64,000 nucleotides of DNA from Sphingobium sp. TCM1. GTDB taxonomy: Bacteria; Pseudomonadota; Alphaproteobacteria; Sphingomonadales; Sphingomonadaceae. This document shows positions 1-64,000 of the stretch, piece after piece (position 1 is the stretch's first letter; every line of letters starts with the position of its first letter). Where the stretch lies: assembly GCF_001650725.1 (NCBI RefSeq), contig NZ_LXVX01000038.1, positions 62,001-126,000 on the forward strand. Reading direction: 5' to 3'. The position numbers and the translations under genes are program-made. Below the pieces are notes generated by a model, which was not told where the DNA came from, made no database searches, and was given only the letters and a program-made list of their open reading frames with translations.

Positions 1-2
1 CT

Positions 3-395
3 ATCGACGCCATCGACAATCATGGCCCCTATTATAATGGGCCTGTCGAAGGCTATATCGCCTTCCTCGAAGCATCCCTGCCCCATATGCATATCGGCAG
101 CCATTGCGTGTGCAATCATCTGGTCCATGTCGACGGCGATGAGGCGGAAGGGGAGGTCTACGCCATCGCATGGCACCTCATCCCGGACGGCAAAGGCGGT
201 TTGCAGCATGACATCCAGTCGGTGCGCTATGTCGATCGTTACCGCAGGGATGATGGGCAATGGCGGTTCGCCCGGCGCGACGTGACGTTCGACATGAAGC
301 TGCTCCAGCCGGCCGCCGACCATGGCGCCAAGCCCGATCCCACGCGCGACGTCAGCTATGCCATGCTCCGATCCGCGCTCTTCGCACGACACTGA
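3..395 (+). CDS. SnoaL-like (NTF2-fold) protein, C-terminal part, cut by window start
   Basis: The reading frame is open from the first bases of the window, so the N-terminus lies outside. The visible 130 residues include a segment around HIGSHCVCNHLVHVDGDEAEGEVYAIAWH followed by a strand-rich tail (VRYVDRYRRDDGQWRFARRDV). This is the pattern of the SnoaL_4/NTF2-like family: a histidine and asparagine before a GD.A..E.Y strand, then a D.(F/Y).R..G.W.(I/F)..R repeat. Members include small isomerases, dehydrochlorinases and hydratases, and they often sit beside Rieske oxygenases and SDRs in sphingomonad catabolic islands. The exact reaction cannot be read from the fragment. It precedes the SDR operon on the same strand but is separated from it by a promoter at about 436. 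Confidence 0.75.
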   Translation: MDAIDNHGPYYNGPVEGYIAFLEASLPHMHIGSHCVCNHLVHVDGDEAEGEVYAIAWHLIPDGKGGLQHDIQSVRYVDRYRRDDGQWRFARRDVTFDMKLLQPAADHGAKPDPTRDVSYAMLRSALFARH

Positions 396-435
396 TGCCT
401 CGATTTACGCGGAGGCGATCTTCGGCGGCGGGCGC

Positions 436-473
436 TTGACAGTCGAGGCGCGCCAATGCTGATCACCTGTTCA
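436..473 (+). promoter_or_regulatory. Promoter with TetR-type operator ahead of the SDR/TetR operon
   Basis: A TTGACA -35-like hexamer (436-441) is followed 18 bases later by TGATCACCTGTTCA (460-473), an inverted repeat with one mismatch. Nearly the same palindrome, TGAACAGGTGTTCA, lies at the same place in the promoter at 2753-2789. The operator occupies the expected -10 position, so a bound repressor would block the polymerase. Assignment to the TetR protein encoded third in this operon is inference. Confidence 0.6.
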
Positions 474-516
474 ACAACACCATTCGTCCATGGACGATAG
501 ACGGGAAGGATTTGCG

Positions 517-1269
517 ATGACACGCTCACTCAATGGCAGGGTCGCGGTTGTGACGGGCGCCGGATCGGGCATCGGCCGCGCCATCGCCCTTCGCCTGGCC
601 GAGGATACGGCAAAGATTGCAGTCTGGGACATCAATGGGGAAGGCGCTGCCGAAACGGCGCGCCTGATCGAGGAAGCGGGCGGCACCGCCATCGCGATCA
701 CCGCGGATTGCGCCGAAAAGAGCGCGATCCATGCGGCGGCGGCGGAAACCCGGTCGCGGCTCGGGCCGGTCGCGATCCTCGTGAACAATGCCGGCATAGC
801 GCCGTTCACGCCCTTCATGGATATTGACGACGACCTGTTCGACAAGGTGATCCGCATCAACCTGCGCGGCCCTTATCTGGTCGTCAAGGAAGTGCTGCCC
901 GACATGCTCGCCGCCGGATGGGGCCGGGTCATCAACATCACCTCCTCGTCGGTCCAGTCCGGGTCCTTCGCACAGGGGCATTATGTCTCGTCGAAGGGGG
1001 GCCTCATGGGCATGACAAAGGCTTTGGCGCTGGAATTCGCTGCGAGCGGCGTGACGTTCAACATGGTGCCCCCCGGATTCATCGACACCCCGATGCTGCG
1101 CGCCGCGCCGATCGACGTCGAAGCTTTTGCCCAGACCCTGCCCATGAAACGCATCGGCAAGCCCGAGGACATCGCGGCCGCCTGCGCCTATCTGGCGTCG
1201 GAGGAGGCCAGCTATATCACCGGCCAGACGATTAGTACCAATGGCGGCCGCTACATGGGTTCCCACTGA
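517..1269 (+). CDS. Short-chain dehydrogenase/reductase (SDR)
   Basis: A classical SDR of 250 residues, probably an NAD(P)-dependent oxidoreductase of a hydroxyl/keto intermediate. The Rossmann motif TGAGSGIGRA lies near residue 15, NNAG near residue 90, the catalytic serine in ITSSS near 140, and Y..SK near 155. The C-terminal ITGQTISTNGG is typical of the FabG-like group. The start at 517 is preferred because GGAAGGA lies seven bases upstream; an in-frame ATG at 490 has no such site. It is the first gene of an operon with a second SDR (23-base gap) and a TetR regulator. The substrate is unknown. Confidence 0.88.
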   Translation: MTRSLNGRVAVVTGAGSGIGRAIALRLAEDTAKIAVWDINGEGAAETARLIEEAGGTAIAITADCAEKSAIHAAAAETRSRLGPVAILVNNAGIAPFTPFMDIDDDLFDKVIRINLRGPYLVVKEVLPDMLAAGWGRVINITSSSVQSGSFAQGHYVSSKGGLMGMTKALALEFAASGVTFNMVPPGFIDTPMLRAAPIDVEAFAQTLPMKRIGKPEDIAAACAYLASEEASYITGQTISTNGGRYMGSH

Positions 1270-1292
1270 CGCCAGCCTGGAAGGGATGATCG

Positions 1293-2093
1293 ATGCGTCT
1301 CCACGGCAAGGTCGCCATTATCACCGGCGCCGCAGGGGGAATGGGCGAAGCAGCGGCGCAGCTCTTCGCGCGGGAAGGCGCATCGGTCGCGGCCGTCGAT
1401 CTCGACGAGGCGCGCGTCGCGCCGATCGTGCAGGCCATCCGCGCACAGGGCGGAACGGCGATAGCGGTCGGCGCGGACGTCAGCCGGTCGGCCGAAGTGG
1501 CCGCGATCGTCGCCCGCACCGAAGCTGAACTGGGCCTCCCGACCATCCTGTTCAACAATGCCGGCGTGGACACGGAGAACAAGCAATCGATCCTCTCGAT
1601 CGACGAAGCGGCCTTCGACAAATGTCTTGAAGTCAATCTCAAGGGCGTGTGGCTGATGATAAAGCATGTCGCGCCCCGCATGATCGAGGCGGGTGGCGGA
1701 TCGATCGTCAACACCGCCTCCATCGCCGCGTCGATAGTCGCGGGCACGGCCGGCTATTGCGCGTCCAAGGCGGGCGTGGTCGCGCTCTCCAAGGTCGCGG
1801 CCGTGGAACTTGGGCGGTACGGCATCCGGGTCAACGCCCTCTGTCCCGGTGCGACCGAAACGCCCATGGCCAAGCATCAGCGGGCGGAAATGGAACGGGC
1901 GGGATTGCCGACATCCAGCACGCTGATCGATCGGATGGGCGTGCTCGGCCGCATGGCTGATCCGGAGGAGATGGCGCGGATGGCGCTTTTCCTGGCCAGC
2001 GACGAGGCCAGCTTCGCCACTGGCGGGGTCTTCAACAACGACGCCGGCTGGACCGCGATGAGCGGCATTTCGGTGCAGGATTTCGCGCGGTGA
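1293..2093 (+). CDS. Short-chain dehydrogenase/reductase (SDR)
   Basis: A 266-residue SDR with TGAAGGMGEA (cofactor binding, near residue 11), NNAG near 90, the catalytic serine in VNTASIAAS and Y.ASK near 155. A C-terminal ATGGVFNNDAGWTAM takes the place of the usual TGG...DGG. It shares the fold but not close identity with the SDR just upstream, so the pair probably acts on different intermediates of one pathway rather than being a recent duplication. GGAAGGGATG upstream supplies the ribosome-binding site. The next gene, the TetR regulator, starts 68 bases downstream on the same strand. Confidence 0.88.
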   Translation: MRLHGKVAIITGAAGGMGEAAAQLFAREGASVAAVDLDEARVAPIVQAIRAQGGTAIAVGADVSRSAEVAAIVARTEAELGLPTILFNNAGVDTENKQSILSIDEAAFDKCLEVNLKGVWLMIKHVAPRMIEAGGGSIVNTASIAASIVAGTAGYCASKAGVVALSKVAAVELGRYGIRVNALCPGATETPMAKHQRAEMERAGLPTSSTLIDRMGVLGRMADPEEMARMALFLASDEASFATGGVFNNDAGWTAMSGISVQDFAR

Positions 2094-2161
2094 CGCCTGC
2101 GGGGGATCGCACGATCTTCCGACAGGCTTGCACGGGCGGCGGCGACACCTATGCTCGGGCC

Positions 2162-2746
2162 ATGGTCCAGAAACGCCGCGTCGGAACCGAAAGCTCCGAA
2201 ACCCGTGCCCGCATCCTCGATGCCGCTGAACAGGTCATCCGCGATGATGGCTATGCTGCCGCCAGCAGCCGCCGCGTCGCGCTCCGCGCCGCGCTGCCGC
2301 CATCGCTCGTCCATTATTATTTCCCGACGACCGACGATCTTCTGCTCGCTGTCTTTCGCCGCGGCGCGGAGCAGAGCGACCGGATGATCGCCGATGCGCT
2401 CGCCAGCGATGACCCGGTCCATGCGCTCTGGCGCTTCTTCGTGGACACGAGCCGCACCGGACTGGCGATGGAATTTGTCGCCCTCGCCAATCACCGCAAG
2501 GCCATTCGCGCGGAGATCGCGCGCCATAGCGAGGAGATGCGCGCGCGGCAGGTCGAAGCGCTGGAACGCATGGCGGGCGCCCGGCTGGCCGAACGCGGCG
2601 TGACGGCCGCCGGCCTCAGCCTGTTACTGGCGGCCGCCGGCCGCGCTCTCGTCATGGAGGGCGGACTCGGTGTCATCGCTGGACATGAGGATGCGAGGGC
2701 TGCCGTCGAAAAATGGCTGGACGACCTGTTCCCTCCGAAAAAATGA
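2162..2746 (+). CDS. TetR-family transcriptional regulator
   Basis: A 194-residue TetR/AcrR repressor. The N-terminal helix-turn-helix domain spans about residues 14-60 (ETRARILDAAEQVIRDDG, then SRRVALRAALPPSLVHYYFPTTDDLL). The HYYF.T..LL end of the recognition helix is diagnostic. The C-terminal half is helical and would bind the inducer. An in-frame ATG at 2090 overlaps the preceding stop, but the protein from 2162 already has a normal N-terminus. It is encoded downstream of two SDRs and immediately upstream of the TauD-type gene. A shared inverted repeat in the promoters of both units (460-473 and 2776-2789) suggests it controls itself, the SDRs and the dioxygenase. Confidence 0.88.
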   Translation: MVQKRRVGTESSETRARILDAAEQVIRDDGYAAASSRRVALRAALPPSLVHYYFPTTDDLLLAVFRRGAEQSDRMIADALASDDPVHALWRFFVDTSRTGLAMEFVALANHRKAIRAEIARHSEEMRARQVEALERMAGARLAERGVTAAGLSLLLAAAGRALVMEGGLGVIAGHEDARAAVEKWLDDLFPPKK

Positions 2747-2752
2747 GATGCC

Positions 2753-2789
2753 TTGACTTTTTCTTCCACCCATGCTGAACAGGTGTTCA
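2753..2789 (+). promoter_or_regulatory. Promoter with perfect TGAACA-GG-TGTTCA operator ahead of the TauD-type gene
   Basis: TTGACT (2753-2758) is followed 17 bases later by TGAACAGGTGTTCA (2776-2789), a perfect 6+2+6 inverted repeat. Layout and sequence match the promoter at 436-473. The site lies 17 bases from the neighbouring TetR stop plus a short leader to the ATG at 2817, so the dioxygenase has its own regulated promoter. Confidence 0.62.
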
Positions 2790-2816
2790 ATGTTGAGGAA
2801 GAAAGGAGAGTCGGGC

Positions 2817-3656
2817 ATGTCCGCCACCACGATCACGCGCTTCGTCCATGAAGAGATCAAGCCCAGGATCGGCAGCCGAATCCTGAACAGCAAGGAGGAA
2901 TTGCTGGCGGGTGATCTGGGTCCGCAGATTCGCGAATTGCTCGAGCAGCGCGGCGTGCTGGTTTTTCCGAAGATCAACTTCACCGATGAAGAGCAGGTCG
3001 CCTTCACCAAGACGCTTGGCGGCTTTGCGGCGGAGATCCGCGGCGGCGAGGAAATCCACAAGATCACGCTGGACGTGAAGGAAAATCCCCAGAGCGCCGA
3101 ATATCTCAAGGGATCACTCTATTGGCATATCGACGGCACGATGAACGACGTGCCGATCCTGGCATCCCTGCTGTCGTGCAAGGTGCCGGCCAGTTGGGGC
3201 GGCAATACCGGCTTCTGCAACACCTATGCCGCCTATGACGCCTTGAGCGACGAGCAGAAGGCCGAATATGACAAGCTGCGCGTCGTCCACTCGGTCTGGG
3301 CCAGCGTTTTCTATTACGAACCGGAACCCAGCTTGGCCAAGCTCAAGGGGATGCAGGCGATCGGTGAGAATGAGCTGCCGCTGGTGTGGAACCATCGGTC
3401 GGGCCGCAAGTCGCTGGTGCTGGGCTGCACCGCGCATCGCGTGCTGGACGTGCCCGCGGCCAGGAGCGCCGAAATCCTTGTGGGCCTGCGCGAGTGGGCG
3501 ACGCAGGAGGAGTTCAGCTACAGCCACGAATGGAGCGTCGGCGACCTGGTGATCTGGGACAATACCGGCACCATGCACCGGGCCGAGGCCTATGATCCCA
3601 ATTGCGGCCGGATGATGCATCGCACCAAGCTGCAAGGCGAAGAGCCCTTCGAGTAA
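2817..3656 (+). CDS. TauD/TfdA-type Fe(II)/2-oxoglutarate dioxygenase
   Basis: A 279-residue dioxygenase of the TauD/TfdA family. These cytosolic enzymes hydroxylate a substrate while decarboxylating 2-oxoglutarate. The iron ligands are visible: H104 and D106 in YWHIDGTM and H254 in NTGTMHRAE, with a 2-oxoglutarate-binding arginine shortly after in GRMMHRTK. The start at 2817 has AAAGGAGA upstream; the earlier ATG at 2772 lies inside the promoter/operator. It is a single-gene unit between the regulated promoter at 2753 and the hairpin terminator at 3681. TfdA-like members often cleave aryloxyalkanoates or hydroxylate carboxylates. The substrate here is not identifiable. Confidence 0.88.
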   Translation: MSATTITRFVHEEIKPRIGSRILNSKEELLAGDLGPQIRELLEQRGVLVFPKINFTDEEQVAFTKTLGGFAAEIRGGEEIHKITLDVKENPQSAEYLKGSLYWHIDGTMNDVPILASLLSCKVPASWGGNTGFCNTYAAYDALSDEQKAEYDKLRVVHSVWASVFYYEPEPSLAKLKGMQAIGENELPLVWNHRSGRKSLVLGCTAHRVLDVPAARSAEILVGLREWATQEEFSYSHEWSVGDLVIWDNTGTMHRAEAYDPNCGRMMHRTKLQGEEPFE

Positions 3657-3680
3657 GCCGACCGAAAGATCAAGGAAAAA

Positions 3681-3710
3681 GCCGCCGCCATGATCTGGCG
3701 GCGGCTTTTT
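3681..3710. terminator. Bidirectional intrinsic terminator
   Basis: A perfect 10-bp stem (GCCGCCGCCA / TGGCGGCGGC) with a five-base loop is preceded by AAAAA and followed by TTTTT, so it can terminate from both sides. It separates the plus-strand dioxygenase gene from the converging five-gene minus-strand operon. Confidence 0.9.
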
Positions 3711-3751
3711 CCGTTCCGGAAAGGGGGCGGTGCCACCACCCCCTCCATGGC

Positions 3752-5113
3752 TCAATCCAGCGGTTCAGGGTCGCCCGTGCCCATGTAGCGGGCCAGATTA
3801 TGGTGCAGGCTGGCCACGGCCCGTTCCATATAGGGGTTTGGCTGGGTGCCGCGAAAGCCGACATTCTTCATCCCATGCTGGACGGCAGCCATGTTGGTGA
3901 AGTCCTGCTGCAGCACCGGCGGCCACTCCTCCGCTGCGGTGTAGGTCCATTCCGTCTGTGGCGCCTCCCCTTCAGGGAACAGTTCGTAGACCGCTGCCTC
4001 GAAGATGCATTTGTCTGGGTCGGCGCCATAGGGCCGGGCCGAATAGCAGAGCATGTTGTTGACCGCGTGGCCGATCTGGAAATTGGGGAATATCTGCCAG
4101 GCGGTGCCGCTCCTGGCCGTGTGGGCGGGATCGACCACGGGCCAGAACACCCCCCGCTTTTCGTCGTCGGCACGCGCACTTGCCAGCCAATGCTGGAGCA
4201 CCTGGGGTGCGGGCGTTCCCTCCGGCAGTTCGTCCTTCAGCCGCTCGGCGGCCCGGACCAGCGTCATGGTCGTGTTGGTATTGGCATTCTCCCAGGTGAA
4301 AAGCTGCATTTCGGCCGTGGACAGGCGGGGATCCTCGCCCGAGCCGATGCGCAATTTCGCCTGGTTCTCGTCCATGTTCTTCGGGGCGTCATAGCCGATA
4401 TTGCTGTGCAGCCCATATTTGCGCGCCCATCCCCGGAACTCGCCGAAGGCGTTGAATTCCGGATGGGTGGTCTGGACATGATAGGTTTCGCTGAACGCTT
4501 CGAGCGCCACCTTCCAGTTGCAATCGAAGATGATCCATTTGCGCCAGCGATAGCGCATATTCTGCAACTGGAAGGGATCCAGCATTTCCGGCACGACGCC
4601 CAGATAGTCGGCAAGCGTCCCGCAATCGGGATCGAGATTGATCCAGGCCCAGCCACCCCAGCTATCGACGCGGACATCGCCCAGTTTCGTCCTCTCGGCC
4701 GTCAGCTTGCCCTGCCAGTCGTCCTGGTGGTTCACGAAGGTGCATTGGCCCTGCCGGTCGAAAGTCCAGCCATGAAAGCCGCATATGATGCTGGTGCGAT
4801 TGCCCCGCGCATTGCGCGCGCCGGCCGGCGTATCGATCAGCCGGCGCCCCCGGTGCGGACAGACATTGTGGAATGCGCGCAGTTCGTCCGGCCCCGTCCG
4901 CATGACGATGACCGAATCCTCCAATATGTCGTAGGTGATGAAGTCGCCGACATTGGGAATGTCCTCGATGCGCGCCGCCTGCAACCACAGTTTGCGCCAG
5001 AGCCGGTCCTGTTCCGCGCGGGCATAATCCTTCGAAATATAGGCCTCGACCGGAACCCTGACCGGCGCGATCAGGGTCTCATCCGGCTGGGCGACCTTGC
5101 TCAGTTCGTTCAT
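3752..5113 (-). CDS. Rieske aromatic-ring-hydroxylating oxygenase, alpha subunit
   Basis: A 453-residue oxygenase component. The Rieske [2Fe-2S] ligands are C85/H87 (CPHRGRRL) and C111/H114 (CGFHGWTF). The mononuclear iron histidines are H212 and H217 in SETYHVQTTHPEF. The family hydroxylates aromatic or alicyclic rings, or demethylates, using electrons from a ferredoxin and reductase. No beta subunit or reductase is adjacent, so a homomeric (alpha3) enzyme is likely. The start at 5113 has GAGGA upstream; a longer frame would run into the crotonase gene. It is the last gene of the operon that begins at about 9263. Its presence among CoA-ester enzymes suggests a late ring or methyl oxidation. 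The substrate is unknown. Confidence 0.88.
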   Translation of the reverse strand: MNELSKVAQPDETLIAPVRVPVEAYISKDYARAEQDRLWRKLWLQAARIEDIPNVGDFITYDILEDSVIVMRTGPDELRAFHNVCPHRGRRLIDTPAGARNARGNRTSIICGFHGWTFDRQGQCTFVNHQDDWQGKLTAERTKLGDVRVDSWGGWAWINLDPDCGTLADYLGVVPEMLDPFQLQNMRYRWRKWIIFDCNWKVALEAFSETYHVQTTHPEFNAFGEFRGWARKYGLHSNIGYDAPKNMDENQAKLRIGSGEDPRLSTAEMQLFTWENANTNTTMTLVRAAERLKDELPEGTPAPQVLQHWLASARADDEKRGVFWPVVDPAHTARSGTAWQIFPNFQIGHAVNNMLCYSARPYGADPDKCIFEAAVYELFPEGEAPQTEWTYTAAEEWPPVLQQDFTNMAAVQHGMKNVGFRGTQPNPYMERAVASLHHNLARYMGTGDPEPLD

Positions 5114-5153
5114 GCCATCCTCGCTTTCCGGGCGGCGCGGCCGCCCTGTCTGT

Positions 5154-5921
5154 TCAGCGGCCCTGCCAATCGGGCCGGCGTTTTTCGGCAAAGGCGCGCG
5201 GACCTTCCTGCGCATCGTCGCTCATATAGGCATGTTCGGACGCGGCCCGCGCAGCCTGGAGCGCTGCGGCACGGCCCATCTCCGTCGCCAGCATCACCGT
5301 GTCGCGGCCCGCCTTGACGGAGAGCGGCGCGCCTTCCAGGACTTCCGCCGCCAGTTCCAGCGCCGCGTCCATCAGCGCCGCCGGCTCGGCAAGCCGATTG
5401 ACCAGACCGATTTCATAGGCCCGCTGCGCGGTGATCGGCTTTCCGGTCAGGATGATTTCCATCATGATCCGCTGGGGAATCATGTGAATGAGCGGCGCCG
5501 CCCATGGGGAAGACCGACCGACCTTGACCTCGGTGATGGCGAAGCGCGCCGTGTTGCTGGCGACACAAAGGTCGCAGGCCTGGGCGATCATCCATCCACC
5601 GGCAAAAGCCACCCCGTTGACCGCCGCGATCGTCGGCTTGGACAGTTCTATGCTGTCATAGGGCAGCGGAAAAAGGTCGCGCGGCGGCACCCTCATCCCG
5701 GTCTCGACCATCTCCTTGAGGTCGCCGCCCGCGCAGAAAGCCCGGTCTCCCGCACCGGTCAGAATGGCGATGCGCAGGGTCGGGTCGCGTTCGAACCGAT
5801 CCCATGCCGCCCGCAATCCCTCTCGCACGTCGCGGCTGAGGCAATTGCGCTGTTCGGGGCGATTGATGGTGAGGATGGCGATACCGTCGCTGCGGGTCTC
5901 GAAAAGGACGGCGTCACTCAT
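5154..5921 (-). CDS. Enoyl-CoA hydratase/isomerase (crotonase family)
   Basis: A 255-residue crotonase. The oxyanion-hole segment GDRAFCAGGDLKEM is near residue 60 and a second one, VNGVAFAGGWMIAQACDLCVAS, near 100. The second hydratase glutamate position is not clearly conserved (RSSPWAAPLIHM), so hydration, isomerisation or C-C bond cleavage are all possible. The start codon follows AGGGG and lies one base after the stop of the upstream CoA-transferase gene, so the two are probably translationally coupled. It sits between a family I CoA-transferase and a Rieske oxygenase in one operon, which points to processing of an unsaturated acyl-CoA. Confidence 0.87.
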   Translation of the reverse strand: MSDAVLFETRSDGIAILTINRPEQRNCLSRDVREGLRAAWDRFERDPTLRIAILTGAGDRAFCAGGDLKEMVETGMRVPPRDLFPLPYDSIELSKPTIAAVNGVAFAGGWMIAQACDLCVASNTARFAITEVKVGRSSPWAAPLIHMIPQRIMMEIILTGKPITAQRAYEIGLVNRLAEPAALMDAALELAAEVLEGAPLSVKAGRDTVMLATEMGRAAALQAARAASEHAYMSDDAQEGPRAFAEKRRPDWQGR

Positions 5922-5922
5922 G

Positions 5923-7185
5923 TCAGAACCCCTGCTGCTGGATCATGTGGGCCGCGCGCTCGAGCATTTCGCGAAAATCAGGATGCGCGATGGCGATCAG
6001 GCGGCGCGTGCGCTCGGCCAGATTTTGTCCCTTGAGTTCCGCCGCGCCGAATTCGGTGACGACGATGTCGACGTCGCTGCGCGCGGTCGTGACCGGACCC
6101 GAAAGCTGGGACACGATCTTGCTGACAGTCCCGCCCTTGGCCGATGCCGACAGGGCGATGATCGAGCGTCCGCCGGGCGATCGCGCGCCAGCCCGGACGA
6201 AATCGACCTGGCCGCCCGTGCCGCCGAGATAGGCGGAGCCGGACTGTTCGGCATTGACCTGGCCGGTCAGGTCGACCTCCAGCGCCGAGTTGATGGTCAC
6301 CAGTCGGGACAGCCGGCCCAATATCGCGGCATCATGGGTATAGCTGGTTGCGCACATGCGGATGGCGGGGTTGCGATGCACCCAGTCATACAGGCGCCGG
6401 GTGCCGATCAGCGCACCGTTGATGGAAACGCCGGCGTCGATTTCCTTGCGGGCGTTGGTGACGACCCCGGCCTCGACCAGATCGACGAGCCCGTCGCCGA
6501 TCATGCCCGAATGCACGCCCAGATCCTTGCGATCCTTGAGAAGGCGCAGCAGCGCGTCGGGCACGGCGCCGATGCCGGTCTGGATGACCGCGCCGTCGCC
6601 GATATAGGCGGCGCAGTGCCCGGCGATGGCCTCGTCGACCGCACCGATGGCGGCGGGCTGCACCTCCACCGGCGGTCGATTGACCGGAATCGCCATGTCG
6701 ATCGCCGAAGCGGATATGCTCTCGCCGCAGGTGAAGGGCACGGCTTCGTTGACTTCGGCAATGACGACCCGCGCCTTGTCGACCGCGGCGCGGACATGAT
6801 CGCTGATCAGGCCGCAACTATGGTTGCCGTCGGCATCGGCCGGGCTGACCTGGATCATCGCCACGTCGCAGGGGATGATCCCGGCGGTTATGAGCGGCCC
6901 GACCTGGCTGACATGGACAGGGATGATCTGCAACCGGCCGGCCTTCGTCATCGACCGGAGCGTCCCGATCGCACCCATGCTCGAAAGGGCGAAGCTCTCG
7001 GCACTTTCCGGCGTGAACAGGCCGGAAAAGCTGGTCGCGATGAAGGCGGTGAGGCCCCTTATCCCAGCGCCCTGCTCGATCAGCGCCTCTACCAGGCTGG
7101 TCGGTTCCCCGCAGGCCTGGCCGAAGACGATCGCATCGCCGGCCCTTAACATATCGGCGAAATGGACAGGTGCAGCGCGTGTCAC
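5923..7185 (-). CDS. Acetyl-CoA hydrolase/4-hydroxybutyrate CoA-transferase family (family I)
   Basis: A 420-residue protein of the acetyl-CoA hydrolase/transferase family, which moves CoA between carboxylic acids through a glutamyl-CoA intermediate. Visible family segments are the N-terminal GDAIVFGQACGEP, NSALEVDLTGQVNAE near residue 280 (the glutamates here include the candidate nucleophile), and GGTGGQVDF near 310. Its ATG overlaps the stop of the CitE-like gene by four bases. The pair CoA-transferase plus CitE-type lyase beside an acyl-CoA dehydrogenase resembles the itaconate (RipA/RipC) module of Pseudomonas and Yersinia. Here a crotonase takes the place of the MaoC hydratase, so the substrate may be a different branched or dicarboxylic acid. 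Confidence 0.85.
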   Translation of the reverse strand: MTRAAPVHFADMLRAGDAIVFGQACGEPTSLVEALIEQGAGIRGLTAFIATSFSGLFTPESAESFALSSMGAIGTLRSMTKAGRLQIIPVHVSQVGPLITAGIIPCDVAMIQVSPADADGNHSCGLISDHVRAAVDKARVVIAEVNEAVPFTCGESISASAIDMAIPVNRPPVEVQPAAIGAVDEAIAGHCAAYIGDGAVIQTGIGAVPDALLRLLKDRKDLGVHSGMIGDGLVDLVEAGVVTNARKEIDAGVSINGALIGTRRLYDWVHRNPAIRMCATSYTHDAAILGRLSRLVTINSALEVDLTGQVNAEQSGSAYLGGTGGQVDFVRAGARSPGGRSIIALSASAKGGTVSKIVSQLSGPVTTARSDVDIVVTEFGAAELKGQNLAERTRRLIAIAHPDFREMLERAAHMIQQQGF

Positions 7186-8063
7186 GGCCCGACCTGCCGC
7201 AAGAGTTGTTCGGCGCGGCTAAGATGCGGACGATCGAGCATTCCCCCCTTGTAACCGATCGTGCCGACCCCCGGATGGGCGGCGAACAGATCGACGATGG
7301 CCTGCGCCTCGGCGATTTCATCGGTTGTGGGGGAGAAGGCCGCGTTGATCACGTCCACCTGCGCCGGGTGGATCGCCAGCATTCCGCGATACCCGTCGCG
7401 ACGGACCTTTTCAGCCCTACTCTTCAAGCTGTCCAGGTCGCGAAAATCGCCCTGGATCGTCTCGATCGCGGCTACCCCGGCGGCGGCGGCGCCCAGCAGG
7501 CAAAGGCTGCGGGCCAGTTCATAGGTGTAGCCATAGCTGCCGTCGGCATTCCGATTGGAACTGGCGCCGATCGAATCGGCCAGATCCTCCGCCCCCCAGC
7601 TGAGCGCGACGACACGCGGCGCGCCCTTGTAGTCGCCGGTATGGAACATGGCCTCGGCCGTTTCGGTCACGAGCACGATCAGCGGGGTCGATCCTTCCGC
7701 AATGCCGTTCGCCACCTCCAGCGCGGACAGATAATGATCCAGACGCTCGACATCCGATCGTCCATTGGCCTTGGGCAACATGATGCCGCCGGGCCGGGCC
7801 GGCATGATCGCCGCCAGGTCCGCCAGCGTATGCGGCCCATCCAGCGGGTTGACCCGCACCCACAAACGCTCCAGCCCGTCCCTCGTCCGCAGGAAATCGT
7901 GGATCATTTGGCGGGCGAGAACCTTGTTCTCCGGCGCGACCGCATCCTCCAGGTCGAACAGCGCAATATCGGCGGCGCTGTCGGCCGCCTTCGCCATCTT
8001 CTTTTCGCTGTCCCCCGGCGCGAAGAGCCAGGAACGCATCTTGGTGGGCGGGGTCACGGACAT
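7182..8063 (-). CDS. HpcH/HpaI aldolase / CitE-type citrate lyase beta-like protein
   Basis: A 293-residue TIM-barrel lyase of the CitE family. MRSWLFAPGDSEKKMAKA near the N-terminus and FDLEDAVAPENK near residue 45 (acidic metal ligands) are signature segments. Stand-alone members cleave (S)-citramalyl-CoA, malyl-CoA or beta-methylmalyl-CoA to acetyl-CoA or propionyl-CoA plus an oxo acid, using Mg2+. ATG at 8063 with AAAAAGG upstream is preferred over a TTG at 8096. The gene overlaps the CoA-transferase by four bases and follows the acyl-CoA dehydrogenase by 33 bases. A retro-Claisen step on a CoA ester is the likely role. Confidence 0.83.
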   Translation of the reverse strand: MSVTPPTKMRSWLFAPGDSEKKMAKAADSAADIALFDLEDAVAPENKVLARQMIHDFLRTRDGLERLWVRVNPLDGPHTLADLAAIMPARPGGIMLPKANGRSDVERLDHYLSALEVANGIAEGSTPLIVLVTETAEAMFHTGDYKGAPRVVALSWGAEDLADSIGASSNRNADGSYGYTYELARSLCLLGAAAAGVAAIETIQGDFRDLDSLKSRAEKVRRDGYRGMLAIHPAQVDVINAAFSPTTDEIAEAQAIVDLFAAHPGVGTIGYKGGMLDRPHLSRAEQLLRQVGP

Positions 8064-8096
8064 TCGGTCAGGCACCTTTTTAACGAAACGGGGCAA

Positions 8097-9263
8097 TCAG
8101 TAGGATTTTGGCAGATCGAGCACTTTTTCCGCCAGGAAATTCAGGATCATGTGCGGGCTGACCGGCGCCGTGCGCGGAATCAGCACTTCGCGCAGCAATC
8201 GTTCGACATGATATTCCTGCGCATAGCCCATGCCGCCCAGGGTCAGCATGGCGGTATGACAGGCCTCGAACGCGGCCTCCGCCGCCAGATATTTGCCGGC
8301 ATTGGCTTCCACGCCGCAATCCTCGCCCTTGTCGAACTTGGTCGCCGCCTGCATCACCATCAGGTTCGCCGCCTCGAGCTGCGCCCAGCATTTGGCGAGC
8401 GGATGCTGGATTCCCTGGTTCATGCCGATCGGCCGGTCGAATACGATCCTTTCGCGCGCATAGCGGGCGGCGCGCTGGATCGCGTTGCGGCCAATGCCGA
8501 TCGCCTCGGCGCCCAGCAGGATGCGCTCAGGGTTCAGTCCCTTGAGGATGATGCGGAAACCCTGCCCCTCCTCCCCGATCCGATCCCCTTCGGGAATGAA
8601 AAGATCGTTGATGAACAACATGTTGGATCCAACCGCATGGCGACCCATCTTGGGGATGAGCTGATGTTCGATACGATCCCGATCCAGCCTGGTGAAGAAG
8701 AGCGAGAGACCATGGGTCTTGTTGGCCACCTCCTCCAGGGGCGTCGTCCGCGCCAGCAGCATCATGCGGTCCGCGACATGGGCGTTGGTGATCCAGATCT
8801 TCTCGCCATTGACGCGATAGCCGCCCTCGACCCGCTCAGCCCGCGTCTTGAGCTTGGTCGTATCCAGGCCGGTATTGGGTTCGGTCACGGCGAAGCACAT
8901 TTTTTCCGCGCCCGACAGGACCGGCGGGATCATGCGCTGCTTCTGCTCGTCGGTCCCGAAAAGCGCGATCGGCTCCAGGCTGAACACCGGGCCGTGGATG
9001 GTCGATGCCGCGGTCATCCCGCCGCCCGCCTCGGCCACCGCCTGCATCATGATCGCGGCCTCGGTAATGCCAAGACCCGCGCCCCCGACCGATTCCGGCA
9101 TGGCGACGCCCAGCCAGCCCGCACCGGCCATCGCGGCATAGAAATCATCGGGAAAGACGCCGTCCCGGTCGCGCGCAAGCCAATAATCGTCGGAAAACTG
9201 CCCGCAATGCTGGAGCACATTTTCGCGGATACTCCGCTGATCTTCGGTCAATGCAAAATCCAC
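8097..9263 (-). CDS. Acyl-CoA dehydrogenase
   Basis: A 388-residue FAD enzyme that introduces a double bond alpha,beta to a CoA thioester. Family segments: AVTEPNTGLD near residue 140, YRVNGEKIWITNAH near 165, and a C-terminal TLGGMGYAQEYHVERLLRE. The GTG start at 9263 fits the family's N-terminus (VDFALTEDQRSIRENV) and has GAGG upstream. The longer frame to 9329 adds an arginine-rich tail unlike the family. It is the first gene of the minus-strand operon ACAD-CitE-CoA transferase-crotonase-Rieske, and is divergent from the CaiB-type gene across a 161-base gap in which I see no TetR-type operator. Confidence 0.88.
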   Translation of the reverse strand: MDFALTEDQRSIRENVLQHCGQFSDDYWLARDRDGVFPDDFYAAMAGAGWLGVAMPESVGGAGLGITEAAIMMQAVAEAGGGMTAASTIHGPVFSLEPIALFGTDEQKQRMIPPVLSGAEKMCFAVTEPNTGLDTTKLKTRAERVEGGYRVNGEKIWITNAHVADRMMLLARTTPLEEVANKTHGLSLFFTRLDRDRIEHQLIPKMGRHAVGSNMLFINDLFIPEGDRIGEEGQGFRIILKGLNPERILLGAEAIGIGRNAIQRAARYARERIVFDRPIGMNQGIQHPLAKCWAQLEAANLMVMQAATKFDKGEDCGVEANAGKYLAAEAAFEACHTAMLTLGGMGYAQEYHVERLLREVLIPRTAPVSPHMILNFLAEKVLDLPKSY

Positions 9264-9424
9264 GGACGCTTCGCCTCTGTTTCTCTCCCGATCCGCGTCG
9301 GGGGTATCAGCGGCCAACGGAGCGCACAATCGGACGCCCGCGACATATCGGTGGGGCGAAGCGGTTGCGCGTGGATTTCTCCGCCTTCCTATCCTAGCCC
9401 CGATGCATGGAACAGGAGAGCGAA

Positions 9425-10600
9425 ATGAGCGCAGGCACCGCCGGGGGCGGCCCCTTGTCGGGCATCAGGGTGGTCGACCTGACCTCCATGGTCTTCGGCC
9501 CCTATGCGACGCAGATCATGGCGGACATGGGCGCCGACGTCATCAAGATCGAACCGCCAGACGGTGGCGACGCGACCCGCTACATCAATGCCGGGCCGAC
9601 GCCCGACCTGGGCGGCGTGTTCACCAATGTGAACCGTGGCAAGCGCAGCGTAGTGCTGGACTTGCGGCAGGAGGCCGATCGCACGACGCTGCGCCGGCTG
9701 ATCGCGACCGCCGACATCTTCATCCATTCCATGCGCGGCAAGGCGATCGCCCGGCTGGGGTTCGACTATGCCGCCGTCAGCGCGATCCGCCCCGACATCG
9801 TCTACACCAATTGCTATGGGTACAGCCGTCGCGGTCCGGATGCCGACAAGCCCGCCTATGACGACACCATCCAGGCAGAATGCGGCATTCCGCACCTTCA
9901 GGGCCTGATGACCGGCCAGCCCGATTTCGCCGCCACCATCATGGCGGACAAGGTGTCGGGGCTGACCGCGCTCTATGCCACGATGATGGCGCTGTTCCAT
10001 CGCGAACGCACCGGCGAGGGGCAGGAAGTGGAAGTCGGCATGTTCGAAACCATGGCCTCCTTCATGCTGGCCGAACATGCGAGCGGGATGATGTTCGACC
10101 CGTCGCTCGGGCCGGCCCATTATCACCGCGTCGTGGCGCGCAACCGCAAGCCCTATCGCACCAGGGACGGCTATGTCGCGGCGCTGGTCTATAATGACAA
10201 GCATTGGAACGCCTTTATCCAGGCTGTCCAGCCGCCCTGGGCCAGCGACGCCTTCGATACGCTGGCCAAGCGGGCGAAGCAGATCGAACGCGTCTACGGG
10301 CTGCTGGGCGAGACCTTCCTGGAACGGACGACGCAGGAATGGCTCGATCTGCTGGAGCGGCTGCATATCCCGGCGGCGCCGCTGCGCACCACCGACGAAC
10401 TGTTCGACAATCCGCATTTGAATGCCATCGGCTTCTTCGAATCCGTCGAGGCGCCCTATGGCACGGTGCGCTATCCGGGCGTGCCGACCTGGTTCTCGCG
10501 CACGCCGGGCCGGGTGGCCGGGCCGACGCCCCGACTGGGCACGGATACGCAGGATGTGCTGGCCGAACTGGACCGGGAATATCCGGTCGTCCCGGAATGA
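9425..10600 (+). CDS. CaiB/BaiF family III CoA-transferase
   Basis: A 391-residue family III CoA-transferase. The N-terminus LSGIRVVDLTSMVFGPYATQIMADMGADVIKIEPP is the family signature. The catalytic aspartate is in KPAYDDTIQAECG near residue 150, and GEGQEVEVGMFETM near 205 is also typical. These enzymes move CoA between an acyl-CoA and a free acid without a covalent ping-pong intermediate, and in catabolism they activate acids in place of an ATP-dependent ligase. No CoA ligase is present in this island, so this protein or the family I enzyme may do the activation. The start at 9425 follows AGGAG. The Rieske oxygenase gene follows 140 bases downstream. Confidence 0.9.
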   Translation: MSAGTAGGGPLSGIRVVDLTSMVFGPYATQIMADMGADVIKIEPPDGGDATRYINAGPTPDLGGVFTNVNRGKRSVVLDLRQEADRTTLRRLIATADIFIHSMRGKAIARLGFDYAAVSAIRPDIVYTNCYGYSRRGPDADKPAYDDTIQAECGIPHLQGLMTGQPDFAATIMADKVSGLTALYATMMALFHRERTGEGQEVEVGMFETMASFMLAEHASGMMFDPSLGPAHYHRVVARNRKPYRTRDGYVAALVYNDKHWNAFIQAVQPPWASDAFDTLAKRAKQIERVYGLLGETFLERTTQEWLDLLERLHIPAAPLRTTDELFDNPHLNAIGFFESVEAPYGTVRYPGVPTWFSRTPGRVAGPTPRLGTDTQDVLAELDREYPVVPE

Positions 10601-10740
10601 ATCGATCAGGGCCTCCCGCTCCATCGGCACGGCGATGAAGCAGGCCGGCCGGCCGTTCATCCTTGAACCGCCTTCGCCAGTCTTTACGCTCCGGTGCCCA
10701 GGACAGGATAGCGACAGGGTGAACCATGGCGGAGGATGTG

Positions 10741-12126
10741 ATGACCAAGGCGCGCGACGTGCCCTTCGAGGTGAACGATCCCGAGCGCATCCCCACGCCG
10801 CGCTACTATGACGCCGATTTCTACCAGCAGGAGGTCGAGCATCTGTGGCCCCATGTCTGGCAGATGGCGTGCCGGGTCGAGCAGATTCCGGAGATCGGCG
10901 ACTGGATCGAATATAGCAATCTCGGCAAGTCGGTCATCATCGTGCGCGGGAAGGACGGCATCCGGGCGTTCCACAATGCCTGCCGCCATCGCGGTGTGCC
11001 GCTGACCGAAGGACCGCACGGCAATTGCAAGGGCAAGGGCTTCATCTGCCCCTTCCATGGCTGGCGCTGGAACAGCGAGGGCAAGAACAGCTTTGTCTAC
11101 GGCCGCCATATGTTCAGCGAGCGGCAGCTGGACGAGGACGACCTGGCGCTGCGCCCCTGCCGCAGCGAGATCGCGATCGGTTGCGTCTTCATCAATTTCG
11201 ATGACGATGCGCCGTCCCTGCGCGACCAGCTGGGGCCGCTCGCGGCCGGGCTCGACGCTTACCATGCCGACAGGATGCGCGCCGAATGGTGCTTCGGCAC
11301 CGTGCTGCCGGCCAACTGGAAGATCGCGATGGAAGCCTTCATGGAAGGCTATCATGTGATGCGGACGCATCCGCAGCTGCAACAGAAGGTGCCGATCCTC
11401 TACAACAGCATGTACGGCATGGATACGGGCGGGATCGGCGTGCCGATCAACATGCATCGGTCGATGAAGGAAAATATCCAGGACCAGGTCGACCATATGC
11501 AGTTGCTGAGCGACGGCATGGCCGGCATGTGCCACGCCAAGGATGTCGCGGTCGCGCGCACGCTGGTCGATGTCGAACTGCCCGAAGATCCGCAGCAGGC
11601 GATCATGCACTGGTTCGGGATGGTCAACCATTGCGTCACCGAAGCGGCACGCGTGCGCGGCGAACCGGCGCCCGACCTCAACCGCATCGCGATGGAAACT
11701 CCGGTGAAGGCGGTCGAGTTCATCTTCCCCAACTATTTCCTGCTGCCTTTCCTTTCGAGCATGGCGGCCTATCGCATCCGCCCGCTGGGACCGGAAAGCT
11801 GCCTGTTCGAACTCTGGTCGCTCACTCATTTCCCCGAAGGCCAGGAACCCCCGCCGGTGATGGAGACGGTGATGCTGCCACATGACAGCGACCGTTTCCC
11901 GCAGATCCCCCGGCAGGATTATTCCAACATCCCCATCCAGCAGAAGGGGCTTCACGCGCAGGGCTTCGACTTCATGCGACTGTCGAAGGATATCGAGGGG
12001 CTGATCAGCAATTACCAGCGGATCATCGATGGCTATCTGAAGGGCGCGCCACGGGAAAGCCTGCTCGCCGCGACACAGAAGCTGGCCGGCAATTTCGACG
12101 GGCCGATTCTCGACCTGGGCCTTTGA
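10741..12126 (+). CDS. Rieske aromatic-ring-hydroxylating oxygenase, alpha subunit
   Basis: A 461-residue Rieske oxygenase. The [2Fe-2S] ligands are C81/H83 (CRHRGVPL) and C103/H106 (CPFHGWRW). The catalytic iron histidines are in MEGYHVMRTHPQL near residues 205-210. Its N-terminus and catalytic domain differ clearly from the Rieske protein at 3752, so the two are not recent copies. GGAGGA precedes the ATG at 10741; an ATG at 10726 is also possible. No beta subunit is adjacent. The [2Fe-2S] ferredoxin at 14400 could donate electrons, but no reductase is in the window. It converges on the acyl-CoA dehydrogenase gene cluster at 12176. Confidence 0.88.
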   Translation: MTKARDVPFEVNDPERIPTPRYYDADFYQQEVEHLWPHVWQMACRVEQIPEIGDWIEYSNLGKSVIIVRGKDGIRAFHNACRHRGVPLTEGPHGNCKGKGFICPFHGWRWNSEGKNSFVYGRHMFSERQLDEDDLALRPCRSEIAIGCVFINFDDDAPSLRDQLGPLAAGLDAYHADRMRAEWCFGTVLPANWKIAMEAFMEGYHVMRTHPQLQQKVPILYNSMYGMDTGGIGVPINMHRSMKENIQDQVDHMQLLSDGMAGMCHAKDVAVARTLVDVELPEDPQQAIMHWFGMVNHCVTEAARVRGEPAPDLNRIAMETPVKAVEFIFPNYFLLPFLSSMAAYRIRPLGPESCLFELWSLTHFPEGQEPPPVMETVMLPHDSDRFPQIPRQDYSNIPIQQKGLHAQGFDFMRLSKDIEGLISNYQRIIDGYLKGAPRESLLAATQKLAGNFDGPILDLGL

Positions 12127-12175
12127 CCCCGCGGGCGGCGGGCGGCTCGGACCATCTCCGCGTCGCCCGTGCCGC

Positions 12176-13090
12176 TTATCCCCACAGCGCCTCGGCGGCG
12201 ACCAGCGCCTGCCCGCCGCGCCCCCCAAGCTCCCCGATCAACGCCTTCAGCCGATAGGTCCACAAATGGAGCGGATGCTCCAGCGTCATGCCCATGGCGC
12301 CAAGGAACTGGTGGAAGTCGTATACCGCGAGGCGCGCCGATTCCTGGGCGTGCAGCGCCGCCAGCGCGGCGTCCGCCGGATCGAGCGTGGCCGCCGCCTT
12401 CATCGCCAGCCAGTGGACGCCATTGGCGCGCACCTGCGCTTCGGCCAGCCGGTGCCGCAATGCCTGGAAGGTCGCGAGCGGCCGGCCGAATTGCTGGCGA
12501 TCGGTCACATGCGCGACCGTGCTGTCCAGCGCCGCGCCAAGCAGGCCCGCAGCCTCCGCCGCCAGCGCGATGCGCCAGCGAGTCAGCACATCCTGCGGCG
12601 AAAGGGCCAGGCGTGCGCGATCGACGGGCGCGGCGACCAGGTTGCCCATCGGATAGGCGTGGAGTGCGTCGGGTTCGGCGCGCACCTGATCCGCGGCCAC
12701 GATGAAGCAGGACACGTCGGAGGCACCGACCATCAGCACGGTCGCGCCGGGCGCGAGAAACCGGATCGGGCGATGTTCCCGACCCTCCTCCACCAGGCAG
12801 AGCGGCCGGGGCTTGTCATCCCCCAGCAACGGCCGGACGACCGCGCTGGCCGCCGCCTCCACCGCCTGCGGCAGGCGCGCCAGCGCCGCGACGACCAGCG
12901 CCGCCGTGACGATCCCCAGATCGGGGTCGAACCCGACATCGAGAAACCCTCCCTCCGCAAGCGCCCGGTCCAGCGGCGCATCGGGCAAGGCAAAACCGGA
13001 GTCATGCAGGGAAGCCGCGGCGAAGGGCCGTGTCAGGCTGTCGATCGCATCGAGAATGGCGACCTGATCGTCGCTCAGCGCCAGATCCAT
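12176..13090 (-). CDS. Acyl-CoA dehydrogenase, small partner of a heteromeric pair
   Basis: A 304-residue protein with the C-terminal acyl-CoA dehydrogenase fold (DRQQFGRPLATFQALRHRLAE near residue 190 and a C-terminal GAMGMTLEHPLHLWTYR). It is shorter and more divergent in its N-terminal half than a self-sufficient dehydrogenase. Its ATG overlaps the stop of the 381-residue dehydrogenase upstream by one base (TGATG). Known heteromeric dehydrogenases for steroid and other bulky acyl-CoAs are built from such an adjacent long and short pair, the short chain contributing structure and part of the FAD site. I infer an alpha2beta2 enzyme with the upstream gene product. Confidence 0.82.
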   Translation of the reverse strand: MDLALSDDQVAILDAIDSLTRPFAAASLHDSGFALPDAPLDRALAEGGFLDVGFDPDLGIVTAALVVAALARLPQAVEAAASAVVRPLLGDDKPRPLCLVEEGREHRPIRFLAPGATVLMVGASDVSCFIVAADQVRAEPDALHAYPMGNLVAAPVDRARLALSPQDVLTRWRIALAAEAAGLLGAALDSTVAHVTDRQQFGRPLATFQALRHRLAEAQVRANGVHWLAMKAAATLDPADAALAALHAQESARLAVYDFHQFLGAMGMTLEHPLHLWTYRLKALIGELGGRGGQALVAAEALWG

Positions 13091-14235
13091 CAGCGCGGCT
13101 CCCTGGGCAGTTTGAGAATATCGGTGGCGATGATGTTGAGCTGGATTTCCGCCGCACCGGCCGCGATGCCGGCGACGATGCCGCGCTGGTGGTGCATCTT
13201 CAGATAAGGATGGGCGTCCGCCAGCGCTTCGGGCAGATATTCGACGACGAACTCGCACACTCGCCGCTCGGCCATCACTGTCGCGAACCGGGCGGAACTG
13301 GATTCCGCGCCGATCGGCTCGCCCTTGGCGCGACGGTCGATCAGGGCATAGCTCGCCATGCGGGCGGCCTCGCACAGGGCGGCCGCATGGGCCGCCTCGA
13401 TCTTCACCGCATCGCCGCGCCAGTCACCCAGCATCCTGAGTTCCGCCACGGCCCGGTCGAGCGCCGCGCGCGCGAGCGCATAGCGCGGTATGCCGAGCCG
13501 CTCGTTGGTCAGCGAATAGGCGATGATCTCCCACGCCTGGCCTTCCTCGCCCAGAAGCGCTGAAACCGGCACGGTCACATCGTCGAAAAATACCTCATGA
13601 ATATCGCCCTCGCCGATCAGCGAGGGGATCTGCCGCACGGTGATGCCGGGCGTGTCCATCGGTACCAGCAGGATGGATATGCCCTTCTTGCGATCGTCGC
13701 TGGTCCGGCAGACCAGAAAGCAGCTGTCCGCCAGGCCGGCATAGCTGGTCCAGATCTTCTGCCCGTTGACGCGATATGTCTCGCCGTCGCGCACCGCCCG
13801 TGTTCGCAGCGACGCCAGGTCCGACCCGGAACCGGGTTCGGAAAAGCCCTGGCACCAGAGCGCCCGCCCCTGCGCGATCGGTGGCAGGTAGCGCGCCTTC
13901 TGCGCCTCCGACCCATAGCGGATCAGGGTGGGGCCGATCCAGTTGACGTTCATATACTGGCCGCCGCGTGGTTCGCCCGCGATCCACATCTCCTCGGCCA
14001 GGATCGCCTGGTGCCACGGATCAAGGCCCAGCCCGCCCAGCGCGACGGGCCAGTGCGGGATCAGCAACCCCTCCTCCGCCAGCCTGCCGCAAAAGCCCTC
14101 CGCATAGCGGGTGAGCGCCGGCGACGCCGGACCATGCTGCGAAAAACGCTCCCAATCCTCCGGCAGCCAGTCAGCCAGCAGATCGCGCAGTCGCTGGCGA
14201 AAGCCAGCCTCTTTCTCTGTCCACTCAAAATTCAT
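13090..14235 (-). CDS. Acyl-CoA dehydrogenase, large partner of a heteromeric pair
   Basis: A 381-residue acyl-CoA dehydrogenase. Visible segments are GFSEPGSGSDLASLRTRA near residue 130, YRVNGQKIWTSYA near 155, and the C-terminal AAGAAEIQLNIIATDILKLPREP, the usual FAD-contacting end. The ATG at 14235 has GGAAGAG upstream; longer frames add arginine-rich residues and are unlikely. The gene is coupled to the short dehydrogenase downstream. It is divergent from the ferredoxin gene at 14400 across 164 bases, mirroring a second large+small pair on the plus strand. Confidence 0.88.
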   Translation of the reverse strand: MNFEWTEKEAGFRQRLRDLLADWLPEDWERFSQHGPASPALTRYAEGFCGRLAEEGLLIPHWPVALGGLGLDPWHQAILAEEMWIAGEPRGGQYMNVNWIGPTLIRYGSEAQKARYLPPIAQGRALWCQGFSEPGSGSDLASLRTRAVRDGETYRVNGQKIWTSYAGLADSCFLVCRTSDDRKKGISILLVPMDTPGITVRQIPSLIGEGDIHEVFFDDVTVPVSALLGEEGQAWEIIAYSLTNERLGIPRYALARAALDRAVAELRMLGDWRGDAVKIEAAHAAALCEAARMASYALIDRRAKGEPIGAESSSARFATVMAERRVCEFVVEYLPEALADAHPYLKMHHQRGIVAGIAAGAAEIQLNIIATDILKLPREPR

Positions 14236-14399
14236 CGCATCGCTCTTCCGGCATGGCGCATGTCTCCGGGTACCCAAAGCCCGGCGCCGAGAACAGGGCA
14301 GCCCCCAAGAGAACGCCCCGGTGATATGGCGCGGCGGGGCTTGGACAAGGGATGCTCGGCGCGAGAATATCGGCGCGACCGACAAGGACCAGACCGCCG

Positions 14400-14714
14400 A
14401 TGACCGACATCCGCTACACCCCCCTCGCCCGGCTGGCGGACGTGCCGAATGGCGCGACAAAGGCGGTGGAAACGGACGGCCGCTCGATCATGCTGTGCCA
14501 TCTCGAGGGGAAGATTCATGCCCTCGACAACCTATGCTCTCATGCGCAGGAACCGCTCGCCTGCGGCCGGATGCGGCTGGGCTGGATCGCCTGCCCGGCG
14601 CATGGCGCGCGCTTCGATCTGGAAACGGGCGAGCCGCTGACCGGCCCTGCCACGGAGCCGATCGCGACTTATGCGGTGCGGATCGTGGACGGCATGATCG
14701 AGGTGGCGCTCTGA
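14400..14714 (+). CDS. Rieske-type [2Fe-2S] ferredoxin
   Basis: A 104-residue soluble Rieske ferredoxin with ligands C46/H48 (CSHAQEPL) and C65/H68 (CPAHGARFD). The length matches BphA3/NdoA-type electron carriers that feed ring-hydroxylating oxygenases. The start at 14400 gives the normal N-terminus; an ATG at 14352 adds a basic extension with no counterpart. It lies between two divergent acyl-CoA dehydrogenase pairs and not next to either Rieske oxygenase. As the only ferredoxin here, it is the likely donor to the oxygenases at 3752 and/or 10741. The reductase must be encoded elsewhere. Confidence 0.88.
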   Translation: MTDIRYTPLARLADVPNGATKAVETDGRSIMLCHLEGKIHALDNLCSHAQEPLACGRMRLGWIACPAHGARFDLETGEPLTGPATEPIATYAVRIVDGMIEVAL

Positions 14715-14829
14715 GCCGCGCGGCAATCTTCATCGCCTTGCCGATATCGCGCGCCATCCGGCGCGTCGGCCATCGCAATTGGCGCCCGGCCGACGCACAG
14801 AGGCATGAACGAACGAGGAGAGTGGCAGC

Positions 14830-16023
14830 TTGACCGACATGGCGGCTAATCTGCGGCAGGAGGTGCGGACCTGGCTTGCCGATCATGCGCCCAGGGACTG
14901 GCGCGCCCGCAGCACGAGCGAGGCGGCCTTTCTGGAGCTGCAACGCAGCTGGTTCGCCGCGCTGGTGGAGGGCGGCTATGCCGTGCCGCACTGGCCCGCC
15001 GGATGGCCCGGCGGCGGCCGCAGCCTGGCCGAGCAGAAGGTCATCTACGAGGAATTCGCCCGCGCCGACACGCCGCGCCTGCTCCTCTCCTTCATGTCGA
15101 CCTATCACGCCGCCTCCACCCTGTTCGAATGGGGCAGCAAGGCGCAGCAGCAGCGTTACATCCCCCGCATCCTGGAAGGCGAGATATGGTGCCAGGGCTT
15201 TTCCGAGCCCAATGCCGGATCGGACCTTGCCGCGCTGCGGACCCGCGCCGAACGGCGCGGCGACGTCTATGTGGTGAACGGCCAGAAACTCTGGTCGACC
15301 ATGGGCCAGTTCGCGGACAAATGCCTGCTGCTCGTGCGGACGAGCAGCGAAGGCGCCAAGCAGGCCGGCCTCACCTATTTGTTGCTGGACCTGCGGGCGC
15401 CCGGCGTCACCATCCGCCCGATCCACCAGATCCATGGCGACGAGGAGTTCGCCGAACTGTTCCTCGACAATGTCGAGGTGCCGGTGGCGGACCGGCTGGG
15501 CGAGGAAGGCCAGGGCTGGACCGTGGCGCAATCGACCCTTGCGTCCGAGCGCGGCCTGACCCTGCTGGAACTGAGCGCCCGGATGAAGGGCGCGCTGTGG
15601 CGGATCGCCGACCTCATCCGCGCGGCGGGGCGGCAGGAGGATGCCGGCATCCTGCGTGATTTGGGCAAGCTGGCGACCCGCGTGGACGCCACCTGCGCGG
15701 TGGCTGACCAGTTCCTGGCCAACCGCATCGCGGGCGAGGAACGGGTGGGAGACGCCTCGATCGTCAAGCTCGCCTATGCCCGCACGCTGCGGGTCTTCAC
15801 CGATCTGGGGGTGCGGATCGGCGGGATCGACGCGCAATATCATGCCCCGATCACCTATGGCGGGGGGATGGAAACGGGCAACTGGATGGCCGATTTCATG
15901 AACAGCTATGCTTGGACCATCGCAGGCGGCAGCGACGAGGTGCAGCGCAACATCATCGCCGAACGTCTGCTCGGGATGCCGCGGGAGCCGAAAGGCTGGA
16001 CGCTGCGGGAGGATGCAGCATGA
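14830..16023 (+). CDS. Acyl-CoA dehydrogenase, large partner of a second heteromeric pair
   Basis: A 397-residue dehydrogenase with GFSEPNAGSDLAALRTRAER near residue 120, VYVVNGQKLWSTMGQFAD near 145, and the C-terminal AGGSDEVQRNIIAERLLGMPREP. The reading starts at a TTG (14830), supported by GAGGAGAG seven bases upstream; an ATG three codons in is the alternative. It overlaps the following short dehydrogenase by four bases (ATGA). It resembles the minus-strand 381-residue protein in layout, including the HWP segment near residue 55, so the two pairs may act on successive or isomeric CoA esters. Confidence 0.87.
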   Translation: MTDMAANLRQEVRTWLADHAPRDWRARSTSEAAFLELQRSWFAALVEGGYAVPHWPAGWPGGGRSLAEQKVIYEEFARADTPRLLLSFMSTYHAASTLFEWGSKAQQQRYIPRILEGEIWCQGFSEPNAGSDLAALRTRAERRGDVYVVNGQKLWSTMGQFADKCLLLVRTSSEGAKQAGLTYLLLDLRAPGVTIRPIHQIHGDEEFAELFLDNVEVPVADRLGEEGQGWTVAQSTLASERGLTLLELSARMKGALWRIADLIRAAGRQEDAGILRDLGKLATRVDATCAVADQFLANRIAGEERVGDASIVKLAYARTLRVFTDLGVRIGGIDAQYHAPITYGGGMETGNWMADFMNSYAWTIAGGSDEVQRNIIAERLLGMPREPKGWTLREDAA

Positions 16024-16976
16024 GCATGACCCGCACCGAATTGCAGGATGCTGCGATACGCGCCTTTCCGCCGGCCGACCTGGTACCCGACGCCGATCGC
16101 AGCTGGACCATGATCGCGGAGATGGGCTGGCTGATGATGGCCGTCCCGGAGGACCAGGGCGGCCTGGGGCTGGGGCTGGAAGCCGTCGGAGTGGTGCATC
16201 AGGCGCTGGGCCGCGCGTTGGTGCCGGGTCCGGCCATCGCCCAGATGCTGGTGATTGAGGCGCTGAGCGCAACCGGGCAGGACGCGCTGCTCGAACGGGC
16301 GATGGCGGGCGAGGTGATGACGGCGCCCCTGGCCGATGGAGCCACGGCAGTGCTCGATGCCGACCGGGCAAGCCATATCGTGCTGACCGACAAAGCGCGC
16401 ATCCTGCTGGCGCCGATCGAAGGCTGCACCGTCACGGAACGGCCTACCTGGGACCGGACCAGGCGGCTGTTCGACGTAACGGTCGCCGACGATCGCGCGA
16501 TCCTGCTGGTGGCGGGGGCGGAGGCGGCCGCGCTGGCCGACCGGATCGCCACGCTGCGCAGCATCGCCCTCACGGCCGATTGCCTGGGCGGCGCGGAGGC
16601 CGCACTCGCGATGACGATCGACTATCTTCAGACCCGGCGCCAGTTCGATCGTCCGCTGGCGCTGTTCCAGGCGCTCAAGCATCGCGTCGCGGACATGAAG
16701 ACCGCGCTGGCGGCGGCCGAAGCGCTCTTCTGGGCGCGCGCCGAGGATCCGGCGGCGGACCGGATCGCGATGGGCGCGCTCAAGGCCCATGCGGCAGGCG
16801 TCTATCGCCTGATCGCCGAGGAGGCGATCCAGCTGCACGGCGGAATCGGCCTGACCATGGAGCATCCCTGCCATCTCTTCCTCAAGCGGGCGATGCTGAA
16901 CGCCGTGCTGGGCGGCGATGCGGATCACTGGCACGCGGAAGCGGGGCGACGGGCCATGACGGCGGCGATCGCCTGA
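16020..16976 (+). CDS. Acyl-CoA dehydrogenase, small partner of a second heteromeric pair
   Basis: A 318-residue short acyl-CoA dehydrogenase. Family segments are GWLMMAVPEDQGGLGLGLEA near residue 40, TRRQFDRPLALFQALKHRVADM near 205, and QLHGGIGLTMEHPCHLFLKRA near 275. Its ATG is embedded in the stop of the large partner (ATGA), the coupling expected for two subunits of one enzyme. It pairs with the 397-residue dehydrogenase upstream. The next gene, a secreted protein, starts 25 bases later and could be co-transcribed. Confidence 0.84.
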   Translation: MSMTRTELQDAAIRAFPPADLVPDADRSWTMIAEMGWLMMAVPEDQGGLGLGLEAVGVVHQALGRALVPGPAIAQMLVIEALSATGQDALLERAMAGEVMTAPLADGATAVLDADRASHIVLTDKARILLAPIEGCTVTERPTWDRTRRLFDVTVADDRAILLVAGAEAAALADRIATLRSIALTADCLGGAEAALAMTIDYLQTRRQFDRPLALFQALKHRVADMKTALAAAEALFWARAEDPAADRIAMGALKAHAAGVYRLIAEEAIQLHGGIGLTMEHPCHLFLKRAMLNAVLGGDADHWHAEAGRRAMTAAIA

Positions 16977-17001
16977 CAAGGATGGAAGGAGGGGACCGGA
17001 C

Positions 17002-19116
17002 ATGAAGGCGCTGGCGACTGCTGCGACATTGGCCCTGTTGATGGCGGGATCGACGGGCGCCGCCCCCTCGCCCGTTCCGCCGGCCCCACCAGCCTCCCCG
17101 CCGGTGGAGGACGCGCTGTTCGCCCAGCCCTATATCGACAAGGATGAATGGCACGACGCTCCCGTCCGTCACCGCTACGTCCATGGGGGGTTCAAGGGCA
17201 CGCAGACGCGCTTTTCCTTCTATTTCCCTGAGCCTGCCCAATATCAGGGCCGCTTCTTCCAGCATATCACGCCCGTTCCCGACAGCGAGAACAACGCCCA
17301 GCTTCCAGGCACGCCGGAAGAGGACAAGATCGGTTTCGCCATCGCATCGGGCGCCTATTTCGTCGAGACCAACGGCGGCGGCCGCGATCAGGTCGGGATG
17401 CCGGGCAAGGGGGTCGATCCGACCATCGCCGCCTGGCGCGCCAATGCGGCGGCGGCCCGTTATTCCCGCGTGGTGGCGCAGTCCATATATGGCGGCAAAC
17501 GACCCTATGGCTATGCCTATGGCGGCAGCGGCGGCGGCTTCCGCACGATCGGTTCGATCGAAAATAGCGACGGCGTCTGGGACGGGGTGGTGCCCTATGT
17601 GATCGGATCGACCATGGCGATCCCCAACATGTTCACCGTGCGGATGCACGCGATGCGTCTGCTGAAGGACCGTTTCCCGCAGATCGTCGATGCCGTGGAG
17701 CCGGGCGGCAGCGGCAATCCCTATGCCGGGCTGAACGCGAAGGAGGCGGCCGCCCTGCGCGAGGTTACGCGCATGGGGTTCCCGACGCCCTCCTGGTTCG
17801 GCTACCGCACCATGGGCGTCCATGGCTTCGCCGCCCTCTATCAGGGGTTGGTGATGGCCGATCCCACCTATTTCAACGATTTCTGGACCAAGGCGGGCTA
17901 TCTGGGCTTTGACGATCCCCATGGCTTCGATGGCGCGCGGGTGCAGCACAAGACCGCCATCGCCGCACCGATCAGCGCGGCGGAAGCGGCCCGCATGGGT
18001 CTCTCGACCAGCGTCGTCGACGGTCGCAAGGATGGCGGCGTCGACAATGCCTTTGCCGCCTTGCAGGGCAACGAGGCCCAGCGGATCGTCGCCTATCGCC
18101 TGTCGAGCGCCCCGCCCAGGGTCGATTTTCTCGGCGGCGACCTGGTCGTCGCATCCGGCGCGGGCATGGGCAAGCGGCTGGCGCTCAGCCGGATCGAGGG
18201 TGATATCGCGATCCTGGGCGTGACCGACCCGGCGCTGGCAGCCAGCCTCAAGCCCGGCGATGCGGTCCAGGTCGACAACAGCAACTTCCTCGCCGCGCAG
18301 ACCTACCACCGGCACCAGGTGCCGGGGCGGGACTTTCCGGTCTGGGATCAGTTCCGCAAGCCCGATGGCCGGCCAATCTATCCCCAGCGTCCCATGATCA
18401 TCGGGCCGCTCTTCGTCCAGTCCACCGCCGGATCGCAGCTGACGGGCCGCTTCAAGGGCAAGATGATCATCGTCGAAAATCTGTGGGACCGCGAAGCCAT
18501 GCCCTGGCAGGCGGACTGGTATCGGCAGCGGATCGCCTCGCATCTGGGCGCGGCGACCGACGATCATGTGCGGCTCTGGTACACCGATCACGCGCTGCAC
18601 GGCGACAGCAGCCGGCAGGAGGATCCGACCCGCACGGTCAGCTATCTCGGCATGTTGCAACAGGCGCTGCGCGATCTGGCCGCCTGGGTGGAAGAGGGCG
18701 TCGCGCCTCCGGCCGGCACCGCCTATCGCATCGCCGATGGCCAGGTGCTGGTTCCGGCGGACGCGGCGGCGCGCAAGGGCATCCAGCCGGTCGCGACCGT
18801 GACGGTCCGGGGCGGCGACATGGCGACGGCGAGGCCGGGGGAGCCGGTCGCGTTCAGCGCAACCATCGCAGTTCCGCCGGGTGCCGGAAAGATCGTCTCG
18901 GCCGAATGGGACTTCGAGGGCGACGGCCGCTTTCCGGTCAGCGCGCGCCTTCCGGCCGGATCACCATCGAGCGTCCGGCTGACCGCGCGGTACGCCTTCA
19001 CCCGGCCAGGCGTCTATTTCCCCGCCCTGCGCGTCGCATCGGAACGCCATGGTGACACGGCAACGCCCTTTGCGCGTGTCCAGAATCTGGGACGCGTCCG
19101 GGTCGTCGTGCGATAG
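17002..19116 (+). CDS. Large exported protein, probable alpha/beta-hydrolase with C-terminal PKD-like domain
   Basis: A 704-residue protein with a signal peptide (MKALATAATLALLMAGSTGA, then a proline-rich stretch). Near residue 170, YAYGGSGGGFRTIGSIEN looks like a nucleophile elbow with S176 at its centre, similar in style to the tannase/feruloyl-esterase group. A possible histidine lies in WYTDHALHGD near residue 535. Residues about 605-690 (AEWDFEGDGRFPV..., ARYAFTRPGVYFPALRV) have the PKD beta-sandwich pattern. I do not recognise a characterised family. GGAGGGG precedes the ATG. It may hydrolyse an ester of the compound used by the island upstream. This is inference from position only. Confidence 0.6.
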   Translation: MKALATAATLALLMAGSTGAAPSPVPPAPPASPPVEDALFAQPYIDKDEWHDAPVRHRYVHGGFKGTQTRFSFYFPEPAQYQGRFFQHITPVPDSENNAQLPGTPEEDKIGFAIASGAYFVETNGGGRDQVGMPGKGVDPTIAAWRANAAAARYSRVVAQSIYGGKRPYGYAYGGSGGGFRTIGSIENSDGVWDGVVPYVIGSTMAIPNMFTVRMHAMRLLKDRFPQIVDAVEPGGSGNPYAGLNAKEAAALREVTRMGFPTPSWFGYRTMGVHGFAALYQGLVMADPTYFNDFWTKAGYLGFDDPHGFDGARVQHKTAIAAPISAAEAARMGLSTSVVDGRKDGGVDNAFAALQGNEAQRIVAYRLSSAPPRVDFLGGDLVVASGAGMGKRLALSRIEGDIAILGVTDPALAASLKPGDAVQVDNSNFLAAQTYHRHQVPGRDFPVWDQFRKPDGRPIYPQRPMIIGPLFVQSTAGSQLTGRFKGKMIIVENLWDREAMPWQADWYRQRIASHLGAATDDHVRLWYTDHALHGDSSRQEDPTRTVSYLGMLQQALRDLAAWVEEGVAPPAGTAYRIADGQVLVPADAAARKGIQPVATVTVRGGDMATARPGEPVAFSATIAVPPGAGKIVSAEWDFEGDGRFPVSARLPAGSPSSVRLTARYAFTRPGVYFPALRVASERHGDTATPFARVQNLGRVRVVVR

Positions 19117-19117
19117 G

Positions 19118-20131
19118 CTATTCCAGCGGTTCGCCCGGCCAGGTCTCGGTATCGATCTGCGCCTGCGCGGCCTTGGGGTAGCGTGGCCCCGACACCGCCT
19201 CGAAGGTGAAGAGCGCGTCCACCGCCGCCAGCGTCTCGGCGGAGAGGTCGAAGGACAGCGTCGCCAGATCCTCGTCCAGATGGGCGATGCTGGTCGTACC
19301 GGGAATGGCGACGATATTGGGGCGGCGCGACAGCACCCAGCCCAGGCTCAGTTGCGCCATGGTGCAGCCCGCGTCCTGCGCGATCGTCCTGAACTGCGCC
19401 GCCAATTCCAGATTGCGCGCGAGGTGCGGCGCCTGAAAACGCGGCATGGCGCCGCGAATATCGCCCTTGGGCACGCCGTCCGGTCCGACTCCGCCCGCCA
19501 GCACGCCACGCGCGACCGGCGAAAAGGCGACGAAGCCGACGCCAAGTTCCACGCAGGCGTCCAGCACCGCGACTTCGGCATTGCGCGTCCAGGGCGAATA
19601 TTCGGTCTGCATCGCGGCGATCGGATGGACGGCGTGGGCGCGACGCAGCGTCGCGGCCGACATTTCCGACAGTCCGATCGCGCCGATCTTCCCGGCCTCG
19701 ACCGCGCGGACAAGCGCGCCGACGGACTCCTCGATCGGCACATTGGGGTCGAGCCGATGGAGATAATAGAGATCGATATGCTCGACCTTCAGCCGCCGCA
19801 GCGAATCCTCCAGCGTCGCGCTGATCGCATCGGGCGATCCGTCGAGGCCGCGCTGCCCGTCCTTGCCCCCCAGCACGCATTTGCTGGCGAGCACGAATGC
19901 GTCGCGCCGGTCCATCAGCGTGCGGCCCAGCAGTTCTTCATTGGCGCCAAAGCCGTAGAGCGCGGCGGTGTCGAAGAAATCGACCCCGTGGTCGAGCGCA
20001 TGGAGCAGCAGTTTTTCCGCCTGCCGCGGTTCCGGCCGGGGCAGATAGGCATGGCTGAGATTCATGCAGCCAAGGCCGATGGGAGACACGGTGAAAGGGC
20101 CGATGGCGCGGCGCGACGGCGAGACAGTCAT
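19118..20131 (-). CDS. Aldo/keto reductase
   Basis: A 337-residue NADPH-dependent aldo/keto reductase, (alpha/beta)8 barrel. The catalytic tetrad is visible: Asp in DFFDTAALYGFGANEELLG, Tyr in the same segment (ALYG), Lys in FVLASKCVLGG and His in LYYLHRLDPN. The sequence is of the general stress/xenobiotic aldehyde reductase type (YghZ/Tas/AKR13-like), so the substrate is not predictable. The start at 20131 gives MTVSPSRRAIGPFTVSPIGLGCM, the normal N-terminus. Its stop is two bases from the stop of the converging 704-residue gene, and it is divergent from the dienelactone hydrolase gene. Confidence 0.88.
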   Translation of the reverse strand: MTVSPSRRAIGPFTVSPIGLGCMNLSHAYLPRPEPRQAEKLLLHALDHGVDFFDTAALYGFGANEELLGRTLMDRRDAFVLASKCVLGGKDGQRGLDGSPDAISATLEDSLRRLKVEHIDLYYLHRLDPNVPIEESVGALVRAVEAGKIGAIGLSEMSAATLRRAHAVHPIAAMQTEYSPWTRNAEVAVLDACVELGVGFVAFSPVARGVLAGGVGPDGVPKGDIRGAMPRFQAPHLARNLELAAQFRTIAQDAGCTMAQLSLGWVLSRRPNIVAIPGTTSIAHLDEDLATLSFDLSAETLAAVDALFTFEAVSGPRYPKAAQAQIDTETWPGEPLE

Positions 20132-20288
20132 GAGAAGGCGATGATCCTGTTTCCGATCGGGGATGCCACGCCATAGCGAGGCTTGGCCGCCGGTTCCACC
20201 CATCATGCGCGCCGGGCGATCATGTTTGGCTGGACAAGCCGGCGACGGACAGGAAGACTGGATCAAGGCCGGCGAAGGAGAGTGCCCC

Positions 20289-21200
20289 ATGCCCAGTGAA
20301 TCCGACACGCCCTCATCCAGGCGCGCCGCCGATTATCCCCGCGCCGTGCTCGACCTGTTCGACGCCTATGTCCATGGGACGATCGACCGGCGCGGCTTCC
20401 TCCAGCAATGCGCGATCCATGTCGGCGGGACCGCTGCCGCCACCGCGATGTTGACCACGCTCAGTCCCGATTTCGCGCGCGGCCAAGTGATCCCGCCCGA
20501 CGACCGGCGCATCGCCGTCAGCCATGTCGACATCCCGTCGCCCAGGGGCAACGGCACGATCCGCGCCTATGTGGCCCGACCGGTGGGCAGGACCGACGCC
20601 AGGCTGCCGGTGATCCTCGTCGCACACGAAAATCGCGGCCTCAACCCACATATCGAAGATATTGCACGCCGCCTGGCCGTTGACGGCTTTCTCGCCGTTG
20701 CGCCAGACGCCCTCACCACATTGGGCGGCTATCCGGGCGACGAGGACAAGGCGCGCACGATGTTCGCGACGCTGGACCGCGCGAAAATCCAGGAGGATTT
20801 CATCGCCGCGGCTGCACATGCGAAGGGGATGGCGGGCGGCAACGGCCGCGTGGGCGCTGTCGGCTTCTGCTTCGGCGGCGGCATCGCCAACCTGCTGGCC
20901 GCGCGCATTCCCGACCTGCGGGCGGCCGTGCCCTTCTATGGCAGCCCGCCGCCGATCGAGGAGGTGCCGGCGATCAAGGCCGAACTGCTCATCCACTATG
21001 GCGGCAATGATGCGCGCACCAACGCCGCATGGCCCGGCTATGAAGAGGCGCTGAAGAAAGCCGGCATCCGCTATCGGGCCTTCATCTACGACGGCGCCGA
21101 GCATGGCTTCAACAACGACACCACGCCGCGCTTCGACAAGGCCGCCGCCGATCTCGCCTGGGCGCGGACGATTGCCCTGTTCCGACGGACGCTGGGATGA
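20289..21200 (+). CDS. Dienelactone hydrolase family protein, Tat-exported
   Basis: A 303-residue alpha/beta hydrolase of the dienelactone hydrolase family. The catalytic cysteine is C194 in GFCFGGG and the histidine H272 in AEHGFNND, with an aspartate in HYGGNDARTN between them. An N-terminal twin-arginine signal (TIDRRGFLQQCA, hydrophobic stretch to about residue 60) sends the folded protein to the periplasm, as in many long DLH proteins whose N-terminus reads DLFDAYVHG. The start at 20289 follows GAAGGAGAG. Substrates of this exported group are poorly known; lactones or esters are likely. Confidence 0.88.
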   Translation: MPSESDTPSSRRAADYPRAVLDLFDAYVHGTIDRRGFLQQCAIHVGGTAAATAMLTTLSPDFARGQVIPPDDRRIAVSHVDIPSPRGNGTIRAYVARPVGRTDARLPVILVAHENRGLNPHIEDIARRLAVDGFLAVAPDALTTLGGYPGDEDKARTMFATLDRAKIQEDFIAAAAHAKGMAGGNGRVGAVGFCFGGGIANLLAARIPDLRAAVPFYGSPPPIEEVPAIKAELLIHYGGNDARTNAAWPGYEEALKKAGIRYRAFIYDGAEHGFNNDTTPRFDKAAADLAWARTIALFRRTLG

Positions 21201-21383
21201 GCGCAGCGCCGGTTACGGCCGGAAGGTCGGTCTTACCGGCCTGAGCGCAGTCGCCGCTGACCGGAATTTCGGAGGCGCTGCTGTCCCCCGATGGTAAGGC
21301 GCGTTGATCGCAACCGTCTGGTCCGCAACGCACCCATGGCGTGACCGTCGGCTTCGACTATTGACGTCCCAAAGGGTCGCATC

Positions 21384-21416
21384 CCCGCCCCGCCGGTTCG
21401 GCGGCGGGATATTTTT
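21384..21416 (+). terminator. Probable intrinsic terminator
   Basis: A GC-rich hairpin (CCCGCCCCGCCG / CGGCGGCGGG, with one bulged base and a short GTT-type loop) is followed by ATATTTTT. It lies between the hydrolase gene and the converging GH115 gene. No gene is visible in the rest of 21201-21430. Confidence 0.65.
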
Positions 21417-21430
21417 CTGACCGTTCCCGC

Positions 21431-24208
21431 TCAGGACAAGGGCGGCGCGCCATAGAAGTCGGCCGCGCCGTCCAGCCGGACGTCGATCCGGTCCAGCAGG
21501 AAGCCCGGATCGAGCGCATGGACTCGGATCTCGTGCCTGCCCTCGGCCAGTTGCGGCAACGCGATACCCCTGAAAGCCATATTGCCCAGGACATTGTGCT
21601 TCCAGTCCTCGCTGCGCCCGTGCGTCTCGAAATCCAGTATCCGCACCGGGCCGTCATCGACCTGTACCGCCAGACGCAGGCCGTTGGCGGAGGTCAGCGG
21701 ATGGACCGGAACGGCGACGACGCGCAATTCCGCCCCGGCCTCGTTTCCCGTCTCGAAGACATAGCGCAACGGCTGCGTCTCCCCCGGCGCATCCCGCGAC
21801 GGAAGGTTCAGTTTCGCGCGCAAGGCAGCCTGCCGCGATCCAAGCCCGGGCACGACTTCCCAATCCTCGTTCATCGCGGCCGGCGACGCCGCGGTCAGGG
21901 AAATGGTGCGATCGATCTCGACCGGGGCGGCGGCGTGCCCCGCACGGATGAACCGCCCCGCGACGGCCAGGCGCCTGCCGCCACATTCCAGCGTACCGAA
22001 ATTGATCGCGCCGCCGCCGTCATAGGACAGGATGATCCGCTGCTGAAAGCCGTTGGCGGCCGTCAGTGCGCCATGTGTCGCCTCGGCCACGATCCCCTTC
22101 TGGTCCGCCAGCCGCCACTCGCCGTCCATGCCCCAGCCATGCACGGTCAGCGCGTGGCGCGCCGGGCGCCCCTCGACGAAACTCAGCTCGGCCACATCCA
22201 GCCCGCAGCCCGCCTTCCGGGGAAAATCCGCCTTGGGAAAGACCGGCCGGGCGAAGACCGGCAGGTCGCGGGGCGCCATGTTCATGATGCCGCGCCACTT
22301 GCCGTCCCGCTGGTCATTATAGGCCGCCGTATCCGCGACAATCCGGTCATGCGCGGCCTCCGCCTCCTGCGCCAGCCGGTTGGCGACGGGCCGGCCCTGC
22401 CGGGCATGGAGCGCCGCCAGATCGAGCTTCAGATTGCGCTCGTTCATGCTGGCCGCACCCCGCACCGGATAGAGTATCAGCTGGAAATAGGCATCGCGCC
22501 GATCCGCCGGGATGCGGGTCGCCATCGCCTCCGCCCGTGCGACCAGATCGGCATAGCGGTCGATCCGCCGCCATGCCTCGCTTCCGCCGGTGCGGACATG
22601 ATCGCCGATCCGGATCGGCCGCGTCGGTTCGACCTGGCTGAAACCCATGAACTCCGGCCGCCGCTCCCAGGCCAGATCATAATAGTCCGTCATGATGTCG
22701 GCGATGCGGCCCGCCAGCGGCGCGTCGAACTGTCTCGCCAGCCATGTTTCCATATGGGCGCGCGCGCTCTGCCCGAACAGCTCGTGGTCGAACGCCAGAT
22801 CGAGGAAATATTGGGTCAGATATTCGGCCGGCTTGATGTCACCCACATTCAGCATCCAGATGCGGCGCGCCTCCATCTGCCGGGCGCGCTCCATCTGTTC
22901 GCGGATCAGGGCGGGGTGGGTGGTGCCCAGCCAGAGATAATCATGCGGACGCCCCCAGTAGGAAACATGATAATAGACACCCGACCCACCCCGGCGCGCC
23001 CGTTCCTGCTCGGTCGGCAACTGGCTGATATAGCCGTAATTATCCTCGGGCCAGACCAGCGTGACATCGTCGGGCACCTTCAGGCCCAGCCCGTACAGGT
23101 CCAGCACCTCCTTGTAGAGCGTCAGGGCCTGCGGCACCTGGTCCGCCGGCTTGCCCTGGGCTGCGGCCAGCAGGCCGCGCTGCACGCCGATCGCCTTGGC
23201 GAGCGCATCCCGGGCGATACCGGGCGTTGCGGCCCCCTCCATCTCGGAATCATGCTTGCCCCGCAGCCCGACGGTGTAGACATTCTCGAACGGCGCCACC
23301 TCCACCGCGCGGACGCGCCAATACTCGATCATGGCGTCGCGATTGGTGAAGAAGTTGAACGCCCCCCGCGCCCTGTCATCCCATTCGCGGACATTATTGC
23401 GCATCATCGGTTCGGCATGGGACGTGCCCACGACGATCGCATGATCGCGCGCGGCCTGCGCATTGCCCGCAATCTGGTAGAAGGGCCGGGTGCTGTCATG
23501 CATCGCCGGCCAGATGAAATTGGCCTTCAGCCGCCACATCAGTTCGAAGATGCGGGCATAGGTCTTGGGCCCGATATCGCCCGTCTCCGGCTCGAATGTG
23601 CGCGCCGCCCAGGGCTGCAATCCCCAATCCTCGTCGTTGAGGAAGATGCCGCGATAATGGACAGATGGCGCCTTCGACAGGCGATGGCCGCCATCGACCG
23701 CCAGCCTTTTCCGCCTCTGCGGCGCCACGTCCGCCCACCACTCCCAGGCCGAAACGCCCATCTCGCGCGTCAGATCCACCATGCCCCAGATCGCCCCGCG
23801 CACGTCCGACCCGGCAATCACCAGATACTGGCGGCCCGGATGGCTGCGAGAGGGCACGAGGACGCGGACATGACGCTCCCACTCGCCATTCAGCGAATCA
23901 AGATCCAGCCCACTGTCCCGCACGACCGCATCCATCACCGCCGATCCCCTGTTCCCGATGACGATGCACAGGGTCGCGCAATCCTGCAGGTCCGCCGACC
24001 GGCGCGGAGCGATCCCCGTCACTTTCAGCAGGTCGCGGGCAAGCATGGCCGCCGCCAGTTCCAGCGGCCTGTCATCGGAATGGATCACCGTGGCGACCTT
24101 CCGGCCGTCGAACAGCAGCGCCTCGCGGGCGGATGCGGGCGTACTGCTCAGCAAGGCCACGACGCTCAGGGCGACGCCGATCCCGCGCCTGACAACCGCT
24201 TCCTGCAT
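21431..24208 (-). CDS. Glycoside hydrolase family 115 (alpha-glucuronidase type)
   Basis: A 925-residue exported protein with a signal peptide ending ASA near residue 27. It matches GH115 in length and in segments such as RGIFLNDEDWGLQPWA near 200, LKANFIWPAMHD near 245, VVGTSHAEPMMRN near 275, and VYTVGLRGKHDSEMEG near 325. The C-terminal part has the jelly-roll modules found in this family. GH115 enzymes remove (4-O-methyl-)glucuronic acid from xylan or arabinogalactan side chains. The ATG has CAGGGG upstream. It is divergent from the GH68 operon, but the LacI operator between them (24379-24392) is closer to the GH68 promoter. How glucuronidase activity fits a sucrose/raffinose locus is unclear. 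Confidence 0.86.
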   Translation of the reverse strand: MQEAVVRRGIGVALSVVALLSSTPASAREALLFDGRKVATVIHSDDRPLELAAAMLARDLLKVTGIAPRRSADLQDCATLCIVIGNRGSAVMDAVVRDSGLDLDSLNGEWERHVRVLVPSRSHPGRQYLVIAGSDVRGAIWGMVDLTREMGVSAWEWWADVAPQRRKRLAVDGGHRLSKAPSVHYRGIFLNDEDWGLQPWAARTFEPETGDIGPKTYARIFELMWRLKANFIWPAMHDSTRPFYQIAGNAQAARDHAIVVGTSHAEPMMRNNVREWDDRARGAFNFFTNRDAMIEYWRVRAVEVAPFENVYTVGLRGKHDSEMEGAATPGIARDALAKAIGVQRGLLAAAQGKPADQVPQALTLYKEVLDLYGLGLKVPDDVTLVWPEDNYGYISQLPTEQERARRGGSGVYYHVSYWGRPHDYLWLGTTHPALIREQMERARQMEARRIWMLNVGDIKPAEYLTQYFLDLAFDHELFGQSARAHMETWLARQFDAPLAGRIADIMTDYYDLAWERRPEFMGFSQVEPTRPIRIGDHVRTGGSEAWRRIDRYADLVARAEAMATRIPADRRDAYFQLILYPVRGAASMNERNLKLDLAALHARQGRPVANRLAQEAEAAHDRIVADTAAYNDQRDGKWRGIMNMAPRDLPVFARPVFPKADFPRKAGCGLDVAELSFVEGRPARHALTVHGWGMDGEWRLADQKGIVAEATHGALTAANGFQQRIILSYDGGGAINFGTLECGGRRLAVAGRFIRAGHAAAPVEIDRTISLTAASPAAMNEDWEVVPGLGSRQAALRAKLNLPSRDAPGETQPLRYVFETGNEAGAELRVVAVPVHPLTSANGLRLAVQVDDGPVRILDFETHGRSEDWKHNVLGNMAFRGIALPQLAEGRHEIRVHALDPGFLLDRIDVRLDGAADFYGAPPLS

Positions 24209-24377
24209 CCCCTGTTTCCCTCTGCTCGTTCGGCATGGACTGCCAGTTCAAAAGCTAAAACACTTCATATACTTTCTCAATGTGAACCGACATTCCACAT
24301 GATAAACTTTCAGGGCGGCCAGGCGATCGCCACACCGACCATGCGCCACATGTCGGTGCCGAACTTCAAAACACATG

Positions 24378-24406
24378 TTGCAAACGTTTGCCTAATGCCT
24401 TATCGC
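24378..24406 (+). promoter_or_regulatory. GH68 promoter with LacI-type operator over the -35 element
   Basis: TTGCAA (24378-24383), 17 bases, then TATCGC (24401-24406). The -35 hexamer lies inside TGCAAACGTTTGCC (24379-24392), whose core GCAAACGTTTGC is a perfect palindrome. The same spacing and hexamers recur at the TonB and MFS promoters. The leader from here to the ATG is about 120 bases. Confidence 0.7.
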
Positions 24407-24470
24407 GCTGTTGGAGCAGATTGCGAACGGCCGCTCCCCGGTCCGTATCCAGCCTGATTTCCACCTTGGG

Positions 24471-24510
24471 GGAGGATGTCGCCAAGACTGCACGCTTGGG
24501 GGCATCCTCC
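24471..24510 (+). promoter_or_regulatory. Stem-loop in the leader of the GH68 operon
   Basis: GGAGGATGTCGCCAAG (24471-24486) pairs with CTTGGGGGCATCCTCC (24495-24510) at 14 of 16 positions around an eight-base loop. It ends 22 bases before the GH68 ATG and just ahead of the GAGAGGA ribosome-binding site. There is no U-run, so it is not an intrinsic terminator. A role in mRNA stability or translation control is inference. Confidence 0.55.
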
Positions 24511-24532
24511 TCCCCACGAGAGGACGCCGTCT

Positions 24533-25621
24533 ATGGCCACAGACTGGACCGCCGCGCATGTCGGCGCGATTTCCGCCGCTCCACCGGCTTCGCAACTGAT
24601 CGACGCCGGGGATTTCACGCGCATATCGCCCGCTATCGACATATGGGACGCATGGCCGGTGCAGCAGCGCGACGGCACGCCCCTCGTGCTGCAGGACGGC
24701 GTCCAGTTGTGGATGGCGCTCGCGGCACCCCATTTCGCCGATCCCGATGAACGCCATGGCCATGCGCGCATCCATCTTTTTCGACATGAAAACGGGCGCT
24801 GGGACCATCTTGGTCCGGCGATGCCAGAAGGCTTCTCTCCCGGCAGCCGGGAATGGTCGGGTTCGGCCATATTCGACGAGGCCAGCGCTGAAATCATCCT
24901 CTACTTCACCGCCGCCGGCTATCGCGGCGAGACCGAGCCCGGCTTCGCCCAGCGCATGTTCAGTGCCCGCGCCCGCCTGGCGGATGATGGCCGCCTGACC
25001 GGCTGGCACGCCCTGACGGAAGTCATCCCGACCGATCCCGCCTTCTACATGCCGACCAGCGGCGGCGGCCAGATCGGCACCATCAAGGCGTTTCGTGATC
25101 CCGCCTATTTCCGCGATCCCGCCGATGGCCGCCATTATCTGTTCTTCGCCGGGTCGCTGGCGGGATCGCAGTCCGCCTATAATGGCGTCGTCGGTTTCGC
25201 GTCCGCCTCGGCGGACCAGCCCGATCGCTGGACGATCGCGCCGCCGCTGATTTCGGCCGACGGGCTGAACAATGAACTGGAACGGCCGCATGTCGTCCAT
25301 CATCAGGGGCTATATTATCTCTTCTGGTCGACCCAGCGTCATGTCTTCAATCCCGATGCGGCGACCGGCCCGACGGGCCTGTACGGCATGGTCGGCGATA
25401 CGCTGGCCGGACCCTGGCGGCCCATCAACGGCAGCGGCCTGGTTTTCGCCAATCCGCCACAAGCGCCTGCACAAGCCTATAGCTGGATGATATTACCCGA
25501 TCTGTCCGTCACCAGTTTCGTGGACGACTGGGGCAGCGGGACGGAACGCCGGTTCGGCGGCAGCTTCGCGCCCTTTGTCCACTTGCGGCTGGATGGCGAC
25601 AAGGGAGGCCTGGTGTCATGA
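24533..25621 (+). CDS. Glycoside hydrolase family 68 (levansucrase/inulosucrase type)
   Basis: A 362-residue five-blade beta-propeller enzyme that splits sucrose and transfers fructose to water or a growing fructan. The three catalytic positions can be read: nucleophile D39 (DIWDAWPV), transition-state stabiliser D189 (AFRDPAYF) and acid/base E250 (ELERPHVV). HGHARIHLF and EWSGSA are further family segments. There is no signal peptide; Zymomonas, a relative, also has leaderless GH68 enzymes. The start at 24533 gives a normal N-terminus. The stop overlaps the ROK kinase start by four bases, and a GH36 gene follows, so fructose release and phosphorylation are coupled in one operon under a LacI-type operator. 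Confidence 0.92.
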   Translation: MATDWTAAHVGAISAAPPASQLIDAGDFTRISPAIDIWDAWPVQQRDGTPLVLQDGVQLWMALAAPHFADPDERHGHARIHLFRHENGRWDHLGPAMPEGFSPGSREWSGSAIFDEASAEIILYFTAAGYRGETEPGFAQRMFSARARLADDGRLTGWHALTEVIPTDPAFYMPTSGGGQIGTIKAFRDPAYFRDPADGRHYLFFAGSLAGSQSAYNGVVGFASASADQPDRWTIAPPLISADGLNNELERPHVVHHQGLYYLFWSTQRHVFNPDAATGPTGLYGMVGDTLAGPWRPINGSGLVFANPPQAPAQAYSWMILPDLSVTSFVDDWGSGTERRFGGSFAPFVHLRLDGDKGGLVS

Positions 25622-26535
25622 ATGCAGCGCCGCTGCTGGCGGGAGTGGAATTGGGCGGGACCAAGGTCTTCGTCCTGCGCGCGCGCGGACGCGAAATTTT
25701 CGAACGGGAGACGATCGCCACCACCACGGCGGACGAAACGCTGCCTGCCGCCGCCGCGATCCTGCACCGCTGGCAGGCGGAGGAACCGTTCGCCGCGCTG
25801 GGCATCGCCTCCTTCGGACCGCTGCGACTGGATCGCACCGCGCCCGACTTCGGCCATATGCTGCCTACGCCCAAGCCGGGATGGGTCGGCGCGGACATCT
25901 TTGGCGCCTTGGCAGGGGCCCTGCCTTGCCCCGCGCGCATCGACACCGACGTCAACGGCGCCGCCCTGGCGGAATGGCGCTGGGGCGCGGGCGCGCAATC
26001 CAGCCCGCCGTCGGACTGTCTCTGCTACCTCACCATCGGCACCGGCCTGGGTGGCGGCTTCGCCATGCAGGGCCGACCGCTGCACGGCGCGATGCATCCG
26101 GAACTCGGCCATATCCAGATCCGTCGCGCGCCGGGCGACGATTTCGCGGGCGCCTGCCCTTTCCATGGCGACTGTATCGAGGGGCTGGTCAGCGGCCCGG
26201 CGCTCGCCAGGCGGTTCGGCGCGCCCGGCGACCGGATCGCGGCCAACGATCCCCGCTGGGATCATGTCGCGCATGACATCGCCCAACTGGTCGGCACCCT
26301 GCTGCTCACCACGGCGGCGCGCCAGATACTGATCGGCGGCGGCGTCGGCATGGGCCGGCCGGAGCTGATGGACAGGGTGCGGGCCAAGCTGCTAGCGCAG
26401 CTCAACGGCTATCTGCCGTTCGTTACCCCGGACAGCATCGCCGCGATCGTCCGCGCCCCGGCGCTGGGCGATCAGGCCGGACCGCTCGGCGCGGTGGCCC
26501 TGGCCTGGAGCGCGCTGGAAGGCGTGCCGGAATAG
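25618..26535 (+). CDS. ROK-family fructokinase
   Basis: A 305-residue ROK sugar kinase. The N-terminal ATP motif is VELGGTKVFVL (residues 10-20) and the catalytic aspartate is in IDTDVNGAALAEW near residue 107. The ROK zinc cluster follows near 160-180 (H...CPFHGDC). CPFHGDCIEGLVSGPA is typical of the Zymomonas/Bacillus fructokinase branch, which phosphorylates fructose at C6. The gene overlaps the GH68 gene by four bases. The context (GH68 upstream, alpha-galactosidase downstream, SLC45-like transporter nearby) supports fructose from sucrose as substrate. Mannose or glucose cannot be excluded by sequence alone. Confidence 0.9.
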   Translation: MNAAPLLAGVELGGTKVFVLRARGREIFERETIATTTADETLPAAAAILHRWQAEEPFAALGIASFGPLRLDRTAPDFGHMLPTPKPGWVGADIFGALAGALPCPARIDTDVNGAALAEWRWGAGAQSSPPSDCLCYLTIGTGLGGGFAMQGRPLHGAMHPELGHIQIRRAPGDDFAGACPFHGDCIEGLVSGPALARRFGAPGDRIAANDPRWDHVAHDIAQLVGTLLLTTAARQILIGGGVGMGRPELMDRVRAKLLAQLNGYLPFVTPDSIAAIVRAPALGDQAGPLGAVALAWSALEGVPE

Positions 26536-26577
26536 CCGGCCCAACAGACAGGACAACATAGGAAGGCGGAAACGAGG

Positions 26578-28788
26578 ATGCGGATCGGACAGAGCTTGGC
26601 GATGACGGCCATGGCCATGATTTTCCTGTCGCCGGCGGCGGGCTGGGCCAAGGTGACGGCAAGCGCGGACGGGCGAACCATGCGGCTGGACGGCGGCGGC
26701 GTCACCTATGCGGTGGGCGTGGACGAAAAGGGCTATCTGCAACCGCTCTACTGGGGCGCCGCGCTGGATGCCGCCGCGCCCCTCGCGGCCAGGGCGCCCG
26801 GCGAATTGTCGGGCTTCGACCCGGCGGGATCGATCACGCCCCAGGAATATCCCGGACAGGGCGAAGGGCTGGTGAGCGAACCCGGCATCAAGGCCGTGTT
26901 CGCCGACGGCAATCGCGACCTGGTGCTCAAATATCGCGGCCACAAGGTCGCGGGGGAGACGCTGACCGTGGAACTGGCGGACATCCGCCGGCCGCTGACC
27001 GTCACGCTCCGCTACGCGATCGACCCGGCGACCGGCATCCTGTCCCGTTCCGCCAGCGTCCGCAATGGCGACAGCCGGCCGGTCCGGATCGACCAGATGG
27101 CTGCGGCCACCTATATGTTGCCCACGGGCGAAGATTATCGTCTTCATTATCTGACCGGCCGCCACGCCGCCGAATGGTCGCAGATGGCCGTGCCCGTCAC
27201 CCCCGCCCTCACCGTACTGGAAAGCCGCCGCGGTTCGACCGGACATGGCAACCAGCCCTGGTTCGCCATCGGCCGGGACGGCAGGACAAGCGAAACAAAC
27301 GGCCCCGTCTGGTTCGGCGCGCTCGCCTGGTCCGGTTCCTTCCGCATCGCCGTGGGGGCCGACAATCTGGGCCGGGTACGCATCAGCGGCGGCTATAATC
27401 CCTATGACTTCGCCTGGTCGCTCAGGCCCGGAGAGACGCTCGAAACGCCCGTCTTCCATAGCGGCTATACCGCCGGCGGCATGGGCGACGCGTCGCGGCG
27501 CTTCCACGCCTTCCAGCGGGCGAACATCATTCCCGGCGGGACCGGGGCAAGGATTCGCCCGGTCCTCTACAATAGCTGGGAAGCCACCACCTTCAACGTG
27601 ACCGAGGCCGGGCAGATGGCGCTTGCCGAAAAGGCGGCAAGGATCGGCGTGGAGCGTTTCGTGGTCGATGACGGCTGGTTCGGCGCGCGCGACGATGACA
27701 AGGCGGGGCTTGGCGACTGGACGGTCAACCGCCGAAAATTCCCCAACGGGCTGAAGCCGCTGATCGACCGGGTCAAGGCGCTGGGCATGGATTTCGGCCT
27801 GTGGGTCGAACCGGAAATGGTGAACGTCAACAGCGACCTCTATCGCGCGCATCCCGACTGGGTGCTGAACTTTCCCGATCGGCCACGCACCGAGGGGCGC
27901 AACCAGCTGGTGCTCAACCTCGCCCGCACCGACGTGCGCGACCATCTTCTGGCCGTGCTCGACCGGCTGGTCAGCGAAAATGACATCGCCTTCCTCAAAT
28001 GGGACTATAACCGCAACTGGACGGAGGCCGGCTGGCCCGAGGCCGCAGCGGGGGATCAGCAGCGCTTGCAGGTCGAATATGTCCGCAATCTCTACCATAT
28101 TCTCGCCGAACTGCGCCGTCGCCATCCGGGGCTGGAGATCGAGGGCTGTTCGGGCGGCGGCGGCCGGATCGACCTTGGCATCATGGGCCTGACCGACCAG
28201 AGCTGGACCTCCGACAATACCGATCCCTATGACCGCCTCCTCATCCAGGACGGCTTCACCCGCGCCTATGCGCCCTCGATCATGATGGCATGGGTCACCG
28301 ACAGCCCCAATTGGGGCAACGGCCGGGAAACGAGTCTCGACTATCGCTTCCTGTCCGCGATGCAGGGCAGCCTGGGCATCGGCGCCAATCTGGATCATTG
28401 GCAGGACGCCGACTTCGCGACCGCGCGCAAGTGGATCGCGGCGTACAAGAGCATCCGGCAGACCGTCCAGCGCGGCGACCTGTATCGCATCGCCTCACCC
28501 CTGCCCGGCACGGCGACATCCGCCACCGTCTATGTCTCCCCCGACAAGGGTCAGGCCGTGCTCTTCCAGATGCTGCACAGCTCCCTGTTCCGCGACAATG
28601 TGGCGGCGATCACGGTCGAAGGGCTGGACCCCGCGCGCCGCTACCGGGTGCGGATGCTCGACGGCGCGGCGCTGCCGGACGGCGTGCCGGCCCAGGCGAG
28701 CGGCGTCTACTGGATGGAACAGGGGCTGAAGGCGAAGCTGAAGGGGGATTATAAGGGCGCGGCCTTCCTGTTCGACGCCGTTCGCTAG
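26578..28788 (+). CDS. GH36 alpha-galactosidase, exported
   Basis: A 736-residue alpha-galactosidase with a signal peptide (cleavage near AAGWA, residue 24). GH36 segments are in order: RFVVDDGWFGARDDD near 360, FGLWVEPEMVN near 405, FLKWDYNR with nucleophile D476, EGCSGGGGRID near 520, and WTSDNTDPYDR with acid/base D546. A C-terminal beta-sandwich closes the protein at the family's usual length. It would cut terminal alpha-1,6-galactose from raffinose or melibiose in the periplasm, leaving sucrose for the GH68 enzyme. It lies 42 bases after the kinase gene, in the same operon. Its TAG stop is the first CTAG of the palindromic element at 28785. Confidence 0.93.
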   Translation: MRIGQSLAMTAMAMIFLSPAAGWAKVTASADGRTMRLDGGGVTYAVGVDEKGYLQPLYWGAALDAAAPLAARAPGELSGFDPAGSITPQEYPGQGEGLVSEPGIKAVFADGNRDLVLKYRGHKVAGETLTVELADIRRPLTVTLRYAIDPATGILSRSASVRNGDSRPVRIDQMAAATYMLPTGEDYRLHYLTGRHAAEWSQMAVPVTPALTVLESRRGSTGHGNQPWFAIGRDGRTSETNGPVWFGALAWSGSFRIAVGADNLGRVRISGGYNPYDFAWSLRPGETLETPVFHSGYTAGGMGDASRRFHAFQRANIIPGGTGARIRPVLYNSWEATTFNVTEAGQMALAEKAARIGVERFVVDDGWFGARDDDKAGLGDWTVNRRKFPNGLKPLIDRVKALGMDFGLWVEPEMVNVNSDLYRAHPDWVLNFPDRPRTEGRNQLVLNLARTDVRDHLLAVLDRLVSENDIAFLKWDYNRNWTEAGWPEAAAGDQQRLQVEYVRNLYHILAELRRRHPGLEIEGCSGGGGRIDLGIMGLTDQSWTSDNTDPYDRLLIQDGFTRAYAPSIMMAWVTDSPNWGNGRETSLDYRFLSAMQGSLGIGANLDHWQDADFATARKWIAAYKSIRQTVQRGDLYRIASPLPGTATSATVYVSPDKGQAVLFQMLHSSLFRDNVAAITVEGLDPARRYRVRMLDGAALPDGVPAQASGVYWMEQGLKAKLKGDYKGAAFLFDAVR

Positions 28789-28863
28789 TGGATTGATTTT
28801 GACATTTGCATCCCTTGGCGGCCGGGATCGGTCTGCAAATGTCAAAATCGTAAAATCCACTAG
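28785..28863. repeat. Palindromic repeat element, copy 1
   Basis: The left arm (28785-28810) reads CTAGTGGATT then GATTTTGACATTTGCA. The right arm (28834-28863) is its full reverse complement with four extra bases. All 26 bases of the left arm pair, giving a long hairpin with a 23-base loop. The outer CTAG provides the TAG stop of the GH36 gene. Confidence 0.8.
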
Positions 28864-28875
28864 AATCCATGATTT

Positions 28876-28954
28876 CCAGTGGTCCTGAAAAGAGTCTGAC
28901 ATTCGACTGTAACCTGGGTTCAAACGGTATCGAATGTCAGGATCGGACCACTAG
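28876..28954. repeat. Palindromic repeat element, copy 2
   Basis: A second inverted repeat twelve bases after the first. The left arm (28876-28906) has CCAGTGGTCC and CTGACATTCGA. The right arm (28930-28954) is the reverse complement, CTAGTGGTCC and CTGACATTCGA, with an unequal internal loop. It shares the CTAGTGG...TGACATT pattern with copy 1. Its outer CTAG provides the stop of the minus-strand gene. Confidence 0.78.
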
Positions 28955-30492
28955 AAGCGCGGCGTCCGCACGTCGAAGGCGATCGACAGCCGCTCGCCAT
29001 CGTCGAAGGGGATGGTCCCGTGCCAGAGCGTCGAGGGGAACAGGACCAGTCGCCCGACGCCCGGCTCGATCGCGCTGAAGGGCGCCAGATCCAGGCCGAG
29101 TTCCGGCGGCGGCGTCCCGAAACGCAGCCACCCCGCCGGCGCCATGCCCAGCATCGCCGGTTCCGGCAACGACACATAGAGCGCCGAACTGATCCAGCCG
29201 GCGGGATGGCTGTGCGCGGCATGATAGCCTTGGGCGCTGAGCCGCACCGACCAGCTTCCCGCGAACATCACCTCTCCGCGCGGTGTCCCCAGCAGCGGAT
29301 GCCCCGGTTCGGGCGGCGGCAGCGCGTCGACATAGTCCCTCGCCGCCGCCTCGATCGCGGATCGTACCTGGCGGACGACCGGCTCATGCCGGAACAGCAG
29401 CGGCCTGTCCGTCTGGGTGCCGCCGCGCACCGACTGGTCGGGATAGGGCGCCGCCGCGCCATGGAGCGTGCGCAGCAGCGCACCCAGTTCCTCCAGTGCC
29501 ACCATGTCCAGACCAATCTGGCTGACGCTGATGAATTGCTCCGGCCGATCCAGCCAGGATGCGCGATCATCCCCCAGCAGTCGCCAGCTCAGGGACAGAT
29601 AGGGCCAGAACAGCGACGCCGCCGGCGTGCCGATTTGCGCCCATGCCAGCCCGGCCGCCCGGTCCGGCGCGCCGCAGCGCAGCGCATGGCGCACCTGCGC
29701 CAGCATCAGGCCGGGATCGCCACTCGCGGCATGGCCATCGAACAGGTCGGGCCGATCCTGCGCCTCGCCCGATTCGGCCGCGAGATAGAGGCCCGCGACC
29801 TCGATCGCGGGCGCATCCCCGCACGCCCGCCTTGCCTGCGCCAGCACGTCGCGCGCGCCCGCCCAGTCCTTCGTCTTGGCGCGCCAATGGAACCACGCCA
29901 TCCAGAGCGCCAGATTGCGCGGCTGGAGCGCCGCCGCCGCCGCGAAGCCGCCATCCTCCCGGCCCTTGATGCCGCACAGCCGGCCCAGCGTGGCCCGATA
30001 GGCCTGTCCCTCGACCCAGCCGGGGCGGTCGGCCAGCGCCCGGTCCAGCAGCGCCAACGCCCCGGCCCCCTCACCCTCAGCCGCGAGCGCGCCCGCCTGC
30101 CCCCGGATCAGTCCCGGATCGTCCGGCGCCAGCCGGCGCGCGGCCGCGAAATCGGCCGCGGCGGTCCGCCCGGTCTCGTAGCGCAGCTGCGCGATCAGCG
30201 CCTGCGCGCGGGCATCATCCGCCGCTCGCCGGACAGCCTCCTGCGCGGCCCGCAGCGCCGCCTCGTGCGACTGCTCCTCGCGCAGCAGCAGCGCGCGTAG
30301 CCAATGCAGCCGGGCCGAGTCGGGCCACCGATCCGACAGACGATCGAAGCAAGGCAGCGCCCACGCCGCCGTTCCGGCGCGCAGCGCGGCAAAGGCCGCA
30401 GCCTCGGCTTCGATCAGCCACGCCGCCGCATCCGCCGCCCTGAAAGACGGCTGTCGCGCCGCAAGGTCTGAAAAAACCGCGTCTTTCTCCAC
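28951..30492 (-). CDS. TPR-repeat protein with C-terminal 2OG-Fe(II) oxygenase-like domain
   Basis: A 513-residue protein. Residues about 20-320 are alanine-rich helical repeats of TPR character (for example ARLHWLRALLLREEQSHEAALRAAQEAV and GAGALALLDRALADRPGWVEG). The last 170 residues look like a putative 2OG-Fe(II) oxygenase: GYHAAHSHPAGWISSALYVSLPEP, later LVLFPSTLWHGTIPF and RLSIAFDV, which give candidate iron histidines and the 2-oxoglutarate arginine. The GTG at 30492 is chosen because GGGGAGG lies six bases upstream; a longer frame would read through the operators. It is divergent from the TonB receptor, a common sphingomonad arrangement for such proteins. Its substrate is unknown. Confidence 0.75.
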   Translation of the reverse strand: MEKDAVFSDLAARQPSFRAADAAAWLIEAEAAAFAALRAGTAAWALPCFDRLSDRWPDSARLHWLRALLLREEQSHEAALRAAQEAVRRAADDARAQALIAQLRYETGRTAAADFAAARRLAPDDPGLIRGQAGALAAEGEGAGALALLDRALADRPGWVEGQAYRATLGRLCGIKGREDGGFAAAAALQPRNLALWMAWFHWRAKTKDWAGARDVLAQARRACGDAPAIEVAGLYLAAESGEAQDRPDLFDGHAASGDPGLMLAQVRHALRCGAPDRAAGLAWAQIGTPAASLFWPYLSLSWRLLGDDRASWLDRPEQFISVSQIGLDMVALEELGALLRTLHGAAAPYPDQSVRGGTQTDRPLLFRHEPVVRQVRSAIEAAARDYVDALPPPEPGHPLLGTPRGEVMFAGSWSVRLSAQGYHAAHSHPAGWISSALYVSLPEPAMLGMAPAGWLRFGTPPPELGLDLAPFSAIEPGVGRLVLFPSTLWHGTIPFDDGERLSIAFDVRTPRF

Positions 30493-30575
30493 ACCGACCC
30501 TCCCCACGCCCCGACCCGTCAGCCTGTTTGCCGGCCATGATATACGGCGTCCGACGCGACATCGCCAATTTAATC

Positions 30576-30626
30576 TGCAAACGTTTGCATAAATCCGTTG
30601 CAAAGGTTTGCAGATGAGCCTATCAA
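30576..30626 (+). promoter_or_regulatory. TonB-receptor promoter with two LacI-type operators
   Basis: TGCAAACGTTTGCA (30576-30589), a perfect 14-bp palindrome, and TGCAAAGGTTTGCA (30599-30612) lie 23 bases centre to centre, about two helical turns. The second overlaps TTGCAA (30598-30603), which is 17 bases from TATCAA (30621-30626). The first operator could also act on the divergent TPR/oxygenase gene. Confidence 0.78.
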
Positions 30627-30678
30627 GAATCCGTCACCGACCGCAGACAATGCGCGGCGGCCTTTCCTGGAGGGGATC

Positions 30679-33183
30679 ATGAAGACTCATTTTCGCTACA
30701 CCTGCATTTCCACCGCCGCCCTGGCCATGGCGTGCGTGACCGCGACCGGCCACGCGCAGGATGCGGCGCCCGCCGAAGCGCAGGCCGCCGAGCAGCCCGC
30801 CCCTGTCAGCGGCGAGGATATCGTCGTCACCGCCGCGGCGGGCGACAAGTCCCGCTTCCGTTCGTCCATCTCCGTCTCCCAGATCAGCCAGGACGCGATC
30901 CAGAATTTCACGCCCCGGTCGGAAGCCGAAGTGCTGCGCTCGATCCCCGGCCTTCAGCCATCGGACACGGCGGGCCCCGGCGGCAACGCCAATATCGGCG
31001 TGCGTGGCATCCCCGTCTCCACCGGCGGATCGGAATATGTCGCGTTGCAGGAGGACGGCCTGCCCGTCACCCTGTTCGGTGACATCCAGTTCGGCAACAA
31101 CGACTATTGGCTGCGCTTCGACCAGAATGTCGAGCGGGTCGAAGCCGTGCGCGGCGGCTCCGCCTCCACCTTCGCCAGCCAGGCGCCGGGCGCGGTCGTC
31201 AACTATATCAGCAAGACGGGCGACAAGGAGGGCGGCGCGATCGCCCTGTCCAAGGGGGTCGGCTTCCGCGAGACCCGTATCGACTTCGACTATGGCGGCC
31301 CGATCAGCGACACGCTGCGCTTCCATGTGGGCGGCTATGCCCGCGAAGGCGGCGGCCCCACCAACGAGGATTTCAACGTCCTGCGCGGCTATCAGGTTAA
31401 GGCGAACCTGACCAAGGATTTCGACGACGGCAAGGGTTTCATCCGCTTCCATTTCAAGCGGCTTGATGAACATGCCCCGACCAACACCACCATGCCTTCG
31501 CTCGTGACGATCGACGGCAACAAGATCACCGATTTCAAGCCGCTGCCCAATTTCGACGCTCGCGACGGGTCGACCTATTCCATCTACAACCGCCAGTTCC
31601 AATATGTGAATCGCGACGGCCAGCTCTCCACCGCCGACATGAACGGCATCCATCCCAAGGTGACGTCGGTCGGCGCGCAGTTCCACTATGAGCTGAGCGA
31701 CCTGCTGACGGTCGACAATAATTTCCGCTATACCGACATGAGCGGCAGCTTCACCACGCAGTTCCTGAACGTTGCCACCACCGCCAGCGTGCTCGGGTCG
31801 ACGGTGAACGGCCAGACCGTCGGCGCGATCCGCTACGCCGCCGGCCCGCAGCTGGGGCAGGCCTATACCGGCACCTATCTCAACAATAATCCGAACATCA
31901 ACACGCTGATGAAGGACATGGGCAGCATCGCCAACAATCTGGCGCTGACGGGCAAGTTCGATGTCGGCGCGGGCCGGGTCACGGTCCAGGCCGGCTGGTT
32001 CCACATGAGCCAGAACATCGTCCAGGACTGGCATGTCAATCGCCAGTATAGCGCGCTCGAAGGCGAAAATCCGGCCCCGCTCAATCTCTTCTCGACCACC
32101 GGGGTTCAGCTGACGGCGGCGGGCCAGGCCGGCTTCAACGACAATTGGGGGCCATGCTGCGCCCGTACCGTCGACCTCAAATATACCGACGACGCGCCCT
32201 TCCTGTCGGTCAATTATTCGGGCGGTGGGTTCGATCTCGACGCCAGCATCCGGTACGACCGGGTGCGGGGCGAAGGCACGGCGCAGGCCGGCGTCCCCGG
32301 CCCGGACTATGTCGTCAGCGACGAAACGGGCACCGCGACCCTGCCGTCCATGCTGCCGGGCGGACCGATCGAGCGGATCAACTACAAGCGCAGCTACACC
32401 AGCTGGTCGATCGGCGCGCTCTACGCGATCGACGGCAACAACAGCATTTTCGCCCGCGTCAGCCGGGGCGGCCGCTTCAATGCGGATCGCCGCACGCTGG
32501 GCGGAAATTTCAATGCCGACGGGTCGCTCAACAGCCAGGGCGCCAGCACCGCCATCAATTTCCTGAACCAGCAGGAAATCGGCGTGAAGCATCGTGGCTA
32601 TGTCGGCGGGTCGGGCAATTACTCGGTGGAAATCACCGGCTTTCGCTCGACCCTCACCGAAAACAACTATGACTTCACGCGGATCAACAATCCTCCGCCG
32701 AACAACGACCCCAATATCTCAAATGATTATCGGTCCTGGGGTATCGAACTCACCGGTCGTCTCAACATCGACAAATTCCATCTCGCGGTCGATGCGACAT
32801 GGGTGAATCCCAAGATCAAGGACAGCGCGACCGCCGCGCTGGTCGGCAACCGGCCCGGCGGCATCCCCAAGCTGACCTACCTGATCTCGCCTTCCTATGA
32901 TGCGGGCCTGTTCGCGGTCGGCCTGTCGGCCAGCGGCCAGACGAGCGCGCCGAACGACGACTTCAACCTCTACACCGTGCGCGGCACGACCTTCTTCAAC
33001 GGCTTCATCAAGGTGCGGCCGGTGGAAAATCTGGAACTGGGCCTCAACGCCAACAACATCTTCGACACGCTGGGCTATCGCGGCGGCGGCCAGTTGCTGC
33101 CGATCAGCGCGACGAGCGGCATCTTCCAGAACAGCGCGGTCTATGGCCGCACGGTGACGGCCTCGATCCGCTACAACTTCTGA
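30679..33183 (+). CDS. TonB-dependent outer-membrane receptor
   Basis: An 834-residue receptor. A signal peptide ends at GHAQ near residue 26, followed by an Ala/Pro linker and GEDIVVTAAAGD, a TonB-box-like segment. The plug domain runs from about residue 60 to 170 (IPGLQPSDTAGPGGNANIGVRGI; VERVEAVRGGSASTF) and the beta-barrel to the end, closing with ASIRYNF, where the terminal phenylalanine is the usual OMP insertion signal. The start at 30679 follows TGGAGGGGATC. Divergent from a TPR/oxygenase gene and next to LacI and MFS genes, it is the likely importer of the oligosaccharide used by the GH68/GH36 operon. A hairpin terminator follows at 33251. Confidence 0.93.
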   Translation: MKTHFRYTCISTAALAMACVTATGHAQDAAPAEAQAAEQPAPVSGEDIVVTAAAGDKSRFRSSISVSQISQDAIQNFTPRSEAEVLRSIPGLQPSDTAGPGGNANIGVRGIPVSTGGSEYVALQEDGLPVTLFGDIQFGNNDYWLRFDQNVERVEAVRGGSASTFASQAPGAVVNYISKTGDKEGGAIALSKGVGFRETRIDFDYGGPISDTLRFHVGGYAREGGGPTNEDFNVLRGYQVKANLTKDFDDGKGFIRFHFKRLDEHAPTNTTMPSLVTIDGNKITDFKPLPNFDARDGSTYSIYNRQFQYVNRDGQLSTADMNGIHPKVTSVGAQFHYELSDLLTVDNNFRYTDMSGSFTTQFLNVATTASVLGSTVNGQTVGAIRYAAGPQLGQAYTGTYLNNNPNINTLMKDMGSIANNLALTGKFDVGAGRVTVQAGWFHMSQNIVQDWHVNRQYSALEGENPAPLNLFSTTGVQLTAAGQAGFNDNWGPCCARTVDLKYTDDAPFLSVNYSGGGFDLDASIRYDRVRGEGTAQAGVPGPDYVVSDETGTATLPSMLPGGPIERINYKRSYTSWSIGALYAIDGNNSIFARVSRGGRFNADRRTLGGNFNADGSLNSQGASTAINFLNQQEIGVKHRGYVGGSGNYSVEITGFRSTLTENNYDFTRINNPPPNNDPNISNDYRSWGIELTGRLNIDKFHLAVDATWVNPKIKDSATAALVGNRPGGIPKLTYLISPSYDAGLFAVGLSASGQTSAPNDDFNLYTVRGTTFFNGFIKVRPVENLELGLNANNIFDTLGYRGGGQLLPISATSGIFQNSAVYGRTVTASIRYNF

Positions 33184-33250
33184 CCTCTCCGACGCCGGAG
33201 CCGGGCCGTTCTCCTCCCCCAATTCGGGATCGGCCCCTCCGGACGATACT

Positions 33251-33284
33251 GGCCCGGTTCCTCGTGAACCGGGCCTTTTCTTGT
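33251..33284 (+). terminator. Intrinsic terminator after the TonB receptor gene
   Basis: A perfect 10-bp stem, GGCCCGGTTC / GAACCGGGCC, with a five-base loop is followed by TTTTCTTGTTTT. It lies between the TonB receptor gene and the converging LacI gene. Confidence 0.92.
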
Positions 33285-33299
33285 TTTGGGGGAGCCGGG

Positions 33300-34313
33300 T
33301 CAGCTCGATTCGCGCACGATGATGTCCGGCGCGATCTGGATCGATTCCGGCTGCTCACCCGCCAGCCGCTGGCACAACAGGTCGACCAGCAGCGCCGCGC
33401 CGTGCTGAATGTCCTGCCTCACCGTCGTCAGCGGCGGATTGGCCAGCCGGGCCAGGGGGACATCGTCGAACCCCACCACCGACATCTGGTCGGGAACGCG
33501 GATGTCCCGTTCGGCGGCCGCGGTGATGACGCTCATTGCCGTCACGTCCGAAGCGGCGAATATCCCGTCGGGCCGATGCCCCGCCGCGAAATAGTCGGCG
33601 GCGACGCGATAGCTCGCTTCGGGCGTCACATGGGCATGGACCAGATCGACCTGCCCCCGCACATCCTCCGGCAGCGCCGAAAGGAACCCTTCATACCGCG
33701 CGGCGAACTCGGGCACCGCAACATTGCCGAAATAGGCGAGCCGCCTGCGCCCCCGCTCCAGCAGATGCCGCGCCGCCAGCCTGCCGCCCTCCTCATTGTC
33801 GGTACCGACCGTCAGATAGCGGTTGCGCGCGGCGTAGGCGCCCCAGATGACCATCGGGCTGTAATGGGCCGCCGTACGGTCCAGCACCGCGCCCTGGTCG
33901 GACTGGCCGATGATGATGACGCCGTCGACACGGCCGCCGCGAATGAAAGTGTCGAGCCAGTCGTCCCCGGTCGGCAACACGCGCGACAGCAACAGGTCAT
34001 AGCCCCTTTCGGTCAGCTCGTCCGCCAGGAAGCCCAGCATCGCCATGAAGAAGGGATCGGACAGATGTTGTCCGCGCTCATGGCCCAAAGGCAGTAGCAC
34101 CGCGATCGCGCCGGTGCGCCCGAGCCGCAGATTCTGCGCCGCGACATTGAGCTGGAAACCATGGCGGGCGGCCAGATCCTGGATGCGTTGCCGCGTATCC
34201 TTGTTAAGCGCTCCCTTCGATGTCAGCGCGCGCGAGACGGTCGATACCGAAACGCCCGCGATACGCGCGAGATCGGTGATGCTCTTCACCGGGCCATCAG
34301 ATTTATCCGTCAT
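33300..34313 (-). CDS. LacI/GalR-family transcriptional repressor
   Basis: A 337-residue repressor. The helix-turn-helix and hinge are residues 9-65 (SITDLARIAGVSVSTVSRAL..., then the hinge segment LNVAAQNLRLGRTGAIAVLLP). The remainder is the periplasmic-binding-protein-like sugar sensor (DGVIIIGQSD near 130, DGIFAASDVTAMSVI near 240, VPDQMSVVGFDD near 275). LacI proteins with this hinge commonly bind AANCGNTT-centred palindromes. Four such sites lie at three promoters in the locus, including the one for this gene's own operon with the MFS transporter 54 bases upstream. AAGGGC precedes the ATG. The inducer is probably the imported oligosaccharide or a breakdown product. Confidence 0.93.
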   Translation of the reverse strand: MTDKSDGPVKSITDLARIAGVSVSTVSRALTSKGALNKDTRQRIQDLAARHGFQLNVAAQNLRLGRTGAIAVLLPLGHERGQHLSDPFFMAMLGFLADELTERGYDLLLSRVLPTGDDWLDTFIRGGRVDGVIIIGQSDQGAVLDRTAAHYSPMVIWGAYAARNRYLTVGTDNEEGGRLAARHLLERGRRRLAYFGNVAVPEFAARYEGFLSALPEDVRGQVDLVHAHVTPEASYRVAADYFAAGHRPDGIFAASDVTAMSVITAAAERDIRVPDQMSVVGFDDVPLARLANPPLTTVRQDIQHGAALLVDLLCQRLAGEQPESIQIAPDIIVRESS

Positions 34314-34367
34314 GCCCTTCTTCTAAGGCCATGAACGACATAGGACAATCCGCCGCCGCGAAGCCGA

Positions 34368-35684
34368 TCAGGCACGAACGGCGCGGCCGCGGACGATCAG
34401 CGTCGCCGCGCCCGCCGCGATCATCATCACGCCCGCCATGGTGAGGATGTTGCGCGGATCGCCGCCCAGCAGGGGGCGGTAGATGACCGGCACGATCAAT
34501 GTCTCCAGCAGCATGGGAATGACAATGAACATGTTGAAGATGCCCATGTAGACGCCCGTGCGTTCCGGCGGGATGCTGTTGGCCAGCATCACATAGGGAT
34601 TGCCCATCATGCTCGCCCAGCCGATGCCGATGCCGATCATCAGCAGGAACAGCTGCCCATGGCTGTCCGCCCCCGGAATGGCCAGCATCGCCGCGCCCGA
34701 CAGGGCGACCGCTCCGGCATGGATATATTGCGGGCCGATGCGGCGGCTGAGCGGCACCATGGCAAAGGCCGACAGGCAGGCGATGGCATTGTAGAAAGCG
34801 CCCGCCTGGCCGGTCAGCAGCACCGCCTGGCGAAAGCCGCTGCTCGCGGGATCGGCGGTGTCGAACAGGGCGCGCGCCAGCGCGAAGCTGATGAACTGCC
34901 AATAGGCGAACATCGCGAACCATTGCAGCAGCATCGACAGCGCCAGCTGGCGCATGGGCGCTGGCATTTCGCGCACTGCGGCGACGAAATCGCGCCACGC
35001 CGTACCCGGCGACAGCCGGTCTTCCTGCATCCGTGCGATCTCTTCCGGCGCCAGCGGCAGTTCGGGCACCCGCAGCACCGACCACAGGATGGTCGAAATG
35101 GAAATCACCGCGCCGATCAGGAAGGCGATGCGGGTGATATCGGGAATCCCGTTCGCATCGACCAGGTCGGCGCTGAATCCCCACCAGACCAGCAGCGACG
35201 GCGCCAGATAGGACAGGGTCTGGGCGAGGCCCGTAAAGGCGCTCTGCGTCAGGAAGCCGAGTGATCGCTGCTCCTCGTTCAGCCGGTCGCTGACATAGGC
35301 GCGATACGGTTCCATGGTGATATTGTTGGCCGCGTCCAGAATCCAGAGCAGGCTGGCTGCGAACCAGAGCGTCGGGCTGTAGGGCATGAGCAGCAGGCCC
35401 AGGCTGCACAGCACAGCGCCGATCAGGAAATAGGGCGTGCGTCGCCCCCAGCGGCTGACCGTCCGGTCGCTCAGCGCGCCGACGATCGGCTGCACCAGCA
35501 GGCCCGTCACCGGCCCGGCCAGCCACAGCAGCGGCAGGCTGGCTTCATCGGCCCCCAGATAGCGATAGATCGGTCCCATATTGGCCTGTTGCAGGCCGAA
35601 GGAAAACTGGATGCCGAAAAAGCCGAGATTCATCTCGACGATCTGCAGGAGGCGCATCCTCGGCTTGCCGGCTCGATCCCGCAT
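34368..35684 (-). CDS. MFS sugar transporter, SLC45/GPH-like
   Basis: A 438-residue inner-membrane protein with about twelve hydrophobic segments. [21 protein letters not shown] near residue 70 is the loop signature shared by SLC45/SUC-type sucrose and maltose transporters. Such proteins import a disaccharide with a proton. ATG at 35684 follows GAGAGGATC. It is the first gene of an operon with the LacI repressor and has its own LacI-type operator (35755-35766). Sucrose left by periplasmic alpha-galactosidase action is a plausible cargo for delivery to the leaderless GH68 enzyme; this is inference from the locus. Confidence 0.88.
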
Positions 35685-35740
35685 ATGATCCTCTCTCCTG
35701 TCGTCGCCGGCTTGGTCCCGGATTCGGCCAGCATATCGGC

Positions 35741-35768
35741 TCGATACCGTTTACGCAATCGTTTGCTG
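35741..35768 (-). promoter_or_regulatory. MFS/LacI promoter with LacI-type operator
   Basis: On the minus strand CAGCAA, 16 bases, then TATCGA (35746 to 35741). The operator core GCAAACGATTGC (35766-35755) differs by one base from the perfect palindrome at the TonB and GH68 promoters and overlaps the -35 element in the same way. The start codon is about 57 bases downstream. Confidence 0.65.
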
Positions 35769-35888
35769 AGAATTTACCCGGATGGAAGTTATCTTCGCTG
35801 CAACTGTCCATGTCGCTGTCGGACTTTCGCCGCCGACCGCCGCCATGGACTAGCGGGATCGGCCCTAATCATGCGATAATGGCGCATC

Positions 35889-36791
35889 ATGCTCACCGTT
35901 CGCCAGATTGAAATGTTCCGCGCCGTCATGATCACCAAGACGATCAGCGGCGCGGCCCGGATGCTGGGCACTTCCCAGCCGGGCCTCAGCCGGATGCTGG
36001 CCCATATGGAGGACCGGCTGAATTTCCGGCTGTTCGACCGGACCCGCGGCCGGCTGGTGCCGACGCAGGAGGCGCGCACGCTGTTCGAGGAAATCGAGCA
36101 TATCTACAAGGGGTTCGATGACCTCGCCCATGTCATCCGCCGCCTCGCCAAGGGAGAGGACAGGCTGTTCCGCGTCGGCGCTTCCCCCTCGCTCGGCCAT
36201 TCGATCGTGCCGCCCATGCTCGCGCGCCTGACCGCCAATTATCCGGGGCTGACCATCCAGTTCGACATCTTGTCGGTCGAGCAGGCGGCGGACTATCTGG
36301 CGTTGCAGCGGGGCGACTATGCGCTCACCGTCTTTCCGATCGACCACCCCAACATATTGTCCAGCCGGATCGGCACGGGGCGCATGGTGTGCGCGGTCCC
36401 CAGCAGCCATCCGCTCGCGGGCCGCGACCGCATCAGCGTCGCGGAGATAGCGGACGAACAGCTACAGTCCTTCCGCCCCGACACGCCGCATGGCCGGGCC
36501 ATCGCCGACATGTTCGAGCGGGCGGGACGCGAGATCCAAGTATCCACCTATATCCGCTTTGCGGAAACCGCCGTCGCCTTCGTCGCCAACGGCATGGGAA
36601 TCGCGCTGGTCGACAGCTTCACCGCGATGCAGCCCCATGCCGACACGGTCCGCTTCCTGGAGTTCGACGATCCCGGCGTCCTTCCGGTCTATATCAATCG
36701 CAATCTGGAATCGCCCCGCGCGATCATCGGCGAGACGTTCGAGGAGATCGCCCGGACCATCCTGCTCTCGCTCCGCTCCGCCAGGACATAA
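35889..36791 (+). CDS. LysR-family transcriptional regulator
   Basis: A 300-residue LysR regulator. The winged helix-turn-helix is residues 2-62 (LTVRQIEMFRAVMITKTISGAARMLGTSQPGLSRMLAHMEDRLNFRLFDR). The C-terminal effector domain runs from about residue 92 (FRVGASPSLGHSIVPPML) to the end. It is encoded on the same strand as, and just upstream of, the AAHS transporter, dehydrogenase and porin genes, so control of quinate/shikimate use is likely. The gap 36792-36943 carries TTTCATATAGTGGAAA (36820s), an imperfect inverted repeat with TTC and GAA ends that could be its site. Confidence 0.9.
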   Translation: MLTVRQIEMFRAVMITKTISGAARMLGTSQPGLSRMLAHMEDRLNFRLFDRTRGRLVPTQEARTLFEEIEHIYKGFDDLAHVIRRLAKGEDRLFRVGASPSLGHSIVPPMLARLTANYPGLTIQFDILSVEQAADYLALQRGDYALTVFPIDHPNILSSRIGTGRMVCAVPSSHPLAGRDRISVAEIADEQLQSFRPDTPHGRAIADMFERAGREIQVSTYIRFAETAVAFVANGMGIALVDSFTAMQPHADTVRFLEFDDPGVLPVYINRNLESPRAIIGETFEEIARTILLSLRSART

Positions 36792-36943
36792 CATAAGAGC
36801 ATAGAGAACATCGTTTCATATAGTGGAAAATACCTACCGGTCAGACGATGAAGGCACACCCGCAGAATAGAAGCCGACAGGCCACCGGGCTGGTTTTCAG
36901 AGCAGGGGCTCAATGCCCCGAGAGGATGAAAGGCGTCATTTCC

Positions 36944-38296
36944 ATGGCCAGCTATTCCGCCACCGGCAGCGTCTCCGTGCGGCCCTACGTCACCGTTGAC
37001 AGCGCCCCGTCGCACGGTTCCGATTCCAGCTGGACCGGGCGCCAGATTCTGGTTGTCGCCATCTGCTTCATCCTCAACATGCTCGATGGCATGGACGTGC
37101 TGATCCTGTCCTATGTCGCCCCGGCCCTGTCCGCCGACTGGGAGGTCAGCCCTGAAAGCCTGGGCGTCGTATTCAGCGCCGGCCTCGCCGGCATGGCGGC
37201 TGGCGGTTTGCTGATCGCACCGCTGGCTGACCGCTTCGGCCGCCGCAGGCTGATCCTCGCCTCGCTCGTCATGATGACGCTCGCGATGTTCGCATCGGGC
37301 GTCGCCACCTCGGTCTGGCAACTGATCGCCAGCCGCTTCGTCGTGGGCATCGGCATCGGCACGGTGCTGGCCAGCATGGCCGCGCTGACCGCCGAATATG
37401 CCCCCGCCCGGCATCGCACCTTCGCGGTGGGCTTCCTCCAGGCCGGCTATCCCGTCGGCGCCACCATCACCGGCTTCGTCGTCGCCAGCCATGTCGGCAC
37501 CCATGGCTGGCAGGCGATGCTGCTCGGCGCGGCCGTGCTCTGCGCCATCGCCATTCCCTTCGTCTGGCTGTTGCTGCCCGAATCCATCGCCTTCCTCCTC
37601 AGCCGCCAGCCCAAGGGCGCGCTCGACAAGGCGAACCGCCTGCTCGCCTCGATCGGCCAGCCCCGGCTGGACGCTCTGCCTGCGCAAAATGGCGGCGAAA
37701 CGCGCCACGCCGGCGTGCGCGGACTGCTGACCGAAGGCCGCGCGCCCAGCACGATCCTTCTTTGGCTGGCGATCATCTTCGCCTTCATGACGCTGTATTT
37801 CGTAATCAGCTGGATCCCCAAGCTGGCGGTGGAGGCCGGCCTGCCGGCGAAGGACGCCATCTATGCCGGCGCGATCTACAATATTGGCGCCTTCGTCGGC
37901 ACCTCCTCGATCGGACTCGTCGCGATGCGCTTCGACCTGCGCAGGCTGATCCTGGTCTATATGGCCCTCGCCGCCGCTGCCCTGGTTGTGTTCGGATCGG
38001 TCGCCATGCCGCTCGCGGCGACGCTGGCCACCGCCTTCCTGATCGGCGTGTTCGTGCAGGGCGGCTTCAACGGCTGCTATCCGCTGGCCGCCAGTCTCTA
38101 TCCCCCCGAAGCGCGCGGCACCGGCATCGGCTGGGCCATGGGCGTCGGCCGTATCGGCGCGGTCATCGGCCCGATGCTCGGCGGCTTCCTGCTGGCGGCC
38201 AAGGTATCGCTGCCGGTGATCTTCGGCATCTTCGCGGTGCCGGTGGTGCTGGCCGGCATCTGCGCAGCGATGATCCGCCTGCCCAGGGCCGCCTGA
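36944..38296 (+). CDS. MFS transporter, aromatic acid:H+ symporter (AAHS) type
   Basis: A 450-residue inner-membrane transporter with twelve predicted helices. The first helix carries FILNMLDGMDVLILSYVAPAL, the DGxD motif of the AAHS subfamily (PcaK, BenK, ShiA-like). ADRFGRRRLIL in the 2-3 loop and the second-half counterpart complete the pattern. ATG at 36944 is chosen with AAAGG upstream; earlier ATGs at 36926 and 36848 are possible. It is followed 28 bases later by a shikimate/quinate dehydrogenase gene. Quinate, shikimate or protocatechuate uptake is the likely function. Confidence 0.88.
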   Translation: MASYSATGSVSVRPYVTVDSAPSHGSDSSWTGRQILVVAICFILNMLDGMDVLILSYVAPALSADWEVSPESLGVVFSAGLAGMAAGGLLIAPLADRFGRRRLILASLVMMTLAMFASGVATSVWQLIASRFVVGIGIGTVLASMAALTAEYAPARHRTFAVGFLQAGYPVGATITGFVVASHVGTHGWQAMLLGAAVLCAIAIPFVWLLLPESIAFLLSRQPKGALDKANRLLASIGQPRLDALPAQNGGETRHAGVRGLLTEGRAPSTILLWLAIIFAFMTLYFVISWIPKLAVEAGLPAKDAIYAGAIYNIGAFVGTSSIGLVAMRFDLRRLILVYMALAAAALVVFGSVAMPLAATLATAFLIGVFVQGGFNGCYPLAASLYPPEARGTGIGWAMGVGRIGAVIGPMLGGFLLAAKVSLPVIFGIFAVPVVLAGICAAMIRLPRAA

Positions 38297-38324
38297 CCCC
38301 GACCTTTCTCAAGGAAGATATTTC

Positions 38325-39221
38325 ATGTTCCAGCAACCCGTGCGCGATGCGGGCCGGCCCCGCGCGTCCATCCTCTGCGGCCTGATCGGCAGCGGCATCG
38401 CCGGATCGCGCAGCCCCGAAATGCACGAGACGGAGGCCCGCGCCCTCGGCCTGACCATGGTCTATCGCATCCTGGACGGCGAAGTGATGGGCTATGGCGC
38501 CGCCGACCTGCCACGGTTGCTGCCCATGCTCGGCGCTATGGGCTTTGACGGGCTCAACGTCACGCACCCCTTCAAGCAGGATGTGATCCCCCTGCTCGAC
38601 AGCCTGTCGGATGCCGCGAAGGCGCTGGGCGCGGTCAACACCATCCTGTTCCGCGACGGCCGGACGCATGGCGACAATAGCGACTGGTCGGGCTATCGCG
38701 CCCACTTCCTCGCTGGCCTTGGCGATCGGCCGCGCGGGCGGGTCGCCATGATCGGCGCCGGCGGCGCGGCGGCGGCAGTGGGCTACGCCCATCTCGATCT
38801 CGGCGCGGCGCGCCTCGCCATCTTCGATCCGGCGCGGGACCGCGCCGTGACCCTCGCCGATCGGCTGAGCTACCTCTTCCCGACGGCCGACGTCAGCGTG
38901 GCGGCCACGGCGGCCGAAGCGATCGCCGGCGCGGACGGCGTCGTGCAGGCCTCGCCGATCGGAATGGAGAGCCACCCCGGCCTGCCCTTCGACCCCGACC
39001 TGTTGACCCCCGACCAATGGGTGTCGGACATCATCTATTTCCCGCTCGAAACGCCCCTGCTCGCGGCCGCCGCCGCCAAGGGCTGCGCAACGCTCAACGG
39101 TGGCGGCATGGCGGTGATGCAGGCTGCTCATGCCTTCGCCCGCTTCACCGGGGTCGAACCCGACAGTGCGCGCATGATGGCCGATTTCGATCATGCCACG
39201 CAGCGGAGCGCCCGCGCATGA
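38325..39221 (+). CDS. Shikimate/quinate dehydrogenase family (AroE/YdiB-like)
   Basis: A 298-residue NAD(P) dehydrogenase of the AroE family. Segments: SRSPEMHETEARALGL near 30, NVTHPFKQ with the catalytic lysine near 85, GDNSDWSGY with the catalytic aspartate near 120, and the nucleotide-binding MIGAGGAAAAVGYA near 145. N-terminal SP rather than SxS and the longer N-terminus resemble the YdiB/QuiB branch rather than biosynthetic AroE. With an AAHS transporter upstream and 3-dehydroshikimate dehydratase nearby, oxidation of quinate or shikimate for catabolism is likely. Its TGA overlaps the ATG of the porin gene. Confidence 0.88.
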   Translation: MFQQPVRDAGRPRASILCGLIGSGIAGSRSPEMHETEARALGLTMVYRILDGEVMGYGAADLPRLLPMLGAMGFDGLNVTHPFKQDVIPLLDSLSDAAKALGAVNTILFRDGRTHGDNSDWSGYRAHFLAGLGDRPRGRVAMIGAGGAAAAVGYAHLDLGAARLAIFDPARDRAVTLADRLSYLFPTADVSVAATAAEAIAGADGVVQASPIGMESHPGLPFDPDLLTPDQWVSDIIYFPLETPLLAAAAAKGCATLNGGGMAVMQAAHAFARFTGVEPDSARMMADFDHATQRSARA

Positions 39222-40516
39222 TCGCCGATACGCCACCCGCCATCGTTCAGCCGGTGCAGGTCGCCGTCGCCGCCGTCGCGCAATCCGGTCCGCCCGCCGG
39301 CCCCCAGACGCCGGCTCCCGAACCCGTCACCCGGCCCGGCTGGCGCACGCATCTCAAGGACAAGGGGGTTACACTCACCTTTTCCTATGTGTCGGAAAGC
39401 GCGGCTTCGATCAGCGGCGGGCAGGACCAGGGGGCGGCCTATACTCAGCAATTGCTCGCCTCCGCCGTGGTCGACACCGAAAAGACGTTCGGGCTGGAAG
39501 GCGGCAAGCTCATCGCCACGATCATCCACCGCAAGGGAGAGGATCTGACCGCCACCCGCATCGGCAATCTGTTCGAGGTGCAGGAATTGTTCGGCGGCGG
39601 GCAGGATCTGCGTCCGGCCGAACTGAGCTACGAACAGCAGCTCAATGGCGGGAAGACCGCCCTGAAATTCGGCCTCTATCATACCGGCGACGATTTTGCG
39701 ACGCTGCCCTCCGGTTGCCAGTTCCAGAATTTCGCCTTCTGTCCGCGCCCGACCACGCTCTTTTACAATAGCGGCTTCTCGGGCTTTCCCATCCCCCGCT
39801 GGGGACTGCGCGCGCGGCAGGAGATCGCCCGGAACCTGACCGTCACCGTCGCCGCCTTCGAGGTGAACAGCATCCGCGCCCAGACCGGCAATGGCTGGAA
39901 GCTGGCGCCCCGCTTCGACAGCTTCGTTCTGCCGGTCGAACTGGGATGGAAATTCGGCCAGCAGGAAGGCGGGCTGCCCGGCCTGATCCGCGTCGGCGGG
40001 CTCGTCGACACGACCGACCGCGCCGATGTTCGCGACGACGTCAATGGCAACAGCTATGTGCTTTCGGGCCTATCGCCCGCCATGCGGCAGGAACGCTGGA
40101 GCGCCTGGATCATGGGCGAGAAGATGATTGCCCGCTTCGGCGCGGGCGATCGCGGCCTGGCTCTGTTCGGCACCATGACCCTGTCCGACCGGCACACCGC
40201 CCGCGTCCCCTTCTTCCTGAGTGGCGGCTTCGTCGCGCGCGGCCTGTGGGACAGCCGGCCCAAGGACAATTTCGGCCTTGGCCTGGTCTATGCCCGCGTC
40301 AATCCGCGCATCTCCGACCGGCAGCGCGACCAGCAATCGCTGGGCCAGTCCGTCGACGTGCAGACATGGGAAGCTAGCGGTGAGATTTTCTACGGCTGGC
40401 AGGCGACGCGCGAACTGCTGTTGCGCCCGAATCTGCAATATATCCACCGCGTGGGTGCCACCAGCCGCCACGCCGATGCTGTCGTGGCGGGGCTGACGGT
40501 GAAGCTGATCCTGTAA
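39218..40516 (+). CDS. OprB-family carbohydrate-selective porin, no clear signal peptide
   Basis: A 432-residue porin. After a Pro/Ala-rich stretch (residues 1-40) comes RTHLKDKGVTLTFSYVSESAASISGG, the start of OprB barrels, and the body shows alternating strands with GLYHTGDDF, LGWKFGQQ and the end VAGLTVKLIL. OprB proteins let sugars and sugar acids cross the outer membrane; quinate is a plausible cargo here. The ATG at 39218 overlaps the dehydrogenase stop by four bases. The N-terminus has no basic residues and a weak hydrophobic core (VQVAVAAVAQSG), so a standard Sec signal is missing. No better upstream start is visible. Confidence 0.83.
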   Translation: MIADTPPAIVQPVQVAVAAVAQSGPPAGPQTPAPEPVTRPGWRTHLKDKGVTLTFSYVSESAASISGGQDQGAAYTQQLLASAVVDTEKTFGLEGGKLIATIIHRKGEDLTATRIGNLFEVQELFGGGQDLRPAELSYEQQLNGGKTALKFGLYHTGDDFATLPSGCQFQNFAFCPRPTTLFYNSGFSGFPIPRWGLRARQEIARNLTVTVAAFEVNSIRAQTGNGWKLAPRFDSFVLPVELGWKFGQQEGGLPGLIRVGGLVDTTDRADVRDDVNGNSYVLSGLSPAMRQERWSAWIMGEKMIARFGAGDRGLALFGTMTLSDRHTARVPFFLSGGFVARGLWDSRPKDNFGLGLVYARVNPRISDRQRDQQSLGQSVDVQTWEASGEIFYGWQATRELLLRPNLQYIHRVGATSRHADAVVAGLTVKLIL

Positions 40517-40524
40517 TCGCGAAG

Positions 40525-40548
40525 GGTCGTGGACGTCAGTCCACGACC
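40525..40548. terminator. Hairpin at the convergent porin/quiC gene ends
   Basis: A perfect 10-bp stem, GGTCGTGGAC / GTCCACGACC, with a four-base loop (GTCA) lies between the two converging genes and includes the last codons and the stop of quiC. No T-run follows on either side, so termination would have to rely on the hairpin alone or on Rho. Confidence 0.45.
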
Positions 40549-42407
40549 ATGTCGTCCCGGAAGCGGTTTTGCGCTGCCAGCCGGACGCCGGCATTGGGCG
40601 CGCCATAGCCGACATAGCCGGGCGTTCGCTGAACGAACTCGAAGAAGAACAGCTTGTCGAAGGCGCGGCTGTAAAGCTGCCAGAAGCCGTTGCCGTCCGC
40701 ATCCTCGTCATAGAGGATGCCCAGTTCCGCCATGCGGGCGACCGTCGCATCGTCGAACCCGAAGCGGGCCGCCAGGTCGGCATGATAATTGGCCGGGATC
40801 GTCAGCATCGCCGCGCCGCTGTCGCGCAACGCCTGCGCCGTTGCGAATATGTCGTCGGTGGCGATCGCAACATGCTGATAACCGCCACCTATGCCCTGCC
40901 CCAGGAATCGCGACGACAAGGTTTCGCGGGCATCGGAGGCGTTGAGCGTCACGCGAAACCCGCCATTGGTCGATTGCATTGCCTGGCTGTGAACCAGCCC
41001 CGAGGGGTCGATCACATCCTGTGCCGCCTTGGCCTCCAGCCCGAACAGAGCGCGCCAGTAGAGTTGCCAGGAGAGGAACTCATCCTCATGCACCACCGCA
41101 GCCAGATGATCGAAACCACGAGCATGGACGGGCGCATCCGGTTCGACATCGAGCGCCACGAACTCTCGCGCCCAAAGCCCTTCCACTTCATTGTCGTCGA
41201 TCAGATAGACCAGGCTGCCGCCGACGCCCCGCAACGCCGGCATCGCCATGCGGCCCGGACGTCCTTCGGGACTATAGGCCTTGATGCCCAGCGCCGCCGC
41301 GCGCGCCAGGACTGCCGCCTTGTCCCCCACCCGAACGCCGATGGCGCAGATGGAGGGGCCATGGGCGGTGCGATAGGCGCTGGCAAAGCCCTTCGGCTCG
41401 GCGTTGACGACGAAGTTGACGCCGCCCTGGCGCCAGCGCGTCACCTTCTTGTGCCGATGCTCGCCGGCAAGGGTGAAGCCCAACGCCGCGAACGTGCTGC
41501 CAAGCCGGGCCGAGCTTGCGCCATCGGCGGTGAACTCCACGAACTCCGCCCCCAGCATCGGCTGCGGTGCGGGCATCGCCGTCTCCCGGCCCAGCAGCCG
41601 CAAGGCCGCGTCGCGCACATAGTCGAGCGAGCGCCTTCCGTCCTCCGCCACCAGCGCGGCGCTGTTGGACCGGAAGCGGTCATTGAAGATTTCCAGCGAC
41701 AGCGGCCCTTCATAGCCGGTGCGCAGGATCTCCGCGACATAGGCTTCGACATCCAGCCCCCCCTGGCCCGGCAGATTGCGGAAATGACGGCTCCAGTAAA
41801 GCAGGTCCATGTCGAGCAGCGGCGCGTCGGCCAGCTGCACGAAGACGATCTTGTCGCCCCTTATGGTGCGGATGCTCTCATTTGGAATACCGCGCGACAG
41901 CGAATGATAGCTGTCGAGGATGATGCCGATGTTCGGATGATCGACCTGCTCGACGATCGACCAGACATCGCGGTGGTCGAAGACATGCCGACCCCAGGCC
42001 AGCGCCTCGTAACCGACCAGGATGCCGCGCTTTGCGGCGCGGTCGCCCAGTTCGCGGAAATCATCGACGATCCGCTCCCGCTCGCCCAGCGAAGCGGGCG
42101 AGCAGTTGGAGCAGACCAGAATGCGGTCCGCGCCCAGTTCGCCCATCAGGTCGAACTTGCGCTCCGCCCGGTCCATCGCGCGCTGGCGCAAGGTACCCGG
42201 CATCCCCTCGAAATCACGGAACGGCTGGTAGAGCATACAGGCAAGGCCGAGATCATCGAGCATCCTGCGCACATCGCTCGGCGACAGCGACGACCCGATC
42301 AGGTCATTCTCGAAAATCTCGACGCCCGCAAATCCCGCCGACGCCGCCGCGCGCAGCTTTTCCTCGAGCGTACCCCTGAGCGAAACGGTGGCAATGGCGT
42401 TGGACAT
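40536..42407 (-). CDS. quiC: 3-dehydroshikimate dehydratase, two-domain QuiC type
   Basis: A 623-residue fusion protein. The N-terminal half (to about 270) is a sugar-phosphate isomerase/AP-endonuclease-like TIM barrel: GFAGVEIFEND near 25, GIILDSYHSLSRG near 165 and LEIFNDRFRS near 245 carry the metal ligands. The C-terminal half (about 290-620) is a 4-hydroxyphenylpyruvate-dioxygenase-like VOC domain with GYQHVAIATDDI near 495 and KLFFFEFVQRTPGYVGYG near 590. This architecture is that of Pseudomonas QuiC, which converts 3-dehydroshikimate to protocatechuate. The C-terminal domain is dispensable or structural in known cases. It converges on the porin gene and completes a quinate/shikimate module. 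Confidence 0.87.
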   Translation of the reverse strand: MSNAIATVSLRGTLEEKLRAAASAGFAGVEIFENDLIGSSLSPSDVRRMLDDLGLACMLYQPFRDFEGMPGTLRQRAMDRAERKFDLMGELGADRILVCSNCSPASLGERERIVDDFRELGDRAAKRGILVGYEALAWGRHVFDHRDVWSIVEQVDHPNIGIILDSYHSLSRGIPNESIRTIRGDKIVFVQLADAPLLDMDLLYWSRHFRNLPGQGGLDVEAYVAEILRTGYEGPLSLEIFNDRFRSNSAALVAEDGRRSLDYVRDAALRLLGRETAMPAPQPMLGAEFVEFTADGASSARLGSTFAALGFTLAGEHRHKKVTRWRQGGVNFVVNAEPKGFASAYRTAHGPSICAIGVRVGDKAAVLARAAALGIKAYSPEGRPGRMAMPALRGVGGSLVYLIDDNEVEGLWAREFVALDVEPDAPVHARGFDHLAAVVHEDEFLSWQLYWRALFGLEAKAAQDVIDPSGLVHSQAMQSTNGGFRVTLNASDARETLSSRFLGQGIGGGYQHVAIATDDIFATAQALRDSGAAMLTIPANYHADLAARFGFDDATVARMAELGILYDEDADGNGFWQLYSRAFDKLFFFEFVQRTPGYVGYGAPNAGVRLAAQNRFRDDMVVD

Positions 42408-42461
42408 GATGGCTCCCTCATCGAGACGCCATCATCCCACCGTTTGGCCTTGACGATAAGG

Positions 42462-42480
42462 GGGCAGGACGCACCTGCCC
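42462..42480 (-). terminator. Possible terminator hairpin after the GH35 gene
   Basis: GGGCAGG / CCTGCCC with a five-base loop lies 30 bases past the GH35 stop in the reading direction. Only CCCTTATCG follows and there is no U-run, so the call is weak. Confidence 0.35.
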
Positions 42481-42509
42481 ATGCCATGACGTTATGGGCT
42501 ATGCCCGCA

Positions 42510-44117
42510 TCAGCGGTAACGGCCCATCGTCACCTTGATCCAGACCGGCTTGTCGATCAGGTTCAGCCCATAATCGGTCTGATCGCCATTCCAGATACGA
42601 TCCATGACCCAGGCGTCCCTGTCGAAATGGCCTTCCTCCACTTTGACGATCATCCCGCCCGGCGCGCTGCCCTCCTTCGGCGCGAAGCCGACACGAACAT
42701 GGTCGCCGGTGAAGAGGAACTCATTGGCCGATAGCTGCGCGACCACCATGCCGCCGGTCGGCTCGTTCGCCCAGGCTGGCAGGTCGGCCTTGGGAAACCA
42801 CTCGCGCTGGCCGAACTGCCACTGGCCGAAGCTGGCGGTGATCGTCCAGTCGCCCATGGTGGTGCTGATCGGGGCAGCATCATCGGGCCGCGCCGCGCCC
42901 CAGACCGGATGGGTGAAGGCGATCTTCGCCCAGGGCGCCGATGCCACCACCCGATATTTCGCGCCGAACGCGTCAAGCGTCGCATCATCAAGGCTCTTGG
43001 CCCCCAGCGGATAATTGAAATAGCCGGTGTCATCCATGCCGAACGGCGCGAAGCCGATCGCCCCGCGCCCCAGCGCCGCCCAGAAATAGCGCGCATATTC
43101 GCGGGCATTGCCAATTTCGGGGACCATCAGCGCGTTATCGGGACGGGCGTAGAGATCGAGATGCTTGAAGACGTTGCGGCTCGCGCGATCATAGATGTCG
43201 GGGGCGGCCAGATCGATCGAGGGCGCTGCGGCCTTCCAGATGTCGATCACGTCCCCCTGCGGCCCGCCGCTCGAGAGCGCTTGTGGATCGGGCTTGGCGA
43301 AGGGGTCGCCCAGCGCGGCGTTCACATACATGGGCAAGGGCTTGATCGCCTTGCCCGCACTGGCCAGCGCCTCGATATAGCGCGCCGTGTGCCATGTGTT
43401 GAAGGCGCGGTCGGCCTGGTCGCCAAATACGGTCGCCCAGCTGCCGGCCGGCTTCTTCAGCCTTTTCGTCAGCGCCTCGGGCACCGGCCCGTCGAACAAC
43501 GCCTGCGCCGCCGCGCCATGGTCGCGCGGGTTGCGGTAGGAGCCGACTTCATTCTCCGGCTGGACCATGATGACCGTATTCTGGGCGTCATGGTCGCGGA
43601 TATAGGTCATGAGCTTGAGAAAAGCGCGCTTGTCCGCCTCCAGCGTCGCTCCCCCATGGGGCGAAAGGACGTCATGATCCTTGCCCTCCTTCGTCTTCAT
43701 CCGGGGGAAGCGGCGATTGTCGAGCTTAACCCAGTCGGGCGTGTAGGCCAGGCCGGTATTCTTCCAAGCGCCGAACCACAGCAGCACCACACGCTTGTCA
43801 TGCTTGCGTGCCTCGTCGAGCAGCGTCTGGACGAAGGAGAAGTCGAACCTGCCTTCCTGCGGCTCCAGTTGCTGCCACGCAATGGGCGCCTCGACCGTGT
43901 TCGCGCCGATCCGATCGAGCACCGGCCAGACCTTTGCCAGGGGAGCGGCGTAGTTGCTGCTGTTATTGACCTGCCCGCCCAGCATCAGGAAAGGCGCGCC
44001 GTCGACGATCAGCGCATGGCGCCCCGCCTTGCTTTCGATATGCGGGACATCGCCCTGTGCCAGCGCGGGGGTTGCAAGCAACAGGCTCGCGGCGGTCAGG
44101 GTCCGGGCAAGGATCAT
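42510..44117 (-). CDS. GH35-type beta-galactosidase with DUF5597-like C-terminus, exported
   Basis: A 535-residue protein with a signal peptide ending ALAQ near residue 21. The barrel begins with FLMLGGQVNNSS near 43. The acid/base E190 is in VQPENEVGSY and the nucleophile candidate E334 in ALMVPEIGN, matching the GanA-like GH35/GH42 group that carries a C-terminal DUF5597 domain (here about residues 385-530). Members release terminal beta-galactose from oligosaccharides. ATG at 44117 follows GAAAGG and lies 11 bases after the mutarotase gene. It is the last gene of the fucose operon, consistent with trimming galactose from a fucosylated polysaccharide such as xyloglucan. Confidence 0.85.
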   Translation of the reverse strand: MILARTLTAASLLLATPALAQGDVPHIESKAGRHALIVDGAPFLMLGGQVNNSSNYAAPLAKVWPVLDRIGANTVEAPIAWQQLEPQEGRFDFSFVQTLLDEARKHDKRVVLLWFGAWKNTGLAYTPDWVKLDNRRFPRMKTKEGKDHDVLSPHGGATLEADKRAFLKLMTYIRDHDAQNTVIMVQPENEVGSYRNPRDHGAAAQALFDGPVPEALTKRLKKPAGSWATVFGDQADRAFNTWHTARYIEALASAGKAIKPLPMYVNAALGDPFAKPDPQALSSGGPQGDVIDIWKAAAPSIDLAAPDIYDRASRNVFKHLDLYARPDNALMVPEIGNAREYARYFWAALGRGAIGFAPFGMDDTGYFNYPLGAKSLDDATLDAFGAKYRVVASAPWAKIAFTHPVWGAARPDDAAPISTTMGDWTITASFGQWQFGQREWFPKADLPAWANEPTGGMVVAQLSANEFLFTGDHVRVGFAPKEGSAPGGMIVKVEEGHFDRDAWVMDRIWNGDQTDYGLNLIDKPVWIKVTMGRYR

Positions 44118-44128
44118 GCAAAGGCCTT

Positions 44129-44473
44129 TCAGGGCTGTTGGTCGAGGGAGAAGATGCGGGTAGCCTGCGTCCATTTGGCGTCCGGCGCGGCCCAGGGCAG
44201 CGGCCGCTGGACGCCATCCATCTGGGCTTCCCACGCCTGCACCGCAGGATCGGCGGCGTCGACGGCCGCCTTGGCCGCCGGGTCGTAATCCGGGCCGGTT
44301 TCCATCAACATGACCAGCCGGTTGCCGCTTCGATAAATGTCCATCGCGACGATGTCCGCCGCGCGAATGCTGGCGCCGATCGCCGGCGGCAATGCCCCTG
44401 CGGCGTGCCACGCTTCATATTGCGCGATGGCTTCGGCCTCATCGGTCAGGTCGATCAGCAACACATGCCGCAT
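44129..44473 (-). CDS. rhaM: L-rhamnose/L-fucose mutarotase (RhaM/DUF718 family)
   Basis: A 114-residue protein of the L-rhamnose mutarotase family, a ferredoxin-like dimer that interconverts sugar anomers. Segments: RHVLLIDLTDEAEAIAQYEAWHAAG at the N-terminus, IRAADIVAMDIYRSGNRLVMLMET in the middle, and WTQATRIFSLDQQ at the end. The family's usual YxxxH near residue 20 is present as QYEAWH. ATG at 44473 overlaps the SDR stop by one base (TGATG). RhaM-like proteins also occur in fucose loci (for example in Campylobacter jejuni), and the surrounding genes here point to L-fucose rather than rhamnose. Confidence 0.82.
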   Translation of the reverse strand: MRHVLLIDLTDEAEAIAQYEAWHAAGALPPAIGASIRAADIVAMDIYRSGNRLVMLMETGPDYDPAAKAAVDAADPAVQAWEAQMDGVQRPLPWAAPDAKWTQATRIFSLDQQP

Positions 44474-45204
44474 CAGTTGACCCATCCGCCGTCGATCACA
44501 TGGACCGCGCCGGTGGTGAAGGCGGCCTCGTCGCTGGCGAGATAGAGGACCAGCGCCGCAATCTCTTCCGCCCGGCCGAGCCGTCCCATGGGCTGGCGCG
44601 CCACGAAAGCGCCATGGGCGGCTTCATAATCGCCGGTGTCGTGCAGCCGCTGCTGGAGCGACGGCGTGTCGATCGTGCCGGGGCATATGCAGTTGCACCG
44701 GATCCCCTGCCCCACGAAATCGGCCGCCACCGCCTTGGTCAGGCCTATGACGCCCGCCTTGCTCGCGCCATAGGCGAAGCGGTTGGGAATGCCCTTTACC
44801 GAACTGGCGATGGAGGACATGTTGACGATCGCCCCCGCGCCCTTGTCCAGCATCCCCGGCAGGAAGGCGCGGATGCTGTGATACATGGCGGTCATGTTGA
44901 GCGAGAGGGCAAAGTCCCAATCCTCCTGGCTGCATTCCAATATATTGCCGGCATGAACCACGCCCGCGATATTGGCGAGAATGTCGATCGCGCCGACCTC
45001 CGCCGCCAGTGCCCGCACCGCCGCGCCGTCGGTTGCGTCTAGCGCGCGTAGGTCGCATCCGTCCAGCCCTTCGAGCGCATCGCGGTCCCGATCGGTCGCG
45101 ATCACCCGCGCGCCTTCCGCCACGAAGCGCTGCGCGGTCGCCCTGCCGATGCCGCGTGCCGCCGCCGTCACCAGCGCGACCTTGCCGTCGAGGCGCCCGC
45201 TCAT
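44473..45204 (-). CDS. SDR, probable 2-keto-3-deoxy-L-fuconate dehydrogenase
   Basis: A 243-residue SDR. TAAARGIGRA (cofactor, near residue 14), NIAG near 80, catalytic serine in VNMSSIASSVKG near 130, YGASK near 145, and the C-terminal TTGAVHVIDGGW. Residues IASSVKGIPNRFAYGASKAGVIGLTK and RCNCICPGTIDTPSL match the group that includes mammalian BDH2/DHRS6 and bacterial 2-keto-3-deoxyfuconate dehydrogenases. It would oxidise the C4 hydroxyl of the ketodeoxy acid made by the UxaA-type dehydratase. The ATG overlaps the UxaA stop by four bases. The assignment to fucose comes mainly from the operon. Confidence 0.82.
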   Translation of the reverse strand: MSGRLDGKVALVTAAARGIGRATAQRFVAEGARVIATDRDRDALEGLDGCDLRALDATDGAAVRALAAEVGAIDILANIAGVVHAGNILECSQEDWDFALSLNMTAMYHSIRAFLPGMLDKGAGAIVNMSSIASSVKGIPNRFAYGASKAGVIGLTKAVAADFVGQGIRCNCICPGTIDTPSLQQRLHDTGDYEAAHGAFVARQPMGRLGRAEEIAALVLYLASDEAAFTTGAVHVIDGGWVN

Positions 45205-46403
45205 GCTCGCACCTGCGCCGGCAGGCAGTCGGGGCCGATAGGATCGAAAGCCTTGTAGGTCAAAATAAACTCCTGATGGCCGAGGGATTCGGAGACGCTG
45301 CGCTCACCCGCGGCAACGCGCAGCACCCGGTCGTAGATTTCCGCACCCACCTGTTCCAGCGTCGCTTCCCCTTCCAGGATGCGGCCGGCATTGACGTCCA
45401 TGTCTGCGGCCAGGCGGCGGGCGGTGTCGGGATTGGCGCAGATCTTGATGACCGGCGAGATCGCCGATCCGACGACCGATCCGCGTCCGGTCGTGAACAA
45501 GGTCAGATGCGCGCCGCACGCGATCAGTTCGACGATCTCGGCATTGTCGGAGATATTGGGAAAGCCGAAACGCGGCTCGCCGTCCGGCACGACGTCCAGC
45601 AGATAAAGCCCGCCGGTCGGCGGCACGTCTCCCGGCTTCAATATGCCGTCGATGGTCGAGGAACCGGACTTCGAATAGGCCCCCATCGACTTTTCTTCCT
45701 GCGTCGTCAGGCCACCCTCGGCATTGCCGGGCGCAAAGCTGCCGAAGCCCATGATGGTGTAATAACGCTCCGCCTTCTGCACGCATTCCTCGATCGCGGC
45801 GGCGAGTTCGGGCGTGCGGGCGCGGTCCGCCATAATCGTCTCGCATCCGACAAGTTCGCCCGTCTCCTCGAAGATGCAGGCCGCCCCGTCCGCCACCAGC
45901 CGGTCGAAGGCGCGACCGACCGCCGGGTTGGCGGTGATGCCGCTGGTCCCGTCCGACCCGCCGCAAATGGTACCGACGACCAGCTCCTCCACACCCATAT
46001 CGACGCGGGGCACATCGGCGATGGCGGCGCGCACCCGCGCCACCGCCTCCAGCCCCGCCGCGATCGTCGCCGCCGTGCCGCCATTTTCCTGGATCACCAA
46101 CAGTTCCGCCGGCCGCCCGCTCGCCCGTGTCACCGCCAGCAGCCGCTCGCGGTTGAAGCTCTCGCACCCCAGCGACACGATCACCAGCCCGCCGACATTG
46201 GGATGGGTGGCAATCGCCTCCATCACCTTTGCGGCATAGGCATTGGGATAGCAGCCGGGAAAGCCGATCAGCTGGACGTCGGGATCGTCCGCCTTGTCCA
46301 CGATCCGCCGCGCGACATGATGCGCGCATTCGACCAGATAGGCGACCGCAACGACATTGCGGATGCCCTTGCGCCCATCCTGCCGGAGCCAGGCCTGGAT
46401 CAT
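45201..46403 (-). CDS. UxaA-family (altronate/fuconate dehydratase-like) large domain
   Basis: A 400-residue protein equal to the large domain of altronate/galactarate dehydratases. It begins directly with the IQAWLRQDGRKGIRNVV segment and continues with ENGGTAATIAAG, VVGTICGGSDGTSGITANPA near 165 and EKSMGAYSKSGSSTIDG near 260. Three cysteines in conserved positions (LGCESFNRE, GTICGGSD, IKICANP) fit a metal or Fe-S site. The family's N-terminal SAF domain is missing from this protein. It is found instead at the C-terminus of the upstream aldo/keto reductase. The ATG overlaps that gene's stop by four bases. Dehydration of L-fuconate is the likely reaction. Confidence 0.85.
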   Translation of the reverse strand: MIQAWLRQDGRKGIRNVVAVAYLVECAHHVARRIVDKADDPDVQLIGFPGCYPNAYAAKVMEAIATHPNVGGLVIVSLGCESFNRERLLAVTRASGRPAELLVIQENGGTAATIAAGLEAVARVRAAIADVPRVDMGVEELVVGTICGGSDGTSGITANPAVGRAFDRLVADGAACIFEETGELVGCETIMADRARTPELAAAIEECVQKAERYYTIMGFGSFAPGNAEGGLTTQEEKSMGAYSKSGSSTIDGILKPGDVPPTGGLYLLDVVPDGEPRFGFPNISDNAEIVELIACGAHLTLFTTGRGSVVGSAISPVIKICANPDTARRLAADMDVNAGRILEGEATLEQVGAEIYDRVLRVAAGERSVSESLGHQEFILTYKAFDPIGPDCLPAQVRA

Positions 46404-47677
46404 GCCCCCTCCCCCAGCGCGCTGCGGGTATGACTGCTGATATAGTCGCTCTTCATATTGTGCATGTGAACCCAATCGCCGGTCGCTGCGCCGGCGGTCA
46501 TCGACCCGATCGGCGCGCCATATTTTATGACCTTGTCCCCGGCATTCAGTGGCACGCGCGCGACCTTGTGGCCGATGGCGATACCCTCCCGAGCGGGAAT
46601 GGTGCCGCCTGATGCCGGCAACAAATCCCCCGCCTCGATGGCGCGAACGCAGATCAGCACATTGTCCTGCGGATGCAACAGGATCAGCCGCGCATCGTCC
46701 CCCAGCATGGCAGGGGATCCCGGCTCCAGCGCCATGTCGAGCGCCGGCCAGAGAGCATCCGGGATCGGCGTGGCCAATCGCGTCATCGTATCGGCGACCT
46801 GCTCAGGCCCGACAAGGCCCGGAATGACGCTGACGACCTGCGGATGGCGAAGCGGAAATTGCAGGGCGGCCGCCGGGAGCGAGACGCCGAAATCGGCGCA
46901 AGCCTGGGCCAGCCGCCGCGTCTTGCCGACGATCTCCTCGCTGGGCGCGGCATAGTCGAAATGCAGCGGACCGGCCAGGTCCCGCGCCAAAATGCCGCTA
47001 TTATAGGGGCCGCCCACGATCAGTTGCACGCCCAGTTCCGCGCAGCGCGCCAGCAGCCGCTGGGCGCCGCGGTCGAGCAGGGTATAGCGCCCGGCAAGCA
47101 GGATCATGTCCAGCTCGACATGGTCCAGCAGTTCGTCGCAGATGGCAACCTCGTTGACGCCGATGCCGATCGCCCCGACGGCGCCGCCATCACGCAAATC
47201 ACGCATCGCCCGATAGCCGCTGTTGAGGAAGGCGCGCAAATGGTCGGGATGTGCGTCGCCATGGGTCTGGCGGCCCAGATCATGCGCCAGCAGCAGGTCG
47301 ATCCGCTCCCGGCCCAGCCGCGCGCAACTTCCCTCGAAGGACCGCAGCACGGCGCCATGGCTATAGTCGAAGACCGGCTCATACGGATCGGCATCGACAA
47401 AGCCATGCCGCTCTCCCGTCGCGCCGGTGGGCACGAGCAGGCGTCCGACCTTGGTCGAGATGATCGCCTTCCCAGCCGGATCGCGCTCGGCCAGCATCGC
47501 GCCCAGACGCCGTTCGGCAAGGCCGAAGCCATAATGGGGCGCGGTATCATAATAGGCTATACCCGCATCCCAGGCGGCGTTCAGGGTGGCGCGCGCCTCC
47601 TGCTCGCCGACAACCCGGTAGAGATTGCCGATCGGCGCGGTTCCCATGCCCAGCGCTGGGAAGATGGTATCGGTCAT
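46400..47677 (-). CDS. Aldo/keto reductase (L-fucose/pyridoxal dehydrogenase type) fused to a UxaA SAF domain
   Basis: A 425-residue two-domain protein. Residues 1-325 are an aldo/keto reductase barrel: LGMGTAPIGNLY at the start, then Asp and Tyr in YYDTAPHYGFGLAERRLG, Lys in IISTKVGRLL and His in LLLAHDLGRQ. This resembles the D-threo-aldose/L-fucose 1-dehydrogenase and pyridoxal dehydrogenase group. Residues about 327-425 are a SAF domain with the small-subunit UxaA pattern (ILLHPQDNVLICV, IGHKVARVPLNAGDKVIKYG, HMHNMKSDYISSHTR). The frame is open through a short linker with no stop. The gene is coupled on both sides by ATGA overlaps. I infer that the SAF domain works with the separate large UxaA domain encoded next. 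Confidence 0.85.
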   Translation of the reverse strand: MTDTIFPALGMGTAPIGNLYRVVGEQEARATLNAAWDAGIAYYDTAPHYGFGLAERRLGAMLAERDPAGKAIISTKVGRLLVPTGATGERHGFVDADPYEPVFDYSHGAVLRSFEGSCARLGRERIDLLLAHDLGRQTHGDAHPDHLRAFLNSGYRAMRDLRDGGAVGAIGIGVNEVAICDELLDHVELDMILLAGRYTLLDRGAQRLLARCAELGVQLIVGGPYNSGILARDLAGPLHFDYAAPSEEIVGKTRRLAQACADFGVSLPAAALQFPLRHPQVVSVIPGLVGPEQVADTMTRLATPIPDALWPALDMALEPGSPAMLGDDARLILLHPQDNVLICVRAIEAGDLLPASGGTIPAREGIAIGHKVARVPLNAGDKVIKYGAPIGSMTAGAATGDWVHMHNMKSDYISSHTRSALGEGA

Positions 47678-48360
47678 GCAGATCCTTCCGATCGAGCCGC
47701 GCGGGCATAGAGGGCGACGACCGCGAAGCAGAGTGCCGGCACGAACATCGCCGCGCGGATCGTGCCGGCCAGGTCGGACAGCAGGCCCATCGCCATGGTC
47801 AGCACCGCGCCGCCGATGATGGCCATGACGATCATCGACGCGCCCGCCTTGGTCAGCGGCCCCAGTCCACGCAGCGACAGGACGAAGATGGTCGGGTACA
47901 TGATCGACATGAAGAAGCTGGTCGCGACCAGCGCGACAAGGCCCGCAACGCCGCCCCCGACCGCCATCAGCGACAGCGCAATGTTGATGCCGGCAAACAG
48001 CGTCATCAGCCGCGCGCCATCGAACCGCGCCAGCAGCGCCGCGCCGATGAAGCGCCCGATCATGAAGATCGCCAGCGACAGGGTGAGCAACCAGGCGGCC
48101 TTCTGCGTGCCGATGCCCGGCAGCACGCTCTCCGCATAGCGGATCAGATAGCTCCAGATGCCGACCTGCGCACCGACATAGAAAAATTGCGCCGCCACGC
48201 CCGCCATGTAGCGCCGTCGGCGCAAGAGCGCGCCATAGCCGGCCAGCGCCGGGCCGCGCCCGCCGTCCGCTTCGGTCGCGGGGCGCGGGAAGCGCGTGAC
48301 CGCCAGCACCGCTGCCCAGCCCAGCACGACCAGCGCGATGGCGGGCGCGAAATATTTCAT
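47674..48360 (-). pseudogene. fucP: Truncated fucP (L-fucose:H+ symporter), C-terminal half only
   Basis: The 228 residues match the second half of FucP (about 430 residues when complete). AQFFYVGAQVGIWSYLIRYAES, MSIMYPTIFVLSLRGLG and ASMIVMAIIGGAVLTMAMGLLSD are family segments in the right order, and about six of twelve helices remain. The N-terminal half is absent: beyond position 48358 the DNA belongs to a GH29 gene on the other strand. The remaining half is intact and its stop overlaps the aldo/keto reductase start by four bases. Without its first domain it cannot be a working transporter. It is either a deletion remnant or an assembly artefact. Confidence 0.82.
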
Positions 48361-49591
48361 GGCGCTGGCCTGCCATCACGACAATCTGGACTGCTATGAC
48401 AGCCGCTATCACGCCTGGAACAGTCTGCGCGTCGGGCCGAAGAAGGATGTGGTCGGCATCTGGGAAAAGGCGGCGCGGGGCGCTGGCCTGAAATTCGGCG
48501 TATCCAACCATGCCGCCCATGCCTGGCACTGGTATCAGCCCGCCTATGGCTATGACCCGGCGGGCGACCGGAAGGGCGTGCGCTACGACGCCTTTCGCCT
48601 GCGCAAGGAGGATGGCAAGGGGCAGTGGTGGGACGGTCTCGACCCGCAGGAACTCTACACCGGCGGCCATGCCGTGTTGCCCGACGGCATCGACAGCATC
48701 GAGGCGATGAACCAGTGGCATGACGCGAATAACGGCCAGTGGATCGAGACGGGGCCAAAGGACGACCCGGCCTACGTCACGCGCTGGCTGCTGCGCCAGA
48801 CCGATCTGGTCGCGAAATACAAACCCGACCTTGTCTATATGGACGATCATGAACTGCCCTTCGGCCCGGTCGGGCTCGAGGCGGCGGCGGACTATTATAA
48901 CCGTTCGATCGACTGGCATGGCCAGATCGACGTCGTGCTGACCGGCAAGCAACTCAAGCCCTATGCCCGCTTCGGCATGGTGCAGGATGTGGAGCGCGGC
49001 TTTGCCGATCGCCTTTGGGACGAGCCGTGGCAGACCGACACCTGCATCGGCGACTGGTTCTACAACGAAGCCCGCCTGCGCGACAAAAGCTACAAGAGCG
49101 CGGAAGAGGTAATCCAGCGACTGGCCGATGTGGTGTCGAAGAACGGCAATCTCCTCCTCTCCATCCCGCAGCCCGGCGACGGGTCTATCGACAGCGAGAC
49201 GGAGAAGGTTCTGGACGGCATGGCGGCCTGGATGGTCCATGGCGGCGAGGCGATCTTCGGGTCGCGGCCGTGGCGCATCTATGGCGAAGGGCCGACCCGG
49301 CTGATCGCGGGGATGCAGAATGAGGAAAAGGCCAAGCCCTTCACCGCGCAGGACATCCGTTTCACGACCAACAAGGGCGCGCTCTACGCGCTGTTCCTCG
49401 GCCGTGCGGCCGGACCTACGACCATCCGCTCACTGGCGCACGGGCGCGTGGCCGGGCAGATCGAGCGGGTGACGCTGCTCGGCGGCGGTCCGCTCGCCTT
49501 CCGCCAGGATGACGCGGGTCTCCGTTTCGACATGCCCCACGGCATCAATTTCGTGCCCGCCGTCCGGATCGACGGTCGCGGCCTCGTTTGA
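48338..49591 (+). pseudogene. Truncated GH29 alpha-L-fucosidase, N-terminus missing
   Basis: The reading frame begins abruptly at AGAKYFMALACHHDNLDCYDS, which in intact GH29 enzymes lies roughly 100 residues inside the protein, and then runs normally. WNSLRVGPKKDVVGIW, GLKFGVSNHAAHAW, a nucleophile region PDLVYMDDHELPFG and the SKNGNLLLSIPQPGDGSID segment are typical, with a C-terminal beta-sandwich to the end. The signal peptide, first strands and promoter are lost. The break coincides with the palindrome GAAATATTTC (48349-48358), where the truncated fucP begins on the other strand. ATG at 48338 is the first possible start but is probably not used. Otherwise the frame is intact, which suggests a recent event or an assembly error. 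Confidence 0.82.
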
Positions 49592-49608
49592 AGACAGGGA
49601 ATTCAGGA

Positions 49609-51933
49609 ATGATCGCAAGACATATCACCGCCTTCGCGCTTGGCGCTTCCTGCCTCGCCATGGCGGCCCCGGCGCTGGCGGAACCTTTGGCCCTGCTGGA
49701 CCGGCATGGCAGCCGGGTGGCGATAGAGCCCTATGCCCCCAATATCGTCCGCGTGACGATCGCGCTGGACAAGGCGCTGGCCGAGGCGCCTCCCGGTGAT
49801 GGACCGAACGCCCGATCGGATGCGACCGGTTGGACCCACCGCGCGGATGCGAGCGGCGACATATTCTCCTCCTCCGCGCTGACCCTGACGGTCGATGCCA
49901 AGGAATGGCCCAAGGCGCCGACGCAGATGGAGCGCTATTTCGCACCTTCGCTGCCGCCGGTCAGCCTTTCCGTCCGCGACGCGGGCGGCACGCTCCTGAC
50001 GAAAATGACCGGCTGGGAAATGGCACCGGTTACGGTCAATGGCGAAAAGACCTTCAAGGTCGGCGCAAGCTTCGAGTCTCCGGCCGACGAACATTATTAC
50101 GGCCTGGGTCAGAACCAGGAAGGCTACATGGATCTGCGTGGCAAGCAGATCGACTGCCAGCATCATTACGACGCGCCCGCTGGCGAGACGGTCTGCGTCC
50201 CCTTCATGGTGACGAACAAGGGCTATGGCATCGTCTGGGACAATCCGGCCCGCACCTTGGTGTGGCCGGGCCTCCACAGCACGACCCGCTGGCAAAGCCA
50301 GGTGGGCGAGCGCGTCTCCTTCTTCGTCATCACCGGCAAGACGACCGACGATCTCTATGCCGGTTACGCAAAGCTCACCGGCGCGACGCCGCTGCCGCCC
50401 AAGGCGGGCTTCGGCCTGATCCAGAGCAAGGCGCGCTACGAGAGCGAGAAGGAACTGCTCGACATCGCCAATGGCTATCGCCAGCGTAACCTGCCGCTCG
50501 ACGTGATGGTGCTCGACTGGTTCTACTGGACCCGCATGGGCCAGATGGACATCGACCGGACCTATTTCCCCGATCCCAAGGGGATGAACGACAAGCTGAA
50601 CGCCATGGGTATGCGCTCGATCATCAGCGTCTGGCCCCGCTTCGAGCGCGAATCGCGCTATTTCGAGATGCTCGCGACCAAGGGCTGGTTCCTGCATGAC
50701 AAGGACGGCAATCCCATTGACGGCCTGCCGATGCGCTTCGACCGCGCCGGCGCGCTCATCGACAGCACCAACCCGGAGGCGCGCGAATGGTTCTGGGGGA
50801 AGATCCGCGACAATATCGCGTCCCAGGGTTTCGACTGGTTCTGGCTGGACGAAACCGAGCCGGACCTGGTGCCCGACGGCTATTTCTATGCCAAGGGATC
50901 GGGCGACCGCTATCACAACCTCTTCCCGCTGGTGCACACCACGGGCGTAGCCGAAGGATCGGAACGCGACCGTCCCGGCTTCCGCAACATGATCCTCGCC
51001 AGAGCCGCCTATCTCGGGTCGCAGCGCAATGGCGGCCTCTTCTGGTCCTCCGACGTCAAGTCCACTTGGGAAGCGCTCCAGCGCCAGGTGCCCGCCGGGC
51101 TTAACTTCACCGCCTCGGGCCTCGCTTATTGGGGCAGTGACATTGGCGGCTGGCAATGGCCCAGCGGCCCCAGGGCGGAACATCCGATCCTCGTCGATCC
51201 CTCCGGGGCCACCGCGATGGGCCCGGACTATCCCGACTATCCCGAACTGTTCGTGCGCTGGTTCCAGTATAGCGTCTTCACCCCAACGTTGCGCATCCAC
51301 GGCCAGCGGCCGGGCACGGCGCTGTGGGAATATGGCAAGGCGGCCGAGCCGATCCTGGCCGACTGGCTGCGCCTGCGCTACACACTGATGCCCTATGTCT
51401 ACGCGCTCGGCCGCCATACCTATGATACGGGCGCACCTTTCATGCGCGGCCTGTTCATGGACTTCCCGAAAGATCCGAAGGTCTCCGACATCGGCGATCA
51501 ATATATGTTCGGCCCGGCCTTCCTGGTCGCCCCGGTGACGCAGCAGGGCCAGACGAAACGCTCCGTCTACCTGCCCGCCGGCACGGCCTGGTATGATTAC
51601 TGGACCAACCAGAAGTTCGAAGGCGGCCAGACGATCGAGGTCGATGCGCCCATCAGCCGGATCCCCCTGTTCGTGAAGGCCGGGTCGATCGTGCCGATGG
51701 GCGTACAGGTGAAGAGCACGGCGGAGAAGCAGGTGCTGGAAAGCATCCGGGTCTACCCAGGGGCCGACGCCCGCTTCACCCTTTATGACGATGATGGCAC
51801 GACCAACGCCTATCGCAAGGGCGGCAGTAAGGCCGAACTGGTCTGGAATGATGCCGCGAAATCGCTGACGAGCAAGACGAAGCTGCCCACCGGCCAGGCG
51901 ATCGCCGGCTTGGTGCAGATCGTCGGCCAATAA
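49609..51933 (+). CDS. Glycoside hydrolase family 31 (alpha-glucosidase/alpha-xylosidase type), exported
   Basis: A 774-residue enzyme with a signal peptide ending ALA near residue 24. The N-terminal beta-sandwich is followed by a barrel with nucleophile D414 (WFWLDETEPD) and acid/base D511 (YWGSDIGGW). VMVLDWFYWTRMG near 305 and TLRIHGQRPGTALWEYG near 565 are further family segments, and a C-terminal beta domain ends the protein. WFYW..MG before DIDRTYFPDPKGM and the context (GH29, GH35, GH1 and fucose genes) favour alpha-xylosidase activity on xyloglucan fragments over starch. Substrate is not proven by sequence. AGGGAATTCAGGA precedes the ATG at 49609. Confidence 0.9.
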   Translation: MIARHITAFALGASCLAMAAPALAEPLALLDRHGSRVAIEPYAPNIVRVTIALDKALAEAPPGDGPNARSDATGWTHRADASGDIFSSSALTLTVDAKEWPKAPTQMERYFAPSLPPVSLSVRDAGGTLLTKMTGWEMAPVTVNGEKTFKVGASFESPADEHYYGLGQNQEGYMDLRGKQIDCQHHYDAPAGETVCVPFMVTNKGYGIVWDNPARTLVWPGLHSTTRWQSQVGERVSFFVITGKTTDDLYAGYAKLTGATPLPPKAGFGLIQSKARYESEKELLDIANGYRQRNLPLDVMVLDWFYWTRMGQMDIDRTYFPDPKGMNDKLNAMGMRSIISVWPRFERESRYFEMLATKGWFLHDKDGNPIDGLPMRFDRAGALIDSTNPEAREWFWGKIRDNIASQGFDWFWLDETEPDLVPDGYFYAKGSGDRYHNLFPLVHTTGVAEGSERDRPGFRNMILARAAYLGSQRNGGLFWSSDVKSTWEALQRQVPAGLNFTASGLAYWGSDIGGWQWPSGPRAEHPILVDPSGATAMGPDYPDYPELFVRWFQYSVFTPTLRIHGQRPGTALWEYGKAAEPILADWLRLRYTLMPYVYALGRHTYDTGAPFMRGLFMDFPKDPKVSDIGDQYMFGPAFLVAPVTQQGQTKRSVYLPAGTAWYDYWTNQKFEGGQTIEVDAPISRIPLFVKAGSIVPMGVQVKSTAEKQVLESIRVYPGADARFTLYDDDGTTNAYRKGGSKAELVWNDAAKSLTSKTKLPTGQAIAGLVQIVGQ

Positions 51934-51946
51934 GGAGACGAGACAA

Positions 51947-53404
51947 ATGACGGGTATCAACCGCCGTGAACTGGGGCTGGGCCTGGGCGCAGCCGCACTG
52001 GGCGCCACGCTGACCGGAGGCACGGCTGCGACCGCGCAGGCCGCGCCGAACGCCGCCCCGCAGGACGCGCTTTCCTTCCCGTCCGACTTTCTCTGGGGCT
52101 GCGCCACCGCAGCCTACCAGATCGAGGGCGCAGCGAAGGAAGATGGCCGCGGCCTCACCAACTGGGACGTCTTTTCCCACACCCCCGGCAAGGTCGCCAA
52201 TGGCGACACCGGCGACGTCGCCTGCGACAGCTATCACCGCTATCAGGACGACATCGCGCTGCTCAAGGCGCTGGGCGTGAAGGCCTATCGCTTCTCGATC
52301 GCCTGGTCGCGCATCTTCCCCGATGGCAAGGGCAATCCGAACCAGAAGGGCGTGGACTATTATAACCGCCTGGTCGACGGCCTGCTGGCGGCGGGCATCA
52401 CCCCGCATGTCACGCTGTTCCACTGGGATCTGCCCCATGCCCTACCGGGCGGCTGGCAAAACCGCGACACGTCCTACGCCTTCGCCGACTATGCCGGCTA
52501 CACGGCCGGCAAGCTGGGCGACCGGGTCCGGCATTTCATGACGGTCAACGAACTGCGCTGCTTCACCGACCTGAGCTACATGACCGGCGGCAAGGCACCG
52601 GGCCTCAAGCTGCCGATGGGGCAGGTCAACCAGATCCGCCACCATGGCGTGCTGGCCCATGGCCTGGGCGTGCAGGCGATCCGGGCTGCGACGAAAGCAG
52701 GGACGCAGGTCGGCATCGCCGACAATCCCAATATCTACGTCCCCGCGATCGAGACCCCCGAACATATCGAGGCGGTAAAGAAGGCGGTGCGCGAAGAAAA
52801 CGCCATGTTCCTGACGGCGATCATGGAGGGACGCTATATCGACAGCTATCTGACCGCGCAGGGCAAGGACGCGCCCAAGGTCAAGGATGGCGACATGAAG
52901 CTGATCGGCGCGCCGCTCGATTTCCTGTCGGTCAATGTCTATACCGGCAACACGGTGCGCGCCGACGAAACTGCGCCGTCGGGCTACAAGATCCTGCCCC
53001 ATCCGGGGCAGGCGCCGCGCATGCCCTCCCCCTGGCTCTATGTCACGCCGGAGGTCATCTATTGGGGGATGCGCGCCATCAGCGAGAATTGGAAGCCCAA
53101 GGGGCTCTATATCTCCGAAAATGGCTGCTCGGCAGACGACAAGGTTTCGGCGGACGGCAAGGTCTATGACACTGACCGCGTCATGTATCTGCGCAATTAT
53201 ATGACGCACCTCCAGCGCGCCACGCGCGAAGGGCTGCCCGTCAAGGGCTATTTCGTCTGGAGCCTGATGGACAATTTCGAGTGGGAGGACGGCTATACCA
53301 AGCTGTTCGGCATCCACCATGTCGACTTCAAGACCCAGAAGCGCACCCCCAAGCTCAGCGCCGACTGGTATCGCGAACTGGTCCGCACCAATCATTTGGT
53401 CTGA
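51947..53404 (+). CDS. GH1 beta-glucosidase, Tat-exported
   Basis: A 485-residue family 1 glycosidase behind a twin-arginine signal (INRRELGLGLGAAALGATL; cleavage near AQA, residue 32). Acid/base E202 sits in TVNELRC, where most members have T(F/L)NEP, and nucleophile E391 in YISENG. DFLWGCATAAYQIEGA and FVWSLMDNFEWEDGY are other signatures. It would release terminal beta-glucose, or a related sugar, in the periplasm. It begins 13 bases after the GH31 stop with AAGGAGA upstream, so the two are one operon, originally headed by the GH29 gene. It fits the last step of xyloglucan oligosaccharide degradation. Confidence 0.92.
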   Translation: MTGINRRELGLGLGAAALGATLTGGTAATAQAAPNAAPQDALSFPSDFLWGCATAAYQIEGAAKEDGRGLTNWDVFSHTPGKVANGDTGDVACDSYHRYQDDIALLKALGVKAYRFSIAWSRIFPDGKGNPNQKGVDYYNRLVDGLLAAGITPHVTLFHWDLPHALPGGWQNRDTSYAFADYAGYTAGKLGDRVRHFMTVNELRCFTDLSYMTGGKAPGLKLPMGQVNQIRHHGVLAHGLGVQAIRAATKAGTQVGIADNPNIYVPAIETPEHIEAVKKAVREENAMFLTAIMEGRYIDSYLTAQGKDAPKVKDGDMKLIGAPLDFLSVNVYTGNTVRADETAPSGYKILPHPGQAPRMPSPWLYVTPEVIYWGMRAISENWKPKGLYISENGCSADDKVSADGKVYDTDRVMYLRNYMTHLQRATREGLPVKGYFVWSLMDNFEWEDGYTKLFGIHHVDFKTQKRTPKLSADWYRELVRTNHLV

Positions 53405-53416
53405 CAGTCCTCTTCA

Positions 53417-54343
53417 TTATCCAGACAAGACCGCTGAGGGCGATGGTTCCCAACCGTCCTCGGCGGTCAATATCGTCTCCTTGAACGCATGTGCGGTCGG
53501 GGACAGAATTTTCCGGTGGATCAACCACAAGCGACTTTTGACCGGCGTCGCGAAAGACCGATAGGTCAGGTTGTCGACATGCAAGCGGGTCAGCGACCGC
53601 GCCAGGATCGTGGCGCCAAATCCGGCAGCCACCAGGCCGAGCAGCGTCGCGAGACTGCCGGCCTCCTGCGCGATGTTCGGCCGAAAACCCGCCTGTTCGC
53701 ACATCGCCAGAAAATGCTCGTTGAAACCGGCGCCGGCAACCGCCCCGTACAATACCAGCGGTTCATCCTTGAGGTCGTCGATCGCCGGATTGCGCAGCTG
53801 TCGCGCCAGCCGATGATCCTGCCGGATCGCCAGGAACATCTCCTCCTCGACCAATTGCAGGGGCACGAGGCCGTCGGGCAGGACGGGCTGATCGAAACAG
53901 CGCACGATCGCCACGTCCATATGGCCGCGCTCCACGGCATCGATCTGCCCGTCCCGCCCCAATTCCTGCAGGTTGAGCGTTACATTCGGGAATGACTGCC
54001 GGAACTGATACAGCGCCCTGGCGAGGCGCGGAACGAACGGTCCCGATGCAGTGAAGCCCAGGGACAGGTGGCCGATCTGTCCCATCTGCGCCAGCCGCGC
54101 AGTCTGCGCCGCCCGTTCGGCCTGCGCGATCGTCGCGCGCGCTTCGGGCGCGAACAGCCGCCCTGCTTCGGTCAAACTCACGCGCCGGCTCGTGCGGTCG
54201 AACAAGCGGACACCCAATTCTTCTTCCAGCGATCTTATCTGTTGGCTGAGCGGAGGTTGCGAGATGCCGAGACGCAAGGCGGCCCGGCCGAAATGCATTT
54301 CCTCGGCCACGCACAGGAAATAGCGCAAATGTCGCAAATCCAT
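53417..54343 (-). CDS. LysR-family transcriptional regulator
   Basis: A 308-residue LysR regulator. The DNA-binding domain is residues 1-60 (MDLRHLRYFLCVAEEMHFGRAALRLGISQPPLSQQIRSLEEELGVRLFDR), the CatR/BenM-like LysR start. The effector domain follows from about residue 90 (GHLSLGFTASGPFVPRLARAL). It is divergent from the RND efflux operon across a 305-base region, so control of the pump is the best guess. Its 3' end converges on the GH1 gene with only 12 bases between stops. Confidence 0.92.
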   Translation of the reverse strand: MDLRHLRYFLCVAEEMHFGRAALRLGISQPPLSQQIRSLEEELGVRLFDRTSRRVSLTEAGRLFAPEARATIAQAERAAQTARLAQMGQIGHLSLGFTASGPFVPRLARALYQFRQSFPNVTLNLQELGRDGQIDAVERGHMDVAIVRCFDQPVLPDGLVPLQLVEEEMFLAIRQDHRLARQLRNPAIDDLKDEPLVLYGAVAGAGFNEHFLAMCEQAGFRPNIAQEAGSLATLLGLVAAGFGATILARSLTRLHVDNLTYRSFATPVKSRLWLIHRKILSPTAHAFKETILTAEDGWEPSPSAVLSG

Positions 54344-54648
54344 GAATCAAGACGTCCAAGCTATCAATACAGCCATATTATATATTAGACGCGACAAATT
54401 CCAGGTTGCATGGCGAAACTGGATGTGGCGATGGTTCGCCGTCGTTCCGAAGGCCATGTGCGATCCGCCCCCGATGCCGTAGCCTGCCGGACCCGGACCA
54501 TCGTCACATTCATGAATGACATTCGTCAGATCATGCCGCGCCAAGCGGCTTTATCCGCCGGGATGGTTGCGCTAACAACGAGCTGTTCCTTCAGGAGAGG
54601 CATTTTTCTCACGTCCGGCAGTCCCGCCGGGATGTTCCGGAGTCGTGC
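54344..54648. other. Divergent control region between LysR and RND operon
   Basis: No gene is supported in these 305 bases. An AT-rich stretch (54365-54390, ATATTATATATTAG) near the LysR start probably carries promoter elements. A perfect 12-bp palindrome CATTCATGAATG lies at 54507-54518 and could be a regulator site. GGAG seven bases before 54649 is the ribosome-binding site of the RND permease gene. Confidence 0.5.
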
Positions 54649-57600
54649 ATGATCGGTATCGTCAAGGTTGCGCTCAACCGCCCCCTGACCTTCATTGTGA
54701 TGGCGATACTGGTCGCGATCGTGGGGCTGCTCGCTGCCTTCCGCACACCCGTCGACATGTTCCCCAACATCCGCATCCCGGTCGTGGCGGTCGCTTGGCA
54801 ATATGCCGGCCTTTCGCCCGAAGACATGTCCAACCGGATCGTCGGCCCCTATGAACGCGTGCTGACCACCACCGTCAACGACATCGAACATATCGAAAGC
54901 CAGTCGCTCCAGGGCGTGGGCATCATCAAGATCTATTTTCAGCCGGGCGCCGACATCCGCACCGCGACCGCGCAGGTGACGTCCATCTCGCAGACCGTAC
55001 TGCGCCAGATGCCGCCGGGCATCACCCCGCCGCTCATCCTGAACTACAGCGCCTCGACCGTGCCGATCCTGCAACTTGCCCTCTCTGGCAAGGGCCTGTC
55101 GGAACAGCAGCTCTTCGATCTGGGCCAGAACCAGATTCGTCCGCAACTCGTCACCATTCCCGGCCTCGCCATGCCCTTCCCTTCGGGCGGCAAGCAGCGA
55201 CAGGTGCAGATCGACCTCAACCCGCTGGCGCTCCAGTCCAAGGGGCTCTCGGCGCAGGATGTCGGCAATGCGATCGCCGCGCAGAACCAGATCAATCCCG
55301 CAGGCTTCGTCAAGGTCGGCGCGACCCAGTATAGCGTGCGCCTGAACAATGCACCAAGTTCCATCGTGGCGCTGAACGATTTGCCGGTAAAGGTCGTCAA
55401 CGGCGCGACCATCTACATGCGCGACGTCGCCTATGTCCGCGACGGCAGTGGTCCGCAGCAGAATATCGTCCATGTGGAAGGCAGCCGCTCTGCACTGCTG
55501 ACGGTGCTCAAAAATGGCGCGACCTCGACCCTGGCGATCGTCGACGGGGTGAAGGAGGCCCTGCCCCGCATTGCAGCCACCCTGCCGGACAATCTCAGGA
55601 TCCTGCCGGTCGGCGATCAGTCCCTGTTCGTGAAGGCAGCGGTCGAGGGCGTGATTCACGAAGGCGCGATCGCGGCGGCATTGACCTCGCTGATGATCCT
55701 GCTGTTCCTCGGCAGTTGGCGGTCGACCGTCATCATCGCCCTGTCGATCCCGCTGGCGATCCTGGCCGCCATCGCGGCGCTGGCGGCGTTCGGGCAAACG
55801 CTCAACGTCATGACGCTGGGCGGCCTGGCGCTGGCGGTCGGCATCCTGGTCGACGACGCCACCGTGACGATCGAGAATATCAACTGGCACCTGGAACAGG
55901 GCAAGGGCGTTACCCAGGCCATATTGGACGGCGCGGCGCAGATCGTCGCGCCCGCCTTCGTCGCCCTGCTCTGCATCTGCATCGTGTTCGTGCCGATGTT
56001 CTTCCTGCCGGGCGTCGCGGGCTTCCTGTTCGTGCCGATGGCGCTTTCGGTGGTCTTCGCGATGATCGCGTCCTTCATCCTGTCGCGCACGCTGGTCCCC
56101 ACGCTCGCCATGTATCTGCTGAGACCGCATGTCGATCATGGCGACGCGCACATGAGCGGCAATGCGGCATCCCGCAATCCGCTCGTCCGCTTTCAGCGCA
56201 GATTCGAAGCGCGCTTCGAAGCGATCCGCACCGGCTATATCGGTTTGCTCCGCCGCGCCCTTGATGCCCTCAAGCCCTTCCTGCTGGGCTTCATGGGAAT
56301 CGTGATACTGTCCTTCGGACTGCTGCCGATGCTGGGCAGCAACTTCTTCCCGTCGGTCGATTCGGGCCAGATCGCCATGCATATCCGCGTCCCGGTCGGG
56401 TCGCGGATCGAAGATACCGCCGCCCGCTTCGACCGGATCGGGCGGGAAGTGCGCAAGATGATCCCGGCCGCCGAACTGGGATCGATCACCGACAATATCG
56501 GCCTGCCGGTCAGTTCCATCAACACCGTCTACAATAATAGCGGCACCATCGGCCCGCAGGATGGCGACATGCTGATCGCCCTCAATCATGGCCACCGCCC
56601 GACCGATCGGATCGTCGCCGAATTGCGCCGCGAACTGCCGCGCCGCTTCCCCGGCACGACCTTCGCGTTCCTGCCCGCCGACATTACGAGCCAGATATTG
56701 AACTTCGGCGCACCCGCCCCGATCGACATCCAGATCGCCGGCAAGGATGCCCAGGCCAATCGCGCCTATGCCCAGAAGCTGCTGGCCCGGATCGCGACCA
56801 TTCCCGGCCTGGCCGACGGCCGCATCCAGCAGCCCGGCCGCGCGCCGCAACTCGACATCGATGTCGACCGATCGCGTGTCGGCCAGTTCGGCCTGACCGA
56901 GCGTGACGTCACGACCAGCCTGGCGAGCCAGCTGGCCGGCACGTCGCAGACCGCGCCCGTCTTCTTCGTGAACCCCGAAAATGGCGTACAATATCCGGTC
57001 GTCGCGCAGGCGCCCGAATATCTGGTGGGCTCGCTCAGCGACCTCGCCAACGTCCCCGTCTCGGGCACCAACGCGACGGCGGTGCAGCCGCTGGGAGGGC
57101 TTGCGACCATCCTTCGGTCCAGCACCGTGCCAGTCGTGTCCCACTATAATATCGCGCCCGTACTGGACATCTTCGCCACCACCCAGGGCCGCGATCTCGG
57201 TGCGGTGGCCGGTGACATCGAAAAGGTCATCCAGTCGATGGAAAAGGACCAGCCCAAAGGTGCGACCGTCACCATCCGGGGCCAATATGCGACGATGAAC
57301 ACGGCATTTTCGGGTCTGGGCTTCGGCCTCGCCGGCGCCGTGGTGCTGATCTACCTGCTGATCGTCGTGAATTTCCAGAGCTGGGTCGACCCCTTCGTCA
57401 TCATCACCGCCCTGCCCGCGGCCCTTGCCGGCATCATATGGATGCTGTTCATGACCGGCACCACCTTGTCGGTCCCGGCCCTGACCGGCGCAATCATGTG
57501 CATGGGGGTCGCGACCGCCAACGCGATCCTCGTGGTCAGCTTCGCCCGTGAACGGCTCGCCGAACTGGGGGATGCGACCAAGGCCGCGCTTGAAGCCGGG

Positions 57601-57840
57601 ATGGTCCGCTTCCGCCCCGTGCTGATGACCGCACTCGCCATGATCATCGGCATGGGCCCGATGGCGCTCGGCCTCGGCGAGGGCGGCGAGCAGAATGCTC
57701 CGCTCGGCCGCGCGGTCGTCGGCGGCCTGGTGTGCGCCACCATCGCCACCCTCTTCTTCGTCCCCACCGTCTTCGCCCTTGTCCACCGCAAGCAAGGGCA
57801 ACAGCCCGTCACCATGGAAATGCAGCCCAACCATGTCTGA
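54649..57840 (+). CDS. RND-family efflux permease
   Basis: A 1063-residue inner-membrane pump of the HAE/CusA-like RND superfamily. It has the usual plan: helix 1 at residues 12-30, a large periplasmic loop to about 335, six helices, a second periplasmic loop from about 560 to 880, and the last helices. The proton-relay aspartates D402 and D403 are in LAVGILVDDATVTIENINWH. It would export drugs, aromatics or other toxic compounds with the adaptor and outer-membrane factor encoded downstream. The metal-binding methionines of CusA are not evident. The permease gene comes first in the operon, ahead of the adaptor, and its stop overlaps the adaptor start by eight bases. Confidence 0.93.
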   Translation: MIGIVKVALNRPLTFIVMAILVAIVGLLAAFRTPVDMFPNIRIPVVAVAWQYAGLSPEDMSNRIVGPYERVLTTTVNDIEHIESQSLQGVGIIKIYFQPGADIRTATAQVTSISQTVLRQMPPGITPPLILNYSASTVPILQLALSGKGLSEQQLFDLGQNQIRPQLVTIPGLAMPFPSGGKQRQVQIDLNPLALQSKGLSAQDVGNAIAAQNQINPAGFVKVGATQYSVRLNNAPSSIVALNDLPVKVVNGATIYMRDVAYVRDGSGPQQNIVHVEGSRSALLTVLKNGATSTLAIVDGVKEALPRIAATLPDNLRILPVGDQSLFVKAAVEGVIHEGAIAAALTSLMILLFLGSWRSTVIIALSIPLAILAAIAALAAFGQTLNVMTLGGLALAVGILVDDATVTIENINWHLEQGKGVTQAILDGAAQIVAPAFVALLCICIVFVPMFFLPGVAGFLFVPMALSVVFAMIASFILSRTLVPTLAMYLLRPHVDHGDAHMSGNAASRNPLVRFQRRFEARFEAIRTGYIGLLRRALDALKPFLLGFMGIVILSFGLLPMLGSNFFPSVDSGQIAMHIRVPVGSRIEDTAARFDRIGREVRKMIPAAELGSITDNIGLPVSSINTVYNNSGTIGPQDGDMLIALNHGHRPTDRIVAELRRELPRRFPGTTFAFLPADITSQILNFGAPAPIDIQIAGKDAQANRAYAQKLLARIATIPGLADGRIQQPGRAPQLDIDVDRSRVGQFGLTERDVTTSLASQLAGTSQTAPVFFVNPENGVQYPVVAQAPEYLVGSLSDLANVPVSGTNATAVQPLGGLATILRSSTVPVVSHYNIAPVLDIFATTQGRDLGAVAGDIEKVIQSMEKDQPKGATVTIRGQYATMNTAFSGLGFGLAGAVVLIYLLIVVNFQSWVDPFVIITALPAALAGIIWMLFMTGTTLSVPALTGAIMCMGVATANAILVVSFARERLAELGDATKAALEAGMVRFRPVLMTALAMIIGMGPMALGLGEGGEQNAPLGRAVVGGLVCATIATLFFVPTVFALVHRKQGQQPVTMEMQPNHV

Positions 57841-59038
57841 GCAGAACGCCCCCATCGAGAACCCCGCCCAGGCCGGACCCGATAGCCGCACCCTGAAGCG
57901 CGTCGGCATTGGCGCGGCCATCCTGGCCATCGCGGTCGTCGGCGCCGGTATCGCCTCACGCATCAGCGCGACCAACCAGCTGCGCCAGACCGCAGCGGAA
58001 GCGGCCCTGCCTGTCGTGGCGATTGTGACGCCCACCGCTGACGCGGAGGCGAACGCACTCGTGCTGCCTGGCAATGTCCAGGCGTTCAACAGCGCCGCCA
58101 TCTATGCCCGCACCAATGGCTATGTCCGCCGCTGGCTGGCCGACATCGGCGATCACGTCCATGCGGGCCAGCCGCTCGCGATTCTCGACGCGCCCGAAGT
58201 CGACCAGCAACTCGCCGCCGCACAGGCGGACTATCAGACGGCGCTGGCCAACCAGCGGCTGGCGGCCACGACGGCGAAGCGCTGGGCCAGCATGTTGAAG
58301 GAAGATGCCGTTTCGCAGCAGGAGACGGATGAGAAAGCCGGCGATCTCGCCGCGCGTGTCGCCGTATCCAATGCCGCGCTCGCCAATGTAAAACGACTGA
58401 AGGCGCTCCAGGGATTCACTCGCCTGACTGCTCCTTTCGATGGCGTCGTCACCAGCCGCTCGGCGCAGATCGGCGCGCTCGTCGTCGCGGGCAATGCCGC
58501 GGCGCAGCCTCTCTTCACCGTGTCGGACGTGCATCGCGTGCGTATCTATGTCCGCGTGCCGCAGGGCTATTCGGCCGCCGTCAGGCCCGGCAATATGGCG
58601 ACCCTGTCGCTGCCCGAATATCCGGAACGGAGCTTTCCCGCCACCATGACAAGCAGCGCCGGCGCGGTCGACCCGCAATCCGGCGCCGTTCTGGTGCAGT
58701 TGCAGGCGGCCAATCCCGACGCGGCGCTCAAGCCCGGCGCATTCGCGCAGGTGCGTTTCCAGGTCGATGCCGGCCGAGGCAACGGATTGACGCTGCCGGG
58801 CAGCGCGATCCTCTACGGCAATGACGGCCCGACGGTCGCCGTGGTCGGCCGGGATGGCCGCGTGACGGTGAAGCCAGTCACCATCGCCCGCGACGAAGGG
58901 GCGAACGTCCAGCTGTCGGGCGGCGTGACCTTGGCGGACAAGGTCATCGACACTCCGCCGGACGCGATCCGCACGGGCGACCGCGTTCAGGTGCAGGCGG
59001 CGGCGGCCGGTGGAAAGGGCGCCGCGCATGGGCGTTGA
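57833..59038 (+). CDS. RND efflux periplasmic adaptor (membrane fusion protein)
   Basis: A 401-residue adaptor. A single N-terminal helix (about residues 26-43, IGIGAAILAIAVVGAGIA region) anchors it in the inner membrane. Lipoyl/barrel-sandwich segments are VRRWLADIGDHVHAGQPLAILDAPEV near 97 and FTRLTAPFDGVVTSRSAQIGALV near 195. A coiled-coil hairpin lies between them and a beta-barrel follows. ATG at 57833 overlaps the permease stop by eight bases, and the stop overlaps the outer-membrane-factor gene by eleven, so the three are translated together. It links the pump to the NodT-like channel. Confidence 0.92.
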   Translation: MSEQNAPIENPAQAGPDSRTLKRVGIGAAILAIAVVGAGIASRISATNQLRQTAAEAALPVVAIVTPTADAEANALVLPGNVQAFNSAAIYARTNGYVRRWLADIGDHVHAGQPLAILDAPEVDQQLAAAQADYQTALANQRLAATTAKRWASMLKEDAVSQQETDEKAGDLAARVAVSNAALANVKRLKALQGFTRLTAPFDGVVTSRSAQIGALVVAGNAAAQPLFTVSDVHRVRIYVRVPQGYSAAVRPGNMATLSLPEYPERSFPATMTSSAGAVDPQSGAVLVQLQAANPDAALKPGAFAQVRFQVDAGRGNGLTLPGSAILYGNDGPTVAVVGRDGRVTVKPVTIARDEGANVQLSGGVTLADKVIDTPPDAIRTGDRVQVQAAAAGGKGAAHGR

Positions 59039-60440
59039 TCGCCGCCGTGCAGCACTGTTTCCCGCACTGCTGCCCACTCTCCTCGCCGCCTGTTCGATGG
59101 CGCCGGACTATCATCCGCCTGAAACGGCGACCCCTGCCGCCTTCAAGGAAGTGGCGGGCTGGACCGCCGCCCGGCCGATGGATGCCGCGCCGCGCGGCGC
59201 CTGGTGGGAAGCCTTTGGCGATCCGGTGCTGAACGATCTGGAGACGCGCGCGGAAAGGGCCAGCCCGACGCTGGCCGCCGCCCTCGCCCGATACGACCAG
59301 GCGCGCGCCACCGCACGGGTGGAGGCATCCGGCCTTGTACCGACTATCAGCGCCGGGGCCGATGCCAGCCGGCGCCGCGTGTCGGGCAATCGCTTCCAGG
59401 GCAATGGCAACGCGATCACCTATGACGATTATGCAGCGGGCGGCGCGGTCGACTATGAAATCGATCTGTGGGGTCGCATCCGCAACAGCGTCGCGGCTGC
59501 CCGCGCCGATGCGCAGGCCAGCGAGGCCGACCTGGCGTCGGCGCGGCTCAGTTTGCAGGCTTCGGTCGCCGACGCCTATGCGCGGCTGCGCGGCCTCGAC
59601 GCCCAGGCGGCCTTGCTGCGCCAGACAGTCGAGGCATTCGAGCGCGCCTATCAATTGACCGCCACGCGCCGATCGGGCGGCATCGCGTCGGGCATGGACG
59701 TCAACCGCGCGAAAACCGCGCTCAGCAACGCGCGTGCCCAGATTTCCGCCGTGGCAAATGAACGCGCGGCGACCGAACATGAAATCGCGGCACTGGTCGG
59801 AATCCTCGCGTCCGATTTTACGATCGCCCCTCAAGACGCGCTTCCGCAGATGCCCGCCATCCCTTCAGGCACACCCTCGGAACTGTTGCAGCGCCGGCCC
59901 GATATCGCAGCGGCGGAGCGACGCGTCCTTGCCGCCAACGCCCGCATCGGCGTCGCCAAGGCAGCCTATTTCCCCTCGCTCACACTCGGCCTCACCGGCG
60001 GCTGGGAAACGACGCACGGTGATCTGCTGCGCAGCCCCAACAGCTTCTGGGGACTGGGGCCATTGTCGGCGCTCGCCACCCTGTTCGACGGAGGCCGTCG
60101 CAAAGGACAGGTCCGCTTTTCACGCGCCGAATATGAAGAGTTGGCTGCCCTCTATCGCGATACGGTGCTCACCGCCTTCCGCCAGACTGAAGACGCAATC
60201 GCGGCGAACCGTCATCTCGCCACGCAATCGGCGGACCAGCGCGACGCCGCCGAGGCCGCTGAACGGACCAGCAGAATTGCCTTCAGCCGCTATCGCGACG
60301 GCGCGTCCGATTATCTGGAGGTCGTGACCGCCCAGACCGACGCGCTCGACGCCCGCCGCGCGCTGATCGCTGTCGATACCAGCCGCTTGCGCGCAAGCAT
60401 CGCCCTGATCAAGGCGATGGGCGGTCCCGCTGGCGGTTGA
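59028..60440 (+). CDS. NodT-family outer-membrane factor lipoprotein of the RND pump
   Basis: A 470-residue TolC-like channel protein. The signal ends in the lipobox LAAC with the lipidated cysteine at residue 22, followed by MAPDYHPPE, the common start of NodT/OprM proteins. The two OEP repeats are visible as long alanine-rich helices (LETRAERASPTLAAALARYDQARATARV near 75 and LLQRRPDIAAAERRVLAANARIGVAKAAYFPSLTL near 285). GGAAAGG lies upstream of ATG 59028. It completes the tripartite pump with the two genes upstream. Confidence 0.92.
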   Translation: MGVDRRRAALFPALLPTLLAACSMAPDYHPPETATPAAFKEVAGWTAARPMDAAPRGAWWEAFGDPVLNDLETRAERASPTLAAALARYDQARATARVEASGLVPTISAGADASRRRVSGNRFQGNGNAITYDDYAAGGAVDYEIDLWGRIRNSVAAARADAQASEADLASARLSLQASVADAYARLRGLDAQAALLRQTVEAFERAYQLTATRRSGGIASGMDVNRAKTALSNARAQISAVANERAATEHEIAALVGILASDFTIAPQDALPQMPAIPSGTPSELLQRRPDIAAAERRVLAANARIGVAKAAYFPSLTLGLTGGWETTHGDLLRSPNSFWGLGPLSALATLFDGGRRKGQVRFSRAEYEELAALYRDTVLTAFRQTEDAIAANRHLATQSADQRDAAEAAERTSRIAFSRYRDGASDYLEVVTAQTDALDARRALIAVDTSRLRASIALIKAMGGPAGG

Positions 60441-60622
60441 TCCATTCCGGCTGCGATCCTGCCGGGACGGACGACCTTGTCAAACCCACCTACGGGAAAC
60501 CCCTTAGTTGGAAGAACATCCTACATGAAGCAGTGAGTCGAGAGCGCCGGGAACGCTACCATGCATGAAAATTGTCGCCGCTGTCCCGGAGACGTATCGC
60601 GATTGAGAGCGCATGTAAAAAG

Positions 60623-60913
60623 ATGATCAGTGACGTGAAGAACGCTACCGATGCATCGCCTGTATCGGATCAGGAATTCGAATTTACTCTTAAAATTCGA
60701 GTCGAATGTCTCAAATCTCTCTGGCAGGCTGCCGCCGTGCACTGCATGAGCGAGTATAACGATTCGACGGATGATCTGATCGATCTCATCGGCCCTGAAG
60801 AGGACCCATCAATCGAAGACTGTCTGATGGCGTTGGTCCTGCCCGAACGGGTATCGGGCTGCGTCATGCTGAACGCGGTTCTGGAGCAACAATCCGGCGG
60901 GCAGGCGGGCTGA
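60623..60913 (+). CDS. Small acidic protein of unknown function
   Basis: About 96 residues if translation starts at ATG 60623; an in-frame TTG at 60572 would add 17. The sequence (EFEFTLKIRVECLKSLWQAAAVHCMSEY, then DDLIDLIGPEEDPSIEDCLMALVLPERVSGCVML) is acidic, has four cysteines and reads like a real coding region, with a globular alpha/beta composition. I do not recognise a named family. Small proteins with an LW.AA...GP.EDP.(I/V)..CL pattern seem common in alphaproteobacteria. It sits alone between the RND operon and the converging flagellar genes, and no link to either is evident. The ribosome-binding site is weak. Confidence 0.6.
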   Translation: MISDVKNATDASPVSDQEFEFTLKIRVECLKSLWQAAAVHCMSEYNDSTDDLIDLIGPEEDPSIEDCLMALVLPERVSGCVMLNAVLEQQSGGQAG

Positions 60914-60943
60914 ACCGAAAAAGCGGAGTCAGCCCTTGCCCTC

Positions 60944-61594
60944 TCATTCGACTGCGGCCACGCCAACCAGGCCATAAAGCGGCATTCGGATGCCATTGAC
61001 CCCCAGCATGATGTCCGTGCCACTGCTGACCACGTCGCTCACTTTCGCGACCGAATTGATGGTGGCGTCCAGCGGATCGCCGCTGGCTGCCGTCGCCGTG
61101 ACGGACAGGGTATAGGCGCCATCCGCCGCGCGCGTGCCGTCGCTCTGGGTTCCGTCCCATTCGAAGCGGCCCTGCGTCTCGGGATCGAGCGTCGCCGTAT
61201 GCACGACCTTGCCGGATGAATCGGTCACGGTTGCGGTGATCGACGCCGGCGTGCCGTCCACATAATAGGTCCAGGTCGCAGGATCGCTGCCAAGACCGGC
61301 AATCGCGGAATCGAAACGAGCTTCCTTCCCGATGAAGCTCGACGCCTGCGACATCTGCTGGGCGCTGAGCTGGGACACGATGTCCTGCAAGGACGCATTT
61401 TGCTGGATCGCCTGCTCGACCTGCGAATATTGCACCAGTTGCTGGGTATATTCGGACGTATCCATCGGATCGAGCGGATCCTGATTCTGCATCTGCGTGG
61501 TGAGCAGTTTCAGGAACATTGTATAGTCCGTGGACAGTCCGGCCAGTTGCGAAGTCGCTGTACCGGAGGCCGTCGTCGTGTTGACCGTCGTCAT
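60944..61594 (-). CDS. flgD: Flagellar hook-assembly scaffold protein FlgD
   Basis: A 216-residue FlgD. The N-terminal export/scaffold part includes YTMFLKLLTTQMQNQDPLDPMDTSEYTQQLVQYSQVEQ (residues 25-62), the strongest signature of the family. The middle and C-terminal part (about 75-205) forms the FlgD Tudor-like and FnIII-like domains (FEWDGTQSDGTRAADGAYTLSVTA). FlgD caps the growing hook and is discarded on completion. It lies 11 bases downstream of fliK in one minus-strand operon. Its length is usual for alphaproteobacteria. Confidence 0.93.
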   Translation of the reverse strand: MTTVNTTTASGTATSQLAGLSTDYTMFLKLLTTQMQNQDPLDPMDTSEYTQQLVQYSQVEQAIQQNASLQDIVSQLSAQQMSQASSFIGKEARFDSAIAGLGSDPATWTYYVDGTPASITATVTDSSGKVVHTATLDPETQGRFEWDGTQSDGTRAADGAYTLSVTATAASGDPLDATINSVAKVSDVVSSGTDIMLGVNGIRMPLYGLVGVAAVE

Positions 61595-61605
61595 GTCGTG
61601 CGTCC

Positions 61606-63126
61606 TTATGCCTTGAGGTCGATCCGCCCGCTGGCGCGCAGCGGTCGGTAAAGGGGATCGGCAGCCTCGCCGTCCCCGGCAAGCCGGGCCTGCGCAGCCG
61701 GATGATGTTGGTCGCGTTTCCAGCCCTGGCCGCCATTGCCGCCCTGCCCGCCGTCGTTCGCTCTTGCATCGAAGCGGAGCGACTGGGCGTCGGAGCGGAT
61801 GCCCGCATCGACCAGCGCGCGGTTGAGATCACCGCTTTCGCGCCGCAGCATGTCAAGCGCCGCCGGGCTTTCGGCTGACATGACCGCGCGCAGCGTGCCG
61901 TCGCGATCGAAGGACAAGCGCACGTCGATGCGTCCCATTTCGCGTGGGTCGAGTCGGATCAGCAGGTCTTCCTTGTCGCCCTTGGCGGCCCTGGCGACTT
62001 CGACGCCAATATCCGCGCCGATACGGCCGGGTTGCGCCTGGACGACGGGCGCCATCGCCACACTCTGCGGCATGGAGGGATAGGGGCTGACTGCCGGGCT
62101 TCCGGATACGGGCGCCATGGTCTGTGTCAGCAGGGGCGCCGGCAGGCTGCTTTCACCCTTGAACGCGATCAGCGGCTGCGCAATGTCGCTCCTATCAGGG
62201 GCGGGGTTGCGCGGATCGGCAATCTCGGCCCGGATGGGCGCTGTCGATGGCGTCATCTCCCGAGCACCATCTGCACCGGCCGCAGGATTCGGCGCTGCGG
62301 GTCGCGGCGTCGCAACGGCCATCATAGTAGGGGCCATTTCCACCGGCGGCGCGATGCGGCTTGCGATCGACATGTTCGTCGGGGGATTTGCACCAGCCGA
62401 CTCCTCCGGGTTGCCCGAAACATGCTTCGCCGGCTGGCCCAATTCGCCTGTAAATGCGGGCGCGATGCCCGGGCCAGCCAGGTTCATCGGCAACGGCGCG
62501 GCCAGGAACGCATCGGAATTGGACGGAGCCGTCGCAACCCCATCCTGATCCGCAGCCTCGGCCGGCCTGGCCATGTCCGTTTCGCGCATGGTCGCTTTTG
62601 CCGCAGGCCTGGCGATGGGCGGCAGCGGCGCAGCCTGAACCGGAGCGATCGGAAGCGGCATGGGCGGCGACGGTTCCGCCGGACTCTCCACAGGCGTTTC
62701 AGCTGTCTGGATCGCTGTCGGCTTTGCGCCGGCCTCGGACGGCTGCGGCTGCGTTTCCGGCTCTGGTTGCGTTTCCGGCTCTGGCTCTGGCCGCGCCTCC
62801 GAAACAGCGATCTCGGGACGAACGGGCGCGGCCAGCACGCTCTCGCCCTTGTCCCGCCCACGCGGTGCCAGCGGCGCTGGCGCCGCGTTCATGGCGGGCT
62901 CCTCTGGCAGGGATGTCTGCTTCATCCCCATATCGGGCGACGCCATGACGGCCGTTTCGGTCGGGACGGCCCCCAAATTCGCTGGCGCGTCCGCTTTCGG
63001 CGCGGCCATGCCATCGACCAAGGCGCCAAAGCCCGGGACGGGCATGGACAGGGGCGGCGCTTCCGGCGATGCCATCATGGGCGTGGAGGATGCCGGAGCG
63101 GACAAGATCATCGATGCTGCTGTCAT
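61606..63126 (-). CDS. fliK: Flagellar hook-length control protein FliK
   Basis: A 506-residue protein. The N-terminal 380 residues are low-complexity and rich in Pro, Ala, Glu and Thr, with a short repeat of the PEPETQ type near residues 105-120, as expected for a molecular ruler. The C-terminal Flg_hook domain is about residues 385-470 (LLIRLDPREMGRIDVRLSFDRDGTLRAVMSAESPAALDMLR), which switches export specificity by contacting FlhB. ATG at 63126 gives the usual MTAASMIL start; earlier in-frame codons add a basic tail. It is followed by flgD and preceded, after 77 bases, by flhA. Confidence 0.9.
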   Translation of the reverse strand: MTAASMILSAPASSTPMMASPEAPPLSMPVPGFGALVDGMAAPKADAPANLGAVPTETAVMASPDMGMKQTSLPEEPAMNAAPAPLAPRGRDKGESVLAAPVRPEIAVSEARPEPEPETQPEPETQPQPSEAGAKPTAIQTAETPVESPAEPSPPMPLPIAPVQAAPLPPIARPAAKATMRETDMARPAEAADQDGVATAPSNSDAFLAAPLPMNLAGPGIAPAFTGELGQPAKHVSGNPEESAGANPPTNMSIASRIAPPVEMAPTMMAVATPRPAAPNPAAGADGAREMTPSTAPIRAEIADPRNPAPDRSDIAQPLIAFKGESSLPAPLLTQTMAPVSGSPAVSPYPSMPQSVAMAPVVQAQPGRIGADIGVEVARAAKGDKEDLLIRLDPREMGRIDVRLSFDRDGTLRAVMSAESPAALDMLRRESGDLNRALVDAGIRSDAQSLRFDARANDGGQGGNGGQGWKRDQHHPAAQARLAGDGEAADPLYRPLRASGRIDLKA

Positions 63127-63203
63127 GGTCTTTCGATCTTGATGGCGGCGACAAGCCACCGCATGTCATTCATTATAGAGGATGGACGGCCGTCCCGGTC
63201 GCG

Positions 63204-64000
63204 TCAGCCGATTGTTCCGAGGCTGCGCAGCCGCGCCCGGGCATGAACCTCATTCTGCGACAGCACGACGGTTGCCGGTCGCACCCGTTCAATGATCGAG
63301 CGCACGAATGGGCGCAGCGGCGGACTGGTGAGCAGGCAGGGAATCTCGCCCTGGGTTGCGAAACGATCATAGGTCTCGCGAACGGCGGCGATGAACGCCT
63401 GGAGGCTGGATGGCGCCATTGCGAGATGGCGCTCGTCGCCCTGCCCGATAATGCTTTCCGCAAATGCCTCGTCCCACTGGCTGCCCAGCGTCACCACCGG
63501 AATGCTGCCGTCATGGGTCTGCTGCGCGGAAATCTGGCGAGCGAGGCGGGCACGGACATGCTCCGTCACCTGGGTCAGGTTGGCGGTCATCGCGGTCGCC
63601 TCGGCGATGCCCTCCAGGATGGTGGGGATGTCGCGGATCGACACGCCTTCGGCCAGCAGGTTCTGCAACACGCGCTGCACCCCGGAAATGGAGATTCTCG
63701 CCGGTATCAGGTCGGCAATCAGCTTCTCAGCTTCCTTGTGGACCTCGTTCAGCAGCTTCTGGGTCTCCGCATAGGACAGCAGGTCGGCGATATTGTCCTT
63801 CACGATTTCGGTCAGATGGGTGGTAACGACGGTGCCGCAATCGACCACCGCCAGCCCACGGAACCCGGCCTCCTCGCGCATATCGCGGTCGATCCAGAGG
63901 GCCGGAAGCTGGAATACCGGCTCCTTCGTGGGTTCGCCCCTGATGCCCGGTTCCTGGCCAGAGGCGTTGATGACCAGCAGCTTGCCGATGCGCAATTCGC
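63204..64000 (-). CDS. flhA: Flagellar export gate protein FlhA, C-terminal part, cut by window end
   Basis: The frame stays open to the last base of the window, so only about 265 C-terminal residues are present. They correspond to the cytoplasmic ring domains of FlhA: VVDCGTVVTTHLTEIVKDNIADLLSYAETQKLL, RVLQNLLAEGVSIRDIPTILEGIAEA and a C-terminal EIPCLLTSPPLRPFVRSIIERVRPATVVLSQNEV. This region binds export chaperones in the type III flagellar export apparatus. The membrane part lies outside. It is first of the visible flhA-fliK-flgD order on the minus strand. Confidence 0.93.
   Translation of the reverse strand, partial: ELRIGKLLVINASGQEPGIRGEPTKEPVFQLPALWIDRDMREEAGFRGLAVVDCGTVVTTHLTEIVKDNIADLLSYAETQKLLNEVHKEAEKLIADLIPARISISGVQRVLQNLLAEGVSIRDIPTILEGIAEATAMTANLTQVTEHVRARLARQISAQQTHDGSIPVVTLGSQWDEAFAESIIGQGDERHLAMAPSSLQAFIAAVRETYDRFATQGEIPCLLTSPPLRPFVRSIIERVRPATVVLSQNEVHARARLRSLGTIG

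Follow-up and report, generated by a model that had tools for sequence, protein, structure and literature searches.

A divergent carbohydrate cluster in Sphingobium sp. TCM1 has most likely lost its central part through one strain-specific deletion of 7,344 bp, which arose in a single Sphingobium lineage; we assign this reading a probability of about 0.9. A single deletion was already proposed in the preliminary description, and it is backed by the collinear same-species strain Sphingobium sp. V4 and by 20 relatives in the genus with both halves of the locus on one contig. The deletion would start within fucP and end within the GH29 gene, so that the 5' parts of both genes, five whole genes and a putative control region are gone. 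The event is probably recent and an ordinary gene loss, and the accompanying loss of function also appears to be strain-specific and of an ordinary kind. The finding is a further instance of strain-specific gene loss by large deletion and represents no new kind of system.

The junction and the missing segment

The window, i.e. the whole stretch of 64,000 nucleotides that was analysed, covers positions 62001-126000 of contig C38 of the TCM1 draft genome (5.15 Mb, 41 contigs, assembly completeness score 100%) and contains no N bases. Its assignment to Sphingobium rests on V4, a strain of the same species, and on further named relatives. V4 (NZ_CP081002.1), the only other genome of the genus set labelled as the same species, was used as reference. 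It was also the sole one of the four records from a plasmid search to reach at least 99%. Gene order is common to V4 and the window on both sides of the junction. The left flank is 99.5% identical over 37556-48340 (10.8 kb, ungapped) and the right flank 99.3% identical over 48337-64000 (15.7 kb), while V4 carries 7,344 bp more between them, with five whole genes and full-length fucP and GH29 genes. Agreement with V4 extends up to and including 48340 on the left side and begins at that same base on the right side, and the join carries neither inserted bases nor a transposon. The longest word common to both breakpoints within 100 bp is 7 bases. Coordinates of the features are collected in Table 1.

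Table 1. Features around the junction, in window coordinates
Feature	Position	Strand	Remarks
GH35-like beta-galactosidase gene	42510..44117	-	471.8 bits, under NCBIfam cut-off 500; intact; start approximate
Short-chain dehydrogenase	44473..45204	-	intact
Galactarate/altronate dehydratase-like gene	45201..46475	-	intact
Aldo/keto reductase with C-terminal SAF-like extension	46400..47680	-	next gene downstream of fucP; intact
fucP remnant	47674..48340	-	retains codons 221-441 (V4 frame: 441 codons), the 3' part of an L-fucose:H+ symporter gene
Deletion junction	48340..48341		7,344 bp missing relative to V4; 1-bp overlap, G at 48340
Antisense GH29 bases	48341..48360	-	source of a chance ATG and about seven foreign codons in the fucP remnant
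GH29 remnant	48341..49591	+	codons 126-541 of the 541-codon V4 gene; without signal-peptide-like start and N-terminal barrel part
GAAATATTTC palindrome	48349..48358		native GH29 coding sequence, wholly on the GH29 side, not at the junction
GH31 gene (alpha-xylosidase or alpha-glucosidase-like)	49609..51933	+	below equivalog cut-offs; downstream of GH29; intact
GH1 beta-glucosidase	51947..53404	+	intact

The two losses had been described as meeting at the palindrome GAAATATTTC. The alignment with V4 does not bear this out, as it places the join at 48340/48341, and the palindrome, which starts 8 bp further right, belongs to GH29 sequence that V4 has as well. The exact 10-mer occurs once in the window and in 0/100 shuffles. 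It lies inside GH29 in two of the 24 relatives fetched for comparison, V4 among them, and anywhere in the fetched stretch in 5/24, while its core AAATATTTCATG is found inside GH29 in 22/24. A role of the palindrome as breakpoint or hairpin signal was rejected, the join being 8 bp off and the sequence being native GH29 coding sequence.

The V4 segment which is missing from the window contains genes for a TonB-dependent receptor (730.6 bits to TIGR01782, above cut-off), an IclR regulator, a PaeX-like esterase (270.9 bits, under the PaeX cut-off of 550) and two GDSL hydrolases. Also lost are about 220 codons at the start of fucP, 125 codons at the start of GH29 and the region between the two gene sets. 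In V4, one strand carries the TonB receptor, fucP, the aldo/keto reductase and others, and the opposite strand carries the IclR regulator, the esterase, the two GDSL hydrolases, GH29, GH31 and GH1. The divergent sets are separated by 122 bp (between longest frames), a region whose A+T content is 77% in the first 60 bp, compared with 35% in the 20 kb around it. A sigma-70-like promoter scan returned no candidate at the junction and none in the intact divergent region of V4. Since the scan was empty in the intact region too, it is gene layout and base composition which suggest that these 122 bp form a control region. The preliminary description had proposed a deletion of a shared promoter region together with both 5' ends. 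Both 5' ends are indeed gone; the deletion is larger than this proposal, as fucP and GH29 are not direct divergent neighbours, and its 7,344 bp include five whole genes.

Truncated genes and their neighbours

The open frame of fucP (47674-48360, minus strand) encodes 228 amino acids and that of GH29 spans 48296-49591 on the plus strand. Neither has an internal stop, so the earlier account of two intact leftover frames lying head to head was correct. The first 7 residues of the fucP frame are antisense GH29, and the remainder corresponds to V4 residues 221-441. The frame matches only positions 191-408 of the 410 positions of TIGR00885, and the remnant scores 164.2 bits, under the cut-off of 280.4, which the intact V4 gene exceeds with 353 bits. 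In comparison with E. coli FucP (PDB 3o7q, TIGR00885), the full-length V4 protein aligns to 3o7q residues 29-431, whereas the window remnant is confined to 215-431 of the E. coli-type model. It still has the sixth hydrophobic stretch and the C-terminal half. The N-terminal half is thus missing as had been noted, but about five helices, by a provisional numbering, rather than six appear to be lost. The deleted part includes the equivalents of FucP Asp46 and Glu135 (V4 Asp67 and Glu156), residues which two studies link to proton transfer and conformation change (PMC4882079, PMC6167325). As it lacks both equivalents, the transporter remnant is predicted to be non-functional.

A second FucP-family gene of the genome is situated on contig C13, next to genes for an aldose epimerase, a Gfo/Idh/MocA oxidoreductase and a TonB receptor. 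It passes the gluP cut-off (300.6 bits; cut-off 202.55) and fails that of fucP (222 bits; cut-off 280.4), and may therefore or may not carry fucose. The loss of fucose uptake that the preliminary description drew from the break, if real, is likely in TCM1, but this gluP-type paralogue remains and might transport the sugar.

The GH29 frame matches Pfam Alpha_L_fucos (PF01120) from position 104 of 345 to the end, and the score of the remnant (170.2 bits), although above the gathering cut-off of 25.2, refers to profile positions 104-345 only. The catalytic barrel is incomplete at its N-terminal part, 125 of 541 residues being missing; a loss of N-terminal residues had been recognised earlier, and its size was put at about 100. 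Among the motifs, SHWG (61) is lost, while HHD (137) and YMDD (291), the latter holding the putative nucleophile, are kept. Without a signal-peptide-like start and part of the barrel, the fucosidase remnant is predicted to be non-functional. The window's GH29 gene is the only PF01120 match in the genome, so the loss of fucosidase is likely, as the preliminary description had held. Among solved structures of the GH29 alpha-L-fucosidase / exo-alpha-L-galactosidase type (PDB 7snk, 7ljj), the V4 protein aligns to 7snk in two parts, residues 39-219 and 273-525; the window remnant starts at residue 126. The substrate of the intact enzyme is uncertain, because its nearest solved relatives include an exo-alpha-L-galactosidase. 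The remnants should not be annotated as a working FucP and a working fucosidase.

Of 13 listed window genes, the twelve that fall within the V4 stretch, both remnants included, were compared with V4 and showed no stop differences. The aldo/keto reductase gene, 46400-47680, differs from V4 by 11 bases and 4 residues and has no internal stop. The flanking enzyme genes therefore stand intact against V4, as had been described for the downstream enzymes; the change in their control is a reading of the layout, in which they would lack their putative promoter and regulator. The C-terminal stretch of the aldo/keto reductase, when taken as a piece alone, scores 18.3 bits to PF08666 (SAF; cut-off 21), and V4 shares this frame; the reductase is perhaps fused with the small part of an altronate-dehydratase-type enzyme. 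Counted without gaps, the GH1 gene and its V4 counterpart differ at 31 positions, more than its neighbours do; two 1-bp indels at 53080/53083 that compensate each other account for a few of these differences. The GH1 gene is possibly an imported segment.

The locus in related genomes

The genus search comprised 94 genomes including that of the window, and the best 3 candidates per genome were considered among the matches listed. None of the 93 other genomes showed one match spanning the join among these matches. A GH29-side match of at least 81% identity was present in 25 genus relatives and 24 of them were fetched. The one left out (G063) has its two sides on different short contigs; weaker GH29-side matches (G023, G062, G032 and below) were also excluded. 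GH29 starts at residue 10 or earlier, without a stop, in all 24 fetched relatives. At the same locus fucP is present in 20/24 and absent in 4/24. It is stop-free from residue 30 or earlier in 15 of these 20, and the other five have one stop at about residue 22-25 of the longest V4 frame; this stop lies upstream of Met30, possibly the true start of the gene. The facing edges of fucP and GH29 are 6,552-10,545 bp apart in the 20 genus relatives which have both on one contig. Close relatives, which the preliminary description had suggested for comparison, carry the divergent pair, but not as direct neighbours; a directly adjacent pair with a shared promoter was rejected on the 6.6-10.5 kb that separate the edges in 20 relatives.

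A wider comparison was made with the best 80 of 103 named loci, a set which partly overlaps the 24 fetched loci, so the two are not independent. None of these 80 loci had a GH29 gene cut near residue 125, the reported starts all being at residue 45 or before it. The start at residue 45 belongs to L063 and coincides with the end of its contig, and the row for L138 represents a different GH29 copy of that locus than the copy first matched. The same short genes in many lineages, which would have spoken against a real truncation, were thus looked for in the genus genomes and the named loci and did not appear. Full-length GH29 and the spacing between fucP and GH29 in the genus relatives mark the deletion as derived, so far in one genome.

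The fetched loci also vary in their contents. In L028:7101-10804 (G014, probably Sphingobium cupriresistens) the TonB receptor gene is split by a Tn3-family transposase and resolvase, an independent disruption of the same cluster. A second Tn3-family transposase and resolvase is situated between the two GDSL hydrolases in L047:4136-8057 (G051), and the PaeX-like esterase was not found in the fetched stretch of that locus. The TonB receptors of L044, L046, L047 and L048 share only 54-58% identity with the V4 receptor of this position, compared with 84-93% for the remaining fetched relatives that have one, which gives two divergent receptor types at one locus. Of the two GDSL hydrolases, L026, L028, L040, L041, L045 and L056 show just the second; the edges are about 6.6 kb apart in L026, L040, L041 and L045. 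A FucP-like gene of Sphingomonas sp. PAMC 26621 (L089:11233-12429) contains an in-frame stop about midway along the alignment.

Among the papers listed for Sphingobium fucosidase and fucose and for Sphingobium sp. V4, none pointed to this locus by its listing entry. Like the V4 cluster, a xyloglucan locus of Xanthomonas (PMC8245568) brings together TonB-dependent transporters, an (acetyl)esterase, a fucosidase, GH31 and GH35. Xanthomonas uses a GH95 fucosidase, GH74 and a CE20 esterase, whereas the Sphingobium cluster has GH29, GH1, GDSL hydrolases and the PaeX-like esterase. As the families differ and any substrate would be a prediction, the Sphingobium cluster was not classed as a xyloglucan locus. 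By analogy, the intact cluster resembles a plant-oligosaccharide utilization locus.

Origin of the short arrangement

The short arrangement could be an artefact, TCM1 having the full 7.3 kb and the assembler having skipped it or joined a chimeric library fragment. The genome is a draft in 41 contigs, which leaves room for such an error; against it, both flanks are collinear with V4, and the skipped DNA was not found on the other contigs of a genome scored as 100% complete. A search of the rest of the assembly with the missing 7.3 kb gave 14 weak matches among the best 40 of 367 candidates, the best with 70% over 451 bp and the highest identity being 89% over 36 bp. A relocation of the missing genes within the genome finds no support in these matches. 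The single base common at the join, with a longest shared word of 7, is too short to collapse an assembly, and as there are moreover no N bases and the segment was not found elsewhere, a repeat-driven mis-join is unlikely. A chimera, which the preliminary description had offered as an equal explanation, is unlikely too, since the missing DNA did not turn up in the rest of the assembly and the join is not within a repeat. Taken together, we consider an artefact quite unlikely. The opposite polarity, in which 7.3 kb were inserted in V4 into an ancestral short arrangement, is almost inconceivable, as two conserved genes are made whole by the segment, and a corresponding segment occupies this place in 20 genus relatives.

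Where the deletion is accepted, the remnants might have been retained for a new function, for example as a membrane protein of half size or as a hydrolase in the cytoplasm. In favour of this, the two frames have stayed open and nearly identical to V4, with 0/4 nonsynonymous changes among the changed codons of the GH29 part and 2/3 in the FucP part. The deletion is, however, absent from V4 of the same species, so that its recency would by itself explain why the frames have not decayed; selection cannot be tested on so few changes, and the FucP remnant takes its ATG by chance from antisense GH29. A new function is thus highly improbable. It is also unlikely that the deletion was selected, with the receptor and symporter lost, the enzymes placed under new control, the strain shifting from scavenging of fucosylated oligosaccharides and the locus being a recurrent target of inactivation. 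The basis for recurrent inactivation in Sphingobium is the two relatives with Tn3-family transposons in the locus. As an ordinary deletion, the event amounts to a natural knock-out, and a clean one, of a Sphingobium sugar cluster at its uptake and defucosylation end. An intact strain of the same species is at hand for comparison, and a difference in growth between TCM1 and V4 is predicted.

The ends may have been joined by illegitimate end-joining after a double-strand break, for which the odds are about even. The junction has the features of such a repair, namely little homology (1-bp overlap), no inserted bases and no mobile element, but a 1-bp overlap is expected by computation in about half of random joins and so cannot identify the repair route. 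Scars of NHEJ type in Streptomyces, likewise a bacterium, were attributed to Ku and ATP-dependent ligases (PMC5869714); there the scars were induced and tested in mutants, while the TCM1 case is read from a single junction. End-joining is plausible because the genome encodes Ku (158.5 bits) and a LigD-type ligase, whose NHEJ ligase domain scores 321.4 bits in an 838-aa frame, both over cut-off and about 1.5 kb apart on contig C11.
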